From contig QCXZ01000075.1 of the NCBI GenBank assembly GCA_025024175.1, positions 5,456,001 to 5,520,000 of the forward strand: a DNA stretch of 64,000 bases. The letters run 5' to 3'. Below, piece by piece: positions 1 to 64,000 of the stretch. The notes under the pieces were generated by a model. It was not told the origin of the DNA. It did not search any database and saw only the letters and a program-made list of their open reading frames with translations. Each line of letters begins with the position of its first letter. Within the stretch, counting starts at the first letter, position 1. Source of the DNA: Rhyzopertha dominica (taxonomy: Eukaryota > Arthropoda > Insecta > Coleoptera > Bostrichidae). A program made the translations under genes and the position numbers.

Positions 1-358
1 AATTAAATGTATGAATGTTAAACATACAAAATTATACTTTAATAATACTAATTGCTGATTTGCCTTAAAAGATAGAGAGAAAACAAAAAAAGGACTAACA
101 CTAACTAGTTGGGAACGACTTTCGAAATCAGTTATAGAATTTAGCTAACCGCGTTAGTCAGATGGAAAATGAGCGGTTGAACGGCTACGAATGGAAATTG
201 CTTAAAGGAAATGTAAGCAATCCGTCTGTTCTCTCTTAGGTAGATTGATGAAAAGTAAAGCCGCTGACTGGTATGCCTGGTTTTCAGTGTAATTTAAGAA
301 TTTCCAAAAACTTAAAACTTTTAAAAACATTTAAGAGACATGCTAGTATTATACTCAC

Positions 359-586
359 TCTTTGAAAAATTTTGCCAGTTGACTCCGTTATATCACGAAA
401 CGCGACGACATCTGATTCCTTAAAATGTTTCTCACAAATATTCAGAGTTTTGCCCAATACTAGGTTAGGATAGGCATCAGTGACTGCTCTTACCCACTGT
501 TCACGAGTCTTTTCATTTTGTGGCATTTGAAAAACAGTATAAATTGTTTCTTTAGTGCAATCTGGAATTTTGCACTTATTCGGCAT
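359..586 (-). CDS. THAP-domain protein, first coding exon (gene continues off the left edge)
   Basis: The ATG at 586-584 opens a 76-codon exon that is almost entirely a THAP domain, a C2CH zinc-dependent DNA-binding fold. Visible residues are the first zinc pair in CKIPDC, the W of EQWVRAV, and CEKHF supplying the last Cys and His. The exon ends at a good donor (gtgagt) just below position 359, in phase 0, so the rest of the protein lies left of position 1. The domain is clearly paralogous to the THAP exon at 14.3 kb, with the same spacing and the shared words CKIPDC, REQW, AYPNL and GK. It is transcribed away from the PRDM9-like gene. The target DNA and partners cannot be read from one exon. 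THAP domains are shared by host regulators and P-element transposases; the clean splice structure favours a host gene. Confidence 0.75.
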
Positions 587-919
587 AATTAGGTATTTCT
601 TTAAAATTAAAATATATATCACTTCAGTTTCTAAAAAAATGTTTGTTTGTAAACTCAAAACTCACGTGGGTTTTATGCAGGGTTGACAGGTTGCTGCCCA
701 CAGTGCCAGTACTTTGCAACTACCAGGGTTGCCAACACTGCAATATGGTATTAGTACACACCACCTCTAAAATTCCTCATTTTTTTCCAAATTCTCCAAA
801 ATAATAATACCGTTTAATATATAGGATTTTAATTGGTTAAAAGTTTTTTACATTGTTATTAAGATGTAATAAAGTGTATTGATAATCGTTTTAACATTTC
901 AAAAGAAAAATTACTATGG

Positions 920-1036
920 GACAGTTTCGCTTCTCTTTGTTAAAGTTGATGTTAGCTAAAATTAATCCAGTAACCAAGACAACACCTTAAATTGAAGTAA
1001 GTGATTGGCTTAAAATAGAGAACAGAAACCGGCCCT
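920..1036 (-). repeat. MITE family A, copy 1
   Basis: A roughly 115-bp sequence in inverted orientation relative to near-identical copies at 13.61-13.76 kb and 60.09-60.22 kb. The ends read approximately AGTTTCGCTTCTCTTTG and AGAACAGAAACCGGCCC. They are imperfect inverted repeats of each other, as expected of a small non-autonomous DNA transposon. This is the most diverged of the three copies. Confidence 0.7.
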
Positions 1037-1594
1037 ATATCACCATAAGTGCTATTTACCTCTGTATATTCTTGTAGAAACAACAGGAACTTTGCAAAAA
1101 TTATTTATTTAGGATTTTTATAACATTAAATAACTAAACAGCACAGTTGTCAAACTAGTATTATGTGCACTATTTATGCAATGGATAAAATTGGAGGTAC
1201 GGTTTAAAATTATAAAATGCATGAAAGTAAAATTCCTCAAAAACTTCACAAATTCTTCAAGATCAGGTCAAATTACTTAAGTTTTGAGAAATTACACACA
1301 AATCGGCAAAATATTAAACAGAAAATAGAAAATTAAAAATTTTGTGCAGAGCTCTGGGATTCAATTATTATAACAAATATTAAAAACTGCTTTTCATATA
1401 TTTTAGATTTCAATTATTCAGAAGACGATACATTTAAGCAATCGTTTTTACCACAGTTTAGATTTAACTATTATAGTTTGAGAACTCATCCGAGTCCAAG
1501 AACGCTTCTTGATTCAAGTTATATAATCACTAAAGCCCTTGAAATTCACCTCCAGAATGTACAGGATGTCCTCGAAATACATCGACAACGTTTG

Positions 1595-2130
1595 ACAGGT
1601 AATAGAAAATGCAATTTTAAAAACTTTTTTGAATAAAACAATTTCCGAAAACGATTGATTTTTGATATACAGGGTGTTGAAACTGATTTTTAAAAAATGA
1701 TTTTCAAGACTATTCTTAAACTATAAAATATCAATTTCAATTTTGATGGGAATCTTTATGGCATAAGTTAAATAAAAAAATGTAATCGGGGGGTTTCTAA
1801 AGCACCGGTGATGTGCACTGGGGTAATGCACACCCCTCTTTTTTAATATAACAAAATAGACAAAACTAATAGTTTTGTAATCTCTAATCAATTCTAAACA
1901 AAACATGTCTTAAAATGACTCATTCATCCCTAAAAATTGATTTTTTAATTGAAAAACACTACACCGCCATTATTTTGTGAAATCACAAAAATGTTATTGA
2001 AACTGACAACGCTTAAAAAGTGGTAGAAAATACAATTTTAAAAACCTTATTTCGAATAAAAAATATCCAACAACGCTTTGTTTTTGATATACAGGGTGTT
2101 GAAATTGAATTTAAGAATATGAATTTTTTT
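1595..2130. repeat. Pair of diverged direct repeats containing a CAGGGTGTTGAAA motif
   Basis: A unit of about 110 bp near 1600-1710 recurs near 2020-2130. Both carry GTAGAAAA/ATAGAAAA, AATTTTAAAAAC, then TTTTTGATATACAGGGTGTTGAAA. The ACAGGGTGT word is a common terminus of insect non-autonomous DNA transposons. No coding sequence is visible between the copies. Confidence 0.5.
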
Positions 2131-2279
2131 AATAGCTTCTCTTCAAATGGCTTATTGCAGTATGTGGAACAAGTTACCAACACCGAGCTGTGATCCAATA
2201 GTTCAAATGTGCAAAAATGTTGACTTATAGGTTGTAATAATGTAATGTACTTTTCTTTTAAATTAGTGCTCAAATTAGA

Positions 2280-2560
2280 GATGCAGTGATGTGTCTTAGG
2301 AATAGCAGAAGCCCAGATGTCTTTGGAATAAATACTGTTGTTGTAAAGTCAATTATAGATGTACATAATTATATCCCACTATCTAATCTTATAAATGCTT
2401 GCATCAAGACAGGGGGTTTTCCGATTGCTTAAAAAGAGCGGTGGTAATACCGGTATTTAAAAAAAAGGGGGACTCCAACGACACAAATAATTACAGTCCA
2501 ATATCACTGTTACCTGTCTTTATTTGTTTTGTAACAGTAACTTTCAAGGGACATTGAGAT
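2280..2560 (+). pseudogene. Non-LTR retrotransposon reverse transcriptase remnant
   Basis: In translation the segment reads like the N-terminal fingers region of a Jockey/CR1-type reverse transcriptase: SPDVFGINTVVVKS, then INACIKTGGFP, then after a frameshift VVIPVFKKKGDSNDTNNY and SPISLLPVF. These match the family pattern of a P-G-hydrophobic block, an F/P block, then P-I/V-F-K-K-G and NYRPISLL. A stop and a frameshift show it is dead. Confidence 0.7.
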
Positions 2561-2593
2561 TGTGAATTGCTATTGCAAAGCCTGGTACTTACG

Positions 2594-3345
2594 GCCTAAT
2601 GGGGTATAAGACACTTTTCTGGAAAAATATGTTTTGTGAAGCTAAAGGTATGCTAATGCTAATTCCAAAATATTTCTTTCGTCTGTGGAGTTTTAATGCC
2701 CTAAAAAAATTATTGTAAATTGGCGGGAGACAACGCCCCTTTTTAAACGCGGCCAGTACATACGTCATCATGACGTATGTACTGGTCGAACGTTTGACAA
2801 CAGAGAAAGGCAATCAGCTGACGGACATGCCCGTAACCAATGACAAATGACAGCATGACAGTGAAAGACGAAAGTGCACGTGTTGTGTTTGGTTATGTAT
2901 AGTACTCGCAGATTTTGCTATTTGTATTTTGATGTTGTGATCAATACGCGATAAACTGCTCGAATCAGTCTTTATGCTTCCTGATGATATTTTGCCTACA
3001 AACTTAGAAATGGTATTAATACACCCAGTTTTAGACAACTCTAAACTACCCATTAGTTTAGGTTATGTTTACATAAACATATGATCATGTAAATAAACTT
3101 GGCAAGGACATACAATGATGCCAAGTGTGCAACAGACTGAATACGATTGGCTGGAAAGAAGCGCGAATTCGGCAAGTCATTGAAACCAGGACGAACGGAC
3201 CCTTCAGATTTGTAATTGTTATAAACTATTCCTATATAATTTTTTTAAATAACTGATGGTTGTATTGGGATAGTAGAGCAAAATAGAAACATTGTAAGTG
3301 ATTGTCTTGTTCAGTTTCAATAGTTGTCTTATACCCTATTAACTG
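2594..3345. mobile_element. Putative non-autonomous DNA element with short inverted ends and an internal palindrome
   Basis: AATGGGGTATAAGACA near 2597 is mirrored by TGTCTTATACCCTATTAA near 3328-3345, giving about 16 bp of imperfect terminal inverted repeat around 750 bp. No transposase is recognisable inside. A perfect 16-bp-arm palindrome lies at 2753-2785. Target-site duplication was not convincingly seen. Confidence 0.4.
2753..2785. repeat. Perfect palindrome, 16-bp arms with 1-nt centre
   Basis: The left arm CCAGTACATACGTCAT is followed by one C and then its exact reverse complement. It sits inside the putative non-autonomous element at 2.6-3.3 kb, so it may be part of that element's subterminal structure. 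Confidence 0.85.
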
Positions 3346-3519
3346 AAGACAGAGGTAACATGTTTTCATCTCAACAGTCATCAAAAAACAAAACAACTTC
3401 AAGTTATGTCAAATAACATAATTTTTAAACATAACTTGTCGCCAGAATATTTGGGGTCTTTCCAAGATACGTCTCTAATATACAAGAAACATCTAGAAAA
3501 TATCAGTAAAATTACAGAC

Positions 3520-3810
3520 TAGAAATAACATCCTGTATAAACTTGCTGGTACAAGTTGGAGTGCAAATGCAAGTGTACTCCGTACTTCTGCAACTGCCTT
3601 GCCTTATAGCACTGCTAAGTAGTGCCGTCCTGTCTGGAAAATTAGTCGTCACACAGGTAAAATTGACATTCAACTAAATACTGCAATGCGACTAATCACT
3701 GGAACAATTAAGTCAACTTCATTACCTTGGCTTCCGATTCTTTCAAACATTGCTCCTCCGGAGATTCGTAGACTTGACAAAAGTATTAATCAGCTCCTAA
3801 TGAGTTTCTG
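3520..3810 (+). pseudogene. Non-LTR retrotransposon reverse transcriptase C-terminal remnant
   Basis: In translation this reads LAGTSWSANASVLRTSA, then LPYSTA, a stop, PVW, and later LNTAMRLITGTIKST, LPWLPILSNIAPPEIRR. This is the characteristic C-terminal stretch of a LINE polymerase family in which W-G-A, LCYSTAEY, P-V-W, T-G-T and LPVLSNIAPP are conserved. It carries internal stops and no other part of the element is present. Confidence 0.7.
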
Positions 3811-4084
3811 ATTTCCCAAGATCAGATCAGCTTAAATTGTCATTTGCACTAAGGAAACAGACTCATGTTTATATTCATTTGTTTTAAATATGATACAATG
3901 TAATATGTTTAAATCTACTATCAAGAGATTAAAAGGAATAAAACAAGAACTATTACAATTTATTAAGAACACATTATTTACTTTAACACAAAACATTAGA
4001 ACAGCGAATTATTATAATAATTTTAGAGTACTATAGAATACAAAATAATAGGATAAAATTGAAGATGAGTTTGTATTTTGTGCT
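3810..4084. other. 3' flank of the PRDM9-like gene
   Basis: AT-rich sequence. It includes an AATAAA on the minus strand around 3958-3963, about 120 bp past the stop codon of the PRDM9-like gene, which is a plausible poly(A) signal. Confidence 0.4.
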
Positions 4085-4739
4085 TTAAATTGAGTGATAT
4101 TTTTCATTATGATGTTTTAAATGATCATTTCGTATACATTGATAATGACATTTCAAACATTTTAATGGTTTTTCTTTTTCATGGGTGTACATGTGTGTTT
4201 TTAACTTACTTTTTTGTGTAGTGGAATATTGACATTTGTTACATTTATGTAAATATTTTTTTGTGTGCTTATCATTTTCATGTGTTTTGACATTATTAGC
4301 ATGTGCACTGCTATAATCACAATACTGACACTTGAATGGCAGTTCAACATTATTATGTTTATACATATGTTGTTTTAGTCGATCATTTCGATTAAATCCT
4401 TTGTTACAAATGTCACAAATGAATATAAATTTATGCATATCGTGAATTCTTTTATGTGTCTTTAGATTTGGAGTGTAATATGTTGTATATGTACACTGAT
4501 CACAAAAATATTTTTTCATTTTTGCATGTTTGGCATTAATGTGCCTTTTGAGATTACCTTTTTGTGTACACTTATAATTACAATAATCACATTGGAAGTT
4601 TTTAATTCCATCGTGTACAAACATGTGCTGTTTGAAATACGCAGAATTGTTTGTAGAGTAGTTGCAAATGTTGCATTTATGTTTCTTTGCACCCTCAACA
4701 ACATTTTTATTCACGTCTACTTTTTCCGCTCCAATATTC
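4085..4739 (-). other. Zinc-finger array exon of the PRDM9-like gene
   Basis: The last exon starts after the acceptor tttgtttttcag and joins exon 5 in phase 2 (AA plus G makes Lys). It encodes seven C2H2 fingers in tandem. Each begins C-x2-C: CNIC, CDYC, CDQC, CDIC, CQYC, CNKC and CLKC. Each has a His pair 3-5 residues apart. The helix contact positions differ from finger to finger, so this is not a recently homogenised minisatellite array of the kind seen in mammalian PRDM9. The stop is TAA at 4085-4087. Confidence 0.9.
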
Positions 4740-7700
4740 CTGAAAAACAAAGAAAAAAATTATTCGTCTAAAACTATAAAATACAGCATTGTATAATACA
4801 CATATTGGGTAAGAGAATAATTTTACTTTCAGTTAAATTCATTTACTTGTGTCATAACTAATTACACTCGGATGGATGGATTTTTATTGAAAGATAATAA
4901 TAATTTTAAGATAATAATTAGTCAAATACAACAGACTTCAGTAGCTCAAAATATAGCACAAGTTTCTATATTATGCTAACATATTAAGCTTATACTTTCA
5001 TAGAATATGAAAAAGTGCAATATATTTTGATATAACAATAAGACATATTCCATCTTGCTTAAATTTTTTTTAAGAGTAATTTTATAATGTATATCGCAAG
5101 ACTACAAATAAAGTTAAAATGGCGGCACATAAATACTATAGGCGATCTTAGAAACACATTCAATCGACCAGTGAAATAGGAAAAGTTTAGGTTCTGACGA
5201 GAACTGACATGGGGCACAGCGTAGTTAATCTTCTCAAGCAACCAACTACAATCTAAATTATGGTTAACTAGATTATATGATAAAAATTTAAGAAATTTTC
5301 TTTGTACATATTCGAGTTGATCTATATAACATCTATAAATAGGAAACCATATTAACGCCACTTATTCTAGCCTAGTACGAATAAGAGAACAATATAATAA
5401 TTGTAAAGTGCGTAAATTAGTGAATTCCTTTCTATTTCTATAAATAAAACCATAAGAATTGTATGATTTTGCATTTATATCTAAGATATGGTCATTAAAC
5501 GTAAACTTTTGATCAAACACGACCCCTAGATCTATAAACTTATTGATTCTATTTAGGACTTCATTACTGATTTGATATTGATAAAGTAATATATTATGTC
5601 TACGAGTGAACGAAAGCACATTGCATTTTGGAATATTTAAATCTAACCTATTCAGAAACAAATTGGCTGAAGCAGGCCAAGTTGGTCACAGTGGGCCTCT
5701 TGGGCATAAAGCCATGCTGAAATGGTGATATAAAATTATTAATACATTTGGCGATGTTCTTATGCATTAAAGATTCAAAGACTTTGGCAAAATTACAGAT
5801 GAGTGAGATTGGCCAATAGTTTTCAATATTATTGATGTCACCTTTTTTTAATATAGGACATACATAGGTTGACTTCCAGGTCTCTGGAAATTTTGATGTT
5901 TGAAATACAAGGTTGAAAATCTAATACAGAGGAGTTGTAAAAATTGAGGCACAGTTTTTTAAAAGAAAACTAGGTATTCCATCTACACCAGCAGTTATTG
6001 AATTCTTTAGTGCATTTAAAATTTCATTTGCAGTAAAGTGATTCAAGGAGACAGGCATTGGATAGATTTTTGTTTTTAAGTTAAAAGTAGTGTCAGATTA
6101 ACGAAAAACACTAACATAATAAGCTTAATTTCATAGATTATAATAATAATAAAGTTTATTTCCAGCGGACCAGGGCGGTCCATAGTGGAAGCATACACAA
6201 TGATACACTAAATTTAAAACAATATGGCAAAAATTAACATAGATAAGAAATCGAGTTTAAAATACATTAGTGGAACACAGAATAGAATTCATTATAGAGA
6301 CGGGTTTAACTACAACTACTAAAATAAAGTCATATTATAAAAATTCTGCATCAAATTTCATTATCACTTCTTTTTTAACTTTGGCATGACAAAATATATC
6401 AAATTTGGAATCAGCAATAGAATTATTATATAAACAAAAACAAGACAGCAAAGCGGAATTAAAATGGTGGTGTGTATGGGGTATAAAATAATAAAATGTT
6501 AAAGAGCACCTACTGTTTAGTCAAGGCACCACAAACCTAACCTGGCACGTTAGAATAGCATCATCAATACATCCCCCAATGACTTTTTGCAAAAATATCA
6601 GACTGCATACAGCTCTGCAAGCATTGAGCGAGTTCTCACCAATAGCGTTAAGAAGGATTTTTTGACCACAATGCCCTACAGGATATGAACTGAATTTCTT
6701 CAGATAAAATTAATGGAGATACTCGCCGGACGATATTGTATATAATATAATTCAATAATTGGGTGACCCGGCTGGCTTGGGCATTAAAATATAGTGAAGC
6801 TAGTCGTGCTAATTGTTTATATTTCGGGTCTCTTGTGACCCTTTATCAAAACAACTACAAATTAACAAAACCAGTATTATACAAAAACAACAAATTCTTG
6901 TAAAAAAACTTACAACACAAAGCCAACAATAAGAAAGCAAAACTCGATATTCTCGCACAACGTTCTTCTACTGTATATCTGTGGCAACTTCACTAAAAGG
7001 AAATATAAACCAAAAATCCAAAAAAACCTTTTATAATTTTGTGATATGACATAATTTCAAATTTTTGACAAAAGTATTGACAACTATTACAAACAAAACG
7101 CGACATCCACCAAACTGCATACAGAATGGAAATACCAAAAAAAAAAATATTTAATAATAACGACAAAAAACCCACAGTATGAGAGAAAAAAATATAATAA
7201 AAATAATGATTATAATTGAAAAAAAAGCAAGCATAACTAATCATGAAATGAATCCACACCTAATCAGGATGTAACTGTGGTTTTCGACACGAGTCTAATT
7301 GAAACAAATATTTATATATAATACTTAAATTGTCTACGTCTGATTTTTTATTAACAGTATTATCACGCTCATATACACAACACATCTCCATAAAAAGTCT
7401 TTTTTTGTAGTTTTTTTCAATAGTTAATACTTTGGGATTGTTAAAATCAAAATTGTGACCTAGGTCCACTGCGTGTTGAGCAAGAGCACATCTCTGGGGT
7501 CTAAGTTTTGTCGCTTTTGTGTCCAGTTATCCTTTGCCTAAGCAATTGTTTTGATTGACCGATGTATACTTTTTGGCAATCAAAGCAATTTATAAGATAA
7601 ACGATATTATGAAGATCCAGTCTATCTATACTGTCTTTTAATTTAGAAAAGAGAGATGAGTTAGTTTTAACATTGTAACACGCTATCTTTATATGTTTAA

Positions 7701-10700
7701 CAGACCTAAATATTTTCTTAATTTTTGTTGTTAAGGATGTAATACAAGGAAAAGGTGTAAAAACCACCTGTTGATCACTAGGGTCTAAGTTAGGTACATT
7801 TGTGATGGTAGATCTTCGTATTTCACTAAACAGAAGGTTCCTAAGAAAAGGTTTCGGATCTTCATAATATCGTTTATCTTATAAATTGCTTTGATTGCCA
7901 AAAAGTATACATCGGTCAATCAAAACAATCGCTTAGGCAAAGGATAACTGGACACAAAAGCGACACAAAACTTAGACCCCAGAGATGTGCTCTTGCTCAA
8001 CACACAGTGGACCTAGGTCACAATTTTGATTTTAACAATCCCAAAGTATTAACTATTGAAAAAAACTACAAAAAAAGACTTTTTATGGAGATGTGTTGTG
8101 TATATGAGCGTGATAATACTGTTAATAAAAAATCAGACGTAGACAATTTAAGTATTATATATAAATATTTGTTTCAATTAGACTCGTGTCGAAAACCACA
8201 GTTACATCCTGATTAGGTGTGGATTCATTTCATGATTAGTTATGCTTGCTTTTTTTCAATTATAATCATTATTTTTATTATATTTTTTTCTCTCATACTG
8301 TGGGTTTTTTGTCGTTATTATTAAATATTTTTTTTTTTGGTATTTCCATTCTGTATGCAGTTTGGTGGATGTCGCGTTTTGTTTGTAATAGTTGTCAATA
8401 CTTTTGTCAAAAATTTGAAATTATGTCATATCACAAAATTATAAAAGGTTTTTTTGGATTTTTGGTTTATATTTCCTTTTAGTGAAGTTGCCACAGATAT
8501 ACAGTAGAAGAACGTTGTGCGAGAATATCGAGTTTTGCTTTCTTATTGAGTTTTGCTTTCTTATTGTTGGCTTTGTGTTATAAGTTTTTTTACAAGAATT
8601 TGTTGTTTTTGTATAATACTGGTTTTGTTAATTTGTAGTTGTTTTGATAAAGGGTCACAAGAGACCCGAAATATAAACAATTAGCACGACTAGCTTTGCT
8701 ATATTTTAATGCCCAAGCCAGCCGGGTCACCCAATTATTGAATTATATTATATATATATAGTGAACTTTCTGAGGACATTTTCAAGCAGGTCAATGTAAA
8801 TCTGGTAGTTAGGTTTCCAAACAATTGCACAATATTCAAGTCTAGATCTTATCAGTGAGTAAAAGAGAAGCTTTATACATTCGACGTGAAATCTTTGGTA
8901 TTGCGAAACAGAAATCCCAGTTGGCACATAGCGACATCACAGATATGCACTACATGACAAACAAAGGTGAGACCAGTATCCAATATCACACCCCCAAGTC
9001 AGAGACTTGATGACAATCTTCTAAGGGAGTGCCTTTAATGTTGTAAAAATATCGAATGTGAAGAAGTTTATCTTCTTGCATTTACTTACATTAAGCTGTA
9101 AACCATTAAGACCACGCCAGCCCTACCAAAAAGTCTATGTCCCCCTGCAGTGCCAAACAATCATCAGTACTCCGCACAACAGTACAGATCTTGAGATCGT
9201 CCGCATACATGTAGGCATTGCAAGATAGTTTTTGAAATTACGTCATTGTAAAAAGTTATAAACAATAAGGGACCCTAATTTGAACCCTGAATTACACCAC
9301 TGCTCACTCAGTAAGAGTGGGATCTGACCCCATGTTACTCAACATACTGCCTCTTTCCTTCATCGCAGAGTAAATCAAAGCAATGAGACTCTCACCCAAT
9401 CCAAAGTTACATAGCTTTTTGAAGAAGTGCAATATATTTTGATATAACAATAAGACATATTCCATCTTGCTTACGCTTAATAGTAATTATACAGGATGTA
9501 CCTAACTTTGATGTCATAATTTCTAGTGCATGCTCCTGGCATTCATTAAGATTGAAGAAGGAAACCATGCTGACAATGCAGAATGTGGTCTACTAGACCA
9601 GTAAAAAATTTATTACATTAGAAGAAATCCATTTTTACATACTGATAAAACCAAAACAAATAATTACTTCATTAATAAAAAGATAAATAGAAAGGAGTTA
9701 TTGAAACCCTCAGATAGTAAGTTATTATTAAGATGCAAAATATACTTACTTATTTTTGCAGTGTTTCTCATGTTCCATTAAAAACTCTTTGCAGCTCACA
9801 GTTGTTGAACAATATTTACATTTAAAAATATCTCCTTTGTACTCCTTATTATTCAAAGCCTTCTTCTGGCACCTCAACATATGCTTTATTTGATATTCTT
9901 TGTCAATAAATCCAAAACAGCAGTATTCACAACTGTAGATTTTCTGTAATTCTTCCATCTGTGGTTTAAAGTACAGCTCAACAGCCAATCCCAATAATTT
10001 TGCAAAACTTTTTCCATAATAAACCAACAGCTCATCTCCTGGATTTATTAGTCTTGCAGTTCGGTAATATATATTTGCATTATACTGAAATGCAATCAGG
10101 TTTTGTTCGCTACTGTGATTCGCACAATTGACATAACGTAACCAGTTTGACTTGGACTCATCAGCACCATCTAGTAAACCATATCCTCGAAGCTGCGGAA
10201 TAATTTATAATTAATAATTTCTTTTTTTTTACAAGAAAAGTTCATAGTTGAAATTTTCGTCTTTTATAATGCCTACAGAATTATTCAACAGAAACATATG
10301 TTTAAAGATTGTAGGACATTTTTTGTTTAACAGATTTAAGAGTAATTTTCATTAACATTAATGCATAAGTTCCACTTTCATACTATAAAAAGGAGCATGA
10401 AAATGTACAGGTACCGTCAGATATTTGTGCAGATGAAATCAGCACAGCAATAGGTGTGCAGTAGCCCAGGTCACAAACCACTTATAGGAACTCGTTTTGG
10501 GCCTAGACTTTGGAGCAAACAAATACTTAGAATGCGAGCAGTTTGCTCTTTCTTTTTCGGCTTTGCTACAGACAGAAACGTAGACTTCAATTTGGGCAAG
10601 GTTAAATCACTATGTGACGAATTTTTCAATACATTTGCTACACAAGATTGAGAATCATAGTGCCTATCTGCCAAAACAGCTGAAAATTTTTTGTTGCTAA

Positions 10701-12080
10701 GAAACCTTTACTGGACAGTATAATAATCAGTTTGCAAGCCGACAGCGATAGTGAAAGTGACTTTGATTCGACTGATTCGGACAGTTCCGATATTGAACAT
10801 TTCTTGTAGGTGACATTATATAGAGTATAAGTATAAGCATGTGTGTATGTATGTACACATCTAATGATAGTACATTCGATCTTAAAATATGAACACCTCA
10901 TTATGTGTTGAATGGTAATGGCAATTAGGGCTAAGTCGTCTCTGTATCAGAAACGTTGTTGCGATATGCTATCCTTGTCTATCCGAGTACATTCTCACTC
11001 CCCCGTCTATGCAGTTATCTGCAAATGTCACCAACACAGTAGTTAAATATGTAGGAGCAAAATCTTACAATTAGGTATAGTTCAAAGGCTGCTTACTTAA
11101 TTCAAAAACTGCATGCAAGTTACATCTCAGATTTATGTTCAAGCATAAACATTAATGACTTTTGGTTTTATGTTTCACATTTGATACTTAAAACATATGA
11201 ACACAGAAATACTACTCAACAAATATATTATGGTACAAATTAATATTTAACTCAACAGGCAACAACATCAACAAATAGCTTATCATACCATCCAGCTGTA
11301 GGATGAATTATTATACTTCTTTATCAGTGTCCCTTCATATGGACCAAATCTTATATCCTTCGGCAAACTTTTTATTGCAAAAACTCCATATCCATGTTTC
11401 GTAGAATTTCTAATTTCTAAGCAATCTTTCGGCACAGTCAGTTTGGCCCTATTCACAGTACCCAGTGGAACATTCTCATCTTTGATGTGATACAGGATGC
11501 CACACTTAGGACAAAAATCTAAATACACTCTCTTACATTTTTCACAATCTGCAACAAATCACAACCTGCAGATTTGAAAAAAAAACCCATCTGACTTACA
11601 AATGTAACGGTCACTTGATGGTTCCTCTTCTTCAGTGTAGTTAACACGAGCAATGTTACGTTTAGGTCTTTCGGAGACTGTCAGGAAAAAGGAAAACACA
11701 AAAAGGGATGTTAAAATAGAGCAATGGATTAAAAGGAAAGCTATACCTTGGGTGGAGGTTGGGATTTTTTTAATTCTCGGTTCATAATTTCCTTTATTGT
11801 TACCAACTCGTTTACGTTTCTGCTTATTGGATTTCATTTGAATAGATTTTTCTCTTTGCATGAAAGACGGCATTAAGTCTTCAGCATTAGGTACTAAAAA
11901 AAAATTCAAGCAATAATTACCTCATAATTAAACGTGAAAGTCATTACCATGGTCTTTAAAGGCTAAATAATTTTTGTACTGGTTGACTGCTCTCGTTTGC
12001 TCGAGTTTACCCATTTCATTCCAGTCTTTATCGGTGAAATATAATTTCACTGCCTCAATTTCTTCATCCTCCATGTCCAT
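4085..12080 (-). CDS. PRDM9-like: PRDM9-like histone methyltransferase: KRAB-like, SSXRD-like, PR/SET and C2H2 zinc fingers
   Basis: I built six exons from splice sites: 12080-11948, 11893-11747, 11677-11600, 11548-11289, 10192-9750 and 4739-4085. Phases match at every junction, giving 1716 nt and 571 residues. Exon 1 encodes a KRAB-like segment (YFTDKDWNEMGKLEQTR). Exon 3 holds a basic-then-acidic stretch in the SSXRD position (ERPKRNIARVNYTEEEEP). Exon 4 has a zinc knuckle (YCEKC, FCPKC) and enters the SET domain (GYGVF, RFGPYEGTL). Exon 5 completes SET with WLRYVNCA, EQNLIAFQY, IYYRTAR and GDELLVYYG, followed by C2H2/C2HC fingers at SCEYC and KCKYC. Exon 6 carries seven C2H2 fingers. In vertebrates PRDM9 trimethylates H3K4/K36 at sites bound by its fingers and places meiotic crossovers. 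Unlike vertebrate alleles, these fingers are diverged from each other and lack TGEKP linkers. Activity and role here are inference. Confidence 0.85.
5013..5061 (+). repeat. Left copy of a 49-bp direct repeat bounding a 4.4-kb TE block
   Basis: The 49 bases from AAGTGCAATATATTTTG to CCATCTTGCTTA recur exactly at 9425-9473. The left copy abuts an oligo-T run that would be the 3' A-tail of the minus-strand LINE starting at 5062. The pair therefore looks like a long target-site duplication. Confidence 0.8.
5062..6100 (-). mobile_element. Jockey/CR1-type LINE fragment, copy 2 (3' half)
   Basis: On the minus strand the fragment runs from the RT fingers (FPETWKSTYVCPILKKG, then NIENYWPISLICNFAKVFE) through a long gap to FIDLGVVFDQKFTFNDHI, SYGFIYRNRKEF, LLYCSLIRTRLE and IDQLEYVQRKFLKFLSYNL. 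It ends in an A-rich tail at 5061-5069. These are the usual C-terminal motifs of Jockey-like ORF2. One in-frame stop falls between RTRLE and ALIWFP, and other stops lie upstream, so the copy is inactive. It lies in the last intron of the PRDM9-like gene in the same orientation. Confidence 0.75.
6738..8755. mobile_element. Penelope-like element arranged as a 2-kb inverted repeat
   Basis: The left arm (about 6738-7618, minus sense) and right arm (7856-8755, plus sense) are near-identical reverse complements around a 237-bp spacer. The minus-sense copy extends through the spacer and encodes the PLE C-terminus: FTPFPCITSLTTKI, then a GIY-YIG endonuclease start (IVYLINCFDCQKVYIGQS, RQRITGHKS), then a conserved tail (DLGHNFDFNNPKVLTIEKNY). 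The right arm repeats only the portion from the endonuclease onward. The right arm also has a small tandem duplication of GAGTTTTGCTTTCTTATT at about 8530-8565. A partial inverted second copy is typical of Penelope insertions. The RT domain is absent. Confidence 0.85.
8640..8700 (+). ncRNA. Degenerate hammerhead-ribozyme-like motif in the Penelope terminal region
   Basis: TTGATAAA, GGGTC, loop ACAAGA, GACCC, then GAAAT reproduces the order CUGAUGA, helix II, GAAA of a hammerhead core with two substitutions in the first box. The same sequence is mirrored in the left arm around 6800-6850. Hammerhead motifs are known in the terminal repeats of Penelope-like elements. With the C and G of CUGAUGA altered, this copy is probably not catalytic. 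Confidence 0.35.
9425..9473 (+). repeat. Right copy of the 49-bp direct repeat
   Basis: An exact match to 5013-5061. It lies at the 5' boundary of LINE copy 1 in the PRDM9-like intron. Confidence 0.8.
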
Positions 12081-13240
12081 TATTTGCACTATTTTATCTC
12101 AGCCTTATCACACTTCAAACCATTAACAGTTTGAATAGGACACACCAAACACATAAAACACTTCAGAACTTCATAATAACTTTAAATCAGTNCATAATTT
12201 AAATGGACTAACAGTAACGGTTTCTGTTCTNATGTAAAATGGCGTCAAACGTTTTCTCTTTTAGCTATTCACCAAAACAATTGAATGTCACAATTTTACT
12301 GCTCTATTATTTATTTCAGAACTTTACACTGGACACTTGGTCATTCCGCTATTAGATGGCGCTTGCGGTTGATACTCTATGTAATTATAATATTCTGTGG
12401 ATCATATATTTCAAATAGGTATAGAAAAAAATGAAGATGACTGAAAAAATACGAATTATAATTTTATACCATTATACCTACATTGTACCATCTATTGCTT
12501 GTAATTAAATTTATTCATAGATTATGTGTACATAACAGCAGTTCTTATAACTCATAACACCAATCATAAATTTAATGCATCAATTTCGTTTATTCGTTTT
12601 GCTATAAATATTGCGGTTCATATTCTTCTTGAGAATGAATAAAAATGTGCAGGAAATGACCCTCCCTGTTCAGTGTCTGTTTTAACTATCAATATCAAAA
12701 CGTTTGTCTGCTGTGCTTACCAGAGACCAAGAATGTTAAAAATTGTCTCTACTTAAAATATTGGATTCCTTTTCAAACTTAAAGGTAGAAGCAATAAAAT
12801 CTTTGCCACCACTTTACAAATGCCGTCCCTTTTCAGTTGCAGGAAATGGAAAATAATAAAATTTCAACCAGCTTGTTGTGGATGCGTAGAACATGTAGGT
12901 ATAAAGTCTGCCTTTGACTCTTAAGGCACAATAATGCAGTTCTGCCTGCGAGTGCTTTAGTAAATTGACATTATTTCTTCTTGTATAAGGTGTATATAAA
13001 GTAATATATAATCCTGTGCACTTGCAACTTTTTTATTACAGTGATTTATTCATTCTGTATAAAGTACACCGAACCAGCAAACGAAAACTCAATTTCATTA
13101 CTCTTAGCTTACCCTTATGGTATTTAACGTAATAAGTGCAATGGGACATGCCACCAACTGTTTTGTTTGCATGTTTTTATTCTTGAACTTTTCGTCATCA
13201 TAAGTTCTAACCAACATCATTATTTTTTGTTCTTTGCCAC
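12081..13240. other. Upstream region of the PRDM9-like gene, no gene seen
   Basis: AT-rich, with two Ns near 12.2 kb. The ATG of the PRDM9-like gene is at 12080 and no obvious TATA box was found. The region includes the gtacaccgaacc area near 13.06 kb, without recognisable coding or repeat signatures. Confidence 0.4.
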
Positions 13241-13905
13241 GACATATTGTAAACCTTGTTATTGTGACTTCTGCTACCTTTGACGAGCATTTAGATAATT
13301 TAGACAGGCTTTTAACTAGATTACCATCTGCTGGATTCATTTTGAGGGTTAAAAACTGTTTTTCTAGACAGCAAATGATGTTTTTGGGATATATTGTTGA
13401 CAAAAGGCGGGGGAAAAGGGAGGAAAGTTTGTTGATGTTGGGAAGAACTGGAATAGCTGGCTTTCCAGGCACTGAAGGAAAAGTTGATGAATACCAAATT
13501 ATTGTACCATCCACGAGACCACTGCAGCTATAGCCTAAGTACTGATGCTCCAGACGTAGGTTTGGTGGCACATCTATTCCAGGTTGTGAACGGGGAGCGT
13601 AAATCCATTACGCCGGTTTCTCTTCTATATTTTAAGCTAAAATCAACTCTATTTTTAAAATTTAAACCAATCACACACCTCAATTTAAGGTGTTGTCATG
13701 GTTACTGGGTTGATTTTAGCTAACATCAACTTTAACAAAGAGAATAGGAACCGACCAATTGTGTTTGCTAGCCGGCTGGTGATGGATCGAGAAAAGCGCT
13801 ATGGTATTAATGAACGAGAGGCACTTGCTGTGGTATAGGCGCTGGATAAATTTAGAATTTATTTGATGCGACGACAATTTACAGCGTTTGTGTGGTACTG
13901 AACGT
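13240..13905 (+). pseudogene. Ty3/gypsy retrotransposon RT-RNase H remnant
   Basis: The RT palm-to-thumb region is readable in plus-sense translation: VIVTSATFDEHLDNLDRLL, RLPSAGFIL, then FLGYIVD. RNase H follows with STDAPDVGLVAHLFQVVNG, and after an inserted MITE it resumes as VFASRLVMDREKRYG, INEREALAVV, ALDKFRIYL. There are frameshifts and a stop where the family has Trp (VV-stop-ALDKF). No LTRs, gag or integrase were found nearby. Confidence 0.8.
13613..13756 (+). mobile_element. MITE family A, copy 2, inserted in the gypsy RNase H
   Basis: The ends CCGGTTTCTCTTCTATA and AGAATAGGAACCGACC are imperfect inverted repeats, with inner AGCTAAAATCAAC/GTTGATTTTAGCT boxes. The insertion splits the RNase H reading between NGERK and VFASR, so its boundaries can be placed from the host element. 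This is the best-defined copy of the family. Confidence 0.8.
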
Positions 13906-14305
13906 ATTCACAAAGTTCATCAAACTTTATGCCCTCAAAAGGGTTGCCATAAACCGTTTGTTTCTAAGCAATCTTAGGCTTTTGATTTTTATCAAAAATT
14001 TTTGAAACCCTCAAAATTTTTTACTTTAATCATGTTTTCTGGGATATTCTCTAATGCTATTTGTTTTTTGTCGAAGAACTGGTCTGTAAAATGATATGAG
14101 GCCCCAATTTCGGCTCAAAGTCCCTACATAACGATGAATTACAAAAATTCCTCCTATGTTGTACATATCTATATACTTTAAAAAATAATCCCTACGAGTG
14201 GGGACAAATCCTTACGTTTGGCAACATAGGTAGTGGTGGAAAATGGACCAGTGGTGGCGGCGGTAGTTCACCCTTTTTAAAAAGTGTTTTATCATTAGTG
14301 GAGAT

Positions 14306-16134
14306 ATGTCTCACTACTGTAAAATACCGGACTGTCCGAATGAACTAAATCAGGTGGTGTTTAAAATACCCAGACGTAAAGAAATGCGTGAACAATGGTT
14401 GAAAATAATTCATAACGCGTATCCTAACCTACGCATTGGAAAGAGTTTCACCGTTTGTGACAAACATTTTAAACCTTCAAATATCAATGCATATGTAACT
14501 GACGAGTGTGGAAAGATTATTACACAGGTAAATTTTGTAATTAGTCGTAAAAAATATTAATTGTGAAAAATTTTTGTTATGTAATAAGTTTAGGTGTCAC
14601 AGCCTCATTAAATAAGTATAAAACGAGTTTTCTAATGATGTAGCTTCATAAAAATGAATTCTCATTCTTTTTTATTATTTTTAGAAAACCTACGCACAGG
14701 TTAATAAGGATTAAAACATTTTTATGAACATTTCAGTTACCATCAGTAAAAAGAGTGCGCCTTAAACGCAATGCTGTTCCATATTTTGCAGTCCAGAGAA
14801 TTTCAGCCAGCGATTCAACAGCAATGCCTGTTGTACAACAAGAGCCGCAACCAAAATCTAGCGGGATTTCAAGATCACATCGTGTATATACGAAGGCATC
14901 AAAGGCAACTGTTTCGAAGACGGATTTACCAATAACTTCGGTAATTACCTATGCAGAATGCTAAACCTATCAAAATGAAATTTGATATAAGGGTGTGTCA
15001 AGCAAAAATTTAGACAAGTTGGGAACGATATTGTTTATTTAATGCACAATAAAAATAATATTATTTTGGCAAAAACACATCTAAGTTTAGTGTCTAATAA
15101 CATGTTCAGTTCCATACATCAGCAGCTTGCCTATCTTTAGTTTTGACCCTAGTCATTAGTCTTTCAAAGTGACCCACCCATATGAAATTGCAAAGTTTGG
15201 TTTGTATTCTGGTTTTCAACATGGCATAAACTTTTTGTTTTAGTTGATACCAAAACCNTTCANNGGATTGTAATTGTGGCACATTTGGTACATTTTCTGA
15301 GCGAGGTCTATATGTTATGTTGTAACGTTCAAAGCATCAATACTGCCTCTTTAATAATGCAATGTTGCCATATCTGACAAAAACAAATAATGACCATCAT
15401 ATTTTTCAATAAAGGGCAAAAGTCTCTTTAGCCAGAAGGGGCTATGAATGCTGCTGATCTTCCTTTATCCAATATAAAATAAGATGGTGAGAAATCAATT
15501 ATCAGAAGGCTTCAAATATTTTTCTCATAAGTTGTGAAGACATTTTTTCTAGGCTTTTAATTGTGATTCACCATACTTAGGTGCTAATTTTCGTTTTCTC
15601 AGTATTATCTCTGTTTTCTTTAAAATTTAACAAAAATACTCGTATGAAATTTTTACTTTTCTGACAAGTGTCGTGTAAGATTGCCCCGTTTTTCCAACAG
15701 CCATCTTTCATGTTGTTGCCTTTTACGTTCTGACATTTTTCTTGGTTTTCTTCCACACCCTATATATAAACAGCTGCTGAAAAATATAATTTTTTGTGGT
15801 ATATTTATGGAATTAGCTTGACAATCGTTTCGGATAGTTACTGATAAACATTGTAGAACAGCTCAAGATTGTAAAATGTCCTGCAAAACATAGTCAGACA
15901 CAGTTTTTATAGGATGAAGTAATGGAAACCACCATAGAATACATCAAACCGGAACTGGTTGAAATCAAACAGGAAATTATTGAAGACATGGAAGCCAATG
16001 CAGATCAGCTAGAAGTAAAACTAAAAACAGAACCCAGCGATTATGCTTACGATGAGGAATTGTATGAACCACAAAATGTAGATGGCTGTGACAGGGTTCC
16101 CCTTGACAAAATCAAGATGGAAGGTTTTAACTAA
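14306..16134 (+). CDS. THAP-domain protein, complete three-exon gene
   Basis: The exons are 14306-14527, 14737-14940 and 15913-16134, all phase 0, with acceptors atttcag and tttttatag. The product is 215 residues. Exon 1 is the THAP domain (CKIPDC, REQWLKI, AYPNL, CDKHF). Exon 2 starts with the VRLKRNAVPYF word that typically closes a THAP domain, followed by a Ser/Thr/Gln-rich linker. Exon 3 is strongly acidic (PELVEIKQEIIEDME, KLKTEPSDYAYDEE), resembling an activation or protein-interaction tail. No coiled coil is obvious. An AATAAA lies about 50 bp past the stop. The 972-bp second intron holds a dead mariner-like transposase. The protein is probably a nuclear DNA-binding regulator; its targets are unknown. 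It is paralogous to the THAP exon at 0.4 kb. Confidence 0.8.
14990..15780 (-). pseudogene. Tc1/mariner-superfamily transposase remnant
   Basis: On the minus strand the region reads PRKMSERKRQQHERWLLEK near the N-terminus, then a DDE-like C-terminal half: PFIEKYDGHYLFLSDMATLHY, YRPRSENVPNVPQL and a VYAMLKT block. This is the D-x-A-x-x-H-Y, then P-R-S-x-N-x-P-N-x-P-Q-L arrangement of an insect mariner-like family. The copy has many stops, frameshifts and Ns. Both edges carry an AGGGTGTG word in inverted orientation, which may be remnant ends. Confidence 0.6.
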
Positions 16135-16389
16135 GTAACTCGGTACATTCGTATCTACTGTGATATTAATTTAAATTGGAATAAAAAATTTTGATCAAAT
16201 GAACTGTAGTTTTAATTTAATAGAAAATCTTTCACGCATATTATTTCAAGGATGTTTTCTCTAATATATTTCCATGCATGTACTCGGCGAGAGATATTAG
16301 TAAGGTTTTTTTTTTCTATAGCAGATAATAATAGTAAAACACTAGTTTATGATCCTGTTTAAATATTATGTAATGCTAGTACAGATTTT

Positions 16390-17570
16390 TCTGCATTTCT
16401 ATTGTTTACATGATACATATGTCCTTTGAATCTAATATTTGCATTACAGTTTGTTTATCCAATGTACTTTTTTGGGCAGTTACAGCTTTAATTTCGTAAA
16501 TTCCAGATTTGTTTAACATATCTTCTTTATCCAGGGTGTTGCCTAATAAATATCTTAATGTGCAGTTACCAAAAGCAAGATTAATATTAAATTTTGAAAT
16601 TTATGTTGTTTTGAAGGATGGTATGTAAATTTCTATGGAGTTTTCTTTTTCAGGACTAAGACGTGTGTGACATGCAAATTTAATTTATATTTATGTTTTT
16701 CTAATAACTTGGTGATCATTTCTATTTTGAATCTGTTTGAGTTGGCTAAAGTATAATTGTGTCGGTGTTCTGTAGATATTAAACGTAATTCTAACGTCCT
16801 TTCTTAATACTGGTATTATTAAATCTAAAAGTGGCAATTAGGAATCGTTTTCTAGTTAAATTTATTGACTGGTGTAATAAAAATAATTTTTGTGTAAATT
16901 ATTAATATCAAAGTTATTGTCTGTTATGGCAAAATCATCGTCTACATATCTATACCATAATATCGAAAATTTATTTGTATATTTTAGATTTTTTCCAGGT
17001 AGCTTAAGAAAAGGTTAACTAAGAAAAGTGTAAGAGGGTTTCAATTGCCAATCCAAATTTTTGTTTATAAATTTTTTTATTAAATGTAAATGTGTTTTGT
17101 TCGATGCACAGTTTTGTTAACTACAAGTATTCATCAATGACTGTTTTATTGAGTTTATTTTGGTCAAGAGAATCTTCCAATAATTCTAAAGCTTCAGTTA
17201 CTGATATGCTATTGAACAATGATTCGACATCAAAAGATATTAATCTATGATTACATTTAATTTCAAAATTTTGTAATTTATCTATTAAATCTAAAAAATA
17301 TTTGATCGAACAGTCGTTATTTAATGTTAATTGACTGAATTCATTATCAACTACTGTGCTAATTGGTAATTTGGAACTTTTACATTTGAGACTATGAAGC
17401 AAAATTTGTTCCCTGGTTTATGAATTTCTGGTAGAGCATAGCTATCTGATATAAACAGATTTTGCAACTCTAACTTGTATTTAAGATTACTATTAATTAA
17501 TAAACTGCAACTGTCAAAAGTATCATTAACCTTTGTTATAAATTTTAAAAATTAATTATCTAAGGAACTG
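16390..17570 (-). pseudogene. Penelope-like element: RT and GIY-YIG remnant
   Basis: Minus-sense translation gives the RT fingers/palm (CNHRLISFDVESLFNSIS, EALELLEDSL), the catalytic box WYRYVDDDFAI near 16.93-16.96 kb, and further downstream a GIY-YIG start (SGIYEIKAVTAQK). The order RT then GIY-YIG identifies a Penelope-like retroelement. The copy is decayed by stops and frameshifts. It begins about 250 bp past the end of the THAP gene. Confidence 0.8.
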
Positions 17571-20500
17571 TAGAATCTTTGACAATGTACAGTCACTGAA
17601 AACATTACACTACTGCTATGTGCACATAAAAAAAAAACAAAGAAACCATTGAAAAAGTATAAATATACCCTGAACACGGAATATATGTTAAATGAAAAGA
17701 GCCAATTTGACTAGTTTTGAACATAGACGCTGCAAGGCGTCACTGTAATTTTTGTACAAACTTCTACATGCAAAATTGAATGTAAGGAAATTCTGGAAAA
17801 CCTTAATTTCTTGTACCACAGATTAAAACTACCTAGGTCTACTCTATTTTTCTGGTGCAAAGTAGCAAGCCAGTTTGTTAATTAAGTCACTATTTTATGT
17901 AATGTGTACGAATTTTAACAGAATTTGTAACGTATGCAATATTTTAAAATGCACTGTAAAAGAAATGTTGGATGCTGCGCCAAAATGTATTCTTTGCAAA
18001 CTAATTAGGATACCCTGTAAATGGTGGGAACTGTTGGGAATAAATGCTATTATTATTATCGAACTACTGCTACTGAGAATTTAGCATCTACTACTATTAT
18101 GATATTAGTCAAATTTAAAAATGCTGTCGTAGTACTGTGTGACTGTGACGCACTAAAGCCAGAAGAATTCCTACATGGTCTACATATTCTTCCATTTGTA
18201 TTTGATCAGCTCTCTCCAAAACCTTCTAAACAACAGGAAGAAGGCTAATTGCTACCACTATTCTATATAGGGGCAACTAAGAAGAAAATAGGAAAACAAG
18301 GGCAACAAACATCTTATTTACCAGACAAATTACTATCACTGGAAATAGTTCAAAAAGCATTTACTTTAGGTTTGGTTCTGCTATGACCCAATGATTTTTA
18401 CTGTAATAAATTTTATGTACTTACCCATTTTTTTTGTAGAAGTGTTACAAATGAGGAAATCATTGAATCACACTATCAAATTCAAATAAAACACAACAAT
18501 AAGTTTATATATCGTATTTATTTCATAACTTGAGATAATTTGTACATAGCCTAATATTATTCATTATATTATTATTTAATAAATAATTCTCACTGTGTTC
18601 CTTAAGTTAACATATCCTAAAATATTGCATTTACGCGCTCTCTATCTTTTTTGTATTCATCTCGAAGGTGACAAGAAACTGAAGAGGCTCTTTCTCTTAC
18701 AACAAAAAAAAACATTTTTTTCCAAAAGTCACCTTCGTTACTAGTAAGTTCCTCTAGCAATCTAAAGCCTAAATAATAATCTTCACTGCTGAACACACAA
18801 TGTTTTTAAGTAACAAAAAAACATGTTTTAAAACTGACACTTAAAACATATTTTTTTTCGCGTTTCTATCACAAATAATTTGGCTTACCATTTTAGCTTA
18901 GCTCACTTTTGTGTTTCCTTTTTGTAACTTAGTGACTGACTGCCGTGTGTCATGGCGACGTCCCAGAAAGAAAAAACGGAACGACCCTCCACGAACGCGG
19001 CAGCCGCGACGTTCAAAGTAAAGCATTGAACGTCATGGTTAATAACTATTCTAACCTCATCTAAGGTCTCTAGTTTATTATTATGCACAACCGTATTTAG
19101 AGCATTTCAGTGCTAGTTTTTTCGTTATATACAAACTAAATTGACGTTTGAATTTCACGTATTGCTCTTTTCCATTGTATAGGTACACACGTTACAAATG
19201 AAGCTATTTCTAACACAACTGCCTTTTGCGTTGTTGAAGTATAAAAAAAAAACTTGTCAGTTTTAACAAATTTTTGTAGACATGATGAAGTTTCGACCTA
19301 AGATATAAACGTAAATTTTGAGCCCAAATTATCAATGTACCTTTGAGATTAGGTTGAATTGTAACAGTTTCACAACTATACGGAGAAAACTTTCTCATTA
19401 ATAAAAATAATCATACAAGGAGCATAAAAATTAATCGAAACTATTAGGTCTAGTTTTCGTTTGTGACTGAAAATTCAAAGTAACAATGCAGTTTCAAAAA
19501 TTATAATAAAGTGCACACGCAACAACCAGGAATTCAAAAATGTAATATTATAAAATGTATCCTATTTAAAATACAAAAATTGACATCCACATCCATGCAA
19601 ATCAATCTGTCCCCGCAGTTTTTTATTGGGACTCGAGGGATTGTTTTGGAGCTATATAAAAATAATTCAGTCAAATTTTAAGCTCGTAATTTCAGTTTTC
19701 AACTTTTTCAATTTTTTTTATGATTTCTATATGAACAGCCGATTTTTATCCAAAAAAATAATGTTTAAATCATTGTCAGAAAATGTCTATACTCAGGAAT
19801 GTTTTCGATTTTTTTAAAGTGGTGGAATAATAAAAAAATTAAAAAAGCATTTCTGTGGAAAGAAAATGTATAAAAAATTACTTTTTTACCAAAAATTAAG
19901 AACTGCAATTATTTAAAAACAGTTATTTTTATCATTTTACTGCAAAGTGATTGCGGAAAGATCATTAGAGATTATATAATTTTAAAATAGCTTGAAAAAT
20001 TTAAGCATTTTTGGTAAAAATATTTTTTATACAATCTTTTACTGTAAAACATTGTTTAAATGCAAGATTACAGAAAAAAAATACTGTTTAATTTTTTCAT
20101 ATTGTTCCACCACTTTAAAAAATCGAAAAAATTCCTAAGTATAAATGATATTTTCTTACAAAATTTTTGATAAGTGACACTTTTCAAAGAGGCGTTTAAA
20201 TTTTATTTTTTTCATTAAAAACAGCTGTTCATCTAGAAGAGAAAAAAAATTGCAATTCACAAATTTTCAATTTGACCGTTAAAAATAATAAAAATCTAAA
20301 AAAAGGCTTTTTTGAAAAACTTGGATACTGTGAGATTAAGATTCGACTAAATAATTTTTATATGGTACCAAAACAATCCCCCAAGTCTCAATAAAAAAAG
20401 TCACGGTGGCAGATTTCATATACATATCCATCAATATCTTGTGATCTACAGAATTTGAGTGAAACTGGCATTTTTACAAGATTTGCGGAAACAACTGCAG

Positions 20501-22965
20501 TAAAAAAAATCATGCCTCCCCTATCAAAAGACAGTTGCGTAAGAAACACATCAGTGGCAACGCTGTAAGATAAAAGCGTCAGAGGCGGACTGGAAAATCA
20601 AGAATCTCCCAGTCGGACTCCGCTCATTATTTGCTACTCCTACTATGTCGTGTGCTACGATTTAATTGTCCAACAAACAGAAACCTCGTTTGTTTCACTT
20701 TACAAGTAGGCCAATATTAATTGTTTTCGTTATGTGGCTTACACATACTATATTAATATACTGTACACCATCTTAAGGAACAGGTACTCGCAGTAAAACA
20801 ACATCCGATGACAAAGTGAAACAAGGAACATGCGAATGCAAAAGGAACAAACAACGAAAAACAAGTGAGCATCGTCGCAGCGCCTCACTTGTCTGAGAGA
20901 CACCACACACACATATGTCAGAGAACGAAATCCACGTTTTCACGTAAGCCATAATACTCCAGTTTTATTGACTACATAATACATCACTTTCGAAAACTAC
21001 AAATTTAGGATGCGACAAGAAAGGAAATATTTTTGCGCACCGGCTATTCAAAAAGTTCTCCATACAATAAATTACTCGCTGGCTAAGCTTAATATCTAAA
21101 CNTTATAAGATACACTATCTTTGGAANNGATAAACTCTAGAAACTAAACTATATGCGAGAAAACTACCTCAAAAGATCATCAAAATGTTTTCTGTTGTAC
21201 ATCTTAGGCTCTTTTTAAACCGTCAACGTCTCACATTGTCCTGACGAGTTTTTATTTTTTCTTTTGATTGCATGCTTCTCCCTAATAAAAATACCTACAA
21301 AATTTTCAACAACGTTTGTAAACAACAGATTACAAAGTGTCACAGCCTAAAAATCGAAAGAATTCCAATGGGCTAAAACACCAATACGCCATGTTCTCTT
21401 ATTTTTTCATTGTTAACAGGTGAGAAAGTACAAAGCAACCCTTTGTTCATTATATATTTTTAGAGAGCCTAACTGTTAAGAGCATGCAATTACTCTTCAT
21501 CTACGAGGCCTATTAACAGAAACGCATAGGAAAAGAAGCTAACAACAAAAATGGCAGCTCTGAGCAAAATATTCTCACTTTTCTGTCTCGCGCAGATGAT
21601 GCCAGAAACGTTAGTGGTTAGTATGATTAGAAACTTTAAAATGATTCCTCTTCTGCAAATGATAAAATGAAGTATACAGGGGATTTCCCGTTTTCATGAG
21701 ACTTTCTCGAAACACCCTGTATATGGTAGTAACTGTTGTTAAAACTCTTAAAACTCAGTTTTTCTCAGTTCTATTCCGACATCATCCAGCTCAGGACGCA
21801 ACAAATAAAACGTTCACTGGTAAGACCCGCGAAAGGAGTGGGGGTATTACAGCGACGAGGCAGTCACACGAAATAAAACTAAGGACTCGCGGCCGCGCTC
21901 TAACAAAATCAAATTCGACAAACAGGATGAACCGGTAACATTACTTGGAGCACACGGAGGGGAAAGAATATATTTCACGACACACTAACCTCGACTTACT
22001 TGACTTTTTTTTTGTGTCCACCCTGTATTATCTCGAAACAACGTCTCTTCAAAATATGCTGTACACCTATTCCAACATGTAGTGCCTAACCTAAATACAT
22101 CCCTATATATTAAATAACAATATATAATGTATAGCTTACATTTCTTATCGGCTACGTTCCTTAATGCTACTACAAAAAAAAATATATATATAAGGAGTCC
22201 AAATATATCATTACGAAAATGGCATCTCACAGTTTATTTCACTTTTTTTGTTTTTTTTTACTTTTTTAATATCCGTATAATAACTAATAATTAACAATAA
22301 TATTGTCATTTATGAAATCATATTGCGTTTTTTTTTATCAACTGTACAAGCGAAAAACGTCATTATTGTGTTAATCCTCCAAGTTAATTGCAGGTGACGT
22401 TTGCCCCTTTCTTAAGTATTAATAGTTATGTACAATAATTTATAATCGTTCACAGTCTTTAAAAAAATATACAACGGGCTCGAGTGGTCATGAAACAACA
22501 CACACACGATCCTTCAGCACCAATACCAAAAAAATGCATTGCCCACTTTAATAACCCAAACGTGCGCATGAACTTTTTGGAAAACCTTATCAGATCTTTC
22601 AAAGCATCAAGTTATGAAAAAGCTTGAAAGTGATATCAACAATGAAATGCATTGTTCAGTAGCTACCACTGAAAATAAAGACCTAGTTGCACAGGAATAT
22701 GACTCAAGTGAATCAAAGTAATAAATAAAATTTAGTAAGAAAAAATGCTTTCTAAGAAACAGATGCTTGAATTTATTTGAAAATCACAATTTTAGTGACA
22801 CTGTTAATTTAGAACTAAAAATTCGGTAATGCTGGATCTCGTTATGATTTTAGTTCATCTTCACTGCAAATAAACCACAACCTTAATGAATAATTGGCTT
22901 TATCTCTTCGTCAGTAAAAATCATATCAGTCAATCAGAACACCATCACACCTATTCGAGTGTTAC
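17571..22965. other. Gene-poor AT-rich region
   Basis: I find no supportable gene here. Short open frames up to 80 codons have no family resemblance and contain homopolymer runs. Features worth noting are a TACAGG/CCTGTA-bounded sequence at about 21676-21722 and another CACCCTGTA terminus near 22018. These resemble ends of small DNA transposons. Ns occur near 21.1 kb. Confidence 0.4.
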
Positions 22966-24105
22966 AATTAGTAAAATCTATGCAGTTCTATCTCATTCTT
23001 TAGCAACAGGTTTAAAAATTTAGGATTTTCAAACAAAACTTGGAACTGAGTCTGATCTGTTTTGCAAGTGTTTTTCAATGTTCCGCATCCTGAAAATTTA
23101 AAAAACTGATCATAATAAATGATTATTAAACCAGTGAGATAAGCTTGCAACATTATAGTACTCGAACTGAGCTATACAATTCTTTTTAAGTGTCCTTCCT
23201 ATGACAAATAAAGAGAAATTGAAAAAACCCTATTCAAAACTATTTAATTATTAAACCAGCGAGGTCAGCTTGTAACACTAGTATATATCAGTTCGAATTC
23301 TACTTGAAATGAGTCAAATCTATGCAAGTGTTTCCCGTATCAAAGGAATTTGAAAAACTCTGCAAATTAGATGCAATTTTATCTCATTTCAGGAACAGGT
23401 GTACTAATTTATGGCTGTAAAATTGAGATACAGATTAATATAGTTGTATGTGCAACAGTTGAATCACAAGTTTAATACACAAAAGATTAATATGTCTAAG
23501 TTGGAACTGAGTCAGATCTGTTGTAGCACATGTTTTCCAACGTTCTGTATCCTGAAATTTTTAAAAAGCTTGTTCCAAGTTGTCCAATTCTTAAACCAGT
23601 GAGATGAGCGGTGAACACCATCATACCGATATGAGTCCTCTTTGAACTGAGTCAAATCTATACAAGTCTCTTCAAGCATACATTTTTTCTGCGATAAATT
23701 AAGAGAAATAAGACACAGTTCCATACCATTTTAGCAACAGGTGTAAATATTTAGGACCGAGAAGGTGTGATATAGACCCAGTTGCACAAAAATGGACCAA
23801 ATTTGATCCTAGATTAATCCACGGTCGTTGCTATAGCTACACCAATCAGAACACCGGATTCATGACTTTGCTAGGCAACGACCACGGATTAGACTGGGAT
23901 CAAATTCGATCCACGTTTGCGCAACCGGCAACAAGTTTATTAATACTCATCTAAGTTGGAATTGAGTCAGATCTGTCTCAAGTGTTTTCAAATGGTCTGT
24001 TTCCTGACACTTTTAAAAAATTTTGATGGGTGAGATCTTTGATTCTGTGTGAATTGAGTCAAATCTATGCACTTTCCAAGTTCCTGTAAATAAAATTAGT
24101 CCATT
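22965..24105. repeat. Degenerate repeat array 3' of boule
   Basis: Two alternating modules recur over about 1.1 kb. One is GGAACTGAGTCAGATCTGT and its variant TGAACTGAGTCAAATCTAT (near 23041, 23165, 23305, 23500, 23643, 23956 and 24047). The other is TTAAACCAGTGAGAT (near 23129, 23252, 23592 and a partial near 24024). Spacing is irregular and the MITE at 23.77 kb interrupts the array. It lies just past the boule long-form stop codon, so it may be transcribed as 3' UTR. Confidence 0.65.
23774..23932. mobile_element. MITE with about 50-bp terminal inverted repeats
   Basis: The left end AGTTGCACAAAAATGGACC with inner AATTTGATCC and ATTAATCCACGGTCGTTGC is mirrored by the right end (ACGACCACGGATTAG, GATCAAATTCGATCC, TTTGCGCAACCGGC). 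The whole is about 160 bp with no coding capacity, typical of a foldback MITE. It splits the boule-proximal repeat array. Confidence 0.75.
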
Positions 24106-24322
24106 TCAGCTTGTTCGGCAAAGACTTATAGAGAACAATTGCCAGCAATTCATTCATAAACCTTTACCCTTCTAAGCGTGTGTGTTTCCCACTACCAGAC
24201 TCGAGCACAAAAAACAATACATATATATTACAGTAATATACACAGAGATCTCAACTGTTTTATGCAACCAAAACAATATTACAAAATAATCATACGTAAA
24301 ATCGCCGCATGCTCACAAACAA

Positions 24323-27300
24323 TCACAATTTTAGACTATCTAGTTTCTTACAGGTATCAGTTACCTCGGCCTGCGGTAGGGGGGCGTCCCCCGCGCCGAT
24401 CTCGCTCAGGGGCGTGCTGACGCCGCGCCTCAACGTCCTCCTGTTCCGGCTGTTGCGCGCTGGCGGTGCAAAGTGCTGGACGTTGTTCACCTGTGGAAAA
24501 TCGTTATTCACCTGCTGTTCTGGGTTATTATTGGCGCCGTCGAATTTGGCGGGGGGTGGCGGCTCGTTGTATATGTTGTTGCGCGCCGGCTGCTTACGGT
24601 GGTGGTGGTAGTTGTTGTTGTAGCCGCGGTACGAGCCGCGACCGCCGCGCTGCGCCGTCACATAGCTGTTGCGCNCGCCGTTGCTGAACTTGAGCGGCGC
24701 GAACTGCGTCATCGGAGAGTACGGCGCGGGCGGCGGGCTGGTCACGCCGGTGTGCTGCACCACCACGGCCGCCTTCTCCTCGTTCTTGTTCTCGTCGACG
24801 ACGCTGGCCGACGAGTTCGAGTCGGAGCGCAGGCTGCCGCCGCCCGTGCTGAAGGTGTCGTTGGTGGTGATGCGGCGTCGGCGCGACCAGCTGCCGCCGT
24901 TGACGGTGGTGGCGCCGCGTCCCGCGTTGCGGTGGTAACCGCCGGCGTTGTAGTCCATCGGCGGGAAAACTTGACCGTTCGCGACAAAGTTGCACGGCGC
25001 GATGTAGTTCGGTATGATGTAGTTGTTCGGCGGTTGCATCTGTAACGGCATCATGTTGTGATGGTGGTGGTGGTGGTGTTGTGACGGGTGCGGCTGTTGT
25101 TGTCTCGTGGGTGATTTGCGGCGCCGACCGCCCTGCATCGAGATGTAGTCTTTCTCCTGCCGTTGGTCGAGCGACAGCAGCGAGACGACGGGCGTGTTCG
25201 ACTTGCGCGTTGTGTCGGGCGTCGTGGCGGCGGATCTTTGTTGCGGTGAATTGTTGTTGTTAGAGGGCGCGTTGTCCGAACTCGTCGGTTGGGAAGGAGG
25301 GGGGGGATGGTGTGACTGATGGTCGATTGTGAAAGGATGGGGTTCATGGGTATATGGTGGCGGTGGTTGCATTAAGTCCTGCGTTGGTCCATCGGCCACT
25401 GCATAGGGTTCCTGCTGCCACAGAGAGATTTAATCAAAACGAGGGAAGCAAACATGGCGTTTTAGTGATACACATGTATACCAATTTCACAATCGATCAT
25501 TGGAATTAATAACCCACCTACCCACCTTTTTTTTTTTTTAATTTCGAATTTTCTAATGATTTTATTAATCTACCAGGTATTGTTTCAGTTCACATTCACC
25601 AATTTATTTTTTTCGAAAAAAAAAAAACTAGGTAAATAGCATGGCATTTAGGAATTTGCACATTTTTTTGATACGGACATTAAAAAAATGTCAGCAAAAG
25701 AAACTAATGATGAAGAATTTGTTATGGAACACAAAAGTCTATTGAAAAAAGAACTCCTTCAGGTATTGGATTCTATAGTTGTGCAACTTGGAGTAAGGTT
25801 TAATGCTTTGTCAGAAGTTGTTGAAGATAAATTTTTTTGAAGAAAGCTGCAGATTTGGAACTGAAGTATAACTCCGAATTTGTATAAATTCAAATTGTAG
25901 AGCTCCAAATTTCAAGCATGTGCCATGTTTATTGACTTACATGAAACGAATGCTCTTCAGAAAATGCGTGAGTTGTAGCTTCAAACAATATACCCAAATT
26001 TCAACACAGTTTATTTCTTATTGTGTTCTTTAATGAGAGTATTTATTTATTTAATTAGACTTGCTTAATTATTATTCAGTTTTCCGGGTTTCTTAATACT
26101 TTTATAGATATTTACTTTTACCTATTTCAAAGTAAACAACATTTTGGAAACATTGTTTTTTTCGTTTTCCAATCATTTTATTTGTCATTATGAAAAACCC
26201 GTTTATTCGAAATATAATCAATAAATAATGAAAGACACGAAAACATTAAAAAAAATCAAGTAAACCAGAAACAAAATCAGCAGTTCAAAATTCAAGTAAC
26301 ACCACCTGACAAGACTATAAAAATTTGTTACGAGAAAATTAATGAATTTTCTCGATAGATTACAAAAAAGATATTAGTTGCAAACAACTATAATCCTGTC
26401 AAAGGATTAGAGAAAAGGGGATAGCTGAACATTTCGAGTAGGCAGCAATTTTATTTTTTCAATTTGTTGGGGGGAGGGTTGGAGGCGAGTATAAAACTAT
26501 TGATAAATTTTTTATGGAAAATAAATAAATAAGCTGGAAGCTGCAAAAGGTGACAATTTTCATTCACCAAACATATTTTGAAGTCACTATATACTTTTTA
26601 TTTTCAATTTTACACATAAAACACTTCAGAGTTATTTCGTATAGCGTCCTCTTACAATTAATTTACTTGTTTACTTTTTCGTTTATCATTTTAAAGTTTT
26701 ACAGATTCACAAATGGTACGTCATGCTTATACATAACAATCATGTGAGTACTTTTAGTTTATTTATGTGAATAGTTGATACCTAAGTTGAAGAGAGATGG
26801 TTGAAAATAGATATAAAAATTGTTTCCTACACTGGAAAACTATGATATGCCAATCAGTTAGATCTATCTGACACTTCTTAAAATGGTCCAATCTTGACAA
26901 AAAAATCGTTGATAACGAACTGCGTTTTTAAAATTATGCCACAAAAATTATTATTACAGGATATTTAAAATTTAAGGCCTTATTTCGATACAAAAATGTG
27001 CTACCACAAAAGCTTAAATGGCAGCCATGCAGCAGTCTTATTTTAAGTCATATATATTACTGCAGTATGGTGTAATACCAGTTCTTGCACCAACAGCACT
27101 ACACCACAAAATGTTAAAGATAAACTGTCGAGTGCTTTATTGCAGGAGCAGTCAGCATAACTTTAATTTAAGTATATTAACAATATAAATATTACGACTT
27201 TTTGAAATTTTTTTTTTGATTGCTTGTGATTTATCATTATGCACTAAACTGCAATGTATTTATTAGGAAGTTCTGAAAATAGGTTTTGCTGAGAACACTC

Positions 27301-30300
27301 GCTTTGAGGCTACTACATAATACGTATGTATCTGTTGTTAAAATATTTTTTAATTTTTCGTTCGAATTTTTATTTACCTAATTTGTGCTTAGCTGTATCT
27401 GTTATCACCTGTAGTGTTAATAAAATTTATGATCATAATTATTATTAAAATGGTTATCAAATGCAATGTAACAAGCTTAGTTTTAAACTAAGCAATTGAG
27501 AGCAAAAATAAAATTGCTGTCTACACAAAATATTTTTTGCAAAATTACCATTCAACTTGGATTACTTGTTAAAAATTACACACTATTCTAACATTTTTTT
27601 TTTTTTTTGTAGATCGCAATGAAACGCATGTGTCGGAGCAATCTTACCTCAACGTAAGGGTTGCTGTTGGTAATATCCACGGCATCGGTGTACACTGCTG
27701 GACCTTCAATGGGATACATGGGTATGTTATAGTACACGGCGTCCGGATTGTAGGGCAACTGTTGGTTGTAGCAGGGGGGACGAGGGGGACTACCCGGCGG
27801 TTGAACGGGCGGGCCCTGGGGCTGCGGTCCGTTCTGATTTCCAACGACATACTGCGGTCCTCCGTTGGGCGTGTAGTAATTGTAGTCGTACTAAAAAGGC
27901 CAACGCACAAGATGCAAAAAAAAATGTGACAGACGATAACAGCTGTGGGACACAGTCTGTAAAAATTAATCAGGAAGCATGCAGTTCTGAAACGATAAAC
28001 AGGCTATGTTTAAGCGGGCTTGTAAATTTTTTTTTTTTTAAGTGGAAGAAGNAAATATTAACAAGACGCTATTAGTTCACTGCATTTAGGATTTTCCAAC
28101 AGATCAAATACAAAAGCAAATTATGGTTTTCCAGGTAGGTTCTGCTGTCTTGAATAGTAGAGTAGAGGAAAAAAATTTCAATTTATCACATTTTTTCGAT
28201 TCTTCGGGGAAATCTACAGATGAAACTCGACATGGCGATTACGGGATATCCCCGAAATTTTCGAACACAGTGTTGCCGGATTGTGAACTTTTTACGATTT
28301 TTCTNNGATATTATTGGATTTTATTTAAGTATTCTNTTCCACAACACCCTTGAGGCTGAATACTAGATGTGATTTTTTATCTGATTTCTTCTGTGAGCCA
28401 AATCATGACTGTCAAACTAATAATTTTCTTCTTGATCGTTATCTCCTTTTATAAATTCATAAATTCTTTGTTCAAAAAAATCCAATTTTTTATTATAAGG
28501 GTGTGTAAACAAAAAATTCGTACAAATGCAATAAGTTTGTTCCTTAAACTACTGGTTAGGAAAATCTTGAAAATCATAATGAAGATGTGGCTTATTTTTG
28601 ACAAAATGCAGTGGAATAATTATTCCTTCTTTCACATAATTTTTAACCTCTATTACAAATGCAATAAGACAAATATCTAAAAAACTATTAGTCTGACCAG
28701 ACAACTCCTAAGTACTTTAAAAAATCGAAATAATTTTGATTTTCATTCATGCAAAAACATTTCTACAGTTACTACTCGAAAATCCAAAGTAGGTTGTCCC
28801 CTCCCCTATATAATAGTAATAGCAGATCTAAATGTGCATAGTGAAACTATTTTTTCTATTAAATTAGACATTAATAAATTGGCTTCTTTTACAAAGGTTT
28901 CTTTAATTACATTAAGAAATTCATTTCATTCATATTTCATTTCATAAATTTGTGAATCGTTTATTTCAATATTTTATTCTAATTTTTATTTTGCTTCATA
29001 AATACACACTACACAAATTTCCTAATTACGTTTTAAAAAGTATTACAGAAAAAAATATGTACCTAGAATGGATTATCTGATTGCAATTTTTTAAACTCAC
29101 TTGTAGTCAGATTTAAACAAATGTTAGTCACATTTTATGTGAACCTTCTAACCTAAAAAACATGTTGAAAAGTTACCTTGGGGGGGGGGATTTTAGATTA
29201 TTATTTTTATTTACGATCTTCACTCTATGAAGGCCTACATTTTATCCTTCTCATTGTTAAATTTGCACTCCACTAAAATTGGCTAATTCATAATTATTAA
29301 TGTAACCAATTTCACAAAAAAGTACTACCAAATAAAAGAAGATTCGATGAATAAACCTCATCAAAATTTACTTCTTACACTAAATTTTACCTGCCCACCA
29401 ATAATATAATTGTCAAAACAAACCAAGCTGAAATTCGCAATTAATTAGACCTCAGGTGACCAAACCCAAGAAACAATTCCTTAAAGTGAACCGTCATAAC
29501 CTTTTATCCGCAGAACACATTCGTTATTCAACAATAACAACAACGTTAGAGCACACATGTTAGTGTTATTGTCACGATAAGGAATTCTTCAAATCATACT
29601 CAAACAATTGCAACACCCTATTCGATGCCGATATAATGTACGTAAATTTAACAAAGAAACAAGGGGAGCTGTTAAAGGTCTCGTGCACAGTACACTCACC
29701 AACACTGCAAAATAAAAAAATGCGCCCAAATAAATTTATTAGTATTATTTGTGTTTATTTTTGTATCGGTATTACTTTTTAGAATCCTGTGTCATCACCA
29801 TTAATTTCCTAAAGCAAATTCATAGAAGAGTATCTTTTCAGACCACAATAAATTCTGAATTTTAGAACATGCTTTTTACTAATTAGATTATATGAGATTA
29901 GATGTGTATTAAATCTGTTAAAGTACATTCTAGTTTTCCAATGTGATCAAAGTTAAAAATGCAGCTCGGGGCTTACTACAACAACAAGTTCAGCTTAAAT
30001 TAATTTCTTAATAAATACATTCTTATATCACTTACAGAAATTTGAGATTATATTTTTGAACAGCAAAACCAATTTAACATACGCTACAATGTGAATTTTT
30101 ATGTCACATGTTAAATTGGCTTTGCTGTTCAAAAATATAATCTCAAATTTCTGTAAGTGATATAAGAATGTATTTATTAAGAAATTAATTTAAGCTGTAT
30201 CTTGTTGTAGTAAGCCCTGATGATGTATTAAAAAGATACAAAAGCTTGGCAATAGAAAGAGTGTAATAATTTCTATTCCAAGGTCAAACCCCCTAAATAC

Positions 30301-33300
30301 GTTTTACCAGTTTCACAAATAACGACTTCCCAAAGGATTTATAATGTAATGTAATCTAATTTGGTGCTTTAATAATTTTCAAAAACAGCAAAAAGAGCAC
30401 GTGAATGTAGCCTTTATGTGATATACTTTAACAAATGATTTAAGACACATTTCAAATGAAAATCATATGCAGGGTAGTACAACAAACATATCAATTAATG
30501 GTTACTAAAGTGATAAATTTATGTAAAAATTTTTCCAACATTTAAAAAGGTTGCTCTCTAATACAACCCAAAAGTACTGTCAAGTATCAGGGTGCCTACA
30601 GCAGCACAAAAAATATATATTTTTGTTAAACCGAATATCATGTTTTTATCTATTAATCTTTAAATTTGTATGTGGGGTGAATGCAGCATTGAAGAATTAT
30701 CAATTTAAAAAAAATTGCCACATACTAAACTGTTATATCTACACCACTGTTTCTTCCCTTACAAAATTATCCTAACCCATCTTCATTTTTCCATTTAATT
30801 ATTTAGAATGTGCAAAATACTACTTACTGAAATTGAGCTTTAAACATTCAAAAGCTGTATGTGGGTTTTTAACAACTAAGAGTAAATATAAAAAAATAAT
30901 GCATTACAATCCAATGCATTGATAAACAAAAAAATCCCTATTTAAGCATTTAATTTTGCACTTCGCCCTAAAGCATGTTAGTGCACCGTTGGTGAGTGTA
31001 TAAGATAAAACCAAAAACAAAAGAGCAGTAAAATAACAACTGAAACAGAAGTCAAATGCATGAAGATTTTTCTAGAGACCTTAAGAAAGGGGCGGTTGGA
31101 CACGGAGGATTGGTAGGCCCTCAGTACTGCAGGCCGTCCAGCAATACGTACGCAGGCTGGGATACTGGGTACAGCCCTTCCGATATGTAGTTGCTGGACT
31201 AAACAACAATACACCCGTTTGTTATATACACTGACTACCACCGTCGACTGAAAGTCGAAGAGATGCTCTGTTACGCCATTTTAAAGCTGATAATTTATCG
31301 TACACTGTATGAAGTGCATGAAAGAAGACAATACAAATTTTTAACTTTAAAATCATTTCACCTTATGTTGCCTGTGGAAAATCTTTACTTTCTTTAAACG
31401 ATGAAATGCATGTCTATGCTGTGCTGTCTGCACTGCAACCAACTGCAGATAGATCTATTTCGCTATCGTTATAGCTCATCAGTGCAGTTTAGGTCTAGTG
31501 CAGTTCTAGACCGTGCTGTCTGCACTAGACCTATTTGAAATCGGTTCTTTCCCACTAGCAAAAATTGCCGTGGGGGCCTGCTGTCAAATTGAAGTATGCA
31601 GTTGCATGCCAATTTGTCTGCCTACAGGTCACTTCCTTTAGGCAGTAGTACCCGTTTAGGCAGCTAGGTGGCTTTGTCATCATGTCAGTGTAATACTGAC
31701 AGATGGCATTGCCATCTAAATTCTAACTTAAGCACTTTGAAATTTGAATAAAAGTATATTTGCTATAACGTTTGTCCCTTTAACATTTTTTGATATCATT
31801 CTTGGTTTTTATCATGATTCTGACAANAGAAATGCTGTATTTTCATTTAAAAATTCTTATAGTACAAACTTTTAATAGATGTTTGCTGATATGATAGGAA
31901 CTGTCATTTTTGTTACAATAAATTAAAATTTATCGTAAGTCTTAAATTATGAACTTGTAAAACCCATTACAAACAAAAATTTACAGAAGCTTAGTTTTAA
32001 GTGATTAATTAATATTGTATGTATTTAATTATTTAGACAACCGAAGCTTTTTTAATCAAACAACTGAAAGATTATTTAGTAATACAATATATTACTTGTT
32101 ATAAACTATACTTATTGGTTCAAAAAAAAGGTGAAGATTTTCAAAGACCATTTAGCAAATGGTGAATCCATAAAACCTAACAAAAAGAGTAATATTGTGA
32201 CATTTTATAATCAGCACAACTGAGCATCTCCACAACTTTCAGCACCACCACCAGACGTCATTCAGCAAAAATATTTACAGTGACACTTTCACAAACTGTT
32301 TCACATTTATTTGAATGCGTTATGAGATTTAAGTAAATGAATCAGTACAGTTAATATCAACAGTGGGTGTGTGAAAATGCAAAATCGACTTACCGGCATT
32401 GCTATGGGATATTGCTGGGGCATGTAAATGGGCTGGGGGAACATTACAGATGGAAAAGTCGCCGTCTGCGGAGGGGCAGACTGAGGAGGATACACAGGTG
32501 GCGCAGCTGTAACAAAAATTCAACAGTGAGCAATTTTTTTAATTTTCGTTTTCCTAGCCCGCTCTTAAAGAACTTGAAGAGAAATTCAAAGTTACAAATT
32601 TTGTATCTGAAATACTTTTTCATACCTATATTAAAAGACATTTAATGAAAAGTATTTAAATACTTCTGAAGAGCATATTTTTGTGTAGCTCTGGGTACAA
32701 AATTATTTCAAAAAAAAAATACTGCCGACTATAGATTTTTACTACACTTTATTGCTTATGATTATTTTCACAGCTATTAAAAATAAGTATTTTTCTGTCA
32801 AAGAAAACTTTCGGATCAAATGTAATTGGTAGTAATTAACATTGGCGGAGAAAATGCTAAAAGATGATTTTTGGAAAATCCAAATGAAAGTCAAATTAGT
32901 TCGCTTTTATCATGAATGTGTGTTACCAGAAATAATATGTGGAAATTTGAAACAAGGATAAAAACCTTATTAGTGGCACAACAATTATTAAAAAATGAAA
33001 ACGGAAGTAGTTAAATATAAGAAAAATTCCCAAGACAAACCTACAAATTGATTGTATTTTATTTCATCAAATATAAACTGATATACATTAATTTAAAAAT
33101 ATTCTAGAGAAACTGGCTCTTCCGGATACCGCACACTATTTGGATTTCGTCCATCGCACACACGACTACTCTTTTTTAAAGCATTTGTATAGTTGAAGAT
33201 ATATATCTTGTATATTAGTAAAAAGTTATTTTCTAACGTTTTTATTACGAAACCTAGCCCAGCAGTTATCTTCAAATTTAATAATAAATGTCTATTTTGC

Positions 33301-36300
33301 ACTGATTAATTCCTATTTAGATTATGGTCCATTGGCATGGGGTCATTCTGCATGTTTACATAAATTATTTAAATTTCAGCAGTCGTGCAGTAAGAGTAAT
33401 AGGGAATCTTGGTTACCGGGAAGACTGCAGATATCTTATTGTATTTTTAGATATTCTTACTTTGCATTGTATGTATATTTTTAGCTGCATAAAACATTTA
33501 GTAAATAATCTGGAATCATATAAATCTTTGTCTTGTTTTCATTGCCATTATACAAGAACTGTATAAATCTTTGAGACTAAATAAATTATTATTGCATTAA
33601 ATTTTTCAATACGCTTCCTCTCAAAATACAATGTCTATGATGTGATACTGTCTGAGAACATAAAATTTTGAAATTTACCCTTTACTGTTCCTTCTAAATC
33701 CTTTCACTGCAGAAAATTTTAAGTTAAAGCGGTCACTACAAAAATTCACAAAGACCTTTCCAGTAGTGTGTTTATTTACATTTTTTATATCAACAAACCT
33801 ACAGTTCAACATGATTTGATAAGAGTCTGTTAATTTGTGTTAAAAAGCTACAAAACAAATAAATCATTTACCTTTCAACTTCTCCTAACTAAACCTACAC
33901 TTCCATGTGACTCCCTATTTCAGGATAAAACCTGTTTTTATTGTTCCACTTTGTTAATAACGTCACAAAATTCATTCACTTATCAATCCCGTCTCAATCT
34001 ATAATAAACCTGCAGTGTTAGCACAATGCAAATATACATTAAGTCCAATGTAAACAACTCTTATCAACAGTGAATTCCTGGTGCATTATGAAAGCTGGTA
34101 GGAAGAGAGAAAAAAAAGGAGAACTACTCACGCTGATACACGTTTGCTGCCTGCGGAGGAGCTGCAGAATCAGCAGGTGCGGGNGGCTGTGGATAGTAGG
34201 CAACACCCCCCTGGAAAAATGGCATCCCTGTTCCTGGCGGAAAGTAGTAGGGCGCGTTGCTGGCAGTCACTGCTGGTGGACTAGATGCTTCAAACGTGCG
34301 ACTAAAAGGCTGAAAGGATTGGAAGGACTTTAGTCTATCTTTTTGGGGCTTACATGTTTTTTCTCTTTGCTGTTTTACAAACTAGGCATGAAGGAAAAAC
34401 CCTATGCTAATTCAACATCGCGTCAATTCCTCACATCAAAGTATAACAAAGGTCAGACTCAAATAAAATTAATCCCCACTCTCGATGAACATACTCTTGT
34501 CAGCCCTACCATGTAAGTACGCAAGGACATTTCAAATTAAAAAGTTCATTCAATATTGTTTCAGTAAGACACAAGTTAAGAAAACTATTTTAGTAATGGT
34601 CTTATGCGAGAATTAGGATGTGGACAACACCATGCCATCTAGTGGCAATTTGGTGTTATCCACTCGTCTTTGTAGGGAATTAACCTATTTTATTAATAGT
34701 AATGGTCTTGTCTCTCTGTTGTGTATAACCCTTTAATGCAGAACGAAACTAGATGAGTTTAAACAGCTTTGTTTATTTTACCTGTCCCTGTAATTACCCT
34801 AATTAATGTCAAAAAAGTTTGTACAAGTTTATCTAAAAAATTATATGCGTCAGATATGTGGACTGATAGAAAACAACCATTTTATTATTAAAGATAAAGT
34901 GGAATTTTTTCTGTTTTCCTAAATAGGCTTGCCAGCTTAAAATTTACCTTTGGCGGGATACAAACAATAAAAATTTAGAGTCAAATACAACATTTTCAAG
35001 AGATTATAAATGCATTTTTTTTCTAACACAAAACAATAAATAACTCAATAAAAAAATTTAAATAATTCAAATCAAATTTTCTTTTTAAAAAAAAACATTT
35101 GTCTTCAGACTTTGCATCATACAAAAGATGTTTGTTTTGCAGTGTGTGAACATAAATTTCTTGGCAGGAACATGTATAGTTTATTTTAATTTGCAACTCT
35201 TCCCTTACATGTTTGTTTGAACTTGTGTCAGGCAAATTCTCAGGTTCTTCGTCTTTGACAAAGATTACAGGTGTAATCGAAACGTCAGACTTATAACTTT
35301 TTGTCAGTGTTTTCAAGAGGCAGCGATCTTTCCGAGAAAATACTATCTTATATTATCAAATGTGTTTTTGTGATATTTAAAAAGTATTTGTTTATGTATG
35401 TTTCGACTACTTGAATACTCAATAAATAATTTTTTTATTATTTTCCATATTCAGCAGAATAGAAACCACAATCTGTCCAAACCAGGTGTTTGCAAAACTT
35501 CCGTGAACAAACCCAAATCACAGGTAATATAATTGAGGCTTCGCTAAACATTTTGAAACAAAAAAAAACAGTTATATTAAATATCTAAATATCCAAGTTA
35601 CATTTTTATCATTTCCTGTTCAAAATGTTTGTAATGCAAAACTGTTAGAGATCGCCTGAATTGCAGTAAAAAGTATAAGAATTGTATTACATATCAGTGT
35701 AAAAATTTGGTTCACAAAAATAACTACAAATAAGAAAAGAAAATAAAGTATCTTGCCATTACTGCTGAGTAACTGCTATATGTATTAACAGAGTCTAAGC
35801 ATTAAAATCATTACAAAACCCTTATCAGTAGGTAGTCCTTGCAAGATTGAACTTCTAAGAATAACAAGTGCAATGTAAACTATGGAACTGATAAATATCT
35901 CGGATAAGATACAGACCTGTATGAATCAGAAAGGAAAAAGTCAAAATTAATGTAACTATAAATCTTCAACTAATACTGTATCAGAAAATTTTTGTTGCAC
36001 AACCGGGTGAATTGCAAAATCAAAATCAGATTAGCTTAGATTAATTTTGAAGCAGTGTCCATTTTTATAATTTACTTACCTGCTTCTTGATTGCCGGGGC
36101 TATGTTCAGTTTACGTTCTCGCAAAGTGATGTTATCCGACTCACGTTGCAAGCGCTTGGCGTCGTCCTCGTTCTCAAAGGTTATAAAACCGTAGCCACGG
36201 GAAACGCCTGCCCTGTCCAGTATTATCTTCGCAGCCTTCACCGTCCCGTAGTTGCTAAACAGCTGCAGAAGTTCGCTTTCAGTCGTATTGGACGATATCC

Positions 36301-39300
36301 CACCCACAAAAATTCTGTTCGGAACTAGGGTACCTAAAAATTAAATAGACTACATTATACTGTTTTTTACATGGATGATGTTCACAATTTTTATGTGAAC
36401 ACATGAATAATTTGTACAATTTTAACTACCAACCTTATGTCTCGGTAACAACTGTATGGCCTGTAATATTTTATTGCTTGACATTAATTTCTATAAAGCA
36501 CAGAAAACAACGCTTTAATCAGGCATCAGGTATAAATTAATTCACATAATGCTTAGTATTGGCTGCAATGTAGACACAATATTTTAGTTTTTCTTTTTGA
36601 ATATTAAGAATAAAATTTAACCTAAACATTGAAATGAAATTACTTACAAAGCAAGTTGAACATTATCACGTTTCTATGATTCACTGTTTTTATGCTTCCA
36701 ACTTTTAATAATGATATCTTAAATTTCCCAGCATGCTTTATCAGCAACCTGTTTTATTTATTGTATACTTGGTGCAAAAACACAGTCTCTTAGATAGTTT
36801 CAGTGCAAATCAATTGATAATGTTTATTCACATATTTTTTTTTAAATTCGTTGTTTCGAGATAACGGTTTGAGACTACAAAAGACTTAGAAAATTGAAAA
36901 ATGACTGTCTAATCAATTTTTATTTTCAAACAAAATATAATACTGCATAAGAAATAAAGAATAGTTGGTTGTCTAAAGACAGGAGAAGCACAATAAGAAG
37001 AACTATTTAAATGTGTCACAAAATGTTTTTTAATACTTATTTAGTTTACAACTATGGCTGTTATATTTTGCTCTAATAATAATAATAATCATCGATCAAT
37101 TATATAAGCAGTGACTACTGAATGTCAGTCCAAGTTTTAAATCTAGATTATTTTTTCAGTAAACAAAACGTTTAATAAAAAAAGTTTTCTTTAAAAAATT
37201 ACACCAAGGTACAATGAAGATTCAGTATATACTAACTAAATTATCGAATTTTGAAAAACAATTAATTATTAACAAGATGTAATATCTTTCTTACAGTTTT
37301 TTATTGCTAGTACCTTTTATTATAAGTAATGAATGTTAGCACCATAATAATGTAATATATTTAGAATATGTGTAACTTTTAATAACTCTCTGTGATAACA
37401 ATGTTTATTCAGGGTTTCATAAACTTTTTAAAATGCTAGCGTTATTTAATTCTCATTCTGTCCCCTAATTTAACTAGTATGAATGTTCCAAAGTAACACC
37501 TATGTAATTCCACAATGAATTGCCTAATGCTATTATGTTAAAATTTAAACTATATAATGGTTAAATTATATTACTGTTCTTTTCTTTTGAACATATGCAA
37601 AATATTAAATTTTAACATACTTTTCACAAAACTAGCTAATTTTGTATAAATTAGGAATTAACATATCTTGACTGAGAGAAAAGTTACAGGATCTCAAGAA
37701 ATATATATTAGGTAGCTTACAAAGATGATCACTAGTAGAATCTCTATTAGTGTCATATGATTTTGGATTTTTTGTTTGTATATGACCGAAATAAGAAACA
37801 TTTTTTTTTATTTTTTCAACTGTCGGAATTTATAAAACGGTGAACGTTATTAAAATAACAATTTAATCACACAGTCAGATATTCATAATGGACTACTGTA
37901 AAACCATTTTAAGCAATTAGGACCTATGTGAATAATATAGTAATATGACTCATGTTAGGATTTTGTCATTTGCAGATAAACATTAGATAGTGTGTGTGTT
38001 TTGCTGTTGAATAAAATTATTACAAAACAAGAAAAGAATGGTTATTAAATACACACTTGCTGGATTGGTCTGGTTCTGTTGTACCTGGTTCTTACCAGGT
38101 AGAAGTAGCAAGCAACGATGAAGAACTATCAATCATTAAAAAATACGAATAAAAACAAGTACAGAAAAAGGTTTACAATTATGTTCTGCATTCCAAATAC
38201 AATTAAACTTTGTGTTATAGCATGGTGGACCTCTTTAGAAACTAAGTTGACAAGATTATTCCTAATTATCAGAAAAATTATGAAATTGAAAACTTATTGC
38301 CGTTGCATTATGTAACAATAATGTTCCCCTCTTACGAGAAAATTATAGGGTGCCAAGTTCTAGTAAACGCACATGATATGATACCTTGTAACAGAACAAA
38401 CATCAATTGATACAACTTCAATCAATTTTTGATATGCTTCAAACACCACAAATACACGTAGTAAAGTTTTATGGTCACAGAAACAATACTGCCATTACAA
38501 ATTTATGGATTCACATCCATTATGTTACATTTTATGCAAACTGAACATACCAAAGTTTAGCAGCAATCTCAATCCAACAGAATGAACTAAATTCATTACA
38601 CTGATATATTTTCAACAAAAAAGCCAGGGCTAGTTTTAACTTCTACCAAACACTATGACATGACCTATAAAAAAATGCTGACTGCGAGAGTATTCTCCTT
38701 GTTATAAATATAAAAGACTTTTTTTTTTTTGGTGATACACTCTAAAACTGATTAAATATTTTGATCGCAAAGCATAAAAATATTATGGAGGCAATTTTAA
38801 TAATCTTAAGCCAAGATCTACTGGTATTTCAGTTAATATATTTAAGGGTAGTAAAGATCTTGTGGAAAAACCTTTGTGTCTGATTTTTTATTCAGTTCAT
38901 ACAAAACTTATCCAGCGCCGTGTAAAATTGGGAAAATTTTTAATAATTACCGACCTATCAATATTCAAAAAGGGAACAAGAAGTACACAAAGTTCTCCAC
39001 TTAGCTCGTGGTGAATAGACAGGAGCAACTTTAAGGGATGATCAACACAATGTNTCTGATGAATTGTATGTCTGTACATTTGATTTACAAAAGGCCCTTC
39101 CTTTTCCTAAACTTTTAAATTCACTTGCATATTACGAAAGAAATTTGTATGTCTACAACTTAGAAATTCATTCGTTTAATTCAAATAAAGGGTTTCTGTA
39201 TGTTTGGGATGCACAGAAGGTGGTAAGGGATCATATAATATAGCAACTTGTGTTCTAAAGCATCTAACAAACACATGTTGTTTTATTTTCGGATTCCTGC

Positions 39301-40806
39301 ACGGGTCAGAATAAAAATATTAAAATGGCACTTACATGCCTTAAACATATGCAAATCCTGGCATTACATTGGAAACTATTGATACGAAACTGGATTGGAG
39401 TGATAGAATCATCGAGTAAGAAGCAGCAACATATTTTTGTTCCACAAGACTGGATACATATTATTAAAAATGCAAAAAGAAAGGAGCTCCGTTTTGAAGG
39501 AATAGAAATGCTAACAAATTTCGAGTACAAAAACTCCAGAAGACGTAATTTCAAATAGAAAGACAGACACTAACAACATGCCTGTAAATTGGTTGAAAAT
39601 ATGTTGGCTTTAATTTGAGAAAGGAAACCAATTTACAGCAAAGAAACTCTTAGCAGTTGTTTATTATTTAGCGAAATAAATTTAAAGGAAACAGGTGGTT
39701 CAGCAAAAAATTTGTTATCCTTAAAAACATTCAATATGAATGTCTTTTTACCACTAAACTACTTATAACACATGCAAAAAAATATTCCTTACATTCCTTA
39801 AGTATTTAAAAAATCTACCACTTTTCTCACCCACAACAGGAGATTGATATGGGAGAAGATGAAATAATTTTTAGTGAATAGCTGAATCCTTAAAAACTGT
39901 ATTGTAGTATTGTAGTCAATAGAGATTTCTATTGAGTTATTATTACTTTGGGATTTTAAAACGATTTTTTCCATGCAAAAATGAACCAAGTCCAACACTA
40001 AAGTAAAATAATAAGAATAAATAAATGATAAATTTAAGTGAAATACCGTTAATCATACCAGTATTTAAATTGAAAGTATACTAAAATATTTCGGTCCAAA
40101 AAATGTTGTTTAAATAGTAATCGGATTAATTAATAACTAAAAACTTTAATGCACAATATCTGAAACAAGTTGGCATAGACTTGGTCCACTTCAGCTTTGA
40201 ATCCCTTATTTGTCTAATTCTGACATGAAGCAATCGGGCAGTTAAAAATACATAACCCGTACAAAAAGTAATTTCGTATAAAAATGGACTTGGCCGGGAT
40301 TTGCACCAAAATCTTCAATTATTAATATTCACTTTGAGATAAACAAAGCAGTTTTCTATTTCAAATTATCTGTTTCGTTTGCTCGAATTAAATTCTCCTA
40401 CTAGTAGAATTTGTGTGGCATGCGTAAATTCTACAGGAAAAAGGATATAGATTATTTAATAGTAAAATGTAAACAAGAAGTACTAGGGAATAATCAGTGT
40501 TCTTAATTCTTATTATTATAATAGTAAGGTTAAGTTATATTATTTTATGTCTTTGTTTTTCTTATTTCTTTTCTTCTGGTAAGTAACGCAGACATTTTTT
40601 TGAATTATTAGTTAACATAGAAGATTACAAACAAATAAATAAAGACACTTACCATACTTGGGTGCATTGTTGTTCAGCGGAGGTGTTGGCTGAGAACCGA
40701 TTTGTCCATTGACAGAGACGGGGGTCTGCGCTGGGGTGTTTACGGTGGAACTGCTGCTGCTACCGCTCTTCTTCCCGTTGGCTGGATTTTGGCTGGTCGC
40801 GGACAT
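24323..40806 (-). CDS. bol: Boule (DAZ family RNA-binding protein), long isoform
   Basis: The exons are 40806-40653, 36333-36080, 34309-34132, 32506-32394, 27890-27648 and 25411-24323. All junctions are in frame: 2031 nt, 676 residues. Exon 1 is a Ser/Thr/Pro/Asn-rich lead ending NNAPKYG. Exon 2 is the RRM with RNP2 (RIFVGG), RNP1 (RGYGFITF) and the family tail KLNIAPAIKKQ. This combination is diagnostic of Boule, a conserved germline translational regulator needed for meiotic progression. Exons 3-5 are Pro/Tyr/Gln-rich, the region that binds partners in this family. The last exon adds 362 residues of low-complexity sequence with a His run, RRRR, a GGRGSYRGY-type RG motif and Asn/Pro-rich stretches. 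One N falls in exon 3 and one in the last exon. The exon 5-6 join is NPYVE to EPYAV. Confidence 0.85.
25680..26040 (+). pseudogene. Possible hAT-type transposase remnant in a boule intron
   Basis: After an ATG at 25688, short stretches resemble the C-terminal third of hAT/ZMYM1-like transposases: VLDSIVVQLGVRFNALSEV, then in another frame HETNALQKMRELxLQTIYPNF. In that family such blocks precede the dimerisation region. The match is weak and interrupted by stops. Confidence 0.35.
26041..27647. other. Boule intron sequence, no feature seen
   Basis: AT-rich intron between the last and penultimate long-form exons. A short poly-T lies just outside the 27648 donor. No coding or repeat signature was recognised. 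Confidence 0.4.
28000..29950. other. Boule intron sequence, no clear feature
   Basis: AT-rich intron with a few Ns. An AGGGTGTGTAAACAAAAAAT word at about 28.5 kb resembles the end of the mariner-like remnant at 15.0 kb (AGGGTGTGTCAAGCAAAAAT), but no second end was identified. Confidence 0.3.
29969..30218. repeat. Inverted repeat with 111-bp arms and 27-bp loop (Penelope-type terminus)
   Basis: Arm 29969-30080 is the near-perfect reverse complement of 30108-30218. The arms share GCTTACTACAACAACAAG/CTTGTTGTAGTAAGC-type ends and a long AT-rich middle. The right arm runs directly into a hammerhead-like sequence at 30211-30250. That links the structure to the inverted terminal repeats of Penelope-like elements. 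Confidence 0.75.
30211..30255 (+). ncRNA. Hammerhead-ribozyme-like core
   Basis: CTGATGA at about 30218 is followed by a potential helix II (TGTAT, loop TAAAAAG, ATACA) and then AAAAGCTTGG. The first conserved box is exact. The second (GAAA) appears as AAAA, so catalytic activity is doubtful. Position at the end of an inverted repeat fits a Penelope terminal repeat. Confidence 0.4.
31121..40806 (-). CDS. bol: Boule, short isoform with alternative terminal exon
   Basis: This form shares exons 40806-40653, 36333-36080, 34309-34132 and 32506-32394 with the long form. It then splices in phase 0 to 31198-31121, which encodes SSNYISEGLYPVSQPAYVLL and a few more residues before TGA. The result is 258 residues, close to the 220-290 typical of Boule proteins. 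The acceptor is tattgttgtttag. Because this exon carries its own stop, the two downstream exons belong to transcripts that skip it. I infer alternative last-exon choice, since both joins are in frame; RNA evidence would decide usage. Confidence 0.7.
31491..31532. repeat. Perfect 13-bp stem-loop
   Basis: AGGTCTAGTGCAG at 31491-31503 pairs exactly with CTGCACTAGACCT at 31520-31532 around a 16-nt loop. Related words (GTGCTGTCTGCACT, AGTGCAG) recur from about 31415, suggesting a small decayed repeat. It lies in the boule intron just upstream of the short-form terminal exon. Confidence 0.7.
34310..36079. other. Boule intron between RRM exon and exon 3
   Basis: Contains a 97-codon minus-strand frame (35316-35023) with an acidic start and Cys residues (TCSCQEIYVHT) that I do not recognise. 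There is no splice support linking it to boule. Otherwise AT-rich and featureless. Confidence 0.3.
36080..36333 (-). other. Boule RRM exon
   Basis: The exon is bounded by the acceptor ttaatttttag and the donor gtaagt after CAG. It starts GTLVPNRIFVGGISSNTTE and ends KLNIAPAIKKQ, so nearly the whole RNA-recognition motif is on one exon. RNP2 is RIFVGG and RNP1 is RGYGFITF. Confidence 0.95.
36334..40652. other. Boule first intron, 4.3 kb
   Basis: AT-rich intron. I saw no convincing coding exon or transposon. A donor-like ACCTG/gtaaga on the minus strand near 38.09 kb has no matching open exon. Confidence 0.4.
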
Positions 40807-42185
40807 CTTCTCAGTAGTTTTTTATAACAAAACACACTGGTGCAACTACCTATAATTATTAACTTATCTCAGTGACTCACACAACGCCGATTTGAACACA
40901 TGCCGGTCGGTTCAAAAAATTTTTTTTCTAGATTGCACACGTCGCACCACTTTCTAATTTTTCGTATTTGACTCGATCACGGCCTTTAGAGAAGAGGCGA
41001 TTTTCTGAAAATTCCAAGCAAAACGAATTTAATGCCGTAGTCGGGGGCGAAATCGAAAACAAAGTTGCAATTTGACTGGCAAAAGTTTGACATAAGCATA
41101 AATACAAACACAAATGACTGAACGGTTTGCAAAAAATTAGGGGGAAAACGAAAAAATCCCCAATCCTCACTCCTCCAGCAGCTGACCTACTTTAGACTGC
41201 TGTCCCATTCTCGTTCGCATACTTTCACAATTCACCGAACTATCTCAGAGTCTCACAAAGAATACAATTTAGATATGCTGCTTTAAATCTGCAGCATTAA
41301 CCACAACCGAATTATGTAAATAACGCCGTTCCATCAGACAAGGCACAAGCAACCGATTAATGCCCTAGTGACACACCGAACGCTACTTGTTCATCTGTCA
41401 AATTGCAGCTACCCCGAACACAAAAGAAAAGGCAAATTTTGAGCAAACCTCTTTCATGACAAGCTTTACCTATGATTGTTATGCAAGCACGAGGCTACTG
41501 TTTAATTTAAATTAACAGAGATTGTCACGATACTGCAATCCGTAGCGACAAAAAATACCGCAGGAGAAAATACCATTAAAAATGCCAGCACTGTATGAAA
41601 ACAACCACTCACAAACCAGTAACCATAAAACCAACTCACTTGGGGTATCGGAGCAGAGGAATTTTTAAGATTCATTAGTAAATATTAATAAACTAATACA
41701 CAAAACGTTACAAACTAAAGACGTCTCCACTACACAAACGGAACCATCGATAAAATGGCGACAACCAATCAGAGGCGTCCCGCAAAGCAGTGGCGGGGTG
41801 ACGTAAGCGACAGTTCTCCGGTGGGCAAATTAAAAAAAAAGATATAGCGGTCTGCTATTAGATTTCCAAAAGAAAGTTTGTTCTAAAGCGAATGCACAGA
41901 GTTAACTTAGGAGATGCACAAGCAAACGCAGATTAACCTCGAATTATAGCGGTAGTTGCAAATACGGCTTACCTGTTTCTGTTTTGTGCCGCTGCTGGAA
42001 AGTCAGTAGATTATTGGAAGTCTTAATTTTTATCACTAATTAAAATACTTTAAAAGCATTTTAAGCAAATAAGAAAACAACAACTTGAACAGAACAGTTA
42101 ACGTTTTTAACAACAAACAACAAAAGATGTTTTAAACAAACGACATATTTAAACAGCACGCCACTTGATTTTTGGAAAGAAACAG
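40807..42185 (-). promoter_or_regulatory. Probable 5' UTR and promoter region of boule
   Basis: Upstream of the boule ATG. A donor-like AGAAACAG/gtaagc near 41.97 kb and an acceptor-like aattatag near 40.85 kb, both on the minus strand, would allow a non-coding first exon around 42.0 kb. The region is less AT-rich than its surroundings and contains TGACGT near 41.8 kb. No TATA box stood out. This is inference from splice signals only. Confidence 0.35.
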
Positions 42186-42525
42186 GGGGCTCACTGGTAG
42201 AGATGCGCTTATTAATTGCAGTTTGTATAAAATGTTTACGAAGTATTATGGGACTCTCTAATCTAGTTANTGAAAAACCTGTGAATATAGAAAGCTACAA
42301 TAAAACTATAAGGAACAAACCTTTATATATTTCCTATAAGAAATATGTAGATGAAACTGAACAAAATGAAATGAAGGCATCTACCTGCCTTTTATATTTT
42401 TTACTGTACATAGTCAAAAGAGGGTTTTTTGGCCCTGCCTGTTTGGAAATTAGCTCATTAGTTTTTATTATTCTTTATTCAGAAATTACATAATGTAACA
42501 ATATATAAGGGGGCATATGCTAAAA

Positions 42526-42601
42526 CCATGCCCTAGACGGGACTCGAACCCTCAATCTGAAGGTTCAGAAGTAGCAGATAGGTTCCTACCCTATGCACCA
42601 A
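42526..42601 (-). repeat. tRNA-like sequence (pseudo-tRNA or SINE head)
   Basis: The minus strand carries an internal B-box GGTTCGAGTCC in a T-arm context, preceded by an A-box-like TGGTGCATAGGGTAGGAACC. The length is about 75 nt. The anticodon stem folds only poorly (TCTGA/TCAGA with a 4-nt loop) and the acceptor ends do not pair. It is therefore a decayed tRNA or the head of a tRNA-derived SINE rather than a working tRNA. Confidence 0.5.
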
Positions 42602-42839
42602 AAATTGCTGTGGATAGATATACAACTAAAATTAATCAGTAGATAATAGGACTGCTGCCTTTTATATAAAAGTTGCTTCGTAGGAACTAGGAAAACAGAA
42701 TATTTCTTTAAAAGTTGGAGGTCTTCATCACATCTCATCGTCAGCACCTCATAAAATTTTAAGTACTAGTCAGAATTGTCCTCCTAAAGTTCATGCATCG
42801 TTTGGATCTTATAAACATGAAATTTTTCCTTTTGATAAT

Positions 42840-43860
42840 GTTTAATTTGGCATGACCAGATCTTGGCAAACCCTTCACAATACCCGTTTTGTGAATTTGT
42901 GTAACAATAAGTCTAAGACTAGATTGTGTGATTTGGTTTTCCATGTTAAACAATTGACAGACTTCGTGATGACACTCAAAGATGATCAATCAGAAATAAG
43001 GTGTGACGTCCCACAGGGCACAATTTTGGGACCCATGTTATTCATTATTTACACTAACGACATGTTACATAAATATGGGGGAGAATGTCTAATAAAGTAT
43101 GCTGATGATATAAATAAATTATTTAGTGGTATAAACATGGAACAGAGATTAACAAAAGTGTGGATGAACTTGACTACATATTTTAATGAAAATAAATTAC
43201 AGTTAATTAAATATATCCAAAACATATTTTCTACGATTTCATAACAAACAGAATGGGGTCTCGGGGCAGTTGGCGGGTCACTTTTGGGTGACTTCGGGCT
43301 TGCCAAATCTACTACATTTCTGGGTTTGCTGCTGGATGAGTCCTCGATTGGGCTCTTCACTGTAAGGGGATTGCAAAAAAAATCAATAAAATCATTCATC
43401 AAATTAAACACTTCAAGAGAATTCTCACCATAGATCAAATATTGATTTTTTACTATGCTAATGTGCAATCGTTGCTTTCCTATGGAATCTGCTTCTGGGG
43501 TGACTTCAAAGTCCACAGTGGTTTTCATTGCAGGAAAGAAATTGGTAAGATGCATGATGAATGTCAGTTTCAGAAAAATAAGAATTTTAACAGTTCCTAT
43601 CCTGTATGTGCTGCACACTTTGAGATATACATTCAGTGAGTTTTCTTCTTATGAATGTGCTAAGAAATACATTCCCACAACACTAGAGGAAACGGTGACC
43701 TACGCTTATCAAAGCCCAAATGTAATATGTATTTTTAAAAACTCAGCAATGTATATGGGTCAGAAAATGTACAATAAGTTGCCAGGGGAGCTGCAGACGG
43801 CACCTATAATTATAGGCGGTTCAATAAATTGTTATTGCAATTACTACATAACATAATTAT
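42840..43860 (+). pseudogene. Jockey/CR1-type LINE ORF2 remnant
   Basis: Plus-sense frames give the RT palm (VPQGTILGPMLFIIYTNDM, then IKYADDINKLFSG). The next part is TTFLGLLLDESSIG, then KKINKIIHQIKHFKRILTID, VQSLLSYGICFWG and a C-terminal ECAKKYIPTTLEE, NKLPGELQTAP. The order is that of a LINE polymerase C-terminal half. Frameshifts separate the blocks. A 189-codon minus-strand frame over the same DNA is a shadow. Confidence 0.75.
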
Positions 43861-43957
43861 TCGGTTGAAGAATTTTATCAATGTTTGTCTGTGTAATACT
43901 GTTATACTCTCATGTTTGACATGTCTGATACACTGTGTATTATAGATCAAATAAGGT

Positions 43958-44036
43958 TATAATAAGAATAATAATAATAATAATAAGAATAATAATAATA
44001 ATAATAAGAATAATAATAATAATAATAATAATAATG
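43958..44036. repeat. (AAT)n microsatellite with GAAT interruptions
   Basis: About 80 bp of TAATAATAATAA with regular AAGAATAAT interruptions directly after the LINE remnant, possibly seeded from a LINE 3' tail. Confidence 0.9.
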
Positions 44037-44919
44037 TTTATTTTCACATAGTATAGTATAGTACTATAATATCTCAGATTCTTATGCGTAGAGTGAAAAA
44101 AGAATGCCCTCAGATTTAGGTAGGCATACCTTGTCTGCTCTTCCGGACATCCTTGCACAGTAGGTTAATTAATTAATTAACAAATGCTGTGTGCTGCCAC
44201 ATTTTCATAATATCAAGATACTTATAGTTGACTTGAGCTATTGGAAACCAACAAAACAAAATGTGTATTTTAGTAATTATTACATAAATAAACAAAACAA
44301 GAAGGGTATTCATATGGTGAGAATAAAGATGCCACTTAAAAAATAAAATAATGTAACAAGGCGTTAGTTTACTAATGGTACATTGATGTCAAAATCGAAA
44401 AGAAGAAACCTAGCAAAAAATTATATATTATTATTATTAAGTCCATCGCCATAACCTATTATCATTAAAATTTGTGTTTATTCAGATTCGGTTAGACTCA
44501 ACATTTTAATTAAAAATGCAGATTATAGATTTAAATTACTTGTTTGAGAATTGTTGTATTATTACTAATACAGCTTTTGCTAACTTTAGCATTACCTACT
44601 TCAGACTGGACTAAGCAGGCATTTATTGAATATCAATAATTCAAAGAAATAGCAAATACTCGATAGATATCAATAGACAAAAAGTTATCATCGGTATATT
44701 GCAGCTTCTGTAGATTCTGAATTCTTCCAGTTTCATTGGAATCTGTGGATTACTTTTTGTTGGCTTATACTAGTCCACGTTTTTGTTTTGGAACTGTCAA
44801 ATTGTAAACTGACTCGTTACACCTTGAACATTTACCTGCCTACTTTATATGTAATTTTTTTGAACATAATTTCATGCACATATTAAATAACAATTTTTCA
44901 ACTTTGCTCATTTTGACTA

Positions 44920-45300
44920 TTACTAATCCTACAGCAACTTGTCATTTAATAATTCTGCAAATTCTTTTTGCCATAGTTACCCATACACTGCAGCATTTTT
45001 GGTTATTTCTTCCTGTCCTGGGGCTTCCCTAATTTCAATTTTTTACATTGTCCTTTCAACTTCATTTTCTCTTATTCTTTGCATATTATCACATTTTATA
45101 ATTTCTTCTTCTTCATTATTTTCCGCTAATTTCTTAAAGTGCTGTTTCTATCTGTTTAGTATGTCGTCTGTTTCACCTAATACCTGTCCTTCTTTGTTTT
45201 TTTTTACTTTCTAGTTTTGGTACTTTATTTTTGTCTTAGTTGTTTCAATGTTCTGTAAAATAATTTTTGGTTATCTCAACAGCTCTGTCTTTTGTCTGTT
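44920..45300 (-). pseudogene. LINE ORF2 remnant, linker/RT start
   Basis: Minus-sense translation contains GETDDILNR, a stop where Trp is expected, KQHFKKLAENN, then a frameshifted EVERTM and KIEIREAPGQEEIT. These match the D-I-L-N-R-W-K-x-H-F-x-x-L and K-A-P-G-x-D-x-I-T blocks preceding the RT domain in a common invertebrate LINE type. Confidence 0.6.
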
Positions 45301-45459
45301 CTTCAGAGGGCATAGCAGAATTTACGGCAAATCGTTTACATAGAAGGGTGCACATATTGTCAAATTATAATTATGTGGTTGAGTTTACATATAAAAAAAG
45401 GCTGATTGATTGTCGTGTTTACTTCTTAGGGAGGAACGGAAAATTAAAGATACAGATTT

Positions 45460-47478
45460 TATAAATTATCATAAAGATCTAGATAAATATCAAATCTGAC
45501 TTAATGATGTGAAAAGTGACAACTAAGACCAATAAATTCTTAAATCAGGTTATCACCTTTGTTTACTTACCTTTACTTTCAGTGTTAATCTAATGTATTT
45601 GACAAAAAATATACTTATTGTATGAATAATGTATAATCATTATTAGGCTGTAGTGTTTTAGCATGTTTTTGGTAAATAAATGCATATACTTACTTAATCC
45701 GTATTAGACCTTTTGATATTTGTCACCCGTAATTTAAACAAAATTCTTTTACATAGAGAGAGTTAACAGGCCATAGCAGAAAGTTGTATGAGATGTTCAC
45801 TGATTTACCAAAAATGAACTAAAGGAATAATATGCAGGGTGTCTCGTTTAAAATAACAAATGTTGCCAATTATTCCACTGTCAATACTTGTGGATGCTAT
45901 TTGTCTCAATTTTTTGGTAATATGCATAAATGGTAATTTACATGCAAAAAAGAGGTAATTAATTAAAAATGTTAGCAACTGAGAGCTCTTGATTCATCTA
46001 ATGTTCCGTAACACTTCATAATTCATTCTTATCTTTGTCCTGTTTTTTTACTGAAAATCCTGCTTCATACACATGTGTAGTTAGTAACCCTAGTGGCAAT
46101 GCTGCATTGCTTTCAATACTTTAGAAGGATAGAGCAGATCAGAAAATTTGAAGAACCAAATTTTTAGGAAAATCCTGCTAACCTGTTTGTAATTTTATGA
46201 TGAACTATGATGGATAATTGTGGGACTCATAACTTACTATTTTGTATATATAAATCAATCATAAATCAAAAAAATAAATTTATAATAAAAATATGAAAAA
46301 TACCGCTGCAAATTGAAACAATACTTCCACATCGAATTGTCAAAATGACATTTACGCTTTTATTTCTTATACTATACGATCAATAATGAGGTTTTGAGCA
46401 TTTTTTGAAACAACAAACGGTTCTCGCAATATTAGCAAAAATACATAAAATTTTAAATCATTTGTTATTCGAAAATTAACTTAATTAAAAAATTGCAAGA
46501 GTGCTTTTAGATCAGACTTGATCTTTTTTTTTAACTATTTGGAAAATGTCAATTTCTTTAAAAACAGAAATTTTATTTCCTATCTGATATTTTCACTTTT
46601 TGAATATATTAAGTATTTTCGGAGATATTCAGGAAAAACCGTTTTTTTTTTGCTTTTGTTTTCTAAACCATTTGCTGCACCGACAATTTATATAGACGAA
46701 TAATACTCGCAATTAAACTACTAATCATATACTAAAAAGAAAAAATAAAAATTTGCAAAAAGGGTAGTTACCCCCCAATTTCACCCCCTTCCCTGTACCC
46801 TAGTTACCCCAAAAACAAAAGGTCGCTTTGGGTAGTTGAGATTTATATGTATACCAAATTTCAAGTTACTATGTTGTCTTTTGAAAGTTATCACGTCCAA
46901 ACAGACAAGAAATTTTGTGCTCAAATTTTGTTTTTGGACGTTTTGGAACATTTTAAAGCGATTGAGCAAATAAAAATTTTTGTTGCAATACAGTCAATTA
47001 ATAATAATAATAACAATTAATCAACTGAACACAGGTTTTTTCCAAAATAAAAATCCTGCTATATTTGTATTTTGATATCTGCGATACTCACCTGAATTTA
47101 CGTAATAAAATTTTTAATTGTCCTTGATAGTCCATGTGAAACGCACTTAGAGCTTAAGGGAAATCAAAAAATAAAAATATCTTCATTTTATTTTCAAAAA
47201 ATGTGTGAAATACAAGTTAAAAAAGTCGGAATGTAGTATTCTTTAACACAAAACAGTATACGTCACAAGGCTATTTACACTGGATCCACATATTTTGCAC
47301 TTACCTTACAAATTAAGTACGCCACAACCATAATCTTTTATTACTTAAACAAAGCACAGATGAGGCACGATCTAAACCTAAAATAAAGCTATTACACGCA
47401 CGAAACATAAAAGACGCATCTCTACAGGTACAACAAAGAGAGTGATGTGTACACAAAAAAAATGACAAACTAAAAACT
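45460..47478. other. Intergenic region 3' of Rca1
   Basis: AT-rich. A GCAGGGTGTCTCGTTTAAA terminus at about 45835 resembles small DNA-transposon ends. A C-rich stretch at 46.77-46.81 kb starts a segment I do not recognise. A TTTTATTA near 47.335 kb (AATAAAA on the minus strand) is a plausible poly(A) signal for Rca1. Confidence 0.4.
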
Positions 47479-50400
47479 TCAAAACAACAGTCGCTTCAAG
47501 TTCTTTTTGCTCTGTTTCGAAAAAGGAACATTTTTCACCTTCGGAGGGCTAGAGGGCTCGACGATCTCGACACTCTCCTTAACGTCGTTGCTAACTACGG
47601 GCACCAAGGAAGACCTGCGCTTCTTCTTCACGGAGACACTGACGTTCCTGTTGTGGTCGGCCAGGACGCTCGACTTCTCACCGAAAGTGCTGTTGAGATT
47701 CCGCCTGACCCTGGTGATGGGCGAGTCCGTGTCGGAAACGAACCCGGACGTTTCGTTCTTGGAGTACGTGTTGTCCGAGGAGAAGAAAGACGGAATTTCG
47801 CTGCTCATGTCAGCGAACGAGTTCGAGAGATCCGACAGTCCGAAACGGGAGCCGTTCTGAGACCTCTCCAACATCAGCTGAGACCTCTGGCAGCGATCGT
47901 GGAAGTCTTGGGGGCCCGTTTTCGAGAAACTATCACAAAGGAGGCAGCAGATGTATTCGCAGTTTGGATTCTGACACTGGGCGATGTTCTTCTGGACGAT
48001 GGAGGGTCGTCCGCAAGCCAGGCATGGCCTCAGGCTTTGGTCGGAAGACAGCTTCGTGGCAATCTGCAAAGTATTTTAAACGGTGGAGTTTTTTTTCCAG
48101 TGAGTTCAAACAGTTGGACCAAATCAGTAAAAATTCAGACATTTATTTCTGGAAAAATAAACGGCCTGTCAATTTTTATTTTTAGTTCTACATTCTTCTA
48201 ACATTGGAAAGACATATGCAGAAAAAATAAAGTCATCACATAATGTTGTCTATCAGAATGACATGAACTTATCGAATACAATATATTTCAGTCTCACTGA
48301 CGAGAAACGAGTATTAACAACTATCATAACCGTAAAAATTAAAGCATCTCCAGGTCCCAATAAATTCAATATACAAACCCTAAAATCAATTGCTAATGAG
48401 ATAACACCTCCATTAACTATAATTGTAAACAAAATACTTAACACAGGTGAATTTCCAAATACCTTTAAAAGATCTCTTGTTACACCAATATTTAAAACTT
48501 GTAATAAACTGCAGATGAAAACAGTTGAAAAAGAAATTAATTCCATGAGACAAAAATAATTCGGAAGTATTTATTGAAACTAGACCAATGAACCTATAAG
48601 TGAATGCAATTCTTGTCTCTGATCTCAAACAATACAGTATAACCTCTTTAATCCGGCCATCCAGTAATCCGGACACCCGGTTTGTTTACTCATAATCCGT
48701 ACAGACGTGTGGTAATCCGGACACTACATGCACGAGCTTGTCGCTAACATCACGATCGCGATCGAACGACAACAGCGAACAAGTCGTAATGGTGTTCATA
48801 TTTAGGTAGTAATTCATGTGTCAGTTATAGTGCTTTGTGTGTCTTTAAAAAATGTCGAAAAGAAAGCATAATACTTTAAAACTGCAACAGAAGATTGACA
48901 TTATAAAAAGAATTAATGCGGGTGAAAGTACGAGATCTCTTGCATTAGAATACGGCATCGGAAAACCTACAGTTAGTGATGTACATAAAAATAAAGAAAA
49001 AATTTTGGAGTATGTTGGTTCATCAGATTCTGGACCAGGAGCACGAAAAACTTTGAAAGTCAGTGTAAACCCTGAAATGGAAAAAACCGTGTATACCTGG
49101 TTTCTCCAGGAAAGGGCTAGAGGTAGGTGTTATTACTAATTTTGTGTAAACAACATTTAGCTTCACATTTTTTATTCTTATTAGGCACACCGTTGTCAGG
49201 CGATATAATATGCGAAAAAGCTAAATTTTTTTATCAACAATTAACTGGTGCCGACAATTTTAAAGTAAGCTCTGGCTGGCTTCAAAAATTTAAAGAAAGA
49301 TGTGGTATAAAGCAACTCAGTATTTCTGGGGAAATTAGAGCAAATTTATAATGCTGACGAAAGTGGCCTGTTTTGTAGAATTTTACCTAACAAAACATTG
49401 GCTCACTCTGGTGAGAAATCCGCTCCTGGCAGAAAAATCAGCAAAGAAAGGGTAACCTTTATACCATACGCTAATGCTGCTGGAAGTCACAAACTGAGAC
49501 TACTCGTTCTGGGAAAAGCAAAAAGACCTAGAGCATTTGGAAATTCATTCATTCCGGTATGTTACAAAGGACAGAAAAAAGGATGGGTTACAAAAGAAAT
49601 TTTTCTGGAATGGTTTCATACTGAGTTTGTACCATCAGTGAGGCAAAAACTCAGGGAAATAAATTTGCCTCAAAAAGCAATCTTAATATTAGCAAATGCC
49701 CCAGGACATCCTGAGAATTTAGTCAGTGATGATTGATAACCAAATATGGGTCATGTATATGCCACCGAATTGTACTCCACTAATTCAACCAATGGATCAA
49801 CATGTGATCCAAGCGTTAAGCTTTTCTACCGAAAACAGTTAGTAAAGAAAATTGTAAACTCTCAAATTGACAACCCTACAACACTAAAAAATTTTCATTT
49901 AAAAAATGTTGTTTTTACCCTAGATGAGGCATGGCAAAAAGTTAGCAAGGAACTTATAAAAAAAGTTATGAAGAAAGTTATTACCACATATTCAACAAGC
50001 ATTATCAGATGACGATTATGATGAAGAAGATATTATAACTTTGTCACTCCTGGCAGAAAAAATCAAGAATTCAAATAAAGAACTTCAGCATGATATAGAT
50101 GAATTAAAAGAATTAAGTGCAAGAATTGATCATAACGTGCAGCTTACAAACGAAGAGACTGAGAATTGGGCATTTGGGGTTAATGAAACTGAAGAATATC
50201 TACCAGATGATACTATCATTGAAGAATTACAGAAAGCTTCTGTCGAAGAAGAATCCAGTTCTAGTGAAGATAATGTGTCATTAAATACAATTNAGCATGA
50301 CGACACCGTTTCTTCATTCAACACATGTTTACAATGGGCATCAGAAAATAATGTACCATCACATCAAATTATATTGCTAAATGATTTGCGCAATCAAGAG

Positions 50401-52589
50401 ATAAGAGCAGAAATTAACTGTAAAAAGCAAAAACATCTCACTGATTTTTTTGCTCCGCGCTGAAAGTGAACTTAATGTGTGTGTGGAAAAATATCATCCA
50501 TTATTTTTCTAGAATGTTTGTTTATTTGTATTTAATATGTATTTATATTTTTTAATAATAATAATATCACCATCATATGTGTTGTTAATTGTTGTTTCTT
50601 GTGTGATTTTGGGGATTTTGAACAATATCCAGTAATCCGGACAAATCGCTAATTCGGACACACTCCATGCATTTAATTGGCCAGATTAAAGAGGTTGTAC
50701 TGTAGTATGAAATGAAAACTTAAATTATGTTAAATATTTGAGATATAATTTTTCTATTAATTAATTTGGAAAGTTATTATTATAAGCAATTTGTAAGTTC
50801 TTCTTCAAAAGCAATGTAGGAAAGAGGTATTTTAAAAAGTCTATTAAAAAATGAAAGAATTCTAAGGCAAGGATAATATTAATAATAATTATAATTATAA
50901 GAAATAATATCATGTGTATATCGGTTTTCTAAAAATTTTGAAAGCAAAATGTGGATATGATTGGTTACGTATAATTAACAAATCCAGGAAAGAGATGTTG
51001 TTTTTTTTTAATGACTGAAGTTTATAGGATGTAATGAATTAATAAAAGAAAGAAAATTAATGAGATCCACTTGTTTAGACAGAAAGCAGGTATTCTTAGA
51101 CAAATCTTTTTCAGGTTTGTTCATAAACAGTAGTGCCAAAAGAGGGCTAAGGGAAGAACCGATAGCTAGTCCTGAATTTTGAATAAAATTTTGATTATTA
51201 AAAGAAAAGAAATTTTGATTTAAGACAAATTTAGTTAACAAAATTAAGTTGCTTTTATGAAGTAAAGTTAAATCAGCATTTTGAAAAAGAAGATCATTTA
51301 AAATTTTGATACAATCGTTAGGAGGAATAGAAGGAAATAAATTATTCGCTTCAAAAGATATGAAAAAAGATTCTTTAGCAACCTTTTTTTGTACCTCGCC
51401 CAATAGAGTTTTAATCTTTTATTCTTAAATAAATTGACTAGTCAAGATAGCATGGGAGGCAAGAGTACCAAGAAGAAATCTACGAGGAAGACCAAGAAAA
51501 ACAGTCAATTCGAATGTTGCAGCAATACTTACCAAGAGAGGGACAACATGGGAAGTGGCAAAGACATTATCACTGAATAAAAAGAAGTGGTCAAAGTATG
51601 TGCACGGTGGTGATAATGATACATAGGACAGTAGGGAACATACAAAGAAGACAAACAAAACTTAAACCTCACACCCATAGGATAGAAAAAACACTTGTTA
51701 TAAATTAAAAAAAAATAAAAACGAGAAATTCATTACTAACCTTGGTATACTGATGAAAATTCTGGCTCTTCGGGCTGACCGGAGGACTCTCCGGACTGCT
51801 AGGTGGTGAATCCGGTGGCGTGTAAGTCTGGTTCTCTTTGTTCTTATAAGTAACCTCGATGTATTTCCTGTGACGTCTCGATGCATCAGCATCATTATCG
51901 ATGGCCTTACACCACAACGAGCTCACTGTCCTCGCCCTGCACAAATCTGAATCGGACAGCAACGCAAATATCTTCGACAAAATCAGAGATTCCCCTTGAA
52001 AACGTCTAATCGGATCGACACGGACAGCCGGACTGCTTATGCTGAACAATCGTTTTTTGGCGGGAGAAAATATTCGCTTCGAGAATTTCTGCGGAGTCGA
52101 AGTCTTCTTACCCGATATCTTCGGCTTCTCGGGATACAAAATATCGATGGCTTCTTTGTAAGGAGATTCGACGGTGACGGGGACGGGCCTGTAATAATTG
52201 GCCTCGTCGGTTTTTACTTGTTTCATTGGTGTGGCTGGTGCCGAGCAAGATTTTTGCTTCTTGTGAGATTCCACCTGTTGAATGTCGTCGAAATCTGCCC
52301 GTTCCACGTAGAAATTCGGCGTCAGCCTGCATTTTTCTAAGTGGGCCGAGAGAGAATCGTTGAAAGTGCTGGAGAACTGAGGTGACGGGTATATTTCCGA
52401 TATGTTGGCTAACTTGCGGTCGCAATGTGATATTTTTCGTTTGCGTGATGGCTTAAAGGAACTCGTCGGTGTGTATGTTGTCTCTGGGTGGGTGGGGGTG
52501 GACTCGAACCTTGAGTTGCTAAATGAGCCCGTGAGGCAGCCGGAATCATCTGAGATGTTCATTGAACTCGGCTGTGGTGTAAAGTCCAT
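47479..52589 (-). CDS. Rca1: Rca1/Emi1 (FBXO5 family) F-box and ZBR inhibitor of APC/C
   Basis: Two coding exons, 52589-51741 and 48063-47479, join in phase 0 (QYTK to IATKL), giving 477 residues. I chose ATG 52589 because the sequence upstream is a splice acceptor (tttgtcag at 52612-52610) preceded by a TTG rather than an ATG. Exon 1 has Ser/Pro/Thr-rich phospho-site-like sequence, then an F-box (ESLILSKIFALLSDSDLC, RTVSSLWCKAI). Exon 2 opens with the zinc-binding region (CLACG, CQNPNCEYICCLLC, HDRC). It ends in a basic tail SKKNLKRLLF, matching the RL tail by which Emi/Rca1 proteins dock on the APC/C. Family members inhibit APC/C-Cdh1 to protect cyclins in S/G2 and meiosis. The 3.7-kb intron is packed with transposon debris. 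Confidence 0.88.
48245..48545 (+). pseudogene. LINE RT N-terminal fragment in the Rca1 intron
   Basis: Plus-sense translation reads VKIKASPGPNKFNIQTLKS, ITPPLTIIVNKILNTGEFP and KRSLVTPIFK, the fingers region of a Jockey/CR1-type RT. It stops abruptly about 90 bp before the Tigger-like element. It is antisense to Rca1. Confidence 0.7.
48635..50702 (+). mobile_element. Tigger/pogo-type DNA transposon, full length but inactivated
   Basis: The ends CAGTATAACCTCTTTAATC and GATTAAAGAGGTTGTACTG are inverted repeats, with second boxes CCAGTAATCCGGACA at both sides. TA dinucleotides at 48633-48634 and 50703-50704 are the expected target duplication. The 2068-bp element encodes a transposase starting at ATG 48852 with a psq-type helix-turn-helix (LKLQQKIDIIKRINAGEST, YGIGKPTVSD), then a CENPB-type domain. 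A 64-bp intron at 49120-49183 (gtaggt to ttattag) restores the frame (QERARG to TPLSG). The DDE region follows (NADESGLFCRILPNKT, MPPNCTPLIQPMDQ). It is broken by a frameshifting deletion near 49.34 kb, a shift near 49.73 kb and later stops. It is antisense to Rca1. Confidence 0.88.
51008..51420 (-). pseudogene. Penelope-like RT fragment in the Rca1 intron
   Basis: Minus-sense frame: FFISFEANNLFPSIPPNDC (family: SFDVxNLFxSIP), then KFVLNQNFFSFNNQ and SGLAIGSSLSPLLALLFM. The G-L-A-I-G-S-S-L-S-P-L-L-A block is the Penelope RT motif preceding the catalytic Asp pair. Compared with the family, SFDV has become SFEA. Confidence 0.8.
51445..51632 (+). pseudogene. LINE ORF2 C-terminal fragment in the Rca1 intron
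   Basis: An uninterrupted stretch reads WEARVPRRNLRGRPRKT, then AAILTKRGTTWEVAKTL and KKKWSKYVHGG before a TAG. The G-R-P-R-K-T and R-G-x-x-W-x-x-A-x-x-L-x-x-x-R/K-x-x-W words are the C-terminus of a common LINE polymerase. Confidence 0.6.
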
Positions 52590-53597
52590 CCTGAAACAGG
52601 TGTCTCTGTCTGACAAATGAAACTAGTTTTGATTTAATAGAAATTATTCAAATGTCACTGACTTCTCCACTTTATTAAATATTAATTAGCAGAGCGCTTT
52701 CAGCCTTAAAAGGCCAGCGTCAGTGCCTTAGTATTAAGTAAATAAAACTAATACACTATAAAAAATATAATAAACATACGAAAGATGCATTATTACAGAT
52801 CAAACTAATTAATTAAATTTATTTTATTAAAATTAGATATTAAATTAATGCTTCACTTAAAACAGCACATTAATCTTTTGTTGAAATCCAAAATTCGGTC
52901 AACTCCATGCCGGAACATTAGTTTTGAAAGCGTTATCGCAGGATAACCCAATTAGATTCTCTTCTGCAGAAGTAAATTCGAGTGGAGCACCGGTATTAAA
53001 AGAATTTTCAATTCATGTAACCTTGTCGATATTCTCATTTTTAAAGTATTTCTCAAACCAATTGTTAAAATGTACCAAACTTATGTGCGGTGAACATAAA
53101 CAATGCAAAAGAAATAAAATATTTTTATTAAAAACACTAGAAACTGGAAGTATTGTTTAATTGTTAACTTTTTTTATCCTTGTTTACTGAAATAATATGG
53201 TCTCTGCATTAAAGCTTCTCCTTTAAAGATTTATGAAAGATACCACAGGAACCTACAATAGTGTTCTGCAGTTCATTGAGTACACAAAAAATGGAAAGAA
53301 AATGGAACATACTGAATTTATTACTAGGCATTGTTGCATAAATAGTTATCTCCAAATAGATACTTTTCTGCTAATAAACTTATGAACTACGACAAAAGGA
53401 TCTAAAGCTGTTGACAATACTAATAACAGAGGATTGTGTGGAAGATCTCAGAGGTTTAAAAAACAGCAGACAGGAATTTCTAAAGGTGAAACTTTCTACT
53501 TTCTAGCAAAAAACTAACATAACCAAACCGAGCCCTACATTAAATATTCTATAACATAATATTAAGTAATATCAATTTATCATGTATGTTTACGTAC

Positions 53598-53720
53598 CTT
53601 CCTGTGCTGTGGTGTAGCAATTATATCCGAAGTACTATACCTACATTACAATCTTTTATATTGACATGTGTTTTGCGCGCCCAATTTCTGTTCTTCCGAC
53701 ATTTTACTAATTTCCAGTAT
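53598..53720 (-). other. Rca1: Probable non-coding first exon of Rca1
   Basis: A strong donor (CACAGGAAG/gtacgta) at 53598 on the minus strand could pair with the acceptor at 52612-52610, leaving a 20-nt UTR lead before the ATG. The 5' boundary is a guess. The flanking sequence to about 53.9 kb is the likely promoter. Confidence 0.4.
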
Positions 53721-54009
53721 TTTTGACAAATGTCGTGGTAATAAACGGATATTGCAATTTTTAAATGATTACGGTAGCTCACATTTAACGCTAATTGGAG
53801 TAAAAATTAACGAAAACAACGAGAATTAAAAGAAACTACACCTGTTGACATTGAAAGGATAAAAACGCCATATTCGAAATGTTACAGTGCGAAGTTGCAG
53901 CTGTAACGCTACCATATGCAATGCTGCCATCTACTTACGCTAACAGGCAGAATAATAATAACTTTTTACACAAAAATCAGTGGTGTAGACCCACAATATT
54001 AAGTAATAA

Positions 54010-54385
54010 ATAAGTTCCCAGTGTTATTTATTTGTAGGTTTTGGCTCCTGATTGTTATTAAATGAAACAAACTTATATTAATACTATTACGTTTTGACCT
54101 TTAGGTCTTTTTAAAATATTTTTATTTTATATACTTGACAAGGGTAGGAGGGTGTGATTGTATGTTTAAATGATAATGTTGTAGTTATTACTTAGTTCTT
54201 TTATAGCAGTCTTTTAGTTTACACATGTGTTTATGTTTTTTTTTGTATATGTATCATGTATCATTTCCAAAAATTGTCTTTTACGTTTATGTTGCTCTGT
54301 AGCAATAATTTTGGTGTTATCAAAGTCAAAAAGTGAGGTCAGTTTGTTCTTGATGGTTTTTTAAGCTGTGTAGTTATTGTTATTA
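54010..54385 (-). pseudogene. Penelope-like element 3' end with terminal hairpin
   Basis: Minus-sense translation gives FDFDNTKIIATEQHKRKRQF, LEMIH and a NTCVN..KELSNNYN tail. This aligns by eye with the post-endonuclease tail of the Penelope copy at 7.3 kb (FDFNNPKVLTIEKNYKKRLF, MEM). The 3' end carries GACC-TAAA-GGTC followed by AAAACG, reminiscent of hammerhead helix II plus GAAA but strongly degraded. Confidence 0.65.
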
Positions 54386-55039
54386 TTTGTATGTTGTTGT
54401 ATCTTGGTTTTTAAGTATTATTCTGTTTGTTACATTACTTTATGCTGTATATTGCATGTATTCTTGTTTCGTTTGGTGTTTTTGTTTTTAAGGGTGTGTA
54501 TAGAATTGTGTTTAATCATGTTAATTGGTTTATATGTTGTTTGGATATTATATGGTTTTAGTAAGTTTTTTACTTTTTAAGTAGGTAAGGGGTGAGATAT
54601 GCTAAGTAAGTTATTTATTAAATGACAAAACAATATACAACGTAACAAAACACTACATTACAAACGCCACACAACGAAAAACAACGCAATGATACAATAC
54701 TGGTAATACTGGAAAAGCAATAATATATATCTAAGCAATAATATATATCTAATGAAACAGCATATATAGGTAAACTTATAATATACAAAAGGCATGACTA
54801 TCAAAAGATACACAAAACCCTCACAAACCTATAATAAACAACATACAACCTGGCAAAACACTTCAACAGTATTTAAAAAAATATAATTAATAAAAAAAAT
54901 ATATTAAAAACTCTTTTGAATTTAAAAACAAAATTTCCAACATGTATGTTCCAAATAATAATCACAGTAGTAAAGAAAAGACCCAACAGGGTTTACCCGT
55001 CCAGCGACTTCGTACCCAAAGTTGATGCTACAGAGGACA

Positions 55040-55845
55040 TGGAAAGAGAACTTAGGTAGGGATGATCCTGTAAACGAAGAATTATGAAATGAATTTATAC
55101 GGTGGGCCAAAGAGATACACCTGTTGTCAACAGCTAAGATTCCTAGGTGGATAAAAGGAGAAAGTGATCAAGAAAGCAGTTTACATGTGTTCTGTGATGC
55201 AAGCAAAGATGCATATGCAGCAGCAGTTTATTTAAGGACAAAAGGAATGGTGAGGTGTTTGTCCTTTGGTTGGCTGCTAAAACACGAGTTGCACCTTTAA
55301 AACCCTTACTGCAGCTGTTTTGAACTAAGATGAAGCTGAAATTATTTAAGAGCTAAGGAAAAAGCTGTGCACTGCGATGATCAAGTCAGACGCTTAGATC
55401 CCAGATTGACATTCTGAACATTTCTCAAAATATTATAAAATATAGTGAGAATGGTAGGATGGATATTCAAGAAAAAGGCAGCAATATTGTACTGGAACCC
55501 TATCATTTTAAGAGTTGGAGATGGTAGAGATGTTTGTAATCAAAACTATTTAAAATGAAGCTTTTGCCAAACTGTATGAAGATAAGCTTGTCATATTGAA
55601 TTCATTTTGTGACAAGTCTGGAATTATTCGCTTGAGATATAGAATATCACAATGGGATGATTTTAATGACTTCCGTTATCTAATTTTGTTACCCTGTTTT
55701 GAACCCTGTGGTTTCTAAACTAATTTTTGATATGCATATGAATTTTTTTCATGCAAGGTCGCAAAGATTGATAAGTGTCTTGCGAGACAAGTATTGGATA
55801 ATCAATGGAATGGGAGAACTGGGAACCGTTAAAAGTAAATCTATT
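55040..55845 (+). pseudogene. BEL/Pao retrotransposon remnant (RNase H to integrase zinc finger)
   Basis: Readable plus-sense blocks are LPRWIK-like IPRWIKGESD, HVFCDASKDAYAAAVYLR, LAAKTRVAPLK (RNase H region), and later HARSQRLISVLRDKYWIING (integrase H2C2 zinc-binding region). The order and words are typical of BEL/Pao polyproteins. Stops and gaps are frequent and no LTR was found. Confidence 0.75.
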
Positions 55846-55849
55846 ATAT

Positions 55850-58220
55850 TATATTATATTAACAGTATAAACAGTACCTACGCTTCTTCTAGTAGGTAAA
55901 GCCGCAGAGATGAACAGAATCTTCTGCACAATAAACTGCTAGTATAAACAACTAATATCTAACATGTACGTTGGTAAAAATATACAGATTAGTTTATTTT
56001 AAAAGTTAGTACCTATTCATAATGTCAGCTTATGATAAACACATATTCTCTCTTCATATTACCTGTGGTGGTGGTGGTGTGGTAAACACAGAGTGATTTA
56101 ATACCTTTCTTTTCATGTGTCTCTGCTCTGACCATTTGTTATCTTGATAAACATTCAGAAATAAAATAGATTTTGAAACAAAGGAGGTGTTATCAGTTAT
56201 AATGAACTAATTAAACTTCAATAGGCTTATTATTGTGAATAAAGTCTTTAAACTTTATTTAAGAACGGAATAGCTTCCATAGGTAGTGAAATAAAATTCT
56301 CACCATTACTTTTATTTTGAAATGAAGTCTACTTGTAAGTATAATAATAATAAAGACATTAATCTTTGCTGTTAATATTTTGAATCAATCAAATTTTTGT
56401 TTTTGCCAACTATTATATAAGGCTAAATATCTTTATAATATTACTAGGAAATCCTAGTTAGGTTTTAGGGTAATACATATGCATACCGAGCATGAATAAA
56501 TACAGACTACATCAATTTAGATGGGCATTTATAAAATATGCAATAGAGATGGAGTTCATATTTTTCACATTCATAATTTAAGCAGTATCTATGAAATAAA
56601 TTATTACTTCGAAATAATGAACCTTAAAAACGTCGGAAATTAAAAGAATGGAAAAATATTATAACAGGATTAATTACAAATTCCCAGAGAAATTTGAAAA
56701 AGCTTTATTAGCTATGTACAGGATTTACGTTAAATTTGAATTGCAACATATTATGTAGAATATTGACTTTAAAAATGCTGACTCCACAATGTAGTAGGCT
56801 TGTATCTTAATTGAATTGAATAAATAGTTTTTGCACATAATGTAAGTCAACCTAATTTATTTAAATAATAAATTATGGCTAACATTATTTTTAAAATCAC
56901 TTTTCCTTAATGGACATTATAGATCATGTTACTTGTACAAGCAGGAGCTATCAAATGCTGGGTAAAATACTGACAGAAAGTAATAAAAAAATATTAATAA
57001 ATGGTGTTAAATTATTTTTGTTTTGCAAGCAATTATTGGCTTTTCAAAAAATACTTTTGCAGAGCAGTTAATAGACTAACTAAATGCTACAATGTCTTTT
57101 TTTTGGCAGAAAGCAGGTAATTTATCTATTCTGAGACTGTTTATCATAAACAGACAAAATAATAATGAACACTTACTAATGTGGTTTAATAAAGGCTTTC
57201 TCAACCGCTGTTTACACAATACATGACGATATCATTGATCAGACAATTTTAATCCCAACACAAACAGTCCTAAAGATATAAATACAGTGTTAGAGCTACA
57301 TTTGATATTTATTATTATTATGTAGATACTTTGTGCAATCAGGGTCAACACCAAAGATCTGCCTTCCATGATCGCGTTTCATCAAAATAAAATTGTGTAG
57401 GTAGGTAAACTATAAATAATGAACATGTTTGCAGTGTCTTTTAATGTCACATTTTTCTTCCAGATGAATGCTTGTAATAAAACCGATTGGTTGGCATATT
57501 CCAAAGATTGTAATGTAGAACAAGACGACTTTTGGTTTAGAAGAAGTTGAGGCTTATTAAAAATGTATTACATCAGCATCGAGCCATTGTCACCACACAT
57601 CAAAGTTAAATGGCCTTGCAAAGGCAGGGTTATGATGAAACTGACAAAGCTGTATGTAAAACTTGAAATATTAAAAATCAGGAATGTTGCGATTCTACGG
57701 AATGGTACATTGATAGTGGCATTAGATTATCTCAATGAATTATGTGGAAAATTGAGTGAAAGAATTTCATCTTTGCGTTACCACACAAAGTTTATAGTGA
57801 AGGACAAAGTGGTGTTGGTCCAAGACAAAGGCAAAAATTTAGAATGATTCTCTTGACGGAAGGGTTATAAATTATGTATACAACTTTAATGTATTTTTCT
57901 AAATAAATGACATCGTAGTGTCAGTATAAATTGTAGGTAATCGCTTCTTGCGAAAACTGACAATGAATAGTGAAAATTGCTGGTTATTTTTTATTCCGAA
58001 ATATAGTTTAGGTACTACACATTACATTGACCTCAGAGGATATTTACAGGTAAACAACTGCAAGTAGGCTGTGTAGTGTAAATAATAAATCTGTATATGA
58101 AAGTCAGGAAAAAATGTATTTACGAGCACCTAAATATAAAAATAATATATGTATATTCAGATACTGCGGTTTATAATACTTCTAAATAATCTCAAGTGCA
58201 CCCATTCCTTTAACATATAC
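55850..58220. other. Intergenic region with an unrecognised open frame
   Basis: Mostly AT-rich. A 94-codon plus-strand frame at 57563-57847 (MYYISIEPLSPHIKVKWPCK start) and the open stretch before it (TDWLAYSKDCNVEQDDFWF) look protein-like in composition, but I recognise no family. They could be a decayed transposon. Confidence 0.35.
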
Positions 58221-61200
58221 TTAGCACAAGTTTTCACAACCTCTTCTTCCAGTTTTGTAAGGAGCCTCGCCAACGTAATTCCCTCTGAAAATAAAAACAG
58301 AAAATATGTGTAAAGAAATTCGGAAAATACAGTATTTCTTCAGCTTGCAAGGGAATTTTTTTAATAATGTTTTGTGGATATGGGAGAGATGCTGCTGCTA
58401 TTCTAAACATTTTTCATAGCGCTATCTCTCTAGTTCACAAGTAAAATGCAATACAAAAGTGAAATAAAATGTGGTAATGTATTATCAAAATGTCAATAAA
58501 ACGGTGACAACTAACCCAGTCTTTTTGGGTTAGACCACGTTAGAACTGAACCAAACCCCAAGGAATTCTCCTCGAAAAATAATAATTAATGTAAGAGATT
58601 TTCAGTTAAATTATCAANGCTTATTNACATCTATAACGATGAGTAANAAAAAAAACATTACCCTGGTCCATAATTACAAACGTAGATATTACTTCTAGCA
58701 AATCCAGCAGGTCTCCAACTGGTGTAACCGCAGCCTACGTATTGAGTATCTGCCCAAACAAGCTGTAATATAATATGTTCATGAACACAACGGAAATCCA
58801 AATATAATAAGTAGTATTTTTACTGAACTTGTTTCAAGACAAATTTTACCTGAGTATAGTGGCCAATTTTGCGACCACCAATGGAAACGTTAGGATAAAT
58901 AAAATCCTTGTGCTCGATAAACCATTCATGAATTGCCATATCCCAGTCAGAACCAGTTTTCTTAGTTTTTGTCAATACAATGAAAAGATTTTGACCTACC
59001 CAAGACCAACGATCTGCAACACAAAATTTTTAGTTTCAAAATTATTTTTTTCTCTAGTTGTGTAATCTACTTTACCATCATCCACTGTGACATGCTCGAA
59101 TATGCAAGTATCGGCTATTTCTTGGGCCTTCTGTGCTAATTTTTCATCCCAATACTGAAAATAAAATAAAATATGATACTCAATTTATTTCTTGGGGTTG
59201 AGGGTAATATGGCAGTGCTAGGCTGTTTAGATAGAGNATATTGCTTGTCAAAAAATTAATATAAGTAATAACATAATACAAAAAAAAACAGACTTCCTAT
59301 GAAAGAATTACAAAATTGGTACGATGGTTGCCACATATACAGGGTCGCTACAAAGTATGGAACCAGCAGGATATTGCAGGTTCTGTTTGACCGATTTTTC
59401 TGAAATTGGGCATGGGTCTATGGGTAATCACAATGCATTTTCAGGAATCTTTTCAACTCTGTGTCAGCTCTCATTTCCGAGATATGGCTGCAAGTTGCAT
59501 TTTTTTTTAATGGGAAGAGGTCAAATATTTTTTCCTGATTTCAAAACTTGTACAATTTATTGCTTGAGAAAATTGTAAAATTGAGCCTGACAAAGAATGT
59601 AATAATAATGTAAAAATTTTCGTCTAGTTTGATCAATTTATTGCGAATACCTAAAAGTAACAAAGAAAAATATGATTTCGTGAAAATTGCAGTATTTTTT
59701 TCAGATTTACATTACAGAAGATGCTTAAAATGTTTCCCATTTACTTCCTGGCAGTAATGCAGCCTTGAGTAGAAGTTTTCTAATGTTCTTTGTTGCATAT
59801 TTATAAATACAATATTTCAGATACCCGCACAGGAAAAAATCAAGGGACGCCAGATCAGGGGAACGTGCTGGGCATTTTATCGCTACGCTCCTACCAATCC
59901 ATCTGTGTAAAAATATCGCATTCAAATACCCACGCTTGTTGGCTGCAAAGTGGGACGCGCAGCATTTTCACGATTAGGGAACACCCGAATCAGTTCTGGT
60001 ATCATTCAAATTACCATCGATGAAAAAAGGCCCAATAATGTGCTCACCGATAATACCACACCAGACATTCACTTTCTGAGGGTGTTTTGCCAGTTAAGCT
60101 AAAATCAACTCTATTTTTAAAATTTAAACCAATCACACACCTCAATTTAAGGTGTCATGGTTACTGGGTTGATTTTAGCTAACATCAACTTTAACAAAGA
60201 GAATAGGAACCGACCCAAAATCTTTCCATATATGCAGCAGCTAAAAGCATTGAATTCTTGCCTAACATGCACCTATGTTTCAAGTGTTTACACCAAGTGC
60301 AATCCACTGTATAATATAGAAATAAGTACTAAGCAGTCAATCCTACATCCTTTGTAGTTTGTATATTGATATTGAAGCTTTCTTTTCACATGAAATAACT
60401 GTGCCTAACTTCCTGTAGTTAAGTATGTGGGGGATAGCTCAATTGAGCAGCTGAATATGTGCTGCCAGCTTTTATGGATTGATAGATTTAGGGGTTAAAG
60501 AAAACACCTCGATGAGAAAACACAAATTTTCCAGTAATCTGTAGCAAGTCCAGGTTCTTACTTCCAGTGGAGATTAATTTAATTCAAAAATTAATTTAGT
60601 TTGACTAGTGGATAAGTTTATTCATTAAAAATTAATTAAATAACCTTTAGCGCATAATTCATAGAGATGTCTATAATTATATGTGATAAACGTGGAATGT
60701 ACTGTTATTGAAATAAAATAATGATTGTAACATGAATCGCTTTTGCTAAATAGATTACCTACAGTTGCATTATCAACTTTATGCAAGGCACTAATGTATG
60801 CTTACCAGTCTTTTTAGATTGACACCTCTAGGTTGGTGTCGAAGTTTACCCCGTGCAATTCGTAGTCGAATAGCATTATGACGGTTAACAATGTCATCCT
60901 TCTCGTTATCGCTGACTCCATTGTCTAGGACATAAAGTGATTGGTACTCAAAAGATTTCTATTTATTCTGAAAACATGATGCTGATGTTGGATGAAATGA
61001 ACACAAAACATTAATATAGGTAGTATTAGGCGTACTTTCATGTAATGGCATTGTTATCCAACAATATCACACATTTGATAAGAAAGAAAACACAGAGAAA
61101 GTTACTAGAAGGTATTAGCAGCCTAGCAATAAAAGTTTAAATAGTGCTAGTTTGATGGGTGTTTGATAGAGGATTAACAGTATTTCAACAGTTAATTACT

Positions 61201-61554
61201 TCCACATCCAACGGATGGGTAGTATTGTTACGCGAAAAAAATTTTCAAAAATTTTTATTTGCTCATTTTTTGTAGAGCAGATATCCAAGAATAGTTCTAG
61301 TGGTTACAGATAAAATTTTTCAATAAATTTGGTGTGAATAAAAGGTGAAGATAACATTATTTTGACGCTAGGATTGCTAAGCTTATACCTAAATGGTGTC
61401 CGGTTAATTATTGAAGTACCAGTATTATCAAGAATGACAAAGAAATGTTTAACATCTTACCTACTATTCCCAAACCACATTGATCATCCACAGCAAAAAC
61501 TACGAAAATGGAAAACAAGAGAAATAACACAGTAGGCCCTAAATAACGATTCAT
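58221..61554 (-). CDS. Secreted CAP-superfamily protein (antigen 5/venom-allergen-like)
   Basis: Six exons, all in frame: 61554-61461, 60924-60806, 59154-59076, 59013-58850, 58762-58662 and 58284-58221 (621 nt, 206 residues). Exon 1 is a signal peptide (MNRYLGPTVLFLLFSIFVVF) followed by DDQCG. The CAP domain follows: IVNRHNAIRLRIA, then YWDEKLAQKAQEIADTC with FEHVT, VGQNLF, a MAIHEWFIEH helix, then HYTQLVWADTQYVGCGYTSW (the CAP1 HYTQ-W signature), YVCNYGPGG, and a Cys-containing tail YVGEAPYKTGRRGC. Length and cysteines fit a single-domain secreted insect CAP protein. These occur in saliva, venom, haemolymph and reproductive tract. The physiological role and whether it is toxic cannot be told from sequence. 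A Tc1-like relic lies in intron 2. Confidence 0.88.
59338..60090 (-). pseudogene. Tc1/mariner-superfamily transposase remnant in the CAP gene intron
   Basis: Minus-sense blocks: VNVWCGIIGEHIIGPFFIDG near 60.06-60.0 kb, then FLHRWIGRSVAIKCPARSPD and LASLDFFLCGYLKYCIYK. The R-S-P-D-L-x-x-L-D-F-F-L-x-G word is typical of insect mariner-type transposases. Stops and shifts are present. The sequence down to 59338 (ACAGGGTCGC) probably is its 3' flank. Confidence 0.7.
60091..60216 (+). repeat. MITE family A, copy 3
   Basis: Almost identical to 13.63-13.76 kb over about 120 bp (AGCTAAAATCAACTC to GGAACCGACC), with the outer left end missing. It adjoins the mariner-type remnant in the CAP gene intron. 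The closeness of copies 2 and 3 suggests recent spread. Confidence 0.8.
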
Positions 61555-61618
61555 CTTGGGAAATAGTCTCTTCGATACTTCGACATTGACTGCATCACAA
61601 CGATATTTCGCACCGTCG

Positions 61619-61625
61619 TTTTATA
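61619..61625 (-). promoter_or_regulatory. TATA box of the CAP gene
   Basis: TATAAAA on the minus strand, 65 bp upstream of the ATG at 61554. A start site about 30 bp downstream would give a 5' UTR of roughly 35-40 nt. A TATA promoter suits a secreted, inducible or tissue-restricted gene. Confidence 0.55.
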
Positions 61626-61639
61626 GTTGAGATTTGCCG

Positions 61640-63560
61640 ATAAAGATTTTAATTACGCTTGCGCATGTTTTAAAAATGTCTTGCTTGTTTAAAGAACTAT
61701 GTGCCAACAGGTGCTTTGAGCTGCTTTCTGCGAAGAGATAAAACGCAGTGGGTGCTATTATCATGTTTTGTTGACAAATTTGCGTACCCATGAGTGAGAA
61801 ACTAACAGATAATAGAGCAAGTTGGATATACTCAAAAGCGAATTTTGAACTGGTTCTATAAATGAATATTTTAGAATAAAAGAATATATAAATTTGTTCC
61901 ACGCGTTTTTTCTGATACGTTTCAGGCTGAGCTTTGCGTTCTTTCTTAGAATACATCGACGTAAACTTATGTTACGCACAAAAACCGCAAAATTTTGAAT
62001 AACATTTAAATAAACCCATTGCAAAGTACGATTCTAAAGCGAGAGGCTAGAAAATGATACCGTGCGATGAGGCTAACGCCTGACGCAGGAAAACACAGGT
62101 AACATCACTGGGTATCATAAAACAAAGTCCTCCGCCGCGCCTATCTGTTCGCGATAAACTCAAAAACTACTAAACCGATCCTCGTGCGGTTTCACCAACA
62201 AATAGAGTGCTTCATGAGGACGATTTAGGTATATCTTTGTCAAGCTTTTGTGTACATTGGTTGAAATACATATAACATTAATTAGTGGAAGTGTCGTTCC
62301 CCTGTTATAGATCTATGAAAAAGTCCGAGATGGTATATCTATCTTTCAAGGATAGCTTACTATACTCATTTTATCTTACAGAAGTGGTCTCGTACAATAC
62401 GGTAATTGGAAAGCTATTTAGACGGATACAGTATATTAATCCTTATCAACTTAAATATGTTAATTACCTTAAGCATTTCATGCACATCATTATATAATCT
62501 TCTATAATTTAATGAATATTTTAGGAGTTATCACAAAAAATTACCGCGCGAGAAAATAAATAAGCAGAGCGATAACACATTCCTATAATAAACACACTTT
62601 TGGAGCGAATGGAGATGACTAGTATTAGAAGGTTCAATATTTTGTTTCATGAATTACAATAAATAAGCTTGAGGAAGAGTGCTCTGTAATAAACAATGAA
62701 CTTGCTTTAAAGTTAAGGACGTTTGGCAACAACCTAAAACTGTCAAAAACAACAAAACTATGGTTTTTGTGAAAATATGTGAAAATAGATATGTCATGTA
62801 CACAAGAATTAATTGTAATATTATAAATATTATGTATAATATGTTTGTTTAAATTAAATAAACGCTGTGTTCACCTGCATCTATCTTTAATAAATGCTCC
62901 AGTCGAGAACCATGCTCTGCTACAGGTATAATATACCATATACCTGTCCCTTGAACTATTTTTTTTTGTTTGGCAATTTTGTACTTTGCTATTACGAATT
63001 ACCTATAAGGATTTAATTGAGAGTATGGTATCAATAATTTAGGATTTAGGTAGTGTTCATGTTATTTATATTCGACAAAGTCTTTTCACTACATGCATAC
63101 GTTCATTTTGAACAAAAAAATATTAGAATTTCAGTCTTCTAATTCATTGTTATTCACATTCATAAGAATAATATAACGAGTCGCCTATGGGAAGTGAGAA
63201 CAGCCCCTAGAATCAAGTTTGGTATACCTGCGCCATCTACCGATATATACAAACACTCCAGTGACAATTATGACAATCAATTTAATTAACGTGGCTGACA
63301 GTTTTGACATGCTGTTGAACTTCGAGAGGGTCTCAAAAATACCAGTCTGGCGTACCAAATTTTGAAATCCATGAAGTACTATAGTCTTCGATTAGCTTAG
63401 ATAATTACGTAAAGCTGTGATAAGGGAGGAAATGTTTTCTTATGTTCGCTACAAGCTTTGTTCTAACCTGTAAGGATTCAAATAACATGCCTGTAAGTGT
63501 CTAGCAAAATATTTAGCTGTTGTGGACCAAGGAGGTGATTGCCCTGTTTATTTTAGTAGA
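61640..63560. other. Intergenic region between the CAP gene and AP3D1
   Basis: Contains at 62.10-62.27 kb a repeat-like stretch with AAAAACTACTAAACCGATC and CGGTTTCACCAACAAATAGA words that I associate with a widespread arthropod repeat. Family assignment is uncertain. The rest is AT-rich; the last 300 bp is the probable promoter and 5' UTR of AP3D1. Confidence 0.35.
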
Positions 63561-63563
63561 AAA

Positions 63564-63952
63564 ATGGCCTTTAAGAAAGTCAAGGGGAATCTAGAACGTA
63601 TGTTCGATAAGAATTTGACTGATTTGGTACGGGGCATAAGGAATAACAAAGAGAATGAGGTAAGTTGTTTTGACAACAAAAACTTGCACAATTTAGCGTG
63701 TACCTATTTACTTTGTTTTACAAATTGTTCATTTAAGTATTCATTTTAATCAGAATTAATAATGATACACATATTGTTTTTTTAGAATCTTAGAAAATTC
63801 TGTCTTATTATTTAATTATAAATATTAATTGCATATTGGTTTTTGTTTTCTTTTAGGCCAAATATATCGCACAATGTATGGAAGATATCAAACAAGAACT
63901 GCGCCAGGATAACTTGCAAGTTAAAAGTAACGCGATAGCAAAGCTAACATAT
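63564..63952 (+). CDS. AP3D1: AP-3 complex subunit delta, first two coding exons (continues off the right edge)
   Basis: Exons 63564-63659 and 63857-63952, each 32 codons in phase 0, with donors gtaagt and gtaagc and the acceptor cttttag. The protein starts MAFKKVKGNLERMFDKNLTD and continues LVRGIRNNKENE, then AKYIAQCMEDIKQELRQDN and VKSNAIAKLTY. This is the highly conserved N-terminus of AP-3 delta adaptin (garnet in Drosophila), the large subunit of the tetramer that sorts cargo from endosomes to lysosomes and pigment granules. The ATG has an AAA context and is the conserved family start. Only the first 64 of about 1000 residues are in the window. Confidence 0.93.
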
Positions 63953-64000
63953 GTAAGCAGTCATATTAAACTTTCGAAGGCTTTGAACCTCATGGTACTG

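What the first reader, a model, noticed from the sequence alone, without database searches (positions are those of the whole stretch)
4085..12080. A complete PRDM9-architecture gene in an insect
Six frame-compatible exons encode, in order, a KRAB-like segment (YFTDKDWNEMGKLEQTR), an SSXRD-like stretch, a zinc knuckle, a PR/SET domain with WLRYVNCA, EQNLIAFQY and GDELLVYYG, and a C2H2 array. This full arrangement defines PRDM9, known best as the vertebrate determinant of meiotic crossover sites. Domain identity is from motif recognition. That it methylates H3K4/K36 or directs recombination here is inference.
Basis: partly seen in the sequence, partly recalled or inferred. Interest (0 to 1): 0.88.

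Follow-up and report, generated by a model that had tools for sequence, protein, structure and literature searches.

The report
Fast-evolving PRDM9 gene, probably a beetle's
An insect genome, probably a beetle's, carries two intact copies of PRDM9, the gene that in mammals chooses where chromosomes exchange DNA, and the copies differ mainly at the amino acids that should touch DNA, so whether this system works outside vertebrates becomes testable in an insect.

Summary
On the minus strand, six GT-AG exons (12080 to 4085) give an uninterrupted 571-residue protein: ancestral KRAB, SSXRD-like stretch, zinc knuckle, PR/SET, two C2HC fingers, seven C2H2 fingers. The PR/SET domain groups with PRDM9 and PRDM11, apart from the other PRDMs sampled (97/96). 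KRAB matches a non-insect PRDM9 profile; SSXRD is only suggestive.

New here: the same genome holds a second intact, inverted copy 1.2 Mb away. KRAB to SET is constrained (dN 0.0105, dS 0.101). In the fingers 16 of 27 comparable DNA-contact positions differ, against 0 of 55 other core positions; contact dN is about four times that dS: a PRDM9 signature. The only CW zinc finger match found belongs to a ZCWPW1-type gene, PRDM9's usual partner.

Against: the array is not homogenised, the ZCWPW1-type protein has altered presumed histone-binding residues, and expression and activity are unknown. Insect PRDM9 homologues are already in databases and mentioned in print: a new member of a known kind, unusually testable.

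The parts
11948..12080 (-). Exon 1: start Met and ancestral KRAB-A (YFTDKDWNEMGKLEQTR...)
   Evidence: splice model; aKRAB profile 17.7 bits over residues 12-58, E 6e-4
11747..11893 (-). Exon 2: end of the KRAB region (PSFM) and basic linker
   Evidence: kept in the second copy
11600..11677 (-). Exon 3: SSXRD-like stretch (ERPKRNIARVNYTEEEEPSSDRYI)
   Evidence: weak profile match 13.9 bits, E 0.011, best shuffle 12.6
11289..11548 (-). Exon 4: zinc knuckle (C121, C124, C132, C135) and first half of the PR/SET domain (FGPYEG, Y190)
   Evidence: C121, C124, C132 invariant in 9 aligned homologues
9750..10192 (-). Exon 5: second half of PR/SET (WLRYVNCA, EQNLIAFQY, Y249, GDELLVYYG with Y265) and two C2HC fingers
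   Evidence: similar C2HC pairs in the Anoplophora and Callosobruchus homologues
4085..4739 (-). Exon 6: array of seven C2H2 fingers with irregular linkers
   Evidence: one other near full-length DNA match in the genome plus a 58-base piece; contact residues diverge strongly from the second copy
10016..10018 (-). Codon of tyrosine Y265 (equivalent of PRDM9 Y357 by alignment)
   Evidence: alignment to PRDM9; numbers Y276, 341, 357 as printed in a passage of PMC7494361
3850..12958 (-). Block duplicated, inverted, at own-genome C75:4251045-4258246 (second PRDM9 copy, exons at C75:4251928-4258077)
   Evidence: blastn of window 1-20000 against the 20 kb of L009+L010: five pieces, 72-96% identity; exon structure
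6739..8754 (.). Inverted-repeat insertion in intron 5 with a GIY-YIG frame (Penelope-like, name recalled); no match in the second copy

Best explanation
The locus is a PRDM9 (PRDM7/9) orthologue of an insect, probably a beetle, present as two functional-looking copies after a duplication. Shown: complete exon structure, PRDM9-clade SET domain, catalytic tyrosines, ancestral KRAB, finger array, a second intact copy, strong constraint from KRAB to SET, and excess amino-acid change at the DNA-contact positions of the fingers. Inferred: in germ cells the fingers bind specific DNA sequences, the SET domain puts H3K4me3 and H3K36me3 on nearby nucleosomes, double-strand breaks follow there, and the ZCWPW1-type protein helps repair them. 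Erosion of target sites by biased repair would then favour new contact residues, as in vertebrates.
For: Six-exon model. PR/SET clade and PDB ranking PRDM9 148 bits, PRDM11 109, PRDM1 73. KRAB profile. Second copy intact with all splice sites. Exons 1-5 dN 0.0105, dS 0.101; exon 6 contact codons dN 0.405; 16 of 27 contact against 6 of 121 other finger positions changed, Fisher 5e-10; 0 of 55 non-contact positions within the 12-residue cores (16/27 against 0/55 Fisher 3e-10); contact nonsynonymous rate above the pooled synonymous rate, Fisher 1.2e-5. One zf-CW match in the genome, joined by inferred splicing to PWWP, whose database relatives are CW-PWWP proteins, several named ZCWPW1-like; the best, from Trypoxylus, comes from a species that also has a PRDM9 homologue, P0048. 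Arrays of Eumeta, Maniola, Hetaerina, Harmonia and Tachypleus homologues are homogenised with variation focused on contacts.
Against: No expression, binding, methylation or crossover data. The window's array is not homogenised: share of within-array diversity at contacts 0.34 (second copy 0.33) against 0.235 by chance, like a four-finger mayfly PRDM1 control at 0.33. Callosobruchus, Amblyomma and the barnacle P0020 arrays are not homogenised either. SSXRD match marginal. The ZCWPW1-type protein has Tyr and Gln where CW domains usually have two Trp (cage positions recalled), its CW half scores higher with MORC3 than with ZCWPW1 (37 against 27 bits), and of the named species with such a protein only Trypoxylus also appears in the PRDM9 list. 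Contact codons have dS 0.19 on 16 sites, which would put their own dN/dS near 2; sites within a finger are not independent. The test compares paralogues, not species, and was not ranked against other duplicated finger genes of this genome.
Confidence: 0.6

Rival explanations
1. It is a PRDM9 orthologue by descent but not a recombination determinant: a sequence-specific methyltransferase that follows fast-changing targets such as transposons or satellites, as KRAB or ZAD finger proteins do, and contact residues diverge for that reason.
For: Array not homogenised; transposon frames in and around the gene and its copy; contact-focused divergence is known for other duplicated finger genes (recalled). 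Oliver 2009 proposed satellite DNA as PRDM9 target (author-summary passage).
Against: KRAB to SET kept with dN/dS about 0.10; a ZCWPW1-type gene is present; in vertebrates fast contact evolution goes with the complete domain set, with one possible exception (PMC5519329 passage).
Confidence: 0.2
2. Ordinary divergence after duplication: the two copies came to bind different sites in one episode, with no continuing race.
For: Only one duplicate pair is available, and at dS 0.10 it could reflect one episode. Finger number and linkers are almost unchanged between the copies.
Against: 16 of 27 contacts changed with 0 of 55 other core positions is extreme; no finger of the window shares its four contact residues with any Callosobruchus finger, and several arthropod arrays are homogenised with contact variation.
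Confidence: 0.17
3. Assembly artefact: the second copy is an uncollapsed allele, or one copy is a pseudogene.
For: The second copy's exon 6 holds 3 of the 6 N in its 20 kb.
Against: Both copies lie on one contig 1.2 Mb apart in opposite orientation; homology ends at window 3850 and 12958 within the 20 kb compared on each side; intron 5 insertions differ; synonymous divergence is 10%; both frames are open.
Confidence: 0.03

Closest known systems
PRDM9 (Meisetz; PRDM7/9) of vertebrates
   Same: Order ancestral KRAB, SSXRD-like, zinc knuckle, PR/SET, fingers; SET clade; three catalytic tyrosines; contact residues change fast while the rest is constrained; ZCWPW1-type gene in the genome.
   Different: Array of seven unlike fingers with irregular linkers instead of a homogenised minisatellite; two C2HC fingers after SET; SSXRD barely recognisable; two copies in this genome.
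Insect and other arthropod PRDM9-like proteins in databases (Anoplophora, Callosobruchus, Harmonia, Papilio, Maniola, Hetaerina, Tachypleus)
   Same: Beetles, Lepidoptera and the window fall in one supported set of 14 rows, with a long-branched tick; KRAB found in Anoplophora and Brassicogethes, two of five beetle relatives tested.
   Different: Several have homogenised arrays; many models are partial, and Callosobruchus, Harmonia and Rhynchophorus gave no listed KRAB match.
Teleost PRDM9-beta
   Same: Unlike fingers, no concerted evolution in the array.
   Different: PRDM9-beta lacks KRAB and SSXRD and has substitutions at catalytic tyrosines (PMC5519329 passages); the window keeps KRAB and all three tyrosines.
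PRDM11
   Same: Next best solved relative of the SET domain (109 bits), inside the same clade.
   Different: Scores 40 bits lower than PRDM9; recalled to lack a C2H2 array and KRAB.

Membership tests
PRDM9 (PRDM7/9) | PR/SET domain of the PRDM9 clade | tested here: met
   (97/96, 34 rows)
PRDM9 (PRDM7/9) | N-terminal ancestral KRAB | tested here: met
   17.7 bits, E 6e-4, best of 5000 shuffles 11.2; Pfam's KRAB model not listed at E up to 1
PRDM9 (PRDM7/9) | SSXRD motif before the zinc knuckle | tested here: inconclusive
   13.9 bits (best domain 12.9) against best shuffle 12.6, E 0.011; Pfam not listed
PRDM9 (PRDM7/9) | Zinc knuckle | tested here: met
   C121, C124, C132 invariant across 9 sequences; aligned to PRDM9
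PRDM9 (PRDM7/9) | Three catalytic tyrosines of SET | tested here: met
   Y190, Y249, Y265 by alignment to PRDM9, same in the second copy
PRDM9 (PRDM7/9) | C-terminal C2H2 array | tested here: met
PRDM9 (PRDM7/9) | Excess nonsynonymous change at finger contact residues | tested here: met
   between the two copies only; not ranked against other finger genes
PRDM9 (PRDM7/9) | Homogenised array (concerted evolution), seen in many but not all PRDM9 | tested here: not met
   0.34 against chance 0.235, mayfly PRDM1 control 0.33; Oliver 2009 says the pattern is not universal (PMC2779102 section 9)
PRDM9 (PRDM7/9) | H3K4/H3K36 methyltransferase activity | not testable with these tools
   needs a protein assay
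PRDM9 (PRDM7/9) | Meiotic expression and placement of double-strand breaks | not testable with these tools
   no RNA or ChIP data
PRDM9-ZCWPW1 module | ZCWPW1-type gene in the same genome | tested here: met
   one zf-CW match found in 479 Mb (exon-by-exon search, split domains can be missed), CW plus PWWP after joining two exons, 8 CW-PWWP relatives; presumed cage residues altered

The most novel reading that the evidence does not exclude
PRDM9-directed recombination with its target-erosion race is an ancestral bilaterian system still running in insects: beetles, butterflies and damselflies place crossovers by a fast-evolving PRDM9 read by a ZCWPW1 protein, and in this insect two PRDM9 genes with different fingers work side by side.
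Probability: 0.45. Interest if true: 0.9.

Novelty: new member of a known kind. Interest (0 to 1): 0.64.

Why it matters
A 2025 paper leaves open whether PRDM9 was ancestrally involved in hotspots or gained that role later (PMC11703093, passage); a 2026 model speaks of a gain in, or before, the vertebrate ancestor (PMC13320716, passages). An insect that keeps the domain set, shows contact-residue selection between two copies, and has a ZCWPW1-type gene makes the question directly testable outside vertebrates, in animals related to species that can be bred in the laboratory.

Tried and rejected
Pfam KRAB and SSXRD models: no row at E up to 1, so custom profiles of non-insect PRDM9 were made. 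Other PRDM subfamily: rejected. Homogenised array: rejected for this gene. Third copy: none by protein search (best candidates only) or by finger-exon DNA apart from a 58-base piece on C3. Species: not identified; 'beetle' is inferred from the nearest tree rows by path (Callosobruchus, Anoplophora, Trypoxylus, Rhynchophorus) and the best ZCWPW1 relative (Trypoxylus); no protein listed is over 60% identical. A control pair of other duplicated finger genes in this genome is missing: one search had shown two weak finger matches beside the second copy, but one search found no finger frame of 90 residues there and I did not go on. SPO11 (PF21180) and HORMA (PF02301) searches never got an answer. 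Structure prediction was not run.

Literature searches for insect PRDM9. In these listings and in the passages and sections read I saw no report of contact-residue selection in an arthropod PRDM9. Only open-licence PMC papers were searched, no preprints, and supplementary tables (including Table S1 of PMC8835667) were not seen.

Full report
What is there. On the minus strand of the window, six exons between 12080 and 4085 join through GT-AG introns into a 1716-nt coding sequence without internal stops. The 571-residue product has an ancestral KRAB (profile match 12-58), a basic linker, an SSXRD-like stretch (about 92-120), a zinc knuckle (C121, C124, C132, C135), a PR/SET domain (166-274, Pfam PF21549 E 7.2e-35), two C2HC fingers (from 294 and 331) and seven C2H2 fingers (376 to 569). 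The 5-kb intron 5 carries a 2-kb inverted-repeat insertion with a GIY-YIG frame.

Is it PRDM9? Solved relatives rank three PRDM9 chains first (E 2.7e-42, 1.2e-40, 5.9e-39), then PRDM11 (2.7e-30), then PRDM1 (about 3e-19). In a maximum-likelihood tree of 34 PR domains the window lies with invertebrate and vertebrate PRDM9 and with PRDM11 at 97/96 support; PRDM1, PRDM5, PRDM12, PRDM14, a mayfly PRDM1 and the own-genome L004 PR gene lie outside. Four rows have long branches whose place the tool calls unsure (L004, tick, PRDM11, PRDM5). The smallest supported set with rows other than its own copy holds 14 rows: the window, its copy, six beetles, five Lepidoptera and the tick; the order inside is not resolved, so 'beetle' rests on nearest paths (Callosobruchus, Anoplophora, Trypoxylus, Rhynchophorus). 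The catalytic tyrosines align as Y190, Y249 and Y265. Pfam's KRAB and SSXRD models give no row at E up to 1, but a profile from 9 non-insect PRDM9 KRABs (4 from Mytilus) finds the window (17.7 bits), the second copy (19.5), Anoplophora (28.6) and Brassicogethes (16.5), against 11.2 for the best of 5000 shuffles; Callosobruchus (a partial model), Harmonia and Rhynchophorus were not among the rows shown, down to E about 1. The SSXRD profile, from 8 non-insect stretches, gives 13.9 bits, best domain 12.9, against 12.6 for the best shuffle.

A second copy. The assembly that holds the window (479 Mb, 138 contigs) contains one further copy found by protein search, on the same contig, 1.2 Mb away and inverted, at C75:4251928-4258077. 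All six exons, splice sites and the frame are kept; it has one extra residue in finger 6, ends two residues earlier and has three ambiguous bases in exon 6. The homologous block runs from window 12958 to 3850, with no further match at E 1e-10 in the 20 kb compared on each side except a short internal repeat piece.

How the copies differ. Exons 1-5: 354 codons, dS 0.101, dN 0.0105. Exon 6: dS 0.077, dN 0.063. Of 28 contact positions (-1, 2, 3, 6 of seven fingers) 27 can be compared and 16 differ; of 121 other comparable finger positions 6 differ (Fisher 5e-10). Within the 12-residue cores between second Cys and first His, 0 of 55 non-contact positions differ (16/27 against 0/55 Fisher 3e-10). 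The nonsynonymous rate at contacts (about 20 changes on 65 sites) exceeds the pooled synonymous rate (about 27 on 306; Fisher 1.2e-5). This looks like selection on DNA-binding specificity with the methyltransferase part held constant. Cautions: two sequences only, sites in a finger are not independent, the contact codons' own dS is 0.19 on 16 sites, and no other duplicate finger genes were tested as background.

Other arthropods. Protein searches gave 43 hits (E up to 1e-3) and 82 hits (E up to 1e-20). Among the 82, named insect homologues are seven beetle proteins from six species, five lepidopteran proteins and one damselfly protein; a mayfly PRDM1 is also listed. Identity between fingers at contacts against other core positions is 0.41/0.70 in Hetaerina, 0.35/0.85 in Eumeta, 0.10/0.76 in Maniola, 0.21/0.52 in Harmonia and 0.38/0.72 in the horseshoe crab Tachypleus, which means homogenised arrays with variation at contacts; Cydia (0.19/0.34), Callosobruchus (0.04/0.19), two Amblyomma proteins (0.15/0.24, 0.12/0.25) and the barnacle P0020 (0.10/0.21) are not homogenised, nor is the window (0.12/0.36); the mayfly PRDM1 control is 0.25/0.44. 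Baker's statistic, as I recomputed it on runs of regular 28-residue fingers, is 0.53 for Eumeta, 0.47 for Hetaerina, 0.34 for Tachypleus, 0.31 for Cydia, 0.18 to 0.32 for the barnacle proteins and 0.20 for the mayfly PRDM1; Harmonia, Maniola and the window have no long enough regular run. In Baker's table complete vertebrate PRDM9 span 0.33 to 1.0 and teleost beta genes about 0.16 to 0.21 (PMC5519329 section 10, part 1). On 17-residue cores the window gives 0.34 and its copy 0.33 (chance 0.235; mayfly PRDM1 0.33, Callosobruchus 0.32, Maniola 0.61, Eumeta 0.60). So the window's evidence is the divergence between copies, not its array.

The partner. In vertebrates ZCWPW1 reads the double mark that PRDM9 writes and co-occurs with it (PMC7494361, passages). 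The genome has one zf-CW match (exon-by-exon search). Its exon and a second one about 4.6 kb downstream join in frame, by my splice inference, into CW (E 3.4e-14) followed by PWWP (25.6 bits, at the cut-off). By sequence the CW half resembles solved MORC3 (37 bits) more than ZCWPW1 (27 bits), and the PWWP half NSD2. The whole finds 8 proteins among 13 candidates, all CW plus PWWP: two of Agrilus, two of Diabrotica, one each of Danaus and Trypoxylus (the best, 64%), two unnamed; several are named ZCWPW1-like. Of these named genera only Trypoxylus is in the PRDM9 list; whether the others have PRDM9 was not tested. The five beetle sequences have other residues at both usual cage tryptophans (here GLYV and KQR; Danaus keeps GLWV and RWR; cage positions recalled), so their reading of H3K4me3 is uncertain.

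Best account. An insect, probably beetle, PRDM9 orthologue, duplicated, whose finger specificity has been changed by selection while its enzymatic module is conserved. The likeliest cause is the role known from vertebrates, marking meiotic break sites; chasing transposons or a single episode of divergence after duplication remain open. Nothing here shows expression or activity.

Place in the literature. Fumasoni 2007 assigned three PRDM genes to arthropods (PMC2082429 passages). Oliver 2009 reports concerted evolution of PRDM9 fingers in a sea anemone, a snail and a polychaete, positive selection in the sea anemone and at one codon in the polychaete, and PRDM9 apparently lacking in Drosophila (PMC2779102 section 9). 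Lorenz 2022 reports ancestral KRAB-A in insects and mussels (PMC8835667 section 5; species not seen). Raynaud 2025 calls PRDM9 ancestral to all animals and leaves its ancestral function open (PMC11703093 passages). So the gene is a new member of a known kind; I found no report of contact selection in an arthropod PRDM9 in the ten searches named under Tried and rejected.

Noticed in passing
own genome C75:4257426-4258077 (L010): The second copy's finger exon holds 3 ambiguous bases (N) in 652, against 3 in the rest of the 20 kb; two fall in finger 6, one of them in its -1 contact codon. They could be heterozygous sites.
   Followed up: partly
window 6739-8754: Two-kilobase inverted repeat with a GIY-YIG frame (Penelope-like, recalled) in intron 5, without a match in the second copy.
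   Followed up: partly
own genome C3:8606139-8606196 (L021): 58-base, 83% match to part of the PRDM9 finger exon in a transposon-rich stretch: perhaps a relic of another copy.
   Followed up: partly
P0020, P0023-P0026, P0034-P0040, P0072: The barnacle Amphibalanus amphitrite has 13 PRDM9-like database proteins (some are named isoforms), which suggests a lineage expansion.
   Followed up: no
P0001, P0004: Brassicogethes aeneus has PRDM9 modules in two proteins with the same longest contig length; one model fuses two SSXRD-SET units.
   Followed up: no
P0070: Damselfly Hetaerina PRDM9 homologue with about 11 near-identical fingers varying at -1, 3 and 6, much like a mammalian array.
   Followed up: partly
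P0032: Moth Eumeta homologue has a homogenised array but Leu in place of the third catalytic tyrosine.
   Followed up: no
P0014, P0022: Reed frog Hyperolius riggenbachi proteins named PRDM9-like, one with a homogenised array, although frogs are often listed as lacking PRDM9; contamination not excluded.
   Followed up: no
P0083, P0084, P0086, P0087, P0089, L018: Beetle ZCWPW1-type proteins have other residues (Y/F, and Q/Y/F/L) at the two usual CW tryptophans while the butterfly Danaus keeps both.
   Followed up: partly
window 47479-48075 and 51705-52622, minus strand: A cysteine-rich frame without a Pfam match and an F-box frame, possibly one Emi1/Rca1-type cell-cycle gene (name recalled).
   Followed up: no
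window 284-661 (-) and 14267-14560 (+): Two THAP-domain frames, one on each side of the PRDM9 gene.
   Followed up: no
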